Shown one piece after another: positions 1 to 64,000 of a DNA stretch of 64,000 bases; position 1 is the stretch's first letter, and every line of letters starts with the position of its first letter. Source of the stretch: Halichondria panicea (taxonomy: Eukaryota; Porifera; Demospongiae; Suberitida; Halichondriidae); the NCBI RefSeq assembly GCF_963675165.1, contig NC_087382.1:1302001-1366000 (forward strand). Reading direction: 5' to 3'. The notes under the pieces are model-generated. The model had not been told where the DNA came from and ran no database searches. It saw nothing but the letters and a program-made list of their open reading frames with translations. The position numbers and the translations under genes were made by a program.

Positions 1-84
1 CAGAATTAAACCAAATTGCTATCAAATATCTGTTTCAGAGCTGTCAGACTGAGTGTTGAGTAGAGTTGGTGACTACTTTATACA

Positions 85-1436
85 ATGGATACTAACAGGT
101 AAGAAACTGCTTAGCATGCATGCACTAATGGCCTATTTTATATTGCTTATACATGCACTATCAAACGGATTACTGTTGACAGTAACACTGTTATAGATCT
201 AGATCTATTATACACAGAATTTTGACACACCCAATTACTAACTAATCAATGATGGCAGTTCTCATCTATCTGATTCTCCCCATATAGTGACAACCTTGCT
301 GAACAACTCTACTTGGCTAGTGAGAATGGCTGTGACCAAGAAGTGCTTCATCTGCTGAAGAGAGGAGCTCCACCAAACAACAGTGACTACTACACTAGAG
401 AGCAGAATGGATACACTCCACTAACATTAGCATCCATATCCTAAGTTCAGAACTACTGATTAAGTTTGGAGCCATTGTAGCTGCTGCAGCTACGTTTGGT
501 TCGACCCCCTTACACGAGGCATGTGTACACAACAGGAAGGCCACTGCTAAGCTGTTACTGGAGCACTACTGTCCTACAGGTGAGCCTGAGTTATATAGTA
601 CAGCTGTGTGTGGTCGCTTTACCCCTTCACTATACTGCGGGTGATCTGTCCTTTAATTAGCATCAGTGTGCTGTATAGCGCAATCACAATGTTGTAGTAA
701 CGTGCACGTGAACTATACCAAGAGCACTGCAACTACACTGTAGTGATTACCTTTGTCTGTGTTATTTTAGTAAGTAGAGGGGGAATAAGAAAAGTAAACA
801 TTTCGCTAAAAAAAGATCAACTGTTATTTCAATACCCGGCCTGTTAGTATGTAAAATTGCCAGCTATGGACACTCAATCATATACAACTAGTATCTATAT
901 ATATAATGCAAATTTTATGGGGGAGATGTCATACCGGCCATTTGGCTTGGCACGGAATGCTAGCTATTATGTTTACTGCACAAAACTCGCCCTGAAGTAC
1001 AGCCACTCGCTATTCTGTATACCAGCCAGTGCTGGCTGTCCCAAACAAGATTTTCAACCTAATTTTATACGTGTATTACGGCCGGATATGACGTTTTGGG
1101 TGTGGTTTAGCAAATAAAAATTGAATTTGAGAACAAAATGATTCATTATCTTCATTATCCTCAAGACAAGAACCGCAAAATTAGTCATTAGATTCGAGGT
1201 AAGGTCGTTTTTAAGCCACAGCTATTTCCTGACATACAGCCACCTCGCTATTCCGGCCAAGCTGCATGGTCCCAAGGGTGACTGGATTAACGACAGTCTA
1301 CTTTACTCGTTTATGATGCTCGCAAGGTCAACTTGCTGCTTCCGGAAAAATCCAATTGTGAGCAACTCCTTCCTTTCGGATTTGGGTTCAATACATATGC
1401 AGCGGTGGTTATAGACCCGGATAAAATGCATGGATA

Positions 1437-1496
<60 letters not shown>

Positions 1497-4400
1497 TTAC
1501 CTGGTTGATCCTGCCAGTAGTCATATGCTTGTCTCAAGCCATGCATGTCTAAGTATAAACGCTTCTATACTGTGAAACTGCGAATGGCTCATTAAATCAA
1601 TACATGGATAGTAAATACAGGCCCTCAGCTCCCTATATATATATACAAGTTTTAACTCATATCCTTTTGCCACAATGAATCAAGCAACAGCTAGGTTAGC
1701 TGAGCTACCATCGCAATCACTTCAGTTAGACGAGTTATGAGGAAAGTTGACGTACTGTACAACTGGAAAATTTGGTGATTATTTGGCGAATGCAATGCAA
1801 TACTATACAGTGACGTTGTATCCACCAGAAAATTTAAATTTGGCAGTTTTAAATTTGGCAATCTTCGGTAAATCGCCAAATTAAAACACCCATCAAATTT
1901 CCCAGTTATACATCCATAAGGAGTCTGCATTTTACAGGCCCAAGTTATGATTCAGTGTTAGTTTGTTACTGACAATCATAACAGAAGCCATAATGGTAAT
2001 TAAGTTATGATTCAGCTGTTACTGACAATCATAACAGAAGCCAACCAATATGTTGTGGTTGCAGTGCTTTGGAGTATAGCCCTGCAAAGATATGGAAAAC
2101 CACCGTAGCAGCAAGAGTGCATAAGAAGAGAAGAGTGTCGAACTACTGATACTTCTACACAAACACTGTGCACAAAAGTAACATGACTCGCACGTGATAA
2201 AGTATTGTAAATTTACTAGTAATCTCCTAGTAAATGTTAACCGTGACGTTTTTAGGGGTGTGGTAATCAAACAATTCTAGCTAGTTGTTCACGTTCAACG
2301 TTAAGAGCTTGTGGAACTGCTCACTGCACACTGATAGGAGACGATCTCTTCACAAAAATCATCTAAATAGAGACAATAGTCGAGTTTATCCTCTTCACTT
2401 GCACTCTTTACTCACTATTAACAACTTCTGTGCATTGCGCAATTATGCACAAACATTATCAATTGCGAGTTGCTCACATGCAATTGACAGGATGATACTT
2501 TGTGCACAGTGTTTGTGTAGAAGTATCAGTAGTTCGCTTCTTATGCACTCTTGATAGTATAGATTGTGGTCAAGGGCCTAAACCAGAGATCAGTATCTAC
2601 TACAAGTGGGGCACTTCACCAAAAGGTCAACTTTCTGTATGCCATAAACAAAACTGACCACAGTGCAATATGCCATATACAGGGTTTCATACAGAGAGGG
2701 GGGGGCGCCCTGGGATTTCCCCCCTAGAAATATGAAAAATTAATGATGTCATACCAAATTGTACAGTGATTCAGATAGATCTACATGTAGAATAATCATT
2801 ATATAATGATTATTCTACGTGTCACTGTATCAGTCAAATCAATTGAGAAAAAGCCTCTTACATACATCAGGAGTGCATACATGTATATCCAATCTAGCAC
2901 ATGGTACATTTCAAAAGGTCAGACAGGAGATTACATACCATAAGATCTCGATTTAAAGCGACAAATTACGAAGCCAGAGGTCGCATCTTTTAGAGGTTGA
3001 AAAATTATATTGAAGTCCTGATGTCGCATATTTAGAGGGTCGCATCTAATTGGAGGTAACTTTACAGAGTTTACTTGCCTCGATTTCAGGCCGTTTAAAA
3101 ACACTGATTTTCCAGTGGGCTACAATCGAGGCTAGGGAGTGGCTACATTTATCTCTATTTAGAACGCGACATTAAAAAATAATTGTCAACGCAGCTGTTG
3201 CTACTTTTAGAGGTCAGAAAATTGCTGAAGCTCCTGGGTGTCGCATATTTGGAGGGTCGCCTTAAATCGAGGTCTTACGGTACACAAATTAAATTGGATG
3301 TATACTATTACCCTTTGAAATTTAAACCTTACAACATAAGCAGAGCATGTACATAGTGGGACCATCGGCTCTGTACACACACTAGAGGTCAATTTGAGTA
3401 CCTTTTCTGCCAAAAAAATTTTTTTCGGGTAAGTTGAAGGTGTACAATGCAGTAAGAACTAGACTGAATAGTTTTAAGCACAAAAACCTCCAAATTGCAC
3501 CTTAGACAATCATTCTGCCAAATTTTAGACGGCGTACGACCGTCGTCATTTCCCCCCCCTTGGCTAAAAATCCTGTATGAAACCCTGATATATTGGTACT
3601 GCTATTCCTTTGATCTCAGAGGTCAAAAGGCTGTTTGCATTTGTATCTTCACCTTTCTTTTTATTCCCCAAATTTCTTTCAATTTTCCTGCAATAATTAC
3701 TGTTAGTGTGTTGTGTAAAAGTGTCTGTTTTGTACTGTATCAGTTCATGCTCAGCTTATTTTTCAACCACGTTTACCATGCAGATATCAAGACCAGTGTT
3801 GGACGGACTGCTGCTGATTGGGCCGTACAGTGTGGGCACTATGCCTTGGCTGACTATGTGGAGGCGTTCCGGCCTGGACCTAGAGGTGAGTTAACCATCA
3901 GCATATCTAGTGAGTTTCACAGCTAGTAGATCAGTGGCCTGGTTTCCTTGTGATATCATGCACAGTCTATATAATCAAGGTCATAACAATAATTATGACA
4001 GGGACTATTAGCATGTCTCCTCAGTACAATCGGGATACTACAGGAGTCTCTTTGGTATCCCTTTTTAACTATTATGTAGACCCTCTGTCCTCGTACCCAA
4101 CTCTGGAACAGCTGAGTCAGCTGGAATGTGACCAATGGCTTCAACTTGGTGTTCATTTGAGATTGGGCAATGACCAACTGGAAACCATAAAGAAGAGCCA
4201 ACATCCCACAGCAGCAACTCTCCAGGCAGCCAAAATCAAGAATATTGACATCCAGTGGAAGGATATTGTGGAAGCTCTAGTGAGCATTGGAGAGTACAAG
4301 TTGGCAGAGAGTGTGTGCATTCAGCAAGGTCAGCAAGTTGTTGTAATGATTCTTGTTTGTGAAATTTCGTTATGGTTGTACAAGTATGCAAAATGTATTA

Positions 4401-7400
4401 AGCTTGTATATAGAAAAGTGCCTTTTGCTATCTGTCTGTTAAGTCTGTACTGTAAAATGTGTTAGTATATAATTATAACAATTGTATTTTGTGATAGCAG
4501 AACCAATTAAATGCAGGGGAAGGTGAGAATATTTTGTCAGCGAGTGTATTCTATGGCTGGCTGGACTGGGTCAAGCGTCTTGTGAAAACTGTGGACTTCA
4601 ATCCAAAAGGTGAAATAACTTATCTCGAGAAATAACGTTTCTTTCTTTCACTCTTGAGCTATTTCTATACAGGCTAGTCTAAACTGAGAGAGATAGCTAT
4701 TGTATTGAGATAGTGACAGCTATAGGCTCCTATATAATTATAATTATTATACTTATCTGCAGATATAGGTATATAGTATTGACTTGACCTTGTAACAAAT
4801 TCTTACTGTGTTTATAGCAATAATTATGGGTGAAAGATATTATAATGGCAACAGGGCCGGAGCACAGTGGCATGGGGCTGACGGGGCTAGAGCCCCCCCC
4901 CCCTTTTGTACTCCATCAACTCCAACTTAGCTTTTGAATCACCGTGATCTGTCCATCTCTTCTGCACTGTTGCATACATATATAGTTACTAGAATGACGT
5001 CATGCAATTGATGTGGGAAAGGCCATCTATAATGCGCATGCTGACTGCTGAGGAAAAGTGATGACCTTTTTTTAGGCCCCTGAAATTCAGCATCTAGATC
5101 TGCTCTGGGCCTGCTTAACCGATTTGAGCCCTGCCTTTACCAAAATCCTGTCTACACCACTGGAGCAGGGAGCCCTATGAATAACAAAGGAGTTGAACAA
5201 AGCAACGTAATACTCAAGATTCTCATTGAGCATTCACCTCGTGCGTTGAGCTTTATCGCACAGCGGTAAACAGATTATAACCGTAATGGGTATTGATCGA
5301 GAATATAGAAAGCATGCAACGATTAGAAAACAGACAGTGTTTGTTTTCGCCTTCGAAGATCGCGTATAAGTTTCAACTATCAGTAGCCTCAACCATTATC
5401 TCATTATCAGTTAAAGCAGTCCATGAATGTGTATATCTAGTTCGATCTATATAACAGCTCATTTTTGTGTCCACACATGCATGCACATACACACACATGC
5501 ACACATGCACACAAACCTGTTGCAGGCTATAAACATAGTAAACACTGCACGACCATCGTAATTAACACATGCATATACATATCAACACTCTTATAGACCA
5601 GCTCTACTTTTTTTGTTAGCATGAACCTTATACATATACACACTATACTAAGTCTTGTTACTATAGTAGTATATGGTTAGGAGTAACCATACTATTTGAT
5701 ATTCAATAGACAGTGAATATAGAAGTCAATATATATTAATTGAATAGAGTCAGAGTAGACTACCATGGGTCTCTTTTCGTTTCTGTTCCTTCTCAGTGCC
5801 AATATTGACCAAACAATTGTAGAACTAGTAATTCTTGGACTGTATACATGCAGAATACTGAAAGGCTTCTTGTTTTCTCTTAGAAACCTGTCTAAGCATG
5901 CTAGCATCGTTGTCAAGCTGCATGGTTCATAGCTCTCTCCATTCTCTTTCTTAAGAGTGCTAAAAAATAGCTGCAACACTCCATCTAGATTTTCTTTTTC
6001 AATTTTTTAGAGTGGAAGTGGAAAACTTCGGACTACTCTCCATAAAACGGTTCAACCAGGTGCTTGTTGTTCTTGCAGTATATTGAGATTCCTGGTCTTA
6101 TCATTCACCTCAGCAGAGTTGGTTTGTCTTGTTTCTTCACAAAAAGAGTACAATTCGTCTGTCAGAAGGTCATTTAGAGCTAGCTGTCCTCTGCCGACCG
6201 TTGTTAAAGGCCCAGGCTCCTCCATTACACTCAATACATCTCTTGGAAAACGTCTTCTGCTTGCTCTCTGCTTAATGTTGCTACACTCAGCTAGAGGTTT
6301 TTGACTACGCTCATGCGCATTACGGTTTTCATTATATCGCCGTGGTGTTTAATCGAAGCTAATTTTCTGAGGCACTTGACGACGTGCAATTACAGTCCTT
6401 GACAACTGGACTGGATGTAACTAATGATGTAATACGCTTTTAATAGCTGTATAAGAATTGCAGTATAGTAATAATTATTATAGATGATTATGCAATGATT
6501 CACAAGTATCCACTTCGATTGATAATTATAGTCGCGGCTCACTTTAAAGCAGTTCATTGGTATATATTTGCAGGCAATGTTGACAAGGCTGGTGATACTC
6601 CATTTGCTCTGAGCTACAAAGGTGGACATTTGGAGACAATCAAATATCTTGCCCAAGAACATCAGTGTGACCCAAAATGTATGTGCATGTATATACTGCA
6701 TGCAAATCTTTCTAGCACTCACAACTTGCTTGTATTCACAGTTGCAGTGAATGAAACTGGAGACACTCCTCTCTCCATTGAGTGTTCCCGTGGTAACCTG
6801 GAGATGGTCAAGGCTCTCATAAACAAGCATGTTGATCCAAAGAGTAAGTGTCTATCAGTGCACGGCTGTTACTTGTTGATCGATGATGATCTTCTGCAGA
6901 GCCAGTCAACAAGGCTGGTGACACCCCACTCTCTCTGGCCTATAAAGGTGGACACTGGGAAGTGGTTAAATATCTCGCCATCACTCATCACTGTGATACT
7001 AAAAGTAAATCTCATTTATCTGTTGGTTTGTATACTGTAGCTCTTATATAGGTTCTGTACAATTGCATAGCCTGGAGTTATTTAACTGTGGGCATTCTCA
7101 TTTGAACACTTGCCAGCAGAATTTTTGCATTGTGCATATAGCTGGCCATAATAATATCAGAGTTACAATTTTTTATAGGTGAAGGAAAAATATAACTCTC
7201 CTGATCTCAGCTAGCCTCGATTCCAGGCCAGGAAGAGAAAGGCGGCCTGGCGGCCTGGCATACCTTGTATGCATGTGCATGCATGCGCGAAATAATTGAC
7301 ATCATACAAATTGAAAAAACGGACAAAGTTACAATAACCATGTGGTTAGTGGTAAAATGATCATGACCACGATGGCAGCTTTCATGCTGCAGCAATGTTG

Positions 7401-10400
7401 CTTAATTAATTCTTCTAGCTCTGTTTATCAAAGAGGCAGTTCAAGAAGGCCTCCCAGACAGCTAGGAAGAGTGGTGGACCCTTTAATACATTAGTAGATT
7501 TTGAGTGAATAACTTCCCTAGTGTCGAGTTAAAAGTTTTCAGGAGTGATCATTAGCTTCTAGAATGACTTCTTGTCGAACTTAAAAGGTAGCAAAATACG
7601 ACAGCCTAATCAGGGGACCCACATGCAAGAACACATCATGCATCATCGGCGGCCTTTCCTATAACATAATTATGTATATAGCCTTATAGTGTATATAGGA
7701 TATCGTTAAGTAGAGACTTGGCTTGATACAATAAAGGGCATAAAAACTCAGTCATCATTGCATAATACATACCTCTATGTAATGGACTACAACTTCAGAA
7801 TACAAATAGTATTCGTGTTTATATTACTGACAGTATCCATAAATACACAGATTACCACCTTTTTGAGGTAATGTATGCGCATGCGCATACAAGGTATACC
7901 AGGCCGCCTTTCTTTTCGCGGCCTGGAATCGAGGCTAGATCTCAGCCTACATTCGAACCAAATTGTTGACATCAATTAGCTGGGCCACCGGGTAACACGC
8001 TTATGTAGGATTTGTACTGCTGTGTTATGCAATACTGCATCATGAATTACAACTGCAGAATACTGCATTATGAAAATAAAATTATTAACTGCACGTTTGG
8101 TTATGAATACCGTTATCTGGAATCTGATTGGGCTGCACTCCTCAGGCACTATTGACAAATCCTGTCCCCTGGCCACCCGTTGATTTAGCTCCCACAAAAT
8201 GTTCTATGCTTTAATATTCTTTGGAAATTCAAATGATACGTAAAACGTTCCTTCTTTTCCTCAAATTAATCTTCTGTTTTCTGTATAGGTGTGTTCTTAC
8301 TATCAGTAAAACACAATCAAATATCCGGAGTGGAATGTCTACTAAAAGAATGCCACAGTGATCCGAATGTGACCGACAACGAAGGCAAGAAACCTCTCAA
8401 TATGACTAACAACTCTGAGATTATTAAGCTACTCTTGAAACACGGAGCCAAGGCTGCTAATGTCTACAAGGAACACAGCAAACTCATCGGAAAGCTCTCC
8501 TCTGAGCGACCCCCACACCTTCCTCTGTTCGTGCTCATCATCGGTGATGGTGGCGTTGGGAAAAGCACTCTGTTGAAGTCCATTCTGAGCTCAAAAGGGT
8601 TTTGGTCTAAACTACGGAAGGCAAGACCAGTAGATGACGTCGATGCGAGGACAGTTGGGATCATACCGTACGAAATATACACCAAAGAGTTTGGGAGAAT
8701 CATCTACTTTGATTTTGCTGGCCAGAAAGAGTTTTACACCAGCCACTGTGCCATTCTGGAGAATGCTGTTCAAACCTCACCACCTATCATTATCCTCTGT
8801 GCTAAGCTTGTAGAAAGTGAGCAGGCGATTATTGATTCCACATATCGTTGGTTGACCCTCGTCCAAAACCAGTGCACCAATCTGAAAGGCAAAGCACACA
8901 TGATAGTAGTTGGTAGCCATGCTGACCAGGTGAAGGAAATGGGAGAAGATCTACAAGCAAAAGAGAGCATCTTTGCCCCCATTATCAAGCAATTCCCAAA
9001 GTTTGAGTTCACAGAGTTCATTCCAATGGATTGTCGCTTTGCTGATTCGATTGATATGACAAAAGCAAGAAAACAGATTCAGAAAAGCTCCGCTATTCTC
9101 CGCTCTCCAGAAACTATCAGCCTAAATGCTCACACCTTTTACATTTATCTTGCCGAAAGCTTTAAAGACGACCTTGCTTTGTCTTTGAGAAATGTCTACG
9201 AAAGAATTAAGAGCGATCTTAACGAGGGTCTGTCAAAACGCACCCAAGATATTCTTTCTTTCATACCCAGCACTGTCCCTCACCTTGTAGAGATCTGTGA
9301 CCAGCTGCATAAAAAAGGTCTCCTCTTGTTTCTCCGCAATGACAGCTCTCCGGAGAAGTCTTTCTTAGTGATTGACCAAGCAACGCTTCTGTCCAGAGTC
9401 ACTGGGACCGTGTTTGCTCCTAAAAGTTTCCGCCAGCACTGCAAGCTAGCTTCCAGCACTGGAGTAGTGCCTTTGTCGAAATTCAAGAAAGCATTCAATG
9501 GCTACGACATAGAGATGCTGATCGCCTACATGTCTCATTTAGAGTTGTGTTTCGAAATTATTGACAAGCAAGTGTTGCATTTCATTTCGAAGGAGATTGC
9601 TTCTTCCACTGACAGAGATACTTCTGTACCTGAGTCTGACACTCGATACCTCTTCTTTCCAGGGTTGATTCGAATCAACACTCCAGAGCAAGTTTGGAAA
9701 GAAGCTCAAAGCATCAAGTACCTCTTTGGTTGGGTACTCGAAACTTCTCAGAACACGGAGTTTTTTGATTCACGCTGCCTTCAGGTCCTCATTCTGAGGA
9801 TAGTGTTCATGTTTCGACTTGCCCCTGCAAGCAGAGTACTAGATGATATTCCTTCCCTGCAGAGATTCTGCTCTGTGTGGAAGAGTGGGATCTGCTGGTG
9901 CAACGATGATGGGATCACCGCACACCTCGAGCTTGCTGAAAATGGTCAATCTCTTGTTCTCAAATTGCGTTCTGACACAGTTCGACCTGAAGGTCTGATT
10001 CATCGATTTAAAATTATCAGCACAATTCGTGAGACTGTTAAAAGTTTTGGCCGCAATGTGAATGTGATTGAATCGGTCATTGATCCAAATGAAGTTGTCA
10101 AGCATTCTCTGAAAAATCCCTCTGACCTCCCACTGGTCAACATTAAAGATATTGCAGCAGCTGTCTCCTCCAACAGAAACACAATCAAATCAACACAACA
10201 AATTGCCTTTGGCTTCAAGCACCTCTTACAGTTTGAGCCGTACGCTGACCTGGATCAAACCACCATGCAGTGTATCCACAGTGACAAGAATGCCAAGAAA
10301 GATGAGAAAATCTGCGGAGCTTTTATTTCCCTTTTTGCCGGCCAATTTTCCAACCCCGACATTGAAGATCGGGATCAAGTAGCTCGAAACAGTCGCATGT

Positions 10401-13400
10401 ACAGAAGAATTCTGAGCCTTTCTAATGTCAACATTCAGTCGGTCAATCCCAGACAGGAGGTGGTCCAGGCCCTTGAGACGTGGAGGAGTGAGACTGAGGG
10501 AACTTACAGCTGTCTGAAGGAGACTTTCAACAAGTACAGCGTCTTCACTGGGAGAAACCCTCTGGTAACTATAATAGTTTATCAATTAATACATGTCTCT
10601 ATTTCAAATTTCGTCATTAGACATTAAACTCAATATTTGGGGCGAGCGTAGCGAGCCTTAACTTAGTGACGGCGGTAGCTGTATGTATGTAATGGTACGT
10701 TGGTACGGCCTGATAGCCGGTTTTTACACACGCGGTCCTTACCAATTTCGTGTATTCCTCATGTATTCCTATTGTACAACTGGAGGCATAAGAAAAAGTT
10801 GCATAAAATGAATACTGACAACGAACGCAAACAAGAAAGACTTCGAATAAGGAGGGATCGAGAGAGACAAGCAAGAGCCCAAGAAACAGCTGAAGAGAAA
10901 GTAGTCAGGCTAGCCAAACGTAAACAACAAAGCCCTGTTCTTAAAACAGCTTTTCACAAACGTTTATGCTTATATCAGCACCTACAGTACTTTCGTTCCA
11001 TAAGTTCAAACAGGGTCTAACAACATGCATCAAAACACCTGTACTGCTAACACGCTCGCCCCATGACACGTTGTGTCACCAATAGTATTATATACACATA
11101 CAGGACCTCGTATATAGTGGTAATTAATTGTATAACTTGCTTTACTAGTTCCTCTTCCTTTTATGTACATACAGGACTTAGCTGGTGTGGCTCATGATTA
11201 TATTGATCCCTCGACTGTGTTTAGTATCAGTGGTGATGAGCAAATGGTGCGTTGTCCGTATAGCTGTGTACAAACTCTATGGTAAATTGATTCTTTAATT
11301 TGACTTGCTTCTTTGTATAATCAAGAGTATAATTATAATGGAGAGAGAGTATATCGAACGTAGGCATATTGTGCATCAGATGTATATGTGACTTCCTGTA
11401 TTTGTCATTGGCTTGTAATTTGCACACTGACCGATCCAAGCGTGCATGGGTGATTTAATCTACTTTCACCCACACTTGCAAGCGAGTGTGTACTGTACAG
11501 TAATTATTGTTTTCATTCTAGTACAGTGTAGCTTACATTCAAGAGGATCACTGAATTGTGAATTAATAAATATTGTATTACTCTTCACAGGATCACCAGA
11601 TACCCTCTACCCCTACCTTAGGTATGACTTCAGAACTCAATAGTTACTATCAGTATATGCATGACTATTATAATAGCGCTTACATGTAGTGTGTACCAAT
11701 AATATCAATCTTTTGTTCTCATGCAGCGTCAGGTGAACTCCGTATTGATAGAAATCAAAAGTCAACGATTAGAGAACACTATGATACTGTCTCTGTTGCG
11801 AAGACGCCATCATCAGGTTGTGCTGTTTCAACAACTGTAACACTGTTATTCACTGATTACTCTTATATAGATGAGGGGTCCCTGTCATCAGAAAGACTCC
11901 AATACTCAGCAGCTCCAGTCCAGAGATTAGGAGCTACATCAGCTGGTACTAGGAACAGTCAACTCCATAGAAGAGGTAAATTCACTGATGATCAGATAAA
12001 GTAACGTATGTATGTACCGTTATTTTCGTATATGGGGAAATTTTTGTATATTTCGTATTGTATAGAGCATCATACAAATTACAAACTTTTTCTACCCGGA
12101 ATACGTTCACCGTAACTATCCTGAGCTGTAAATACTAAATATTTTATTGGGCATTTCATCCAAAAATTTGCACCAACAAAAATTAACCGTTGTACGGTAT
12201 GTATAATTATAATTATTGTGCCATGTAATACTTTGTTGCCTTGAAGCCATTTGCTGCATGACTCAAGTGAATGTACCAAAGGAAGTCATATATTTCTGTA
12301 TGCCATAATAATTATTATAGTGCATGCAAAACTGACCACAGTGCAATAATAATGTCATAATTATAATTATTGGAACTGCTATTCCTTTGATCTCAGAGGT
12401 CAAAAGGCAACAATGGTTTAAATTGTTCACACCATTAATTACTTACTTAGGTTCTAGTGATTTGTCTGCTCTAAGGAATTACATTGTAGACACTCCAATC
12501 ACTGGACAACTGGAGTACCAAATGAAGTATGGAGATGCTCACATACAGGTAGGTATCATAGCTATAATTACTTCAATGTGCTAAAACTGCATGTCTATAT
12601 ATGAGTTTGCTAAGTCTAAAGGGTCCAAATCATTGCCGACGTGGCACAAATTTGGTGAATATGTGTCCTTGTACCCTAGTCCACTTACATTTTGTTGATT
12701 TGCCCGGATTAGGCTGTCTATTAGTGGGTCTAGTTACTATCGTTTCCGTCATATGCAGGATCCAGGAACTACCAGCCTCCATGAGTTGATGGTCAAGCAT
12801 GGAGTCACTAACGAGCAGTTGGATCGAGAGATTGAACAAGACGACCTTGCTCCAGTAGCTATGCACTTTGATAATGTGGAGCTCTACCTCAACCCACTGA
12901 AGTTGACTGACAATGAAAAAGCTGACGTGAAGAGAGACGCTTTTGTTAGTGGCAATCTAGTGGCAGTGATCAACTGTTTGTCAATCTGGAGGGGTCACGA
13001 AGAACCCAGCAAAGCAACCTTTAGAGCACTGATTAGGATCTTATTGGATCTGAGGAAGGAAGAGCTAGCTACCAGGATTTGTCAGTATTTGGTAAATTGT
13101 TATGTCAGCACGTAAAAATTATTGCACAGTTTTTATGGGCCGCTACATGTATACATGCAGTGTACGTACTGTACTCAGTGTGTTATAGGACGGGATACCG
13201 TACAGGGAGTATAATTTTCGTGCGGTAAAAAAATTAGAAACGCCTACGTTTTTGTGAGAAAAATTTCGTGTAGGCCAGCCTGCCCATAAAAATAACAAAT
13301 ACTTATACCCCACGAATATTACCCGCTATATACGGCAGTGAGGGTCAACAATAATTATATCTGGACTTTAATTGATTCTGATCGTCTTATTCTTCCTTTG

Positions 13401-16400
13401 GTACCTCCAATCCTCTGATATAGAGTAAAATCTTCTGGACAAATGTTTTAATTGACCGGACAATCTTCCTCTGGTGTTATACTGCATGTATCGTTAATGT
13501 TAACATGCACTAGCTCTTCTACTCATGTGGTGTACAGCAGTCAATGATTGTATAGTACATGCCAGGACTGGAGCACTCTTCTGCTCATGTGGTGTACAGC
13601 AGTCAATGATTGTATAGTACATGCCAGGACTGGAGCACTCTTCTGCTCATGTGGTGTACAGCAGTCAATGATTGTATAGTACATGCCAGGACTGGAGCAC
13701 TCTTCTGCTCATGTGGTGTACAGCAGTCAATGATTGTATAGTGCATGCCAGGACTGGAGCACTCTTCTGCTCATGTGGTGTACACCAGTCAATGATTGTA
13801 TAGTGCATGCCAGGACTGGAGCACTCTTCTGCTCATGTGGTGTACAGCAGTCAATGATTGTATAGTGCATGCCAGGACTGGAGCACTCTTCTGCTCATGT
13901 GGTGTACAGCAGTCAATGATTGTATAGTGCATGCCAGGACTGGAGCACTCTTCTGCTCATGTGGTGTACAGCAGTCAATGATTGTATAGTGCATGCCAGG
14001 ACTGGAGCACTCTTCTGCTCATGTGGTGTACAGCAGTCAATGATTGTATAGTGCATGCCAGGACTGGAGCACTCTTCTGCTCATGTGGTGTACAGCAGTC
14101 AATGATTGTATAGTGCATGCCAGGACTGGAGCACTCTTCTGCTCATGTGGTGTACAGCAGTCAATGATTGTATAGTGCATGCCAGGACTGGAGCACTCTT
14201 CTGCTCATGTGGTGTACAGCAGTCAATGATTGTATAGTGCATGCCAGGACTGGAGCACTCTTCTGCTCATGTGGTGTACAGCAATCAATGATTGTATAGT
14301 ACATGCCAGGACTGGAGCACTCTTCTGCTCGTGTGGTGTACAGCAGTCAATGATTGTATAGTGCATGCCAGGACTGGAGCACTCTTCTGCTGGTGTGGTG
14401 TACAGCAGTCAATGATTGTATAGTGCATGCCAGGACTGGAGCACTCTTCTGCTCGTGTGGTGTACAGCAGTCAATGATTGTATAGTGCATGCCAGGACTG
14501 GAGCACTCTTCTGCTCTTGTGGTGTACAGCAGTCAATGATTGTATAGTGCATGCCAGGACTGGAGCACTCTTCTGCTCATGTGGTGTACAGCAGTCAATG
14601 ATTGTATAGTGCATGCCAGGACTGGAGCACTCTTCTGCTCATGTGGTGTACAGCAGTCAATGATTGTATAGTGCATGCCAGGACTGGAGCACTCTTCTGC
14701 TCATGTGGTGTACAGCAGTCAATGATTGTATAGTCTTGCCAGGACTGGAGCACTCTTCTGCTCATGTGGTGTACAGCAGTCAATGATTGTATAGTGCATG
14801 CCAGGACTGGAGCACTCTTCTGCTCATGTGGTGTACAGCAGTCAATGATTGTATAGTCTTGCCAGGACTGGAGCACTCTTCTGCTCATGTGGTGTACAGC
14901 AGTCAATGATTGTATAGTACATGCCAGGACTGGAGCACTCTTCTGCTCATGTGGTGTACAGCAGTCAATGATTGTATAGTACATGCCAGGACTGGAGCAC
15001 TCTTCTACTCATGTGGTGTACAGCAGTCAATGATTGTATAGTACATGCCAGGACTGGAGCACTCTTCTGCTCATGTGGTGTACAGCAGTCAATGATTGTA
15101 TAGTACATGCCAGGACTGGAGCACTCTTCTGCTCATGTGGTGTACAGCAGTCAATGATTGTATAGTCTTGCCAGGACTGGAGCACTCTTCTGCTCATGTG
15201 GTGTACAGCAGTCAATGATTGTATAGTCTTGCCAGGACTGGAGCACTCTTCTGCTCATGTGGTGTACAGCAGTCAATGATTGTATAGTGCATGCCAGGAC
15301 TGGAGCACTCTTCTACTCATGTGGTGTACAGCAGTCAATGATTGTATAGTGCATGCCAGGACTGGAGCACTCTTCTGCTCATGTGGTGTACAGCAGTCAA
15401 TGATTGTATAGTACATGCCAGGACTGGAGCACTCTTCTGCTCATGTGGTGTACAGCAGTCAATGATTGTATAGTACATGCCAGGACTGGAGCACTCTTCT
15501 TTTCATGTGGTGTACACCAGTCAATGATTGTATAGTACATGCCAGGACTGGAGCACTCTTCTGCTCATGTGGTGTACACCAGTCAATGATTGTATAGTAC
15601 ATGCCAGGACTGGAGCACTCTTCTGCTCATGTACAGCAGTCAATGATTGTATAGTGCATGCCAGGACTGGAGCACTCTTCTGCTCATGTAGTGTACAGCA
15701 GTCAATGATTGTATAGTACATGCCAGGACTGGAGCACTCTTCTGCTCATGTGGTGTACAGCAGTCAATGATTGTATAGTACATGCCAGGACTGGAGCACT
15801 CTTCTGCTCATGTGGTGTACAGCAGTCAATGATTGTATAGTCATGCCAGGACTGGAGCACTGCATGAGATTACTTCTCTTCACACAGGCTGATGGTAACG
15901 GTCAAGTTTATACTCAAAGAGCTGATAAATCTGCTGATTTAAAACCACACATCATGTATGAGGGGTCCCTGTCATCAGAAAGTCTCCAACACTCAGCAGA
16001 TCCAGTCCATAGACTAGGAGCTACATCAGCTGATACTGAGGACAGTCAACTTCATACTAGAAGAGGTAAATTCACTGATGATCAGATAAAGTAACGTACG
16101 AATGTACCACAGCAGGTTATTTTCGTATGGGGGAAATTTTTTTGTATTGTATAGAGCATCATACAAAAATTAAAACTACGAAACTAGTTTACCCGGAATA
16201 TGTTTTACCGTAACTATCCTGAGCTAAATATTTTATTGGGCATTTCATACGAACAAAAATTAACCGTTATACAGAGTATATATATTGTGCCATGTAATAC
16301 TCTGTTGCCTTGAAGCCATTTGCTGCATGACTCAAGTGAATGTACCAAAGGAAGTCATATTTCTGTATGCCATGTATACAGAACTGACCACAGTGCAATA

Positions 16401-19400
16401 TGTCATATAATTATTGGCACTGCTATTCCTTTGATCTCTGAGGTCAAAAAGCAACAATTGTTCACGCCATTAATTACTTGCTTAGGTTCTAGTGATTTGT
16501 CTGCTCTAAGGAACATTGTAGACACTGCAATCACTGGACAACTGGAGCACCAAATGAAGTATGGAGATGCTCACATACAGGTACGTATCATAGCTATAAT
16601 TATATACTTCAATGTCTGCTAAAACTGATGTCTATATAAGTTTGCTAAGTCTTAAAGGGTCCAAACCATTTCCTTTATGTGCCACGTGGCAAAAATCGGG
16701 TGATTTAATAATGTGTACCCTTGTACCCTAGTCCACTTAAATGTTGTTGATTTGCCTGGATTGGGCTGTCTGTTAGTGGGTCTAGTTACTATGGTTTCCG
16801 CCATGTGTAGGATCCAGGGACTACCAGCCTCCATGAGTTGATGGTCAAGCAGGGAGTCACTGACGAGCAGTTGGATCAAAAGATTGCTCAAGATGACCTT
16901 ACTCTAGTAGCTATGCACTTTGATAATGTGGAGCTCTACCTCAACCCAATGAAGTTGACTGACAATGAAAAAGCTGGCGTGAAGAGAGACGCTTTTGTTA
17001 GTGGCAATCTAGTGGCAGTGATCAACTGTTTGTCAATCTGGAGGGGTCACGAACCCAGCGAAGCAACCTTCAGAGCACTGATTAGGATCTTATTGGATCT
17101 GAGGAAGGAAGAGATTGCTACCAGGATTTGTCAGTACTTGGTAAATTGTTATGTCAGCACATAAAAATTATTGCACAGTTTTATATAATTATGGGCCGCT
17201 GCATGTATACATGCAGTGTACGTACTGTACTGTGTTATAATTATGATGGGATATACTGTATTATATAGCGGATAATTTTCGTGGGGCAAAAAATTGGTTT
17301 ATCTGGAAAACAGTGATTTTCGTGAGCATAGATTTCGTTAACTTCATTGGATGCGTTACGGTAAGCCACGCCTACATTTTCATGAGGAACATTTTTATGT
17401 AGACCAGCTTGCCCGCAAAAATAACGCCACGAAAATTACCCGCTATATACGGCAGTGAGGGTCAACAATAATTATATCTGGACTTTAATTGGATTCCAAT
17501 TGTCTTATTCTTCCTTTGGTACCTTCAATCCTCTGATATACAGTAAAATCTTCTGGACGCATGTTTTAATTGACCGGACAATCTTCCTCTGGTGTTATAC
17601 TGCATGTATCGTTAATGTTAACATGCACTAGCTCTTCTGCTCATGTAGTGTACGCGCAGTCAATGATTGTATAGTACATGCCAGGACTGGAGCACTCTTC
17701 TGCTCATGTGGTGTACAGCATTCAATGATTGTATAGTACATGCCAGGACTGGAGCACTCTTCTGCTCATGTGGTGTACAGCAGTCAATGATTGTATAGTA
17801 CATGCCAGGACTGGAGCACTCTTCTGCTCATGTGGTGTACAGCAGTCAATGATTGTATAGTCATGCCAGGACTGGAGCACTCTTCTGCTCATGTGGTGTA
17901 CATGCAGTCAATGATTGTATAGTACATGCCAGGACTGGAGCACTCTTCTGCTCATGTGGTGTACAGCAGTCAATGATTGTATAGTACATGCCAGGACTGG
18001 AGCACTCTTCTGCTCATGTGGTGTACACCAGTCAATGATTGTATAGTACATGCCAGGACTGGAGCACTCTTCTGCTCATGTGGTGTACACCAGTCAATGA
18101 TTGTATAGTACATGCCAGGACTGGAGCACTCTTCTGCTCATGTGGTGTACACCAGTCAATGATTGTATAGTACATGCCAGGACTGGAGCACTCTTCTGCT
18201 CATGTGGTGTACAGCAGTCAATGATTGTATAGTCATGCCAGGACTGGAGCACTCTTCTGCTCATGTGGTGTACAGCAGTCAATGATTGTATAGTACATGC
18301 CAGGACTGGAGCACTCTTCTGCTCATGTGGTGTACAGCAGTCAATGATTGTATAGTACATGCCAGGACTGGAGCACTCTTCTGCTCATGTGGTGTACAGC
18401 AGTCAATGATTGTATAGTACATGCCAGGACTGGAGCACTCTTCTGCTCATGTGGTGTACAGCAGTCAAATTGTATAGTCATGCCAGGACTGGAGCACTCT
18501 TCTGCTCATGTGGTGTACAGCAGTCAATGATTGTATAGTACATGCCAGGACTGGAGCACTCTTCTGCTCATGTGGTGTACAGCAGTCAATGATTGTATAG
18601 TACATGCCAGGACTGGAGCACTCTTCTGCTCATGTGGTGTACACCAGTCAATGATTGTATAGTACATGCCAGGACTGGAGCACTCTTCTGCTCATGTGGT
18701 GTACACCAGTCAATGATTGTATAGTACATGCCAGGACTGGAGCACTCTTCTGCTCATGTGGTGTACAGCAGTCAATGATTGTATAGTCATGCCAGGACTG
18801 GAGCACTCTTCTGCTCATGTGGTGTACAGCAGTCAATGATTGTATAGTACATGCCAGGACTGGAGCACTCTTCTGCTCATGTGGTGTACAGCAGTCAATG
18901 ATTGTATAGTACATGCCAGGACTGGAGCACTCTTCTGCTCATGTGGTGTACATGCAGTCAATGATTGTATAGTACATGCCAGGACTGGAGCACTCTTCTG
19001 CTCATGTGGTGTACAGCAGTCAATGATTGTATAGTACATGCCAGGACTGGAGCACTCTTCTGCTCATGTGGTGTACACCAGTCAATGATTGTATAGTACA
19101 TGCCAGGACTGGAGCACTCTTCTGCTCATGTGGTGTACACCAGTCAATGATTGTATAGTACATGCCAGGACTGGAGCACTCTTCTGCTCATGTGGTGTAC
19201 ACCAGTCAATGATTGTATAGTACATGCCAGGACTGGAGCACTCTTCTGCTCATGTGGTGTACAGCAGTCAATGATTGTATAGTCATGCCAGGACTGGAGC
19301 ACTCTTCTGCTCATGTGGTGTACAGCAGTCAATGATTGTATAGTACATGCCAGGACTGGAGCACTCTTCTGCTCATGTGGTGTACAGCAGTCAATGATTG

Positions 19401-22400
19401 TATAGTACATGCCAGGACTGGAGCACTCTTCTGCTCATGTGGTGTACAGCAGTCAATGATTGTATAGTACATGCCAGGACTGGAGCACTCTTCTGCTCAT
19501 GTGGTGTACAGCAGTCAAATTGTATAGTCATGCCAGGACTGGAGCACTCTTCTGCTCATGTGGTGTACAGCAGTCAATGATTGTATAGTACATGCCAGGA
19601 CTGGAGCACTCTTCTGCTCATGTGGTGTACAGCAGTCAATGATTGTATAGTACATGCCAGGACTGGAGCACTCTTCTGCTCATGTGGTGTACACCAGTCA
19701 ATGATTGTATAGTACATGCCAGGACTGGAGCACTCTTCTGCTCATGTGGTGTACACCAGTCAATGATTGTATAGTACATGCCAGGACTGGAGCACTCTTC
19801 TGCTCATGTGGTGTACAGCAGTCAATGATTGTATAGTCATGCCAGGACTGGAGCACTCTTCTGCTCATGTGGTGTACAGCAGTCAATGATTGTATAGTAC
19901 ATGCCAGGACTGGAGCACTCTTCTGCTCATGTGGTGTACAGCAGTCAATGATTGTATAGTACATGCCAGGACTGGAGCACTCTTCTGCTCATGTGGTGTA
20001 CAGCAGTCAATGATTGTATAGTACATGCCAGGACTGGAGCACTCTTCTGCTCATGTGGTGTACACCAGCCAATGATTGTATAGTACATGCCAGGACTGGA
20101 GCACTCTTCTGCTCATGTGGTGTACAGCAGTCAATGATTGTATAGTCATGCCAGGACTGGAGCACTCTTCTGCTCATGTGGTGTACAGCAGTCAATGATT
20201 GTATAGTCATGCCAGGACTGGAGCACTCTTCTGCTCATGTGGTGTACAGCAGTCAATGATTGTATAGTGCATGCCAGGACTGGAGCACTCTTCTACTCAT
20301 GTGGTGTACAGCAGTCAATGATTGTATAGTACATGCCAGGACTGGAGCACTCTTCTGCTCATGTGGTGTACAGCAGTCAATGATTGTATAGTCATGCCAG
20401 GACTGGAGCACTCTTCTGCTCATGTGGTGTACAGCAGTCAATGATTGTATAGTCATGCCAGGACTGGAGCACTCTTCTGCTCATGTGGTGTACACCAGTC
20501 AATGATTGTATAGTACATGCCAGGACTGGAGCACTCTTCTGCTCATGTGGTGTACAGCAGTCAATGATTGTATAGTCATGCCAGGACTGGAGCACTCTTC
20601 TGCTCATGTGGTGTACACCAGTCAATGATTGTATAGTACATGCCAGGACTGGAGCACTCTTCTGCTCATGTGGTGTACAGCAGTCAATGATTGTATAGTA
20701 CATGCCAGGACTGGAGCACTCTTCTGCTCATGTGGTGTACAGCAGTCAATGATTGTATAGTACATGCCAGGACTGGAGCACTCTTCTGCTCATGTGGTGT
20801 ACAGCATGCAGTCAATGATTGTATAGTACATGCCAGGACTGGAGCACTCTTCTGCTCATGTGGTGTACAGCATGCAGTCAATGATTGTATAGTCATGCCA
20901 GGACTGGAGCACTCTTCTGCTCATGTGGTGTACAGCAGTCAATGATTGTATAGTCATGCCAGGACTGGAGCACTCTTCTGCTCATGTGGTGTACAGCAGT
21001 CAATGATTGTATAGTACATGCCAGGACTGGAGCACTCTTCTGCTCATGTGGTGTACACCAGTCAATGATTGTATAGTCATGCCAGGACTGGAGCACTCTT
21101 CTGCTCATGTGGTGTACAGCAGTCAATGATTGTATAGTGCATGCCAGGACTGGAGCACTCTTCTGCTCATGTGGTGTACACCAGTCAATGATTGTATAGT
21201 ACATGCCAGGACTGGAGCACTCTTCTGCTCATGTACAGCAGTCAATGATTGTATAGTGCATGCCAGGACTGGAGCACTCTTCTGCTCATGTACAGCAGTC
21301 AATGATTGTATAGTCATGCCAGGACTGGAGCACTCTTCTGCTCATGTGGTGTACACCAGTCAATGATTGTATAGTACATGCCAGGACTGGAGCACTCTTC
21401 TGCTCATGTGGTGTACAGCAGTCAATGATTGTATAGTACATGCCAGGACTGGAGCACTCTTCTGCTCATGTGGTGTACACCAGTCAATGATTGTATAGTC
21501 ATGCCAGGACTGGAGCACTCTTCTGCTCATGTGGTGTACAGCAGTCAATGATTGTATAGTACATGCCAGGACTGGAGCACTCTTCTGCTCATGTAGTGTA
21601 CAGCAGTCAATGATTGTATAGTACATGCCAGGACTGGAGCACTCTTCTGCTCATGTGGTGTACAGCAGTCAATGATTGTATAGTACATGCCAGGACTGGA
21701 GCACTCTTCTGCTCATGTGGTGTACAGCAGTCAATGATTGTATAGTACATGCCAGGACTGGAGCACTCTTCTGCTCATGTGGTGTACAGCAGTCAATGAT
21801 TGTATAGTACATGCCAGGACTGGAGCACTCTTCTTTTCATGTGGTGTACACCAGTCAATGATTGTATAGTACATGCCAGGACTGGAGCACTCTTCTGCTC
21901 ATGTGGTGTACACCAGTCAATGATTGTATAGTACATGCCAGGACTGGAGCACTCTTCTGCTCATGTACAGCAGTCAATGATTGTATAGTGCATGCCAGGA
22001 CTGGAGCACTCTTCTGCTCATGTAGTGTACAGCAGTCAATGATTGTATAGTACATGCCAGGACTGGAGCACTCTTCTGCTCATGTGGTGTACAGCAGTCA
22101 ATGATTGTATAGTACATGCCAGGACTGGAGCACTCTTCTGCTCATGTGGTGTACAGCAGTCAATGATTGTATAGTCATGCCAGGACTGGAGCACTGCATG
22201 AGATTACTTCTCTTCACACAGGCTGATGGTAACGGTCAAGTTTATACTCAAAGAGCTGATAAATCTGCTGATTTAAAACCACACATCATGTATGAGGGGT
22301 CCCTGTCATCAGAAAGTCTCCAACACTCAGCAGATCCAGTCCATAGACTAGGAGCTACATCAGCTGATACTGAGGACAGTCAACTTCATACTAGAAGAGG

Positions 22401-25400
22401 TAAATTCACTGATGATCAGATAAAGTAACGTACGAATGTACCACAGCAGGTTATTTTCGTATGGGGGAAATTTTTTTGTATTGTATAGAGCATCATACAA
22501 AAATTAAAACTACGAAACTAGTTTACCCGGAATATGTTTTACCGTAACTATCCTGAGCTAAATATTTTATTGGGCATTTCATACGAACAAAAATTAACCG
22601 TTATACAGAGTATATATATTGTGCCATGTAATACTCTGTTGCCTTGAAGCCATTTGCTGCATGACTCAAGTGAATGTACCAAAGGAAGTCATATTTCTGT
22701 ATGCCATGTATACAGAACTGACCACAGTGCAATATGTCATATAATTATTGGCACTGCTATTCCTTTGATCTCTGAGGTCAAAAAGCAACAATTGTTCACG
22801 CCATTAATTACTTGCTTAGGTTCTAGTGATTTGTCTGCTCTAAGGAACATTGTAGACACTGCAATCACTGGACAACTGGAGCACCAAATGAAGTATGGAG
22901 ATGCTCACATACAGGTACGTATCATAGCTATAATTATATACTTCAATGTCTGCTAAAACTGATGTCTATATAAGTTTGCTAAGTCTTAAAGGGTCCAAAC
23001 CATTTCCTTTATGTGCCACGTGGCAAAAATCGGGTGATTTAATAATGTGTACCCTTGTACCCTAGTCCACTTAAATGTTGTTGATTTGCCTGGATTGGGC
23101 TGTCTGTTAGTGGGTCTAGTTACTATGGTTTCCGCCATGTGTAGGATCCAGGGACTACCAGCCTCCATGAGTTGATGGTCAAGCAGGGAGTCACTGACGA
23201 GCAGTTGGATCAAAAGATTGCTCAAGATGACCTTACTCTAGTAGCTATGCACTTTGATAATGTGGAGCTCTACCTCAACCCAATGAAGTTGACTGACAAT
23301 GAAAAAGCTGGCGTGAAGAGAGACGCTTTTGTTAGTGGCAATCTAGTGGCAGTGATCAACTGTTTGTCAATCTGGAGGGGTCACGAACCCAGCGAAGCAA
23401 CCTTCAGAGCACTGATTAGGATCTTATTGGATCTGAGGAAGGAAGAGATTGCTACCAGGATTTGTCAGTACTTGGTAAATTGTTATGTCAGCACATAAAA
23501 ATTATTGCACAGTTTTATATAATTATGGGCCGCTGCATGTATACATGCAGTGTACGTACTGTACTGTGTTATAATTATGATGGGATATACTGTATTATAT
23601 AGCGGATAATTTTCGTGGGGCAAAAAATTGGTTTATCTGGAAAACAGTGATTTTCGTGAGCATAGATTTCGTTAACTTCATTGGATGCGTTACGGTAAGC
23701 CACGCCTACATTTTCATGAGGAACATTTTTATGTAGACCAGCTTGCCCGCAAAAATAACGCCACGAAAATTACCCGCTATATACGGCAGTGAGGGTCAAC
23801 AATAATTATATCTGGACTTTAATTGCATTCCAATTGTCTTATTCTTCCTTTGGTACCTTCAATCCTCTGATATACAGTAAAATCTTCTGGACGCATGTTT
23901 TAATTGACCGGACAATCTTCCTCTGGTGTTATACTGCATGTATCGTTAATGTTAACATGCACTAGCTCTTCTGCTCATGTAGTGTACGCGCAGTCAATGA
24001 TTGTATAGTACATGCCAGGACTGGAGCACTCTTCTGCTCATGTGGTGTACAGCAGTCAATGATTGTATAGTACATGCCAGGACTGGAGCACTCTTCTGCT
24101 CATGTGGTGTACAGCAGTCAATGATTGTATAGTACATGCCAGGACTGGAGCACTCTTCTGCTCATGTGGTGTACACCAGTCAATGATTGTATAGTACATG
24201 CCAGGACTGGAGCACTCTTCTGCTCATGTGGTGTACACCAGTCAATGATTGTATAGTACATGCCAGGACTGGAGCACTCTTCTGCTCATGTGGTGTACAG
24301 CAGTCAATGATTGTATAGTACATGCCAGGACTGGAGCACTCTTCTGCTCATGTGGTGTACAGCATGCAGTCAATGATTGTATAGTCAGTCATGCCAGGAC
24401 TGGAGCACTCTTCTGCTCATGTGGTGTACAGCAGTCAATGATTGTATAGTACATGCCAGGACTGGAGCACTCTTCTGCTCATGTGGTGTACAGCAGTCAA
24501 TGATTGTATAGTCATGCCAGGACTGGAGCACTCTTCTGCTCATGTGGTGTACAGCAGTCAATGATTGTATAGTCATGCCAGGACTGGAGCACTCTTCTGC
24601 TCATGTGGTGTACAGCAGTCAATGATTGTATAGTCATGCCAGGACTGGAGCACTCTTCTGCTCATGTGGTGTACAGCAGTCAATGATTGTATAGTACATG
24701 CCAGGACTGGAGCACTCTTCTGCTCATGTGGTGTACAGCAGTCAATGATTGTATAGTGCATGCCAGGACTGGAGCACTCTTCTGCTCATGTGGTGTACAG
24801 CAGTCAATGATTGTATAGTGCATGCCAGGACTGGAGCACTCTTCTGCTCATGTGGTGTACAGCAGTCAATGATTGTATAGTGCATGCCAGGACTGGAGCA
24901 CTCTTCTGCTCATGTGGTGTACAGCAGTCAATGATTGTATAGTGCATGCCAGGACTGGAGCACTCTTCTGCTCATGTGGTGTACAGCAGTCAATGATTGT
25001 ATAGTGCATGCCAGGACTGGAGCACTCTTCTGCTCATGTGGTGTACAGCAGTCAATGATTGTATAGTGCATGCCAGGACTGGAGCACTCTTCTGCTCATG
25101 TGGTGTACAGCAGTCAATGATTGTATAGTGCATGCCAGGACTGGAGCACTCTTCTGCTCATGTGGTGTACAGCAGTCAATGATTGTATAGTGCATGCCAG
25201 GACTGGAGCACTCTTCTGCTCATGTGGTGTACAGCAGTCAATGATTGTATAGTCATGCCAGGACTGGAGCACTCTTCTGCTCATGTGGTGTACAGCAGTC
25301 AATGATTGTATAGTGCATGCCAGGACTGGAGCACTCTTCTGCTCATGTGGTGTACAGCAGTCAATGATTGTATAGTCATGCCAGGACTGGAGCACTCTTC

Positions 25401-28400
25401 TGCTCATGTGGTGTACAGCAGTCAATGATTGTATAGTGCATGCCAGGACTGGAGCACTCTTCTGCTCATGTGGTGTACAGCAGTCAATGATTGTATAGTG
25501 CATGCCAGGACTGGAGCACTCTTCTGCTCATGTGGTGTACAGCAGTCAATGATTGTATAGTGCATGCCAGGACTGGAGCACTCTTCTGCTCATGTGGTGT
25601 ACAGCAGTCAATGATTGTATAGTGCATGCCAGGACTGGAGCACTCTTCTGCTCATGTTGTGTACAGCAGTCAATGATTGTATAGTCATGCCAGGACTGGA
25701 GCACTCTTCTGCTCATGTGGTGTACAGCAGTCAATGATTGTATAGTGCATGCCAGGACTGGAGCACTCTTCTGCTCATGTGGTGTACAGCAGTCAATGAT
25801 TGTATAGTCATGCCAGGACTGGAGCACTCTTCTGCTCATGTGGTGTACAGCAGTCAATGATTGTATAGTGCATGCCAGGACTGGAGCACTCTTCTGCTCA
25901 TGTGGTGTACAGCAGTCAATGATTGTATAGTGCATGCCAGGACTGGAGCACTCTTCTGCTCATGTGGTGTACAGCAGTCAATGATTGTATAGTGCATGCC
26001 AGGACTGGAGCACTCTTCTGCTCATGTGGTGTACAGCAGTCAATGATTGTATAGTGCATGCCAGGACTGGAGCACTCTTCTGCTCATGTGGTGTACAGCA
26101 GTCAATGATTGTATAGTCATGCCAGGACTGGAGCACTCTTCTGCTCATGTGGTGTACAGCAGTCAATGATTGTATAGTCATGCCAGGACTGGAGCACTCT
26201 TCTGCTCATGTGGTGTACAGCAGTCAATGATTGTATAGTACATGCCAGGACTGGAGCACTCTTCTGCTCATGTAGTGTACAGCAGTCAATGATTGTATAG
26301 TACATGCCAGGACTGGAGCAATTTATTTTGCTTTCATGTGGTGAATACTTTACTAGTATACTACTGCTAATCATGTATATACAGGACCTAGCTGGTGTGG
26401 CTCATCATGATATTGATCCCTCTGTGTTTAGTATCAGGGTAAAATTACAACATTAACCTTAATTAAGCTGTCTGTATACATTGCAATAATCACAGTTCGA
26501 AGTTGAAACTGTGCTGTACTATATCTCTTCACAGACATTGAGAGAAGAGCACCAGATACCTTGTACCTCTACCCCAGGTAAAGACTTCAGATATTTTAAT
26601 ATGACTATCAATAGTTTAATCTTCATACTGTATTGCCAGCAACGAGTATCATCCCCTCATGGATAACGATGCATGCATATGCATGCCTCTAACAACTGAA
26701 GCATGCAGAACTCATAGCTTGTGTGTCTGGCTAGCGGTAGATTGATGTTGTGTAAATATTCATGTCACTAATATCAATGCTCACTTTCTCCATAGGACCA
26801 CCCGCTAATCAAGTCACGCTCCAAGAACTAATAAAACGATACAGTCTGACTGACGAGCAACTCGACAGTGAAATAGAGTACTCTGATACTCCCAAACTGG
26901 CCTTATGTTTCGATAATGTGGAACTTTATTCGAGTGCAATGGAACTAACTTCTGCTGAAGAAGTTGATGTGAGAGAATCGCGTCATGTAGATGGCAATCA
27001 AACAGCCATGATGAAGTGCTTACAAATCTGGAAAGAACATAATCCTTCTCAAGCAACTTACAGAGCTCTACTAGATATCGTACTGGAATTGGGGAAAGGA
27101 GACACAGCTCATCAAATCTGTCAACAATTGACCCAACGTAAGAGATACCGGGCTATCTTGGGTTTTACATAATAATAATCTGAGAACAATGATACATACA
27201 TAAATCTACCAAGCTTCAAAGCAGTGCACCTAACTCATATATGCACATGTGAGACTGATAGAAAAAGATTAAGAGTAAGTAAGAGTTTCTATAGGCTTCT
27301 AGTCATGTTTTCTTGGATTTAATTCGTGGATTTGCAAAATAATGCTTTGTTCTCGAGTTATGCCTAGTTTTGCTTACTTGGAATGCCATTGCAGCCTTTT
27401 CAGAAGAACACGTAGCCAAACTTGTTTACCGAGTGTTGCTACTCTACTTAGTAGTTAGCCCTGCACTAGAATACTAGCTATTGGTATGTAGCTGCAAGAG
27501 TGAGAAGAGAGCTTGAACTTTGGTATCGATCGTTTTTAACAACAATCGTGGTCCTTCATTACCCACTCTTTGAGTTTGCATGCAGCATGCAAATTAAAAA
27601 ATGTTCATCATGTGTATAAAAATTAATAGTAGCTTTATATTATGTAGCTTTGGCATCTCCACCGAGGCATCAGTACCTGCGGTGCTTTCATTTTATTTAA
27701 GCGGGTCAGGTGGCATATACGGCACCGGATGTAATTTTGAAGGGGGAGAGGTTCGGGAAAATAACAAAAATTAGGGCATTTCCACATCCGGTGCACATCC
27801 GGTGCCGTATATAAGCCACCTGATCCATTTGAGCTTGCTCGCTGGCAGAATATCTTATGTACAGGTGACATTGGAGAAGCTGTTGTGGAAGTCACTAACA
27901 AATCTAACGAGTTCAGCAATTTTGGAATTAAAATTACTGTCCTGGAAAATTCGCTACCTAGAGGTATCGATACATGTGTCCTACACATATCCTTTGAGTT
28001 ATCCACTGACTTTGAGATTCCCGCTAACTCTGAACCAGTCAGTTCAATTTATCATGTGAAATGTGAGCCCAAAGTGCAGTTCAAGAAACCTGTCGTCCTG
28101 GAAATACAACACTGTGCGAGTTTAAGCTCTGACCATCAACAAAGGCTTGTTTTTGCTCGAGCAACAGATCAGAGCAAAACGTTTGAGATCCTGGAGGGTG
28201 GTCACTTTCCTATTGGTGAACGCTATGGATCCATCCAGCTTACTCGTTTCAGTCGCCTCGGTGTTTTTATTCGTAAAGTATTTGGCTTTCCAATCGAGAA
28301 AATATACAGTGCATTGCTCTTCAGAAATAACTTGCACTGTGATGTAATTGACACAAAATGTGTGATATGTCAGGATCTAGACACTCATATAAAGGTAGGT

Positions 28401-31400
28401 TTCAATATTTTCCACAACCGGTCAATAATACGCAGTGCATGTTAAGTAACATGATAATGAGTTTTCGTTATTACAGGTAATTAGAGAGGCGTTAGAAAGA
28501 GATGGATTCACAAAAGAAATGGATCTAGATCAAATTCAATTTGAAAATGCAGTAGAGATGGAACTGCATTCAGAGAATCCAGAGCTTTGGACTGTTACTA
28601 GAGTAACATCCACTGTGAGTTATAGTTTGCTACATAGCTAGTATCCACGGTAATGTTAATAATATTATACACACTCTTGGGGAGGACAAAACAATGGGGA
28701 CATGCTGGTGTGACTAATATGCACTTTCCATGTTGTAGCTGTCCAGAGATCGTATTGAAGGATACTCAAGAGTGTTCGATTCTAATAGTCGACGCGGAGT
28801 TATTCCAGCCATCTATTATAGATTTAAGCTGAAGGAAAAAAATATTTCTGAATCAGTAAACTTTCTGCTGACGAAAACCGATTTAGACGAAGAGAGCCAT
28901 CATCTAATTTTACATATTGACTGTAAGTAACCTGAATCTAAATTGTATGCGAAATCTTGTCTTTCCTCTGGGGATGATAGTAGTTTACAGTATCTATATA
29001 TTTTAGATCCCATTTGAGGGTATTTAGCAGGGAACTATGAGCTATAGTACCGGTACTATAGATTGCTCTGGGCTACAAACTACAACATTATACATTGTAT
29101 TGTCATTTACAAGAAGATACACATAAAAATTATTGTAGCTAGATGCATTGTCTAGTAACATATATAGAATGGAAGAGAGAAGCTCTAGAGTATTTTTGGC
29201 TTTATTCGAGAGTAGTAGGAGCCGCTCGTTTCTTGGGTAGTGTGCTGTACTTTTTTGCTGCAAGGTTGCATGGGGGAGGAGCTGGATGTATGGAAGTGCT
29301 GGAATTCTAGCTTTGGCTTCTTCCTTTGGCTTTGTTCAAGAGTAGTATAGGAACCGCTCGTTTGTTGCAAATTCTAGCTTAGGTGTCTTCCTTTCGCTAT
29401 GTGAGAGTAGTACGAGCCAATCGTTTCTTGGAAAGTGTTGTTTGCTACAAAACTGGGGGAGGAGCTGCCGTTTTGTGGGTGGAGCGGTCCAGCACTATAA
29501 TCTGAGGTGGAGGAACAGGGTTAGCCTCGAGACCAGGCCGATTAATCGGCCTGGATTCGAGGCTAGAACAGGGTTGACTTGAATAGAGACCACAGATTTA
29601 GTAGAGACACAGAGATGCCAACTTCAGATACAATTAAAGAAATGATGCAGTTGCTAGGTTGGCTGGTTGTTGCTAAGCTAGTGCATTTCTAGTAGCCAAT
29701 AGGGTTTGGGATCTAAATCTAACATGTTCTAACTATATTATATAACCTAGTACACTGGAATGCACAAACCGGGCCTGATTCATCCTTCGCATGCACAAAC
29801 AGGTCCTGTATAATACAGATGAAAATGACATCATTTTCCCTTTAATATAGGCGTATCTTTGTAGTTTAACAACTCTCCTCTTTTTCCTCAGTACCTCAGA
29901 CTCTGGGGACGAGTGACTCAGCCACACAGAGAGGTCAGTTCGTGTATACAGTGCATGGAGTGTTTGTGTCTGTAGCTATACTCATGTATTCATTGGATCC
30001 TCAAATACGATATTATACAGCTACCTTAATTTGTACAGTAACATAAATTTAAGCCTCTGTCAGGATATTCCTCTATAGTGAGTTATTAGTCAATTATCAA
30101 AGCTAATGACCTTGAAGATCGACCCTCTTGACGTCATGAGCAATAAGTTGCTTATCCTTACATCCTATTTTTCTTGCTCCACAATGACAATGCACGTAGC
30201 CCGCAGGCTGCTATAGTGAGTTAGGTGCATCACTTTGAAGCTATATACTGGGCCTCAGTCTATATTATATGGAGTGAAGCTAACCTTCAGTCATATAGGC
30301 GTGGAACACAGCGGCTTCAAGTAGAATGAGCTGATGTCTCTAACTCACAAATGAAGTCCTTTTATTGCAAGCTGATATTGACAGTTTTGAAAGAATTCTC
30401 CGCATAACACTTTTGTTCAGCACGATGCATGATACTTTCACTAGAAAAACATCTTAGGTTAATTGCATGACATGCAATTGTTGTGTGTATATACTTATAC
30501 ACAATCGTTGATTCTTATGTGTGCATAGGATCAGGGCATCCAAGAAACCTTACAAGACAGTCGTCCTCCATTCCAATTGTTCTGACTGAAGATGATATTC
30601 GTTCAATTTGTGAGAAGCTGAAGAGTGCAAGCAAAGATTGGTTCAATTTGGGACTGGATCTTGGAGTGAAATTTACTGATTTGAAGGATATCGAAGATGA
30701 ATACCGCAGTAATAAGCGCTGCCTAACAGAGATGGTAGGCAAGTGTCTTGAAGTCACTGATCCAGAACATCCGATGACATGGCCTTACATATGTGAATGC
30801 CTGAGGAGTCCTACTGTTGAGCGTAACGATGTAGCCGAGGAGATTGAAGGTAAAGTGCCTAGTAATATACTCTGTAGTTTTAATTATTCCGTTACCACTG
30901 TGATACCTATGAGGAGGATATACACCCATAATTATATCCTATGTTAAACGTGTTCTCCGAGGTGTATGTACCCACGGTAGCCTCGATTCCAGGCCGAGTT
31001 GTTTCTAGCTAGGCCGATAACTAGTATTTTTCAACATTGTTCTATTAAAAAAAATCGGCCTGGGACCGAGGCTAGTAACCACGGTAGCAGAATAGCTGAC
31101 AGTTTGAAACTTCTCATTTGTGCCAATTTTTTTCGTCAAGGTCAGCCTGTTATATATTTTTCCCATCATTATTCTCAATGCGAGAGTATACCTATTTTCC
31201 TACTATACCATATGCACCTTAATGTAAGGTAGCGTAATTCTAGATATTCAAGGCCTATAATTATAGTCCCACAGCTAGGGCACCCTCCCCTAGCAAAAAT
31301 CCAATACACAATGCATGTATACTGCAAAAAGAGTGAGACTATAATTATACCAGATTTTGCAGCCCTAGTTCAGCAACACGTCATGTCCTAGTCAGAACTA

Positions 31401-32060
31401 ATTAACAGCCACTGCTTTATTGTATGTGATCAACTAGCCTCGAGTCCAGGCTGATTAAAATACGGCCGGTCTCTATTGCATGTTTAATTAATTAATCATA
31501 GGTGTGGTCCATACACGCCCATGTACTATCTACTATGGCTTTATAGGTTAGCTAGCTAGCTGTGGCCCTCTATGGTGTTGTCGAGAAGGCTTGCACACTA
31601 GTCTGAAACCAGAAGAGGCTCTCATCTACCTCTATGATGGTTGGATGGTCGTGATGTTTTGAACTTGGTTTCTGTACAAATGAGAACTTCTTCTGGCTTC
31701 AGACTAGTGTGCAAGCTTTCTCGACAACACCATAGAGGGCCACAGAGCCTTCTCGACAACGCAATAGAGAGCATAAGCCACAGCTTCACAGGAGACAAGT
31801 ATTTGTTAAAATTAATACGGAAAGAAACTAGTAAATAAACTAGTTTACAGTATAATTTTACAAAGGTTTACTATAAAGTATACGAGTTACCCAGATTCCT
31901 GGGTAACTCAGTTTGCGCATGTGCACTATCACCCATGCAATAGAGACCAGGCCGTATTTTAATCGGCCTGGTCTCGAGGCTAGTGATCAACCTGATACTG
32001 ATTGTGTCTCCATATTGTACAGGAAGTGTGAGGGGTGTGGTCACTGGCTTGGACTCATGA
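85..32060 (+). CDS. Gene 1: multi-exon ANK-DD-ANK-ROC-COR-DD(x4)-ZU5-DD protein (reading frame broken in exon 2)
   Basis: Spliced model by GT/AG sites and phase: 85-98, 288-579, 3784-3885, 4080-4328, 4517-4609, 6574-6678, 6742-6843, 6900-7004, 8289-10564, 11175-11246, 11591-11621, 11727-11816, 11871-11975, 12451-12548, 12759-13091, 15888-16065, 16486-16580, 16811-17140, 22222-22399, 22820-22914, 23145-23474, 26385-26438, 26535-26577, 26796-27137, 27865-28394, 28477-28614, 28739-28922, 29892-29933, 30529-30849, 32023-32060 (TGA). All joins from exon 3 on keep one frame. Exon 2 lacks 10 nt that the paralog at 41.5 kb has, so it hits TAA at 442-444. The domain set is that of animal cytoplasmic death/immune adaptors (ROC-COR-DD as in DAPK1, ZU5-UPA-DD as in UNC5/PIDD); a signalling scaffold role is inferred. 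Alternatives: a separate gene ending at 13115, where failing to splice at 13091 gives TAA, or transcription starting after the broken exon. One long gene is favoured by phase agreement and by complementary domain order. Confidence 0.72.
288..579 (+). pseudogene. Gene 1 exon 2, N-terminal ankyrin exon with 10-nt deletion and premature stop
   Basis: The exon begins after TAG at 285-287 and reads on from ATG at 85 as MDTNS, then DNLAEQLYLASENGCDQEV, a clear ankyrin start. At about 420-450 it loses 10 nt relative to the gene 2 exon at 41673-41974 and stops at 442-444. After the deletion the similarity resumes in another frame up to the donor at 580. The exon is 292 nt here and 302 nt in the paralog. 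This is either a true disabling mutation, a haplotype difference, or an assembly error. Confidence 0.8.
1436..1612 (+). rRNA. Chimeric 18S rRNA-derived fragment inside gene 1 intron 2 (not a functional rRNA gene)
   Basis: Bases about 1436-1496 match the conserved mid-18S block around GAATTGACGGAAGGGCACC. From 1498 the sequence switches to the extreme 5' end of 18S, with the universal CTGGTTGATCCTGCCAG and then CATATGCTTGTCTCA. It lacks about 7 nt that normally follow, and runs through GAATGGCTCATTAAATCA to about 1600. A final TACATGGATA may be a third, further-downstream piece. The order (middle before 5' end) and the internal losses rule out a working gene. It looks like a rearranged or retro-inserted rRNA remnant. 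Confidence 0.85.
1946..2042 (+). repeat. Short direct duplication (about 47-bp unit, two copies)
   Basis: A phrase containing GTTACTGACAATCATAACAG plus AAGCC occurs twice about 47 bp apart, each preceded by TTATGATTCAG. It lies in intron 2 of gene 1. No coding content is seen. Confidence 0.6.
2116..2555. mobile_element. Inverted-repeat (MITE-like) element, about 440 bp
   Basis: The two ends are inverted copies of about 58 bp, with a few differences. The left arm contains AGAGTGCATAAGAAG and CTACTGATACTTCTACACAA; the right arm (2494-2553) contains their reverse complements. No clear target duplication and no coding capacity. It sits in intron 2 of gene 1. Confidence 0.6.
2938..3280. mobile_element. 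Nested MITE with TA target site, 343 bp
   Basis: The ends are inverted: left CCATAAGATCTCGATTTAAA and right TTAAATCGAGGTCTTACGG (about 21 of 25 bases match). TA lies on each side (2936-2937 and 3281-3282), as expected of Tc1/mariner-type insertion. Inside, two imperfect copies of a segment with GTCGCATATTT and GGAGGGTCGC can be seen. It lies within the 2680-3587 element. Confidence 0.65.
3075..3134. mobile_element. Degenerate short copy of the TAGCCTCG family, nested
   Basis: A 60-bp fold with left end TTGCCTCGATTTCAGGCCG and right end CAATCGAGGCTA, matching the termini of the elements at 7212, 29522, 30978, 31435 and 47974. No target duplication can be recognised, so it is older or rearranged. 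Confidence 0.5.
3784..4609 (+). CDS. Gene 1 exons 3-5: last N-terminal ANK, first Death domain, linker ANK
   Basis: Exon 3 (3784-3885, 102 nt) encodes an ankyrin helix pair with GRTAADWAVQCGHYALADYV. Exon 4 (4080-4328, 249 nt) is a complete death-fold module, with LEQLSQLECDQWLQLGV at the N-terminal helices and WKDIVEALVSIGEYKLAESV at the C-terminal helices. Exon 5 (4517-4609, 93 nt) has FYGWLDWVKRLV, a half ankyrin repeat. All three begin and end in phase 1, which makes them freely duplicable or skippable cassettes. The gene 2 counterparts are 42464-42565, 42908-43156 and 43341-43433 and have identical lengths. Confidence 0.88.
4865..5162. mobile_element. Short non-autonomous transposon with CAGTGG ends
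   Basis: The left end CAGTGGCATGGGG and right end CTGTCTACACCACTG form a partial inverted repeat. GAGCA flanks both sides (4860-4864 and 5163-5167). A C-homopolymer lies near the left end. It is in intron 5 of gene 1. The remaining intron 5 sequence (5168-6573) contains CA-rich and AT-rich stretches and no exon I can support. Confidence 0.6.
6574..7004 (+). CDS. Gene 1 exons 6-8: three ankyrin repeats
   Basis: Exons 6574-6678 (105 nt), 6742-6843 (102 nt) and 6900-7004 (105 nt) each encode one ankyrin repeat of 34-35 aa with the AGDTPLSLAYKGGHWEVVKYL type consensus. All are phase 1-1, so one exon equals one repeat. The same three exon types appear in gene 2, where they have been amplified to ten exons. 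Ankyrin stacks usually bind other proteins; a ligand cannot be inferred. Confidence 0.9.
7212..7937. mobile_element. TAGCCTCG-family inverted-repeat transposon, 726 bp, exact 9-bp target duplication
   Basis: It starts TAGCCTCGATTCCAGGCC and ends with the inverse, GGCCTGGAATCGAGGCTA. The inverted ends extend inward about 60 bp, to GCATACCTTGTATGC and its inverse. GATCTCAGC flanks both sides (7203-7211 and 7938-7946). No transposase is seen. Its body is the reverse complement of the element at 47974-48730. A 9-bp duplication is in the Mutator-like range (8-11 bp), which is the tentative assignment. Confidence 0.88.
8289..10564 (+). CDS. Gene 1 exon 9: ankyrin end, ROC GTPase and COR domain (2276 nt)
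   Basis: One large exon enters in phase 1 and leaves in phase 0. It encodes a last ankyrin repeat (NVTDNEGKKPLNMTN), then a Ras-of-complex GTPase. The P-loop is GDGGVGKST, switch II is DFAGQKEF, and GSHAD stands in the place of the usual T/NKxD base-recognition motif. Next comes a COR-type region (LHKKGLLLFL, FLVIDQATLL, GTVFAP, MLIAYMSHLELCFEI) and a C-terminal part with FCSVWKSGICWCNDD. It resembles the ROC-COR part of DAPK1/MFHAS1-type animal proteins, where the domain binds GTP/GDP and mediates dimerisation. It is similar throughout to the gene 2 exon at 49275-51550, which has exactly the same length. Confidence 0.92.
10638..11063 (+). mobile_element. Transposon remnant with TGGGGCGAGCG inverted ends and a basic Arg/Glu-rich ORF
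   Basis: It starts TGGGGCGAGCG and ends CGCTCGCCCCA, followed by TGACACGTTGTGTCA. A related element with the same end and the same trailing palindrome lies at 36737-37386. Between the ends, an ORF from ATG 10808 to TAA 11018-11020 encodes MNTDNERKQERLRIRRDRER and more charged helix, a composition seen in leader regions of some transposon proteins. No catalytic motif is present. It lies in intron 9 of gene 1. Confidence 0.5.
11175..12548 (+). CDS. Gene 1 exons 10-14: linker between COR and the tail Death domains
   Basis: Exons 11175-11246, 11591-11621, 11727-11816, 11871-11975 and 12451-12548 encode a low-complexity linker: DLAGVAHDYIDPSTVFSI, DHQIPSTPTL, STIREHYDTVSVAKTPSS, then SLSSERLQYSAAPVQRLG and GSSDLSALRNYIVDTP. 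Phases run 0-0-1-1-1-0 with no break. The same five exons occur in gene 2 (51659-53015), and parts of them recur in the tail modules of gene 1. No known domain is recognised; it may be a flexible spacer. MITE-like inverted repeats occupy the intron at about 12003-12200. Confidence 0.85.
12759..13115 (+). CDS. Gene 1 exon 15: first tail Death domain (splice at 13091, or stop at 13113-13115 if unspliced)
   Basis: Acceptor CAG at 12756-12758. The exon encodes TTSLHELMVKHGVTNEQLDR, AMHFDNVELYLNPLKL, CLSIWRGHEEPSKATFRALI and LATRICQYL, matching the sponge-type Death domain pattern (FdnvE..L near helix 3, W....P..AT near helix 5, final IC.YL). A donor TTG|GTAAAT at 13092 leaves phase 0 and fits the phase-0 acceptor at 15888. 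If the intron is retained, the protein ends seven codons later (CYVST, TAA). The same dual option is kept in the copies at 17140 and 23474, so alternative ends are plausible. Confidence 0.85.
   Translation, partial: DPGTTSLHELMVKHGVTNEQLDREIEQDDLAPVAMHFDNVELYLNPLKLTDNEKADVKRDAFVSGNLVAVINCLSIWRGHEEPSKATFRALIRILLDLRKEELATRICQYLVNCYVST
13194..13335. repeat. MITE with CCGTATATAGCGGGTAATTTTC-like ends (copies at about 17263-17453 and 23597-23787)
   Basis: The right end GAATATTACCCGCTATATAC and a degraded left end with TATAATTTTCGTG form an inverted repeat. The copies following the other two death-domain exons are longer and clearer (left ATATAGCGGATAATTTTCG, right CGAAAATTACCCGCTATATA). Its presence at the same place in all three modules shows insertion before the modules were duplicated. 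Confidence 0.6.
13505..15862 (+). repeat. Minisatellite array 1, 62-bp unit, about 38 copies
   Basis: The period is exactly 62 bp (for example GCCAGGACTG at 13561 and 13623). Each unit contains TGCCAGGACTGGAGCACTC, TTCTGCTCATGTGGTGTAC and TCAATGATTGTATAG. Units differ at fixed spots: TAGTAC, TAGTGC or TAGTCTTG before CC, and CAGCAG or CACCAG. The array fills the intron between the first and second tail death-domain modules and ends about 25 bp before the acceptor at 15887. 62 is not a multiple of 3, so the minus-strand reading frames across it are periodic artefacts. Confidence 0.95.
15888..17140 (+). CDS. Gene 1 tail module 2: linker exons plus Death domain
   Basis: Exons 15888-16065 (178 nt), 16486-16580 (95 nt) and 16811-17140 (330 nt). 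The first encodes ADGNGQVYTQRADKSADLK and then GSLSSESLQHSADPVHRLG, related to the exon at 11871. The second is GSSDLSALRNIVDTAITG. The third is a Death domain 111 residues long with one codon fewer than exon 15. Phases 0-1-0 let the module be inserted or removed without frame change. A donor at 17141 with read-through stop CYVST at 17162-17164 is kept. It is copied almost exactly at 22222-23474. Confidence 0.85.
17626..22196 (+). repeat. Minisatellite array 2, 62-bp unit, about 73 copies with higher-order structure
   Basis: Same unit as array 1. Many units are 60 bp (TAGTCATGCC, lacking two bases), and some are shortened by loss of GGTGT between ATG and AC. A block of about 17 units recurs with a 1050-bp offset (17893-18942 and 18943-19992): the marker GTACATGCAGTC at 17898/18948 and TCAAATTGTATAG at 18466/19516 repeat in register. 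It lies in the intron between tail modules 2 and 3. Confidence 0.95.
22222..23474 (+). CDS. Gene 1 tail module 3: near-identical copy of module 2
   Basis: Exons 22222-22399, 22820-22914 and 23145-23474 match module 2 in length, phase and, as far as I can read, every codon. It adds another linker plus Death domain. The donor at 23475 in phase 0 joins the acceptor at 26384. If both modules are real, the protein has two identical death domains in a row. Confidence 0.82.
23960..26320 (+). repeat. Minisatellite array 3, 62-bp unit, about 38 copies
   Basis: Same unit as arrays 1 and 2. The central part is dominated by TAGTGCATGCC and TAGTCATGCC variants. It ends abruptly at GACTGGAGCAATTTATT. It occupies the intron before the 26385 exon. 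The flanking DNA on the left is the copy-B duplication. Confidence 0.95.
26385..27137 (+). CDS. Gene 1 exons: short linker plus fourth tail Death domain
   Basis: Exons 26385-26438 (DLAGVAHHDIDPSVFSIR), 26535-26577 (TLREEHQIPCTSTP) and 26796-27137 (114 codons). The last encodes a divergent Death domain with TDEQLDSEIEYSDTPKLAL, CFDNVELYSSAMELT, CLQIWKEHNPSQATYRALLD and AHQICQQL. The linker exons resemble 11175 and 11591, so this module is the old, unduplicated end of the ancestral gene. Phase 0-0-1-1 continues into the ZU5 exon. Confidence 0.87.
27703..27826. repeat. Short foldback element (124 bp) just upstream of the ZU5 exon
   Basis: Inverted arms: GGTCAGGTGGCATATACGGC plus ACCGGATGT on the left, and ACATCCGGTGCCGTATATAA plus GCCACCTGATCC on the right. 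There is no coding content. It is only 38 bp before the ZU5 exon, so it may affect the 3' splice site. The rest of the intron (27138-27702) shows nothing I can identify. Confidence 0.65.
27865..28922 (+). CDS. Gene 1 ZU5 domain and UPA-like region (three exons)
   Basis: Exon 27865-28394 (530 nt) starts GDIGEAVVEVTNKSNEFSNF and carries the ZU5 pattern of alternating strands: GIKITVLENSLP, SSIYHVKCEPKVQFKKPVVL, LEIQHCASL, FEILEGGHFPIGERYGSIQL. Exons 28477-28614 and 28739-28922 continue with charged sequence and SRVFDSNSRRGVIPAIYYRF, in the position of a UPA domain. In UNC5, ankyrins and PIDD the order ZU5-UPA-DD forms an autoinhibited or assembly platform. The same order here suggests gated exposure of the last Death domain, by analogy only. 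Phases are 1 then 0, 0, 1. Confidence 0.85.
29522..29565. mobile_element. 44-bp minimal TAGCCTCG-family foldback with exact 9-bp target duplication
   Basis: It is little more than two ends back to back: TAGCCTCGAGACCAGGCCG then CGGCCTGGATTCGAGGCTA. It is flanked by GAACAGGGT at 29513-29521 and 29566-29574. It lies in the intron after the UPA-like exon. Its size shows that only the termini are needed for movement. Confidence 0.85.
29892..32060 (+). CDS. Gene 1 last three exons: C-terminal Death domain and stop
   Basis: Exons 29892-29933 (linker LPQTLGTSDSATQR), 30529-30849 and 32023-32060. The middle exon encodes a canonical Death domain: LTEDDIRSICEKLKSASKDW, NLGLDLGVKFTDLKDIEDEY, LTEMVGKCLE, WPYICECLRSPTVERNDVAE. 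The last exon adds SVRGVVTGLDS and TGA at 32058-32060. All are phase 1. The last intron (30850-32022) holds two TAGCCTCG-family elements. Following 3' sequence resembles that after gene 2 (both have AATCTGTTTAAC and GGATCTTTACC-type text), supporting a shared gene end. Confidence 0.82.
30978..31074. mobile_element. TAGCCTCG-family element, 97 bp
   Basis: Left TAGCCTCGATTCCAGGCCG, right CGGCCTGGGACCGAGGCTA. The flanks GTACCCACGG (30968-30977) and GTAACCACGG (31075-31084) agree at 9 of 10 bases, so the target duplication has one substitution. It lies in the last intron of gene 1. Confidence 0.8.
31435..31982. mobile_element. TAGCCTCG-family element, 548 bp, exact 9-bp target duplication, with an internal foldback
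   Basis: Left TAGCCTCGAGTCCAGGCTG, right GGCCTGGTCTCGAGGCTA. The inverted arms extend to GCCGGTCTCTATTGCATG and its inverse. Flanked by GTGATCAAC at 31426-31434 and 31983-31991. Inside, a second inverted repeat of about 65 bp (31557-31622 and 31682-31745, containing TATGGTGTTGTCGAGAA and its inverse) looks like a separate nested foldback. No transposase. Confidence 0.85.
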
Positions 32061-33208
32061 ACTGATTACAAAGATGTTGAACTGTAGCACAATCAATAGA
32101 AACTTCAGTAATTGTACGACTCGTGTGCATGTTGCTAGTGGACTGTAAAATAGTTGTATAATTATTACATGTACTTGATACTGAGCGTCTTCAATTTATT
32201 CAAATGTCACAAATTTGTCAAAAAAATACAGATTGTAATCATGTTGCACTTAAGAGTGTTGAAACTGGTATACCTAAACCGATACAGACTTGCCTACATG
32301 CAAATTCTCTAGTCCTGATGCTCTCACACGAAGAGAGCTACAAAATTTGCTCGTGAGGACCCAGAATTATTGTTATAATTATTGTGTGCATGTGTTATTA
32401 TGAAATCATCATTATTTTTCAATCTCTGTAGAATCTAATCTGTTTAACTCTTACTGCGTTAAGGATCTTTACCCAAAACATTTGGCTAGTCTCGCAGGCC
32501 ATACTCGATCCACAAACTGATACTGGTCTAGTATTATAGAGAGTCATTTGTGAAGTATGGCCCATTATATATACCGTCATAGCAAGTAATTATAATTTAC
32601 GTATATTCGTGGTTTTCGGGACTGAAGGTATGACCACGAATATTTTACCCACGAATGAAGCGACCTTGCCTACCTTTACCTGCAGTGCAAGCAGCAACCA
32701 CGAAAACACGAAAATAGTACCCATGCACGAAATGTCTCGATATATTGCTGAACCACGAATATTTTGGTATATACAAAGTCTCGCGGGCCATACTCCACAA
32801 ACTGACTCTAGTAAGTATAATATTATACAGTTAGTGCTAACATTTGGCTTGTTAAATATTATTATAGAGAGAGACAATCTTTGACAGGAAATTTCTCATA
32901 CAAAAACAGTTCCAGAGGTTAAAGTGCATGAACAGCTATCCATTTAATATTGATACTTGTTGCACACCTGTACGTTGTTTGTGCCACTACATGAATATCA
33001 ACATGATCATGAGTGTATTTACTGCAGGTCTAATAGCCATATCCCCTTTTGACACTGAGCTGTCACCAAAACCTCATATCCGGTCGTACATTGACACATA
33101 TATAGCTACTAGTATTGCACTATAACTGTACCATAACTGGTGCATTGAATATCTGCAGATGGAGGAAATTATGGAAAGTTCAAACAACACTATTACTTTA
33201 ATACTTAC
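32061..33208 (+). other. 3' flank of gene 1; no gene seen
   Basis: Probable 3' UTR and flank. At 32480-32870 a segment with CTCGC(A/G)GGCCATACTC and CCACAAACTGA occurs twice, and several CCACGAATATT phrases surround a MITE-like palindrome. At 33000-33130 there is a partial copy of the repeat family found upstream of gene 2 (39.3-41.0 kb). No supportable exon. Confidence 0.4.
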
Positions 33209-33538
33209 ATAGACACTTCTGCCTCCTGCACCCCCCGCACCACCACGGCCACGACCATGACCAAGGCCCCTGCCTCTACCACGCTGTGGAGCAGGAGCTG
33301 GAGGCACGTAGTCTTCATCACTACTTTCCGAAGTTTCGTCATCAGAATCTGTCTCCACTGGGAAAGAATTCAGTGTCAGTTAAAGTGAGATGGAGAGAGG
33401 AAGTACTTTAATACCTTGCACTGCAGGATCACTGGGAGGAGGGAATTCAGGCCTTGGGCTTGGAGAAGGAGTGACTGCTGTAAGAACAGGCGTCCGGGCT
33501 GGATGCTGAGGTGTACGTGTTTCGTCAGGAGTTGCCAT
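33209..33538 (-). CDS. Small two-exon gene fragment: Pro-rich leader then acidic and RG-rich segment
   Basis: On the minus strand ATG at 33538 starts exon 1 (33538-33415, 124 nt): MATPDETRTPQHPARTPVL and then Pro/Ser-rich to AVQ. Donor GTATTA, acceptor TTCCCAG, then exon 2 (33357-33209): VETDSDDETSESSDEDYVPP and GRGRGLGHGRGRGGAGGAGG. The frame is open across the junction, followed by a donor-like GTAAGT. An acidic Ser/Asp/Glu leader followed by a basic RG stretch is common in leader regions of piggyBac-type transposase genes and in nucleic-acid-binding proteins. No catalytic domain follows, so it is partial or a relic. Function unassigned. Confidence 0.4.
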
Positions 33539-33856
33539 TCTGTATCACAGTTATACAAACTGGTAAGCAAAGCAACCACAAAAAAAGTCACTTACCATAT
33601 GTTTTAAGCTTTGTTGAGATGAAAACAGCATTGGGAACTGCTTTATATAGTGCTCGCGAATTTTCCCCATTCACATACAAACTTCAAAGGTTGTCAACGC
33701 AAATATCAGATCAGATCTTACCTTTTCCCATGTTCACATACGCGTATGCATAAACACTCATGTGCACATTTATACAGGTGGTCAACATAAATGACTACCC
33801 ATCTTCGAAGTACTCATATCTCGATCAAGATGGCTATACTACTTTCACTATTCCTA

Positions 33857-34136
33857 TAGCTAGTACAGACGAACTCCATGGACCTACATGCACTAACTAC
33901 TCCAACTATTCCTAGTATATAGACGAACTCCATGGACCTACACTAACTACTCCAACTATTCCTAGTATATAGACGAACTCCATGGACCTACACTAACTAC
34001 TCCAACTATTCCTAGTATATAGACGAACTCCATGGACCTACACTAACTACTCCAACTATTCCTAGTATATAGACGAACTCCATGGACCTACACTAACTAC
34101 TCCAACTATTCCTAGTATAGTCGAACTCCATGGACG
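33857..34136 (+). repeat. Minisatellite, 50-bp unit, about 5 copies
   Basis: AGACGAACTCCATGGACCTA starts at 33921, 33971, 34021 and 34071 with exact 50-bp spacing. The first and last copies are imperfect (extra TGCA in copy 1, shortened end). Confidence 0.92.
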
Positions 34137-34225
34137 TTACTCTTTCACTAGCTTGCGTCACACCTTGTCACTTATAATACACTATTATATTTAAATACTA
34201 CTGTAATAAAAAAGAAAGGGAATCC

Positions 34226-35060
34226 GACTAGAAAAACATTTGCGATGTGAAAAAAATTGCTAGGATTGCCCCAAGGGAAACCTTTAAAAAGCGTGGAAAC
34301 AAGAAATTCGGCAAGTGCATAACTCCAATCCATTACAACGTCATGAACATGTACAGCTAGTGCTGATAACTTGTAAAATAGTATCACAATAGTGCAGTGA
34401 CAGATTAACGATCTTTCAACTATAGGATCATTAAATACAGGTTGTGGCAAATTGAACAGTCTTTGGCTATCACATCTAGTATATGAAATAATAGTTAATT
34501 GTAGGGTAAATAATTGTCTATACACTGACAGTATACACATGCACTGTCACAGTGTGTCCCTTTTAGCTCTTTGTTGAAAAGTATAGCCCATTATAATTAG
34601 CTATTAGCCCTGAGGCTATTGTTCTGTCATGAATATCAGTATCATACTTCATGCATCAATGACTGGTCTGGACTGTCTTTGCTCTTTCTATTGGGACTGT
34701 CTTTCCTCTAGATCTTTGTCTTTACTTGGCTCTTTACTTGGCACTGTCTTTGCTCAAAACTGTAAAGGGGGTATCACAAAACTAAAACACATACCTTGTA
34801 TCACAAAGTTTCAATATGATAATGTAATACTATGTAAACATTCCAATCATTCAACTTACCCTATACATGTATACATACTAGCAAACAAAATAACATAAAG
34901 TAAACAAAATAACATAATAGACCTAGGGAATTAGTACATGTGAATGACGTTGTAACGGATTGGAGTTATACACTCGCCGAATTTCTTGTTTCCACGCTTT
35001 TTAAAGGTTTCCCTTGGGGCAATCCTAGCAATTTTTCACATTGCAAATGTTTTTCTAGTC
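34226..35060. mobile_element. Long terminal-inverted-repeat element, 835 bp
   Basis: The left arm from GACTAGAAAAACATTTGC runs about 130 bp through GGATTGCCCCAAGGGAAACC and CGTGGAAACAAGAAATTCGG. The right arm (34934-35060) is its reverse complement with few changes. The centre has short direct repeats (TTGGCTCTTTACTTGGC) and no transposase ORF. Target duplication not resolved. Confidence 0.75.
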
Positions 35061-36207
35061 AGATAAAACAACACATGGCTGTAATTAATTAATCACTAGT
35101 TCATTCTTACCTTTTGTGCTAATGACTTGATTACTTCTGCTCTCCTTTAGAGCTCTAAATGCAAAGAACAGCACGGTGTGAAGAGACTTGACAAAACCCC
35201 ATAATTAGAAGATTAAGAATTAAGAATAGCTCTTTACAATTTAAAAACTCACCTAAACAGTAGCATCACAACAGCTTTAGAGTGGCTGGAAATTGACTTT
35301 CAACTTAATGCCCAACGTTTTGAAGTTTGTTTCTACATGCATAAAACAGCACAGTCATTTACCTTAATAATTTCACTCTTACTTTAATGACTTAAAACTT
35401 CTCTTCCTCTTGAGCTCTGAACGCACACTCAGTAGGCCCTGGCAATTGCTCTTTTTTCTGCCTATTATGCTTTTGAGGACTGCCCCAAATTCAGCCTATT
35501 ATGCTAACTACATGATAAGATGAGAGAACTGAACATCAAGTGACTATAATCACACATTTATAGGCTAGTTTCCAACAATGTTCCAATGTCTTGTGGACTC
35601 TCTAGGTAAAGGTCAATAACATTCTCTTGTAGAAACCTTGCACAAGGAGATATCATCTACTAATGAATGATATTTACTTAGTAACACATTCCTGCATGGA
35701 CATGTGCACTGAGTCCAGCCACATTGTCTCCATGCAGTTAGGGATGGTCCAAGATCTATAGCCAGGAGATCACTGACTTGTCCTGAGGCTGGTAACCAGA
35801 TAGGCAGGATCAGAGCCACAGGTGTGCTTACAATGACAATGCATATCTAGCTATTATGCTTACAGAAAGTATAATTTTGTAACAACAATGCAGTTTACCC
35901 TCCTTATTGTTATGCAGTAATGCATATGGTTTTTATATCCTCATCCAGAGCTTATCTGCATGAGATCCAGTACCTAGTGTTGGGCAAGGCTGATGAACTG
36001 CACCCCTCGGAGTGCCTGGAGACAGATCAATATTCAACATCCTGAGGGGCTGTCCTATCAAGGTTCTGAGGTCAATATACCTGTACCCAAAAAGTAAACT
36101 TGTATCCTAAGGGTGGTCTAGAAAGATCAAAGGTCATATACATGTTTTTACCTGCTTGGAAACCATAATGCAATTGAATCTGTGCATGCGCGACATGTGG
36201 TTGCTTA
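35061..36207. other. Intergenic, no gene recognised
   Basis: AT-rich, with scattered short minus-strand frames (35613-35819) that have no recognisable motif or splice context. GCCTATTATGCTT phrases recur here and near 39.7-40.1 kb, suggesting a diverged dispersed repeat. Confidence 0.3.
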
Positions 36208-36516
36208 GACCACTCCAAATGAGACTGTAGTTTCCTGTCCAACTCGCGCTTCTTGCTTTAGCTACCTCATTGATAGTCATTATGGCCATTATATTTCTCT
36301 AATTATCCAATGAAATATTGAAATTACTTTTTTATTGTTCTTTGTTGCCTCCAAGCACATGGTTGGCTGAATTGTTGTGGCTACTTAATTAAATTCATTG
36401 ATGACGTTATCAATTTATAATGATATTCATAGTAATGAATGATAATACTGCTCACATATCCGCTTATAATTTACTGGAGTCTCTGACGGGAAACTACAGT
36501 CTCATTTGGAGTGGCC
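36208..36516. mobile_element. PIF/Harbinger-like MITE, 309 bp, TTA target duplication
   Basis: Left GACCACTCCAAATGAGACTG, right CAGTCTCATTTGGAGTGGCC, inverted for about 30 bp. TTA flanks both sides (36205-36207 and 36517-36519), the usual 3-bp target of PIF/Harbinger elements. No ORF. Confidence 0.75.
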
Positions 36517-36736
36517 TTATATTATGCTTAGCCACAAAATAGATTTTTTCTCAGTTGAAAACGAGTTTAAAGAAGATGGCTAAAAAATAAGTGTCTAAAA
36601 CACTGTAACATGCAGATTTATAATTTGTCAAGCTATATATTTAGAACTGGTGGATACTTCTAGACTACACTACATGACCTGTGGCTTATTAAGTGTTAAA
36701 TTTCAGTAATTTCGTGGTTTGTTATTGTATTGTTAT

Positions 36737-37386
36737 TAGGACGAGCGAAGCGAGTCCCTTATAATATATGCTTAACGTTGACTGTCTGTCTGTCATGGAC
36801 CGGCACGATAGCCACAGGCAAGCCTATACAGCAGGTCAGAACAGCTCAGATGGGGACCCTCTGAGCCTGAGATTACACAGGCACGCCTGCAGGAGGTCAC
36901 AGCAACTATTTTACATCAAGGATAGGTAACATTAAATCAACAAATACTAATTGTTTACTTGTGTTCAGCATGATCTTGTGTCTTGTGATATATAAACCTG
37001 CTAGCTCAACAGGACAATTAACACAAGTTGCCAAAGATTGTTCACAGTATATACATGATACTTTTTAGTCTTGTAACTAAAGTTCAGACAAGATACAGAC
37101 AGGCTTGAGACCACAGTCAAGACACGTATACATAGAACTTGGCCACAGGCACACTTGCAGTAAAAACAAACCTTGCCGGCTTGGTCACAATAAACATTAA
37201 CAAAACAGACAAAACTTCGAAACTACTTTGCATTTCTTAATAATTTATCTTTATCAATTTTGACCAATCTATTTCCATAGCCGGCTGGCCATGCAGCTCA
37301 GTCTCAGCTGTGGTCTCAGAGTCACTATAGCTAAATGCGCTGCTGACTGATGACATTAACAAACTCAAACGCTTTTGCTCGCCCCA
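36737..37386. mobile_element. GGACGAGCG..CGCTCGCCCC-type repeat element, about 650 bp
   Basis: The left end GGACGAGCGAAGCGAGTCC is itself palindromic. The right end TGCTCGCCCCATGACACC is the same as that of the element at 10638-11063, including the trailing TGACAC..TTGTGTCA. The interiors differ. No transposase is recognisable. Confidence 0.5.
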
Positions 37387-37882
37387 TGACACCTTGTGTC
37401 ACTTTAATTATAGTAATCAGGATACTTCTAGATTTAGTAAGGACTTAGAAAGACAATTCTAGATCATTTTTCAAGGGAGTTTAACAATCGAAACACAGAT
37501 GGTTTCAGAGCCACAACGTGGACTTCAATGTAGATTGAAGCATCACGTGAACCACTTCCATTGCCCTCTCTTCAATTAAATGATAATCCAGAAGCCTGTA
37601 ATCACTTTATGGTGTGGAGTGTAGGTGTGTTGTGTGAAGTGTGTGGATTTTGGAGTTTATTGCCCAGTCCCTGATCTGTTAGTGCCTGCGCATGCATTGG
37701 TTAATATACTGTCTTACCTGAACAATGACCACTCCTTATGGTCATGCACATGAGTCAGTAAATGATAAGCAGATGGTTGAATCTCCACTGAGAATTGAGA
37801 GGTTGTATAGTATTTGTAACACATCCCATGTGAATATTCATGTGACAATGAGCTGAACTGGTTTTGGGCAGGAGATAGTATG

Positions 37883-39218
37883 CAGAGCCGGAGGAAGCAA
37901 ATATGAAGTGATCAGGCCAGACCCATAAAGGGGGGTCCGGGGGTCCTCCCCCGGGAAAATTTTTTTTAATGGTGCTTGCTGGTGCATTCTGGTGCATTTT
38001 GAGTAATATTTAATGAATTTGAAAATTGACGTTTTAATTGAGACAATCACAAAAATTAATATTGGTACGGGTATATGAGGTTGCACCTAAAACTTTCCTG
38101 TGACGGTGAATGATACCTTAAAGGAAGGAGATGTTCTTCTGCTGGTTTGGAGAGGCACCAATGTGAGGACACTGAAAGGAACTCGATTGCAGTTTGGAGA
38201 GAGACATTTTCTTCTGGCTTGCAGCTAGATCTGACACTAGATAGTCTGATCCTGCAGTACTACTAGTCTATTACGGTATCTAGCTATTACATACCAGCAC
38301 CGTTGAGTAACGATTATTATCAAACTGATTAATTTTTCATTTTTAATGTTAACGACCGTTACCAAATAAATAAGTGAATGCGAGAAAAGTGGTCAGGTTT
38401 TGGCCTGACCAGAGATACAAAAGAAAGGGGATTGGAAACGAAATTTTTACGAAATTTTTGCGTGAAGCATTCCGCGTTATAGGGCGTGGCTAAAACTACA
38501 AAGGATTATATTTATAGTCAGCATGCTCATTACCTGTCTTGACTGCTCTACAATGTGCTGTACATAGAAACAGTGAAATTGATCATTTTTAATGTTGATT
38601 TTTCTAAAAAGTAAAGAGAATTTAGCTCTAAAAAGTCGACTAAGCCACGCAGCCACTATTACTAGACAAATAAATGCTATGCAAGAAGAAATAGCCTTTA
38701 CTATGAAGTCGTAGGAGGGACAGGCCCGTGGTGTGTCTAAAAGTATACTAAAGCAGTTTGAAGGACTATACTGCAAACGTTTATGAACAGTACAGCTTAT
38801 TTATAGCATGAAGCCATTCTATGTAGCACTTAGATACATAATAACCAAGTCAAGCAATGTCCTTTGCTGTTTTGACTTCATAGGAGGGACAGAGAAAAGT
38901 TGACATAGAGTAATTCAAGCTAAACTCAAAAAAATTGGAAACAGAGTAAAGACAACGGACTTAGAGCTTGTCAGTGGTATAAGCTTACTTCTCTCAAGTA
39001 TCTCCCAGGCCCTGAGTGATCTCTAGTGGATAGGAGAGCTAGAAACCAGGGATACAAAACCGTAGCGCAGTCCTCCATGTAATTATTTGCGAGCGCAATA
39101 ATTACACGGAGTGCTTCACCGGATGTCAGTCCTTTTACATAGGGCGTGGGCGGTCGTTTCCAATCCCCTTTCTTTTGTATCTCTGGCCTGACCAACCTGA
39201 CCGGTTCCGCCGGCCCTG
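37883..39218. mobile_element. CAGAGCCGG-ended transposon, 1336 bp, interrupted by a second element
   Basis: The left end CAGAGCCGGAGGAA and right end TTCCGCCGGCCCTG are inverted (two or three mismatches). GTATG flanks both (37878-37882 and 39219-39223). A G/C-rich palindromic stretch with GGTCCTCCCCCGGG lies near the left end. The element at 38410-39185 is inserted inside. The end resembles CAGGGCCGTAAG at 63869. Confidence 0.6.
38410..39185. mobile_element. Nested CAGAGATAC-ended transposon, 776 bp, 7-8-bp target duplication
   Basis: Left CAGAGATACAAAAGAAAGGG, right CCCTTTCTTTTGTATCTCTG, inverted for about 33 bp. GCCTGAC flanks both sides (8 bp, GGCCTGAC, if the terminal base is counted with the flank). 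A duplication of this size fits hAT-type insertion. No transposase ORF found. Confidence 0.75.
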
Positions 39219-39344
39219 GTATGTGCGTGGTTTCCACTGAGAATTGAGTACAAGTGCATGGGCTTACTTTATTGTCAGCGGTCAATCCACTATTGCCAAT
39301 AAGACCATGATAATTTCAAACTCAGAGATCATTATTCATATTGA

Positions 39345-40985
39345 TTTCCTGTGATATTGGTGTCAACATTCTCCATGGCATCAGTTCACTACATGTATAT
39401 AGCCATTAACCAACTCAGAATACCTATTTTGTATCCACCAGTTCGGCAGTATGCACATAGCTACCAGTATTGCACTATAACTGTGTACCAGTCCTGTGGA
39501 AGTGCAGTACTTGTAACACATCCCACGAGCATAATGTTCATACAGTACTTTATTGATGCATCTCACGGGAATATATATAATGTGAGCTGGTGTTGGGTTG
39601 CAGGTGTGTGCAGTGTTGTCTTAATTTCTTAGATGTGTGTGTGTGGTGATAAGGGGTTGGCAGATTATGCTCGAGATATTACCTATTATGCTATTCTTTT
39701 ATGCTCAAGCTAACAGCCTATATATATACAAATTCCCCATTATTCTTAAATTAAATTGGCACATTATTCCTCCAAAGCACAACATAGACCCCATATTATC
39801 GCACAATTAGTAATATTGAACTATACATAATGGCCACATGACTCTATCTATTAACACTATAATACAGAATGCCAAGGAGATAATTAACCATCAGTACTCC
39901 ATCACGACCATCAGGCCTTCAAATGTTTATACTATATGATTCATATATAACGTACTGACCTGTACTTCCAAAAAGGCCTATTATTCTTATAATTGTTATA
40001 AAGATGCCTATAATTATGCCAGCATAATTCTCACCAAAAAATATGCCTATTATAATATTATGCTTGAAATTATGCTAGCATAATCTATATCAACCCTATA
40101 GTGGTGATTCTCTATTGTAAATAATCCTTTCCTGTGTGGTGTATACTGACGAGGCCATGTTTCTACTTGGAGGCTGTGTGAACATTTTCCATCACTGCAT
40201 GTAGCCATCACATTATTATACCACTTATTTTGTATCCATCAGTCCTGCTTTATTGTCAGTATGCACAATGACATAGCTCTACCACTATTGCACATCAATC
40301 CTGTGGACATTGTAACACATCCCACGAGCATAATGTTCATACAGTAGTTTATTAACAAATCCCACGTGAATATGTATAATGTGAGCTGGTGTTGGGTTGC
40401 AGGTGTGTGCATTGTTGTTATTCTTAGATGTGGGTGGTGGTTCCCCAATGTAAATTATCTATTCCTATATGCATCACTAACAGGCTAGAGAGAGGCTAGT
40501 TTGTTACAAATACCAGGAAAGCTTGCAGAAGGCTATACTTAAAGGTATAGTGGAGAACATACAAGAACAGAGTGCATGCATGGGCATATATTTGTCTATG
40601 CATATCCCATGTGAATACGCGAGGATGCTTTCAGCAGTCAATTCACTATTACCATATAAGATTACAAACTGAGATGTCATTGTGATTAGTGTGAACATGT
40701 TCCATCACTGTAGCCATTAACCAACTCAGCATACCTATTTTGTATCCACCAGTTTTGCTTTATTGTCAGTATGCACAATGACATTGCTCTACCGGTATTG
40801 CACTGTAACTGTACCAGTCCTATATGGAAGTGCACTTGTAACACATCCCACGAGCATAAATTGTGCCAGGTAAGATCCCTGAATTTAGTTCATACTTAAT
40901 GCATCTCAGTATTATGTGAGCTGGTGTTGGGTTGCAGGTGTGTGCATTGTTGTCATTCTCTTAGATGTGTGTGGTTGGTTAGCTG
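39345..40985 (+). repeat. Three degenerate copies of a roughly 270-bp unit upstream of gene 2
   Basis: Each copy (about 39345-39645, 40150-40455 and 40670-40985) contains TTTTGTATCCACCAGT or a close form, TATTGTCAGTATGCACAATG, AACACATCCCACGAGCATAA, and ends in GTGAGCTGGTGTTGGGTTGC plus AGGTGTGTGCA. Partial copies are at 33000-33130 and 37680-37860. The last copy ends about 55 bp before the 5' exon of gene 2, so these may be duplicated promoter DNA or a dispersed element. Confidence 0.7.
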
Positions 40986-41499
40986 TCTCTGAGTGAGTTC
41001 AGAGCTGTAGTGTTGCATGAGTAGTTGGTGAGAAGCTATATACTAAGAATAAGGTAAGAGAAATTGCAAGCTATAAATGCTAAACACTGTGTTACTCTAC
41101 ATAATTAAGGTATGCATGTGGTAAAAGCCTAAAATTCAATACTTACATATTCATATATATATGACTGTTGTTAGTTGGAACTTCGATTTTCAGTATACAT
41201 TATACAACTGTAAATCAAACTGTATGAATAATACTGCAGGTCTGATCCATCCCTTTTTGAGGCTGAGCCGTCACCATTATGAGGTGATTCTCATTGGCAC
41301 TTGGTATGAATTTGCTCACCAATCCTCCCCCTTGAGCCAACACACACTTTGTGAATATATTGTGTATTAATTGCAGAAGTTGAGAGTTGTTACTATCACT
41401 AAAGCTGTGGTTGCTACTGATGATATTGATCGTATGCAAGCCTTGAGTAAGCTAGTGAGGTTACAGAGACATTGGAAGCAAGTCACTGTCTGAAATGAG
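40986..41499 (+). promoter_or_regulatory. Gene 2 5' untranslated exons and upstream ORF
   Basis: The exon ending at 41053 (AAGAATAAG|GTAAGAG) is homologous to gene 1 sequence up to 98, including TTCAGAGCTGT and GAGTTGGTGA-type text, but has no ATG where gene 1 does. A second exon, 41377-41499 (acceptor TTGCAG, donor GTTAGTG), contains an upstream ORF of 19 codons plus stop (41434-41493: MQALSKLVRLQRHWKQVTV). It ends one base before the main ATG at 41495. Such an arrangement can lower translation or favour re-initiation; this is inferred. Confidence 0.55.
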
Positions 41500-44400
41500 G
41501 TTAGTGCATGACACCACTGTTGTTTCACTGTTTATGTCAGCTATTAATATCAGTTGGCATGGTTACAGACACTTCACGGCTATTGTGTATCGTATATTTA
41601 CCACAACATTATCACATGCACACCCAAACACTAACTAATCAATGATGGCTGCACTCATCTTATCTCCCATAGTGACGACCTTGCTAAACAACTCTTCTGG
41701 GCTAGTAGTGGTGGCCGTGACCAAGAAGTGCTTGAGCTGCTACAGAGAGAAGCTCCACCCAACAACAGTGACTACTACACTAGAGAGCAGTATGGAAGGA
41801 CTCCACTACACAGGGCATGTATTAACAGCCATCTCTGCAATGCAGAACTACTCATCAAGTTTGGGGCCATTGTAGCTGCTACAAATAACTTTGGCAGTAC
41901 CCCCTTACATGATGCATGTTTCTACAACAAGAAGGCCACTGCTAAGCTGTTACTGGAGCACCACTGTCCCACAGGTGAGCCTGGGTGTTAGTTCAGCTGT
42001 GTCAGTAGGTGTCTGTCATCTTGTCCAGGTGTGTGGCAGTGACTGCCATTGTAGCTAGCAAAGCTTCACAGTAGGTACATTTGAGAAAAGTCATTGAATT
42101 GAACTAATGATTAATACATGGTGGCCACTATGTACAAACACTTTTTAGCATGTTTCATGGTCTGGTAGGTACAGGGTTATCCCATTATAGAAATACACAG
42201 TACAGACTTGTAAATTTACAATCTTATACTGTTGATGACGTGTACGTACTCTATCTATTATATGCAAGTCATAATTATTGTAGGCATTGGCGAATTTATA
42301 TTACTAATTTTTGGGGGAGATTTGCCAAAGCATCCAAAATATTTTGTCATTGGTTTAACAATTGTTTATATGTTGCGTCAATGTCTGGGTGAGTGCTATA
42401 GAACACAGTAAACTACATGCATGTACTGTCAGTTCATGTGCTCCTGTTCAACCAACCATGCAGATAGCAAGGACAAGTGGGGACGTACTGCTGCTGATGT
42501 GGCCAGAGTGAAGGGGCACCATGCCTTGGCTGACTATGTGGAGAGGTTCCAGCCTGGACCTAGAGGTGAGTTGGCCATCAGCTGTTGTACACAGTAGTCA
42601 GTAGGTATCTAGTGAATTGCATGGTCAGTATAGTACAGCTAGATCAGTGGTTTCCATGTTATGCCGTTCATGCACCTTCCATATGTGTTAAATCTCATGC
42701 AATTAATTTAAGTGATCAGTTTCTTGACAGTAATTTGTACATAGCCCTATCATCACTCTACAGTCTTGTGTACAGTGTATGACTAGACAATGACAATGCC
42801 TCAGGGACTTATTTGTATGCCTTTCTCAGTACACTCCATAATTATACTGCATCAGTTCCTTTGGCTTCTAAATTTCATTGATACCTCCTTTTCTAACTAT
42901 TATGTAGATCCTCTGTCCTCGTACCCAACACTGGAACAGCTGAGTCAGCTGGAATGTGATCAATGGCTTCAACTTGGTGTTCGCTTCGCATTGGGCAATG
43001 ACCAACTGGAAACCATAAAGAAGAGCCAACATCCCACAGCAGCAACTCTCCAGGCAGCCAAAATCAAGAATATTGACATGCAGTGGAAGGATATTGTGGA
43101 AGCTCTAGTGAGCATTGGAGAGTACAAGTTGGCAGAGAGTGTGTGCACTCAGCAAGGTCAGTAAATGATTGCTCCTGTTAAACTACTAACATTGGTAACA
43201 TTGTTTGGGAAACTACTCCGTACTACAAGCTTGTGTAGAATAATAACTCTTTTGCTATCCGTCTGTATTCACCTATGCACTGTACAATGCAAGTAAACTT
43301 AACAACTGTATCCCGTCTTAATTAATTGTGCTAACTGCAGGGGAAGGTGAGAGTGCTCTGTCAGTGAGTGTATTCTATGGCTGGCTGGACTGTGTCAAGC
43401 GTCTTGTGGAAACTGTGGACCTCAATCCAAAAGGTGAAAATGGTACCTCAAGAAAAAGCATATTCTGAGCCAAACTAATGTTGAGTAATAAGGTCATGCA
43501 GTTACTCACACTATTATCATTGTAATCTCAACAATCACTTTAAAGTACAATTCTGGGGTTTGCAGGTACAGTCAACAAGGCTGGTGACACCCCACTCTCT
43601 CTGGCCTGTGCTAATGGCCACTTGGACACAGTCAAGTATCTTGTGAACAAGCATCGTTGTGATCCAGGTACAGTCAACAAGGCTGGTGACACCCCACTCT
43701 CTCTGGCCTGTGCTAATGGTCACTGGGACACAGTCAAGTGCCTTGTGAACGAGCATCATTGTGATCCTAGAAGTAAGCTATCATTGTATGTACGTACATG
43801 TGTATCACACCAACTATAGCTTCATGCATGAATGTGGAATGTTGTGGTATACCTAATGCTATAATTATATTACCACGGAATACAAACGCAAACCAATGCA
43901 TGTGTGCATGTACAGGTACAGTCAACAACGCTGGTGACACTCCACTCTCTCTGGCCTACAAAGGTGGACACTGGGATATGGTCAAGTATCTTGCCATCAC
44001 TCATCACTGTGACACAACAAGTAATTCCAATATTTTTTCCGCGGTTGTGAATGACCTATTTGTAATTATAATTATGCTCTTTATGGATTCTACAGAATTG
44101 TGCAATAGAATTTACTTTTATTGTCGGTTTTTAATTTTACAATCATGCTGCACAGCATATTGATCTCATGCGATATACTGGGACTGAGTATCAAGCTTAA
44201 AACATTGGGGAGTGTTAATTTTGGTGACCCGCACCATGATTCACCAATCACCACATTGACCTGTTATAAGGTACAGCCTATAGCCTGTAGCTTGGTACTG
44301 TGTATGAAATATCAGGAGCGTATAGCAGGTCTATATCTAATAGTGAGGATGGGACAGATTGAGGATTGAGGAGAAAGTGCCACTTTCTGGATCTCAGACA

Positions 44401-47400
44401 AATAAGCTATAATAATAATTATTAGTCAGCTACAGAGGCAAATCATTATACTCCTGTTTAGTTTCAGTATACTTCAGATTTCAGATTAATCGAGTGCTTG
44501 AATTTAATAACAGAATGTTTGTCGTGTGGCACTAGCAAATACAACTCTCTGCTACTCACTGACTCATATTCGACTTATTGCCAACATCATCATAATGATC
44601 ATGCTTTACCATCAAATTCCATAAATCATGGCACATTTCTTGAGCCAACTATATTTATTGTGGATCATGATGTCGCTCAACAGCATCGAATATCAGTGTG
44701 ACCTAAACTATGTGCGTACTGCAAACTGACATGATTTGATTGTATCCATATAGTTGCAGTAAATAAGGCTGGAGACACTCCTCTCTCCATTGAGTGTTCC
44801 CGTGGTAACCTGAAGATGGTCAAGGCTCTCATCAACAAGCATGTTGATCCAAATAGTAAGTGTTTATTAATCGCTGTTACGTTGTGTTGATGGATGGTCT
44901 TCCACAGAGCCAGTTAACAAGGCTGGTGACACTCCACTCTCTCTGGCCTGTGCTAATGGCCACTTGGACACAGTCAAGTATCTTGTGAACAAGCATCGTT
45001 GTGATCCAGGTACAGTCAACAAGGCTGGTGACACCCCACTCTCTCTGGCCTGTGCTAATGGTCACTGGGACACAGTCAAGTGCCTTGTGAACGAGCATCA
45101 TTGTGATCCTAGAAGTAAGCTATCATTGTATGTACGTACATGTGTATCACACCAACTATAGCTTCATGCATGAATGTGGAATGTTGTGGTATACCTAATG
45201 CTATAATTATATTACCACGGAATACAAACGCAAACCAATGCATGTGTGCATGTACAGGTACAGTCAACAACGCTGGTGACACTCCACTCTCTCTGGCCTA
45301 CAAAGGTGGACACTGGGATATGGTCAAGTATCTTGCCATCACTCATCACTGTGACACAACAAGTAATTCCAATATTTTTTCCGCGGTTGTGAATGACCTA
45401 TTTGTAATTATAATTATGCTCTTTATGGATTCTACAGAATTGTGCAATAGAATTTACTTTTATTGTCGGTTTTTAATTTTACGATCATGCTGCACAGCAT
45501 ATTGATCTCATGCGATATACTGGGACTGAGTATCAAGCTTAAAACATTGGGGAGTGTTAATTTTGGTGACCCGCACCATGATTCACCAATCACCACATTG
45601 ACCGGTTATAAGGTACAGCCTATAGCCTGTAGCTTGGTACTGTGTATGAAATATCAGGAGCGTATAGCAGGTCTATATCTAATAGTGAGGATGGGACAGA
45701 TTGAGGATTGAGGAGAAAGTGCCACTTTCTGGATCTCAGACAAATAATAATTATTAGTCAGCTACAGAGGCAAATCATTATACTCCTGTTTAGTTTCAGT
45801 ATACTTCAGATTTCAGATTAATCGAGTGCTTGAATTTAATAACAGAATGTTTGTCGTGTGGCACTAGCAAATACAACTCTCTGCTACTCACTGACTCATA
45901 TTCGACTTATTGCCAACATCATCATAATGATCATGCTTTACCATCAAATTCCATAAATCATGGCACATTTCTTGAGCCAACTATATTTATTGTGGATCAT
46001 GATGTCGCTCAACAGCATCGAATATCAGTGTGACCTAAACTATGTGCGTACTGCAAACTGACATGATTTGATTGTATCCATATAGTTGCAGTAAATAAGG
46101 CTGGAGACACTCCTCTCTCCATTGAGTGTTCCCGTGGTAACCTGAAGATGGTCAAGGCTCTCATCAACAAGCATGTTGATCCAAATAGTAAGTGTTTATT
46201 AATCGCTGTTACGTTGTGTTGATGGATGGTCTTCCACAGAGCCAGTTAACAAGGCTGGTGACACTCCACTCTCTCTGGCCTGTGCTAATGGCCACTTGGA
46301 CACAGTCAAGTATCTTGTGAACAAGCATCGTTGTGATCCAGGTACAGTCAACAAGGCTGGTGACACCCCACTCTCTCTGGCCTGTGCTAATGGTCACTGG
46401 GACACAGTCAAGTGCCTTGTGAACGAGCATCATTGTGATCCTAGAAGTAAGCTATCATTGTATGTACGTACATGTGTATCACACCAACTATAGCTTCATG
46501 CATGAATGTGGAATGTTGTGGTATACCTAATGCTATAATTATATTACCACGGAATACAAACGCAAACCAATGCATGTGTGCATGTACAGGTACAGTCAAC
46601 AAGGCTGGTGACACTCTACTCTCTCTGGCCTACAAAGGTGGACACTGGGATATGGTCAAGTATCTTGCCATCACTCATCACTGTGACACAACAAGTAATT
46701 CCAATATTTTTTCCGCGGTTGTGAATGACCTATTTGTAATTATAATTATGCTCTTTATGGATTCTACAGAATTGTGCAATAGAATTTACTTTTATTGTCG
46801 GTTTTTAATTTTACAATCATGCTGCACAGCATATTGATCTCATGCGATATACTGGGACTGAGTATCAAGCTTAAAACCTTGGGGAGTGTTAATTTTGGTG
46901 ACCCGCACCATGATTCACCAATCACCACATTGACCTGTTATAAGGTACAGCCTATAGCCTGTAGCTTGGTACTGTGTATGAAATATCAGGAGCGTATAGC
47001 AGGTCTATATCTAATAGTGAGGATGGGACAGATTGAGGATTGAGGAGAAAGTGCCACTTTCTGGATCTCAGACAAATAAGCTATAATAATAATTATTAGT
47101 CAGCTACAGAGGCAAATCATTATACTCCTGTTTAGTTTCAGTATACTTCAGATTTCAGATTAATCGAGTGCTTGAATTTAATAACAGAATGTTTGTCGTG
47201 TGGCACTAGCAAATACAACTCTCTGCTACTCACTGACTCATATTCGACTTATTGCCAACATCATCATAATGATCATGCTTTACCATCAAATTCCATAAAT
47301 CATGGCACATTTCTTGAGCCAACTATATTTATTGTGGATCATGATGTCGCTCAACAGCATCGAATATCAGTGTGACCTAAACTATGTGCGTACTGCAAAC

Positions 47401-50400
47401 TGACATGATTTGATTGTATCCATATAGTTGCAGTAAATAAGGCTGGAGACACTCCTCTCTCCATTGAGTGTTCCCATGGTAACCTGAAGATGGTCAAGGC
47501 TCTCATCAACAAGCATGTTGATCCAAATAGTAAGTGTTTATTAATCGCTGTTACGTTGTGTTGATGGATGGTCTTCCACAGAGCCAGTTAACAAGGCTGG
47601 TGACACTCCACTCTCTCTGGCCTACAAAAGTGAACACTGGGAAGTGGTCAAGTATCTTGCCATCACTCATCACTGTGATACAACAAGTAAATCAGTTTGT
47701 TCATGGTTGTCAATGAACCTGTTGGTTTTATTGCACTATACTAAACTTGTTTAAGGTTAGGATATAGTGTTTCGCCCACTCAAGAAAGTGGGTGTTCCCG
47801 CTCAGCATCTGTACAGCAATTTTGGTAAAGCTAGCTACAAAACTTCTGCGTCAGTTTTCTACCTTCTTAGCTGATGATCATGTCCTATTTAAGCATGATC
47901 TAATTAAGTAAGGTATGGGGTAGGGCCAGATGTAAAAATTTCATAGAGAATCAAGACTCTGCAGCTGCAGCGCTAGCCTCGATTCCAGCCGCGAAGAAAA
48001 AGGCGGCCTGGTATACCTTGTATGCGCATGCACGTACATTACCCCAAGAAGGGGGTAATCCGTGTATTTGTGGATACTGTCAGTAAAATAAACCGTATAC
48101 TATTTGTATTCTGAAGTTACGGTCCGTTACATAGAACTTATTTAGAAGTATTGTGTAAAGATGACCGAGTTCTTACACCGGGCCCTTTATTGTATCAAGC
48201 CAAGTCTCTACTTAACGACACTCTGTAAGGCTATACAGATGTTATAGGAAAGGCATGATGTGTTCCTGTGGGTCCCCTGATGAGGCTGTGGTAATATAGA
48301 CCAGGCAAGTCTTCTGCTACCAAATCTTTCTTTTATGTTCGACAAGAAGTCATTACTGAAAATAAAAAAGCTAATGATCACTCTTGAGAAGCTTTAACTC
48401 GACACTCAGGAAGTTATTCACTCAAGATTTACTGATGTATTGAAGAGTCCACTACTCATCCTAGCTGGCAGCTCTATAGCTGTCCGGGAGGCCTTCTTGA
48501 ACTGTAACTGAGCTAGAAGGAAGCAACACTGCTGTAGTTAATAATTATTCTACTCATGTACTTTGATTGAAAGCTGCCATTGTGGTCATATTGTCATGCG
48601 TATTCTTCCTTTTTGTAACCTTGTCCGTTTTTTTACAATTTGTATGATAAAATTGCTGTCAATTATTTCGCGCATGCGCTTACAAGGTATACCAAGGCCG
48701 CCTTTCTCTTCGCGGCTGGAATCGAGGCTACTGCAGCGCTCACTTTACTTTTATTTTTGGCTCATTTTTGCGTATTGATATACTCAGTAATGTGCACTCA
48801 ACATGGTGTTCATTCGATAGAATCCGATCTTGCTTTCAATTCTGATGGCAGCCCAAAGAAAAATATAAGTTTGAACCTCGCTAGGAATATGACCTCAATG
48901 TGTCCATCACATCATGAGCAGTTTCAGCAATAATTAATTGTTTAGTTCCAGTGTGTGCAATTGACACTTCATATTCACAAGATTTGCTGGAGAAGTGCTG
49001 CTGGAGCTCATGCCAACTCAACCTGCTTTCACCATCCACCACCAACCCATATATCTTGTTTGCGTGTCAATTTTTCATTGACTAATTAACATGAGATTAT
49101 CATTTTCATTGGAAGTTTGCATGTATGAATGACATCATGATTGCTGAGTGCACATTAACAGAGTATGCTGGGACATGCATGACTGAGTGCCATAATTATG
49201 CATACAAAATTAATGTCATAATTATATGGAGTATACAGACATTTTAAGTACTCTAATTCACTGCATGTATTCAGGTGTCTTCTTGCTAGCAGTAAAGCTT
49301 GAGCAAGATGTGGAATTTTTTCTGGCAGAATGCCATTGTGATCCGAATGTGACCGACAAAGAAGGCAAGACACCTCTCGATTTGGCGAATAACTCTAAGA
49401 TCATAAAGCTCCTCTTGAAACACGGAGCCAAAGCTGCCAATGTCTACAAGGAACACAGCAAGCTCATCGGAAAGCTCTCCTCCGAGCGACCCCCACACCT
49501 TCCTCTGTCTGTGCTCATCATTGGTGATGGTGGTGTGGGGAAGAGCACTCTGTTGAAGTCCATTCTGAGTCCAAAAGGGTTTTGGTCTAAACTACAGAAG
49601 GCAAAACCCGTAGATGGTGTCGATGAAAAAACAGTGGGGATCATACCGTACGAAATATACACCAAAGAGTTTGGGAGGATCATCTACTTTGATTTTGCTG
49701 GCCAGAAAGAGTTTTACGCAAGCCACTGTGCCATTCTGGAGAATGCTGTTCAAACCTCACCACCCATCATTATCCTCTGTGCTAAGCTTGTAGAAAGTGA
49801 GCAGGCGATTATTAATTCCATGTATCGTTGGTTAACCCTCGTTCAAAACCAGTGCATCAATTTGAAAGGCAAAGCACACGTGATAGTAGTTGGTAGCCAT
49901 GCCGACCAGGTGAAGGAAATGGAAGAAGATCCACGAGCCAAAGAGAAAATCTTTGCCCCCATTATCAAGCAATTCCCAAAGTTTGAGTTCAGAGAGTTCA
50001 TTCCAATGGATTGCCGCTTTGCTGATTCGGATGACATGAAAAAAGCAAAAGAGCAAATCAAAAAAAGCTCCGCTATTCTCCGCTCTCCAGAAACCATCAG
50101 CCTGAATGCTCACACTTTTTACATCTACTATGCCGAAAGCTTCAAAGACGACCTTGCTTTGTCGTTGGGAAATGTCTATGAAAGAATTAAGAGTGATCTT
50201 AACGAGGATCTGTCAAAACGCACCCAAGATATTCTTTCTTTCATACCCAGCACCGTCCCTCACCTTGTAGACATCTGTGACCAGCTGCATAAAAGAGGTC
50301 TCCTATTGTTTCTCTGCAATGACAGCTCTCCAGAGAAGTCTTTCTTAGTGATTGACCAACCAAAGCTTCTGTCCAGAGTCACTGGGACAGTGTTCGCTCC

Positions 50401-53400
50401 TGAAAGTTTCCGCCAGCACTGCAAGCTAGCTTCAAGCACTGGAGTGGTGCCTTTGTCGAAATTCAGCAAAGAATTTGATGGCTTCGACATCGAAATGCTG
50501 ATTGCCTACATGTCACATTTAGAGCTGTGCTTCGAAATTATGGACATGCAAGTCTTGGATTTCATTTCGAAGGAGATTGCTTCTTCTACTGACAGTAATG
50601 CTTCTGTTCCTGAGTCTGACAGATACCTCTTCTTTCCTGGGCTCATTCGAATCGAAACTCCAGAGCAAAGGTTGGAACTAACTGAAGACATCAAGTACCA
50701 TTTTGGTTGGATACTCCAAACCTCTCAAAAAACAGAGTTTTTCGATCCTCGCTGCCTTCAGGTCCTCATTCTGAGGATAGTGTTCACATTCCGACTTGCT
50801 CCTGCCCTAAGAGTACAGCATGATGTCCCTTCCCTGCAGAGATTCTGCTCTGTGTGGAAGAATGGGATCTACTGGTGCAACGATGATGGGATCACCGCAC
50901 ACCTCGAACTTGCTGAAAATGGCCAATCTCTTGTTCTCAAAATGCACTCTGATACGGTTCGACCTGAAGGTTTGATTCATCGCTCCAGAATTATGAGCAC
51001 AATCCGCGAGACTGTTGAATGTTTTGGCCGCAATGTGAATGTGATTGAAACAGTGATTGATCCAAATCAAGTTGTCAAGCATCCTCTGAATAATCCCTCT
51101 AACCTCCCACTGGTCAAAATCAAAGATATTGCAGCAGCTGTCTCCTCCAACAGAAGAATGATCAAATCAACACAACACGTTGCCTTTGCCTTCAAGCATC
51201 TCTTACAGTTTGAGCCGTATGCTGGCCTAGATCAAACCACCATACAGTGTATCCACAGTGACAAGAATGCCAAGAGAGATGAGAAAATCTCCAAAGGTTT
51301 CATTTCTCATTTTGCCAGCCAAATTGCCAATTCAGTTAGAGATAATCCAGATCAAATATCTCGAAACAGTTGCATATTCAGAAGAATCCTGAGCCACTTT
51401 CAAGAATTTGGCGTCAACATTGAGTCGGTCAGTCCCAGACAGGAGGTGGTCCAGGCCCTTGAGACGTGGAGGAGTGAGACTGAGGGAACTTACAGCTGTC
51501 TGAGGGAGACTCTCAACAAGTACAGCGTCTTCACTGGAAGAAACCCTCTTGTGAGTGGAATTTTAATTGAATAATTATGTCAAACTGTTTTTGCTTTACT
51601 AGTCCCAACCTGATTTTGCTTCCGTGTACTAGTCTCTCTTCCCGTCATGTACATACAGGACCTAGCTGGTGTGGCTCATGATGATATTGCTCCCTCTGTG
51701 TTTAGTATCCGTGGTGATGAGCAAATGGTGAGTATAGTTGTACGTTACAAAATTAAGCTGTCTCTTTATAGGCTCTAAGAACCATCTATAATTGTGAAAT
51801 ATAAAATAATGTTAAAACTATATAATTATTATGTTGAATGCTTGGAGTGAAAGAATTAACATGTAAGTGAGTGAGTGCACATAATGTTTCCTACCTATTC
51901 TATTATACATGCAACAATCACAGTAGAAGTGTGCAATTAAGAAACTATCGTGTTCATTCTAGTACAGTGTAGCTTACATTCAAGAGGATCACTAAATTGT
52001 GAAATAATGAATACTGTATTACTCTTCACAGGATCACCAGATACCCTCTACCCCTACCTTAGGTATGACTTCACAATAATTACTCAATAGTTACCATCAG
52101 TATGACTAGTATAATAGCATATACCGGTACTTACATGTAGTGTGTAGCAATAATATCAATCTTTTGTTCTCAGCGTCAGGTGAACTCTCCATTGAGAAGT
52201 CAACGATTAGAGAACACTATGATACTGTCTCTGTTGTGAAGACGCCATCATCAGGTTGGGTTGTTTCAAAAACTGTAACACTGTTGTTCACTGATTACTC
52301 TTATAGATAAGGGGTCCCTGTCATCAGAAAGACTCCACTCAGCAGCTCCAGTCCAGAGACTAGGAGCTACATCAGCTGGTACTGGGGACAGTCGACTCCA
52401 TACTAGAAGAGGTAAATTCACTGATGATCAGATAAAGTAATGTATGAATGTACCATAGCAGGTTATTTTATGGTGGAAATGTTTATAGATTTATTTAGAG
52501 CATCATGCGAAAATTAAAACTACGAAATTATTTTACCCGGAATACGTTCAACATAATTATATTTTATTGGGCATTTCATACGAAAATTTGCACCAACTGT
52601 TATAATAATGGTATGTACAATTATTGTGCCTACTTTGTTGCCTTGAAACCATTTGCTGCATGACTCAAGCTAGTGAGCATATTCACACTCTTGTCGGTCT
52701 GAAAGTGAATGTTAGAAGTTTTGGGTGGTAGGTGGAATTCTGCTACCAGAGGAGAGTATGCCATATATATAGAACTGACCACAGTGCTATTATGTCATAA
52801 TTATTATAATAAATATTATTGGTTTTTGAAAAGCATTTCCTCATATTGGTACTTCATTTCCTTTGCTCTCAGAGATCAAAATGGTTTAAATTGTTCACGC
52901 CATTAATTACTTACTTATAGGTTCTAGTGATTTGTCTGCTCTAAGGAACATTGTAGACACTGCAATCACTGGACAACTGGAGCACCAAATGAAGTGTGGA
53001 GATGCTCACATACAGGTACGTATCATAGCTATGATTATATACTTCAATGTCTGCTAAAACTGCATGTCTATAATTATGAGTTTATAAGTCTAAAGGGTCC
53101 AATTCATTGCCGACGTGGCACAAATTTGGTGAATGTCTGCCCTTGTACCCTAGTCCACTTACATTTTTGTTGATTTGCCCGGATTGGGCTGTCTATTAGT
53201 GGGTCTAGTTACTATGGTTTCCGTCATGTACAGGATCCAGGAACTACCAGTGTCTATCAGTTGATGGTCAAGCATGGAGTCACTGACGAGCAGTTGGATC
53301 GAGAGATTGAACAAGACGACCTTGCTCCAGTAGCTATGCACTTTGATAATGTGGAGCTCTACCTCAACCCACTGAAGTTGAATGGAAATGAACAAGCTGA

Positions 53401-53602
53401 CGTGAGGCGAGAGACTTATTTAAGTAGAAGCAATCAGGTGGCAGTGATCACCTGTTTGTCAATCTGGAGGGGTCACGAACCCAGCGAAGCAACCTTCAAA
53501 GCACTGATTAGGATCTTATTGGATCTGAGGAAGGAAGAGATTGCTACCAAGATCTGTCAGTACTTAAATAAGGTGATTGAAGTACATACAGTGATTCAAT
53601 GA
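41495..53602 (+). CDS. Gene 2: ANK-DD-ANK(x13+)-ROC-COR-DD protein, 22 coding exons, 1707 aa
   Basis: Exons: 41495-41499, 41673-41974, 42464-42565, 42908-43156, 43341-43433, 43566-43772, 43916-44020, 44754-44855, 44908-45114, 45258-45362, 46086-46187, 46240-46446, 46590-46694, 47428-47529, 47582-47686, 49275-51550, 51659-51727, 52032-52062, 52174-52254, 52307-52411, 52921-53015, 53234-53602. Total 5124 nt, exactly 1708 codons with stop. Domains: ankyrin (residues about 5-136), Death domain (137-219), ankyrin (220-745), ROC GTPase with P-loop 783-791 (GDGGVGKST), switch II DFAGQ 839-843 and GSHAD 906-910, COR (about 985-1458), linker (1459-1585), Death domain (1586-1695). Likely a cytoplasmic GTP-regulated death/immune signalling protein. 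It lacks the ZU5-DD tail of gene 1. The last exon could instead splice after AAT AAG at about 53573 to ACCCAG TGA near 53732. Confidence 0.87.
43566..47581 (+). repeat. Three tandem copies of a 1.34-kb exon-bearing unit (amplified ankyrin exons)
   Basis: Unit starts are 43566, 44908 and 46240 (lengths 1342, 1332 and 1342). Each holds a 207-nt exon with two fused ankyrin repeats, a 105-nt exon and a 102-nt exon, each one repeat, all phase 1-1. Copies differ by single bases and by a 10-bp deletion near 45747. One change alters the consensus: TLLSL for TPLSL at about 46616. Within the 207-nt exon the second repeat restarts with GTACAGTCAACAAGG, the same text as at an acceptor, so the two-repeat exon arose by internal duplication. 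Confidence 0.93.
47974..48730. mobile_element. TAGCCTCG-family transposon in gene 2, 757 bp, exact 9-bp target duplication
   Basis: Left TAGCCTCGATTCCAGCCGCG, right CGCGGCTGGAATCGAGGCTA. Flanked by CTGCAGCGC at 47965-47973 and 48731-48739. The body is the reverse complement of the element at 7212-7937 (for example GTCCGTTTTTTTACAATTTG here against its inverse at about 7305). It sits in the intron just before the ROC exon, as does the gene 1 copy. No transposase. Confidence 0.9.
49275..51550 (+). CDS. Gene 2 exon 16: ankyrin end, ROC GTPase, COR (2276 nt)
   Basis: Acceptor TTCAG at 49270-49274, donor at 51551. Content as for gene 1 exon 9, with about nine in ten residues alike. Differences include SHFQEFGVNIESV in place of a shorter stretch near the end and loss of one Thr before RYLFFPG. 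The P-loop GDGGVGKST is intact, and GSHADQV replaces the usual NKxD. Equal exon length in the two paralogs despite compensating small insertions and deletions indicates selection on reading frame in both. Confidence 0.92.
51659..53602 (+). CDS. Gene 2 exons 17-22: linker and C-terminal Death domain
   Basis: Exons 51659-51727 (DLAGVAHDDIAPSVFSIR), 52032-52062, 52174-52254, 52307-52411, 52921-53015 and 53234-53602. The last encodes a Death domain (TDEQLDREIEQDDLAPVAM, FDNVELYLNPLKL, CLSIWRGHEPSEATFKALI, IATKICQYL) followed by NKVIEVHTVIQ and TGA. The gene 1 donor TTG|GTAAAT is not kept here (TTAAATAAG instead), which fits this paralog ending at the first tail Death domain. Confidence 0.85.
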
Positions 53603-54417
53603 TTCCAACATATTCTGCAAGCGGCTTGTCTTGTTGTATACACTGTACTAGCTCTTTAATTTCCAGTTCCATATAATTATACTAGGTATTCATGTGCTTG
53701 AGTCACTAGTACTTTCTTAATTACATGCAGACCCAGTGATCTATGAGTGCTGAGAGTGACTGACTGTAAAGCTAGAGCTGTGTGTAGGACTCTTGTACTG
53801 AATTGAACACAATGGACATCTGTTATAATTATTGTGTGCGTGATTTTATGACCTCTTTTTACCCTGAGTGTAGAGTGATAATCTGTTTAACACTTGTTAC
53901 ATTATTGATCTTTACCTAAACAATTCCATTTACGCCGCCTACTTAATTGAATCGAGGCTATATTCTTGACATCAAAACCAACACAATAATGTTATCAGCT
54001 ATATCCATTACATGACAACATGACTGTCCACATACAAAACACACAAACTCAACGTTTGATATTTAAACACATCACATATACAGAGCGAAAAACTACTAGC
54101 TCAGTGTCAGTTAATAGCGCCTCTTCTGGTTTCTCTTTAGCCACCTTTCACTATTAGTCCGGTTAACAGAGCCTGTGTGGGTGTGTGGGTGTGTACAGTA
54201 ACAATCTGCATGGGGTGAGATGTGTGAGGCTTGAAGAAATAAATGCCTGTATATATATTTTAAGGATCTAGATTACTTCACTGTACAATAGATTGTATGT
54301 AGATAGATTACTTCACTGTTATAGACACTGTTTTAGAGGTGTCCCTTGACAATAATTTATGCAGAAAAGGACTTCATTTGTGAGTTAGCACCTATATAGA
54401 GGACTGAAGGCCTTCAT
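53603..54417 (+). other. 3' flank of gene 2
   Basis: Similar in outline to the 3' flank of gene 1 (TAATCTGTTTAAC, GATCTTTACCTAAAC). AATAAATG at about 54240 could be the poly(A) signal. A single degenerate TAGCCTCG-family end (GAATCGAGGCTA) is near 53950. The stretch AGGACTTCATTTGTGAGTTA at about 54368 is the inverse of text at about 30340, so it is a dispersed repeat. Confidence 0.4.
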
Positions 54418-54482
54418 GGTGCATGGCCAGTAAAGCACTTGACTCAAGATCGGAAGGTTGAGAGTTCGATAGCGGAAACATT
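54418..54482 (+). repeat. tRNA-derived SINE-like relic
   Basis: It reads like the body of a tRNA: ATGGCCAGTAAAGCACTTGA in the D-arm region, GACTCAAGATC as an anticodon arm with CAA in the loop, and GGTTGAGAGTTCGATAGC as a T-arm / B-box. The acceptor stem cannot be paired and the variable region is short, so it is not a working tRNA gene. A tRNA(Leu)-like SINE head is the best reading. Confidence 0.5.
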
Positions 54483-54544
54483 TTCTAATTAATTTTTCTA
54501 AGGAGTATTAGCCTCCGAACATGCATCACATTTCAGGAGTTCAC

Positions 54545-55885
54545 TCAGTTTTTTTCTGAAAAATGAGTAGGTGTCCACCACATCCTGACGGATGGGATGT
54601 AAAGCCGGGGATCTGACTTGATAAGCTTAAAGCTTCCTTCAGTGCACGTGTGTACATTAGCTGGCACACTTGCTCTGTTATTTGTGAGCAGAGAATCGGA
54701 AATGATCACAGTGCCATCAGCAACAAAAAATACTCCACCAATGTCAGCACTGTTATTTTTAAACATGACTTTGGAGACAGATATAGTTCCAGTATATACC
54801 AAAATCGCTCCACCAGAGGGTGCCTTGTTGTTTGTTAGCTTGCTATCGGATATCAGTAACTCTCCATTCAAAACCAAAATCGCTCCACCTGATCTTTCAG
54901 CACTGTTGTACGCTAGCTCACTGTCAGAGATTGAGACACTCCCAAACCAGATATTAATTGCTCCACCGTCACTAATAGCACTATTGTTTAGTAGCGCACA
55001 GTTGGAAATGAACAAATTAGTTCTGAAGGTGGAAATCGCTCCACCATATTCAGCGATATTATCCATAAAGTTACAGAAACTGATTGAAACATTAACTGCC
55101 GAAATACCGCCACCACTATAATAAAAATCACTGGCATAAATCGCTCCACCGCTGTAATAAACGCTATTATTTGTAAAGTTGCACCAACTGATAGTCACAC
55201 TTGAAGAGGCCACCTCTACTGCTCCACCATATGTAGTACCAGTATTGGAAGTGAATCTTGAATCATTAATAACAGTTTGCTTTGAGTAAATGTAAACTGC
55301 ACCACCATTGTTATTAAAGAAATCACTCTTTTCAATGCACACAGTATCAGCTTTAACATGCAATGCTCTGTCAGTGCTAGTGTTGTTTACAAAGAGAACT
55401 TGTTCAATTCTCACAGTTACCACATGAGTGATCCAGAGTGTACAAGATTCCAACTTTAGCAATTTCAAGTCTACCAAAGAGCATTCAGCGATAAATAATT
55501 CTTGAGAAATGTAGCCTGAACTTTTTTTATCACCTGCTCCAGTGAAATTCAAACCTTCAATACTCAATGCACGGATATTAGATAAATACACTGCTCTACC
55601 AGCTTTGTTGGCATTGATAGTGGCATTTTGGCCAGCAATAATCACCTCTCTGAAATTACAAATGTAAAGTATTTCACTTAATAAATGATCACCAGACAGA
55701 AAGCTCAAGGTGAGATTGTCTCCACCAGACAACAGGGCTGTTTGAACAAGCTGCTCGAGAGTGAAACAAGTTCCATTTTGGTAGTCATGACACGAGTCAG
55801 TTGAATCCACTGGCACAATGTGATAGTGCTCACTCCTGGTAACAGTAGCTAGGGTCAGTAGCAGCACCAACCAGCTGGTGTGCAT
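54545..55885 (-). CDS. Secreted beta-helix protein, truncated paralog of the 58933-63714 gene (446 aa)
   Basis: Single exon. ATG at 55885 gives a signal peptide (MHTSWLVLLLTLATVTRSE), then a leader with CFTLEQLVQTALLSGGDNLT and about ten parallel-beta-helix coils of the polymorphic-membrane-protein type (GGAI/GGAV motifs with FTNNS, ALLNNSAISDGGAINI, SELAYNSAERSGGAI). These repeats are common in sponge cell-surface proteins that end in a multi-pass membrane domain. Here the repeats stop at LTNNRAS, and the last about 40 residues (VPANVHTCTEGSFKLIK to SEKN) match nothing in the paralog. The rest was probably lost by rearrangement next to the repeat at 54.4 kb. The product may be secreted, or this may be a 5' gene fragment. 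The first about 120 bp upstream resemble those of the paralog, so the promoter was duplicated too. Confidence 0.75.
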   Translation of the reverse strand: MHTSWLVLLLTLATVTRSEHYHIVPVDSTDSCHDYQNGTCFTLEQLVQTALLSGGDNLTLSFLSGDHLLSEILYICNFREVIIAGQNATINANKAGRAVYLSNIRALSIEGLNFTGAGDKKSSGYISQELFIAECSLVDLKLLKLESCTLWITHVVTVRIEQVLFVNNTSTDRALHVKADTVCIEKSDFFNNNGGAVYIYSKQTVINDSRFTSNTGTTYGGAVEVASSSVTISWCNFTNNSVYYSGGAIYASDFYYSGGGISAVNVSISFCNFMDNIAEYGGAISTFRTNLFISNCALLNNSAISDGGAINIWFGSVSISDSELAYNSAERSGGAILVLNGELLISDSKLTNNKAPSGGAILVYTGTISVSKVMFKNNSADIGGVFFVADGTVIISDSLLTNNRASVPANVHTCTEGSFKLIKSDPRLYIPSVRMWWTPTHFSEKN

Positions 55886-56404
55886 GTTCTCTCCAATACT
55901 ATAAGATTACAAGCTAATCCGGCAGTGTCAGAATAGTGCTATTGCTTCTTCTATATACTGTATATCATCTATAGAGTGGAATAAGATAGCGGTCACCAGC
56001 AATTGAAATTATGAGGCTCAAATTCTTATCAGTTTCATTACACATGCATAGTTTGCACAGTTATAACTTACCTAATCGATTTCCCTTTTCAGCTTACAAG
56101 ATCCAAACACAGTCTCACATGCACGTGTGAATACAGTAGTGGAGTATAGAGGTAGGACTATATATTAGGCCAAAGGGTATAGTATCACTGCATGCAGTAG
56201 AGCTGTCATCAGATACAAGTCCAAAGCACACACAGAAAATTCCTAATAGGATTACATGTATAGAGATGTTGTTATAGTTCAGACAACCCGATTAGTAGCT
56301 GCTTCCCAAGGGAGAAGTGCATGTATACAGTGTAATACGTTTACATGCTTATAGTATACATACTATATAGATCTACGACCTGTGTTTTTAAGCACACTCC
56401 CATG

Positions 56405-56512
56405 CATATTTCCCTACAATCTGCTATATTTCCTTCCAATCTGCCGTATTTCCTTACAATCTGCCATATTTCCTTACAATCTGCTATATTTCCCTACAAT
56501 CTGCCATATTCC
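56405..56512 (+). repeat. 20-bp tandem repeat, about 5-6 copies
   Basis: Units of the form ATTTCCTTACAATCTGCCAT recur at 20-bp spacing with C/T changes. No coding meaning; periodic frames here are artefacts. The surrounding 55886-57405 interval shows upstream sequence of the 54545-55885 gene and no supported exon. Confidence 0.85.
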
Positions 56513-57405
56513 AGTGCTTCCGTGCAGAGGGTATATTGTTGCAGAAAATACGATTGTTCTGTCTTTAGTGCAATAAATGTGCGCATGTTCAAAGTGCCAT
56601 TATATAGCATTATATATCACAAAATCAGTTCAATCACTTCAAGTAAAGCGATAATATAAACTGTGCGACAGTTCAAGATATTAATTGATTACACTCAACC
56701 ATAGGTCAACTAATAATAATTATGCACAAAGCAGACACTGTAAATACTGAATACATATATTCAAATTCAACATTAACTTTAGGTTCCCCTCATGAAATGG
56801 CCAGTAACTTCGTCAGCAGTATGATGCTTCCATTGAACATAAAATTAATGTTTGAATTAGGAATAGAGTAACCAATACCAACCGTCTTGTTTGCCTTTTG
56901 GTGGCTCTGCCAATGTACCCTTCGATCCCTCCATTTCTCACAAAATGTTTTGAATGTGGAGTGATTATTGATGCAAGGACAAAACTAATTGCCTGCATGA
57001 AACAAAAAGAGTTTTCATAACCTCTTTTTGTTATTGTTGCATTTTAAGTGGGCAGATCAAAGGAAACACTGTGCCAATATCTGCCATATGGCACAGGTCA
57101 AGCCCTGAACTGTGCCACTATCTAAACACTGGCATAGTATGGCTGAAGTTACCTAAAGCCCACCGTCCACCCAGTAACCTGAAACTGTCCCTTTTATAGT
57201 ATTAAACAGATTCAGTGGTAGGCAGAAAACGTTTTTCATGCATCTGGAGCATTCCACAGCCACCACAAGTAGTTGAAACTAGTAGTCCTATAAAAGGAGT
57301 GATGTGTACACGGAAAGGAATGCACAAGGAATGCAACAAATCAGTTGTTATACACAGCTCACTTGTGTGCACATGGGATATATTGGCTCATAATATGTAC
57401 AAGAG

Positions 57406-58428
57406 TATGGAACGCCGTTTGCGACAAAATTCAGGCAGATTGTGATAGGCGTGTGCATCCAATATAAAATCGATTTTTGAAGATCGATTTTTAATAATCG
57501 ATTTTTTACAGTTGATTTTCGATTTACACGTGAACGATCTTTGACAATCGATCTGATATTCGATTTTTGATAATCAATTTTTGATAATCGATTATTGAAA
57601 TTCGATTTTTGATAATCGATTTTTGATAATCGATTATTGAAATTCCATTTTTGATAATCGATTTTAGATCTGCTCTGAGGTGGGCTGGGGGGGTCCACTG
57701 ATCCTAAAGCTGTATCACGTGAGACTATCCTTAGAGAAATTTTGCATTGAAGAAGCCACTATTCATGACTTCTATTCTATCTGGAATCACCAAACTCTTT
57801 CTCAGCTCTCTAAGCACACACAAGATGGCCAAATAAAACAGTGCTGGCGAGAAAGCATACAAAAATGGGTGCACGAAGGAACTAAATAAGATAGCATCAA
57901 CTGAACAGTTCTAAAATTAATGATTTTTATTGTGACTTATGGCCCTTCTTTTTAATGGTTCCAAAAAACAATAATGTTTCGCTTTTGCGTTATAGTCTAT
58001 CATGTGAGATAGCTAACCAAGCCAAGCTTTGATTCCAGGCCGCAGAGAAGGAGTTTGTGCATGTTCTGAGTTTCAAGGGCGGCCTAACTGTAGCCTTGAA
58101 TCCATTTTAATCGGCCTGGATTCGAGGCTAGTATCAATCAATTGCGATTTTTGTAATCGATTTTCAAAAATCGATTATCAAAAATCGATTATTGGATTTT
58201 CATAATCGATTTTCATAGTCTAAAAATCGATTAGCAAAAATCGAATTTCGTTTATCAAAGTCCATTAGCAGATATCAATAATCGAATTTGTCAAAGATCG
58301 TTCACGTGTAAATCAAATATCAACTGCCAAAAATCGATTATTAGAAATCGATCTTCAAAAATCGATTTTATTTTGGATGCACACGCCAATTAATTCTGTC
58401 TGAATTTTGTCGCAAACGGCGTTCCATA
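57406..58428. mobile_element. Foldback element, about 1.02 kb, arms rich in ATCGATTTTTGATA repeats
   Basis: The outer arms are inverse copies: TATGGAACGCCGTTTGCGAC at the left and GTCGCAAACGGCGTTCCATA at the right, continuing through GTGTGCATCC into a run of AATCGATTTTTGATAATCG-like palindromic units (57470-57665 and 58140-58375). Arms are about 260-290 bp. The centre holds a small frame (57680-57889) with KQCWRESIQKWVHEGTK at its end, not recognised, and a damaged TAGCCTCG-family copy at about 58020-58130. The whole could form a very long hairpin. Confidence 0.8.
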
Positions 58429-58932
58429 CAAGAGTCTATTATTATTCCTAGGAATTTACCCATTCTTATCAACTGATACTTGCCATTTAATGGCTGGTAA
58501 AAGCGATATTTGCAATGTCTCCTTGAGTTGTTGTGTGGTTGGTCTTTGTGAGGGAGAGGAGACACAGTGCACGAACTCAACATTACTTTACCAACTTATC
58601 TGAATTTGAACAAGGGAAATAGTTTGCCAAAGACAGTGGAGCAGAAGCTCTCATACACTATATATATACACAAAGGGTGCCGCTAGGAGCAGGCCGCCAG
58701 GCTAGAGCACATAAGCAATAAAAAGTACAAAAGAATAACAGGACTTGTACAATTAAACAGTACAACACAGGAGTACATGAGGAAATGACTAATTAAGTGA
58801 TTAACTAGCTGGCAAAAAGAAACTAGCTGAATATAGTATACAAAAGTCAGTGTGCATGCATGCAATGAGGAGGGCTCACAAAAAACCAAAAAACGAAACC
58901 AAGCTTAAGTATTAGGAGATAATTATACCATG
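58429..58932. other. Intergenic; 3' flank of the minus-strand membrane-protein gene
   Basis: Downstream of the stop at 58933 on the minus strand. AT-rich; AATAAAAAG-like text at about 58720, read as its complement, does not give a clear poly(A) signal. No exon supported. Confidence 0.3.
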
Positions 58933-61645
58933 TTACTCTTTCACGACGTCGATGACAGTGTGCGTAACTTTGGGTGCATTGTGTTGAGGAGGGGGAGGGG
59001 GTGGTCTGTAGTCCTCTGTGGTGAGGGGGGCTAGCACATCCAGGGCAGGCTCTCTCAGCTGGTCCGGCCTTGTGGCTGGTCGGATGATGGGAGGAGTGAT
59101 GTAACGATCAGGATCTGATTCAGCTTCTTCCATGACTCCATTAGTGTACGGATCATATCTGTCCGCGTTTGTCCAGGTTTCTTCATGGTTTTTCTTCTCC
59201 ATTTCCAGTTTGCGAACTCGTGGAATCATTTTTCTCGGTCTGAGTGCATTTTTCTGCCTCTGCAGAACAGGAACTTTCTTCAGTATGTACTCGTAAAAGT
59301 GGTAACAAGCTATCACCACAAACAAAACAAAAGCCACTGCCATTGAAATGTTGGATATTATGACTTGATTCCCATTGATGTTTCCTATGTAGAGGGTGCC
59401 ATATGCTAGAATTGCAAGATTGAGGAAAAAGAGTGTTTCCAGTAAATCATTGAATCGTATTTTGTACACAGGATAATTCTGCAATTTGAAAATATTAAGC
59501 CCAACACTTATAGATCCAGCTGATAGTACGGGGAGAGAAGTGTCCAAAGCCAAAGCAGTTATTAGGTTATGAGCGATCAAAGAAAATAGGAGCAGTCCCA
59601 CACAGTAGCGATGTTTGGGAGTGAATGGAGCATGGTATGTATCCATGAAGCCATTGTAGTATGTGTTCTTAGTCCATTTCATGAGTTTCTGTTTTGAACA
59701 GCGAGGAAACCATTGTCCAAAGAAGAGCAGTACAGTGAACAATATACCAGAGATGAGGATTATGGCGGCAAAAACAAACCGAGGGATGTGACCGAGAGTG
59801 AAATATTGCACATTGCCGTCATACAACCAAACTATATCACTTGAATTGTTGGGAAAATCCAACACCTCGGTTGCACCATCAGGATAATCCAAGACCCTGT
59901 ATTGCAATGCAGCAATGATAAACCGCAAGAGTTTGGAATAAGAGAGTAGGACGAGTGTGCCTAGGGCAGCAACTGGGTTCCTGTTGGAGAGGAGCTTTGC
60001 AAATGAGTCAAAGTACTTACTCAAAATGATTATTAAGAACATCAGAAGAAACAGGTAAGCAGGAAAGACAATCTGAAGGAGCACTTTTGCATGAGAGTTC
60101 ATTCCATCATAAAAGCATGTCTCAATACCCAAGTCAAGATTCACCCACGATATGAAAACTGTCAAAGGGTTATGAAAAAGTATGAAGATCGACTGATTTG
60201 CAGCTAATATATTAGTGTAGAAGATTAGCCCATGGATAGTGCCTGTTGCTATGGTAATGTTGAAAAGGAGAATGAATGCAACTAGTACTATGCCTGCCAG
60301 GGCAAACGGGAGTAGCAGGAGAAGGTAACAGTTTGAACAGAGTTCACATCTTGAAGTACCTAACACAAGACTGAGCCCTGGTTCACATTCTCCACACAAG
60401 ACACCACTTCGATTGTAGGCACATTGTTCGTCAGGGTTGCTTAGACTGATGTTGACTGGCTTTAGTACACAATAGTCAAATGTACAGTTACTAACAACAT
60501 ACCCACTTCCGTTAGTGGTATTAGTCACTCCTATCCATATGTTGTTATTGCTTTCCAATTTTATGGTCCCATTTTCTTCAGAACAGTTTGTTATCTGCTG
60601 CAACAAGACTGGATCACAGTCACACTTGCACTCAATTGAGGACATAATTGGTTGGAGTCCAATAGAGCAATCACACTTTTGAAAAGATATGTTTAGAATT
60701 TGTTTTGAAATTCCCAAATTGTTGCATGGACCCTCAGCATAGAGTTCCATTTGAGCAGAGCTGTCTTGTGAGAATACATTGTACTCTAATTCTGTGCACT
60801 GATTGCCAACTTCCTGTTGTGCTTGTCCTTCTTTGAGACGATCAACTCTACGGCTCTCAGTGATAACAGAACTGTGAATTATGGCGTTATTCATTGGATT
60901 TCCAGCTTGGTCTACAGCCATAACACTGATTGTGAATGCTTGTCCTTTTCTAACAGAAATGGTCTGTTTGGTGGTGTTACACAACTTCACTCTGACAGCC
61001 TTCGAAGCTATCGATGAATAATGCACAGTATTGTTCAAGTACTCAAATCCGTTGTCTGATGAAGAGAGTTCGGCTGATACATCCACCGTACACCTGTCAA
61101 ACAGACCTCCGTAAATATCTGCTCCTGACTGGGAAGCTGTGTTGTTAGTCAAAAAAGTGTTGCGATGATTAACTGATGTATTGTTCAAACACTTAAGTAC
61201 TTCTTCATATGAAGACTGGGAAGTTTGCACTAAAGGTATCAAAGTCTTAACAAAATTGATATCAAAACCGTAGAGATCTTGAGTTTGAATGAAGCATTCT
61301 GTTCGTGTCAGATCTCCTGCAGTAGTTACATCCTCTCCTCTACACACACCACTCTCAGTACTGTCTGCCACAAATATCCCCCCTCCATATTGAGCCTTGT
61401 TATTGTGGATTTCCAGTATGACCAGCGTTTTACCAAGCTCTAGCTCCAAGTCCTGTTTCAAAATATATATCTTGGAACTTTGTTGTAGATACACTCCACC
61501 TCCGCTATTGTTTGCTGAGTTTGACTTGATTTGGACGTAAGCGTGAGAAAAAGCCTTAATGTTTGAAGCAACTGCATAAATACCTCCTCCATTTTGAGCA
61601 TCATTTTGATCTATAATACTCACAAACAGTACAGGTTCTATGTCA
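58933..61645 (-). CDS. Membrane end of the beta-helix gene: Cys-rich module, about 8 transmembrane segments, Pro-rich tail
   Basis: The open frame from the acceptor at 61645 to TAA-type stop at 58933 is uninterrupted. It has beta-helix coils (NGGGIYAVASN, NSGGGVYLQQSSK, QYGGGIFVADST), a probable Ig-like or wall segment with KGQAFTISVMAVDQAGNPMN, CDCD and CGEC cysteine motifs, then hydrophobic segments from about 60340 to 59250. The tail has EEAESDPDRYITPPIIRP and PPPPPPQHNAP. Similar proteins are numerous in sponges, with no assigned function. The Pro-rich tail could bind SH3/EVH1-type partners (inference). Confidence 0.82.
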
Positions 61646-61682
61646 CTACATGTACACGGGACAAAGTTATCATTAAATATAC
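61646..61682 (-). other. Putative 37-nt micro-intron
   Basis: On the minus strand it begins GTATAT and ends CATGTAG. Without it the frame stops at TAA just after VTLYI. With it removed the text reads DSKVTF then DIEPVLFVSIIDQND, continuing a beta-helix coil smoothly. At 37 nt it is close to the shortest animal introns. The alternative is a frameshift mutation. Confidence 0.6.
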
Positions 61683-63868
61683 AAAGTGACCTTCGAATCA
61701 AATTCAATTTCGCTTGAGTATGCATAAATCCCACCACCATTTTGTGCTGTGTTGTGAGAAATCTCTATGGGATAGTGAACAAAGAGTGTGCTCTCTCTCA
61801 GAAACACACCTCCTCCAAAGGTAGCAGTATTGTTAGAAATGACCATTCCTTCTGCATTGATATAGATTTGACTCTGGACTGCTCTGATGGCTCCACCCTG
61901 CACACCATGATTGTTACTGAGAGTTGTGGGTCCATTGAACTCCACTCGACTTCTTAGAGCATATACAGGGTTTACATTATTGCTAACGTTGTTAACTCCC
62001 GTAAATGACAAGTTAGAATGCACTACGTAAAGGATATTTTCACCCTTTAAATTGTCAAATATGCTTGTATTAGTAATTATCAGACTTGAGATAACAACCG
62101 CAATCACTCCATCTTGCTGAGTAGCTCTGTTGTTTGTGACCACAGAGTCGGAAATGATCACAGTGCCATCAGCAACAAAAAACACTCCACCAAAGTCAGC
62201 ACTGTTATTTTTAAACATGATTTTGGAGACGGATATAGTTCCAGTATATACCAAAATCGCTCCACCAAGACTAGTTTCTCCATTATCAACTACAGCTTCA
62301 TTATCTGTTATATTACAGCTCAAGATAGATGCATCACCCACGAAAAGTCCAATTGCTCCACCAGAGGTAGCCTTGTTGTTTGTTAGCTTGCTATCGGATA
62401 TCAGTAACTCTCCAGTAAAAACCGAAATCGCTCCATCTGATCTACCAGCACTGTTGTACGCTAGCTCACTGTCGGAGATTGAGACACTCCCTCCCTAGAT
62501 ATTAATTGCTCCACCGTCAAGAATAGCACTATTGTTTAGTAGGGCACAGTTGGAAATGAACAAACTACTTTGAGAGGTGGAAATTGCTCCAGCACTTTCA
62601 GCAATATTATTTGTAAAGTTGCATAAACTGATAGTCACACTTGCAGAGTCCACTTCCACTGCTCCACCTAATCCAAATATAGCAGTGTTAGAATTAAACC
62701 TTGAATTGTTAATAACAGTTTGATTTGATATAATATTATGAATTGCTCCACCACCATCATGAATAGCACTATTGCTCAGTAGTGTACAGTTGGAAATGAA
62801 CAAACCACTTCCAAAGGTGAAAATTGCTCCACCTGCTTTTTCAGCACTGTTGTACGCTAGCTCACTGTCGGAGATTGAGACACTCCCTCCCCGGCTATAA
62901 ATTGCTCCACCGTCAAGAATAGCACTATTGTTTAGTAGCGCACAGTTGGAAATGAACAAACTACTTCCAAAGGTGATAATTGCTCCACCAAAATTTAATT
63001 GAGCAATATTATTTGTAAAGTTGCACCAACTGATAGTCACACTTACAGAGTCCACTTCCACTGCTCCACCATATGCAGCAGTATTGGAATCGAATCTTGA
63101 ATCATTAATAACAGTTTGATTTGATTCAATGTTCACTGCACCACCACTGTTACTGAAGAAGTCGCTCTTTTCAATGCACACACTATCAACTTTAACAGTC
63201 AATGCTCTGTCAGTGCTAGTGTTGTTCACAAAGAGAACTCGTTCAATCGTTACAGTTACTGTATGAGCGATCTCGAGTGTACAAGCTTCCAACTTTAGCA
63301 ATTTCAAGCCTACCAAATAGCATTGAGAAATGTACATATAGCCTGAACTACTTTCATCACCTGCTCCAGTGAAATGCAAACCTTCAATACTCAATGCACG
63401 GATATTAGATAAATACACTGCTCTACCAGTTGTGTTGGCATTGATAGTGGCATTTTGGCCAGCAATAATCACCTCTCTGAAATTACAAATGTAAAGCATT
63501 TCACTTAATAAATGATCACCAGACAGAAAGCTCAAGGTGAGATTGTCTCCACCAGACAACAGGGCTGTTTGAACAAGCTGCTCGAGAGTGAAATAAGTTC
63601 CATTTTGGTAGCCATGACACGAGTCAATTGAATCCACTGGCACAATGTGATAGTGCTCACTCCTGGTAACAGTAGCTAGGGTCAGTATAGCAGCACCAAC
63701 CAGCTGGTGTGCATGTTCTCTCCGATACTATAAAATTACAAATATAATTAATGCAGTATCAGTATACTAGCTGCTATTGCTGCTTCTACTTTGTACTTAA
63801 AGCGTGTATACTGTAAAGCATCTACAGAGGTAGAACATGTGGAATAAGCTAATTAATGGTCACCAGAG

Positions 63869-64000
63869 CAGGGCCGTAAGAAACATTTTTAGGTGGGGGG
63901 GCAGAAAAAAGAAATGGACCCTCCCCGCCAGAGGCAAACTTTTTACATGTGTATGTTCTCAGAGATAAACAGGAGAAAGATATCGAGCTTCGTAAGAAGA
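63869..64000 (+). mobile_element. Left end of a transposon running off the window (CAGGGCCGTAAG)
   Basis: It begins CAGGGCCGTAAGAAAC with a G-rich stretch shortly after, resembling the CAGAGCCGG and CAGGGTTTC ends seen at 37883 and 2680. The right end and the target duplication lie outside the window. Confidence 0.45.

Follow-up and report, generated by a model that had tools for sequence, protein, structure and literature searches.

Gene 1 of the demosponge Halichondria panicea carries three Death-domain modules, each followed by an intron filled with an array of one 62-bp unit. On balance, the whole is best explained by expansion of the unit, an exchange between exon types A' and A, and a recent array-to-array copying of a frame-neutral module. 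The gene lies in a window of 64,000 nucleotides (C6:1302001-1366000). This was taken from the H. panicea genome (131.5 Mb, 39 contigs), which we take to be a long-read, chromosome-level assembly. Briefly, the 5' part of gene 1 bears ankyrin repeats; the gene also encodes a Roc domain and a ZU5 domain and includes several Death-like exons. The features are listed in Table 1.

Table 1. Predicted features of gene 1, numbered from the first base of the window.
Feature	Position	Strand	Remarks
N-terminal Death-like domain	4046-4354		Pfam 17.0 bits, below cut-off
Large exon with the final ankyrin repeat, the Roc GTPase-like domain and the region after it	8303 to about 10564-10585	+	Pfam Roc; open through GRNPL
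Linker exon (DLAGVAHD...), phase 0	11175..11246	+	AG/GT borders; matching linker in annotated paralogs P0009, P0122, P0123
Module 1 exon A (A type)	11727..11975	+	A type also in P0122, P0123
Exon B of module 1	12397..12548	+	Inner acceptor gives start 12451
Death exon D1, module 1	12759..13091	+	Pfam Death 15.6 bits, below cut-off
Array A1, 38 copies of the 62-bp unit	13514..15860	+	Within intron 13092-15887
Exon A of module 2	15888..16065	+	A' type to 15957, A type from ~16003
Exon B (short form), module 2	16486..16580	+	
Death exon D, module 2 (D2)	16811..17140	+	Pfam 18.2 bits, below cut-off; predicted Death-superfamily fold
Array A2, 74 units	17632..22194	+	Within intron 17141-22221
Exon A of module 3	22222..22399	+	
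Exon B (short form), module 3	22820..22914	+	Equals module 2 coordinates + 6334
Death exon D, module 3	23145..23474	+	Identical to module 2 D
Array A3, 38 units	23966..26320	+	Within intron 23475-26384
Second linker exon, phase 0, 3' of A3	26385..26438	+	Array-linker-D4 order also at C8 locus L039
Short exon x4	26535..26577	+	
Death exon D4, different type	26796..27142	+	Pfam Death 23.9 bits, above cut-off; 3' end is a putative donor
ZU5 domain	27822..28394	+	Pfam ZU5 29.0 bits; splice link to D4 inferred
Last Death-like domain	30528..30851	+	Pfam 16.4 bits, below cut-off

The identity of the domains was assessed using Pfam. For the Death domain (PF00531), the curated cut-off is 22.6 bits. D4 and the D exon of gene 2, in the same window, score above it (24.3 bits for gene 2). 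D1, D2, the last domain and the N-terminal domain score below it. D2 is 78% identical to the gene 2 D exon, and the predicted structure has the helical fold of the Death superfamily. A sequence search of the PDB with the D alignment gave one match, spanning 32 residues of a designed PPR protein (E 6.1e-6), which we set aside as a chance helix match. The large exon matches the Roc-type GTPase model PF08477 (29.1 bits against a cut-off of 27, E 1.3e-6). Other P-loop models, NB-ARC (18.0 bits) and nSTAND (14.8 bits), fell under their own cut-offs on this exon. NACHT was not among the Pfam models listed there at E up to 0.1, so that the exon does not show the NACHT-type NTPase of a bona fide NLR. 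No leucine-rich repeats were listed in the eight pieces scanned with Pfam. No annotated protein of gene 1 was present among the 17 proteins compared; P0131, considered for this role, is another protein, one that carries Ig domains.

All three D exons of modules 1 to 3 end TTG/GTAAAT, and each array-bearing intron follows such an exon with the same phase-0 donor. The module exons (A, 178 bp; short B, 95 bp; D, 330 bp) sum to 603 bp, with phase 0 in and phase 0 out and no stop. The original prediction that the modules are phase-neutral is thus borne out. As read from the predicted exons, gene 1 contains an intragenic domain-module repeat, in which this frame-neutral unit has two near-identical tandem copies, and the tail of the gene reads through 829 residues without a stop. 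Exon B leaves one usable choice of acceptor, the longer acceptor of module 1 being mutated in modules 2 and 3. We had suspected from this loss that both modules were frame-broken. This was dropped, as the acceptor implied by the annotated paralog P0123 restores an open frame.

A single 62-bp family spans positions 13514-26320, arranged as tandem head-to-tail units in many copies, as expected of a minisatellite. Arrays of about 38, 73 and 38 copies had been predicted; cutting into units gave 38, 74 and 38. From the coordinates, the arrays make up 81-90% of their host introns (2796, 5081 and 2910 bp). They differ in composition. Unit types A, C and D are abundant in A2, and type B is abundant in A1 and A3. 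The first unit of A2 equals the first unit of A3 and the last eight units of A2 equal the last eight of A1. A1 and A3 have an exact stretch of 498 bp in common, a ready substrate for misalignment. Within A2, a 17-unit block is exactly duplicated (1050-bp period from 17862, 1091 bp exact). This is an indirect sign of array instability, seen in one assembly.

We examined where else the unit occurs. A three-unit query of the genome gave at least 74 matches at E up to 0.001: at least 69 at this locus, at least 3 in an array on C8 and at least 2 in introns on C5. None lies outside the locus and the corresponding introns of family members, all six first-look candidates having been scored, and there was no sign of a dispersed element. 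Homologous introns hold 7 units in L039 (C8), about 1 each in L040 and L041 (C5), a 26-bp part of the unit in L042, and none in L043, L044 or L045. From match coordinates, these introns measure ~1364 bp in L040, ~869 bp in L041 and ~517 bp in L042. We also surveyed D exons, scoring 40 of 53 candidates and examining downstream sequence for 18 of the 36 matches outside the window. At ten further D-exon loci, with ~1.8 kb read downstream, the full unit was never found (0/10) and three had a 19-bp match. Because homologous introns hold seven, about one, a partial or no unit, the arrays grew out of family intron sequence. They are a local expansion of ordinary intron sequence: as the comparison shows, a 62-bp piece common to some ankyrin-Roc-Death members has expanded at this locus. 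A protein-level search of other assemblies for an array reading frame, covering 2910 candidates, gave nothing at E up to 0.001.

The relatives show the arrangement that surrounds the unit. The Roc exon has 631 related proteins at E up to 0.001; among the 120 listed are proteins of H. panicea that share both the linker and the D exon. Two annotated ankyrin-Roc-Death proteins, P0122 (LOC135335877) and P0123 (LOC135335830), have the full order linker-A-B-D-A'-D4. The same order occurs at L040 and L041, where about one unit sits in the D-A' intron. Unlike gene 1, relatives of the P0122/P0123 type have one A/B/D module and no long array. In other annotated paralogs, such as P0009, the linker is joined directly to D.

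Modules 2 and 3 differ by one mismatch in 1771 bp. Beyond this stretch they stay exactly identical for 509 bp on the left side and 89 bp on the right, giving near-identical tracts of ~2.37 kb each. Module spacing is about 6.3 kb, most of it minisatellite. Since identity stops within arrays on either side, the endpoints of the module 3 copy fall in arrays, which fits an exchange between arrays. The interiors of A1, A2 and A3 differ. Hence, A2 is not simply the present A3 joined to the present A1. Such a join had been suggested by blastn (13514-19998 against 19856-26343, 98.1%) and was rejected, the unit maps agreeing at their ends only. A split of A2 into a left part like A3 and a right part like A1 gave p = 0.0015 for the whole unit map, owing to the end units. 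With these removed the split was unsupported (p = 1.0), and the interior was A3-like overall (48.6 log units). A tandem copy ending in arrays, followed by array turnover, fits these data; gene conversion or a join of haplotypes in the assembly fits less well.

Module 2 has a different history. Its exon A starts as A' and becomes A between 15957 and ~16003. Between 16003 and 16108, all sites that tell A from A' and match either are of A type. There are two exceptions outside this run: 16000, just before it, is of A' type, and 15908 is of A type although it lies in the A' stretch, where the two types barely align. As the switch falls inside exon A, module 2 carries an exon-exon junction rather than an array junction. 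The A' part is 99.0% identical to the C5 paralog L040. The intron preceding the array is 95.4% identical to L040 but 87.7% to module 1. For the D exon, the nearest sequence is that of module 1 (94.0%). The junction and the segments closest to L040 rule out a plain copy of module 1. Module 2 thus reads as an older mosaic whose parts perhaps stem from paralogous genes.

Modules have also multiplied in relatives that lack such arrays. Gene 2 contains three ankyrin-exon blocks of ~1.34 kb, which agree at 98.2% across 2782 alignment columns; here TRF found no minisatellite, only pairs of 102-bp ankyrin exons. On C14, 1.69 kb separates two D exons, and this interval holds no tandem repeat. At the protein level, P0121 reads as three pairs of Death-like domains, and its contig had no 62-bp array among the genome matches of the three-unit query. 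Arrays are therefore unnecessary for module gain, and we count these cases against our preferred explanation. The family appears prone to module gain, with arrays as one route at one locus. The original prediction had cast the arrays as a generator of Death-domain copy number. That idea is supported for the youngest copy, module 3, which ends in arrays. It does not extend to the series as a whole or to a dedicated generator, given the exon-exon origin of module 2 and the array-free gains in relatives. Array-linked gain is supported for one of the two steps, because module 3 is array-bounded and module 2 derives from an exon junction.

These observations bear on other explanations for module 3. 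The arrays could be bystanders, an ordinary tandem duplication having landed in arrays that fill most of the introns. Duplication of ankyrin and Death modules in array-free relatives agrees with this, as does the large share of the introns taken up by arrays, in which endpoints would often fall. However, both endpoints lie in arrays with long exact stretches in common, such as that of A1 and A3, and of the 40 scored D-exon matches, three fall within 11 kb of one another only at the array-bearing locus (n=1). We consider a passive role for the repeats unlikely. Gene conversion would instead start from two older modules, one of modules 2 and 3 having overwritten the other with ends in the arrays, and no module would have been gained recently. 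The strongly differing array interiors beside a near-identical module tract resemble a conversion tract, and no trace of an A3/A1 hybrid emerged from the test of the interior. Yet conversion requires an earlier, unseen duplication, and fast array turnover, of the sort evident in A2, yields the same picture; we judge conversion distinctly unlikely. Alternatively, module 3 may be unreal, two haplotypes of a single-module allele having been set in tandem by the assembly. Two joined alleles could give both the near-identity of modules 2 and 3 and the counts of 38, 74 and 38 units. One would expect two haplotypes to show more differences than one in 1771 positions, and the locus is inside a contig of 7.59 Mb. 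We regard this artefact as improbable.

A separate question, compatible with any of these origins, is whether modules 2 and 3 are used in the protein. If they were skipped or decaying, their number would be without effect. The lost exon B acceptor, the sub-threshold Pfam score of D2 and the direct passage from linker to D in P0009-like paralogs all point this way. So does exon A, which between modules 1 and 2 differs as much as the introns (9.8% and 10.0%); we count this against our preferred explanation. Differences are smaller in D (5.2%) and short B (2.1%). Hence, constraint is apparent in B and D but not in A. For D exons, dN/dS was 0.56 for module 1 against module 2 and ranged from 0.40 to 1.01 across all ten pairs compared; the eight pairs involving module 2 gave 0.44-1.01, which also suits disuse. 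For exon A, dN/dS was 1.32 on 12 changes. Overall, constraint is weak to moderate. Conversely, with the P0123-implied acceptor all exons are open in frame, exon indels between modules 1 and 2 are all multiples of three (3/3, compared with 7/24 in introns), and a Death-superfamily fold is predicted. Disuse of both modules is a minority reading, to which we give some weight.

Our preferred explanation, which combines unit expansion, an exon exchange and array-mediated copying, can be set out as follows. Besides the expansion of the unit, an older A'/A exchange, perhaps between paralogous genes, would have produced a second frame-neutral module with an array-bearing intron; the junction itself is visible in exon A. 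Much later, a misaligned exchange between the array after a module and the array before it may have created module 3 and the new array between. With every event of this kind, one linker and Death domain would be gained or lost and the frame kept, presuming inclusion in the mRNA. Because the phases match, the protein would not be broken by module gain or loss. The two ~2.37-kb near-identical tracts would make further gain or loss likely, and their identity alone could drive it. Module number therefore probably varies in the species, and Death-domain number is a good candidate for variation between individuals, with polymorphism predicted from the sequence. Public nanopore reads of another individual (SRR15711136; PMC8994243) are mostly short, the read N50 being 2.7 kb and the longest read 39.7 kb. 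How signalling assemblies form is expected to depend on Death-domain number. From the biology of Death folds, additional domains would alter the number of partners or the size of the assembly. A bolder proposal is that the arrays are a standing recombination platform that raises, through misaligned exchange, the rate of module gain and loss in individuals, giving individual-specific valency to a cell-death or immune scaffold and a heritable source of the individual immune repertoires described in this species. We regard this as speculative and rather doubtful.

The nearest known kind of system is the human LPA kringle IV type 2 (KIV-2) repeat. This is a 5.5-kb unit of two exons (PMC4378929), polymorphic from 1 to over 40 copies, for which duplication and conversion among copies are proposed. 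Both cases involve a multi-exon protein module in one gene, with nearly identical copies in kilobase-size tandem units. In contrast to KIV-2, gene 1 has two near-identical copies and one diverged copy, its spacing is mostly minisatellite, and the domain is Death rather than kringle; LPA is polymorphic, whereas gene 1 was read from one assembly. Minisatellites that change gene structure are described in young paralogs of human segmental duplications (PMC2812944), and there too the repeats lie inside genes. In that report they are of ~30 bp, with a mean of 4 copies, sit in exons or at exon borders and themselves alter coding or splicing. The gene 1 arrays have 38-74 units of 62 bp, are intronic and flank whole exon modules. 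A study of NLR genes in sponges (PMC12909245) concerns NACHT genes with an architecture other than that of gene 1. By title, minisatellite-spaced Death modules in a sponge did not appear among the matches listed from the open-licence literature, which leaves their absence unproven. Individual-specific expression of immune receptors is reported for H. panicea, and the main cause suggested by the authors is genotype (PMC8242945). Gene 1 is not linked there to those repertoires.

A gene in which Death-domain number can change in frame would let one ask if valency varies among wild individuals of an early-branching animal. In addition, homologous introns with about 1, 7 and 38-74 units provide, within one genome, a readable series for the birth of a minisatellite.

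In gene 1 and at the C8 paralog locus (L039), the 62-bp array is followed by the linker, the short exon x and D4, a Death exon of a different type. Conversely, the C5 paralogs (L040–L042) have the order unit, A' (an exon related to module exon A), D4. The differing orders represent a further exon swap adjoining the 62-bp unit.

The ankyrin exons of gene 2 are another recent module expansion. They form three tandem blocks of ~1.34 kb each, 98.2% alike over 2782 alignment columns (99.2–99.7% in 380-bp samples), with no minisatellite. At the C14 locus (L045), a linker-like exon stands ahead of each of two D exons; the D exons are separated by 1.69 kb, and the stretch between them contains no tandem repeat. 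Two Death-like domain types occur as three tandem pairs in residues 45–713 of the annotated H. panicea family protein P0121 (LOC135335853).

Long open frames were also noted. Judging from our reading of the translations, these may encode repeat-rich, secreted or membrane-like proteins. A duplicated segment (89%) accompanies them.

Coordinates of features (window positions unless a contig is named)
Feature	Position	Strand
Array-linker-x-D4, gene 1	26321-27257	
Other short tandem repeats, with 50-bp, 20-bp and 14-bp AT-rich units	33867-34135, 56405-56510, 57466-58367	
Ankyrin blocks, gene 2	43569-47682	
Long open frames	54545-63727	minus
Duplicated segment	55165-55953, 63007-63788	
L045	C14:1634000-1643900
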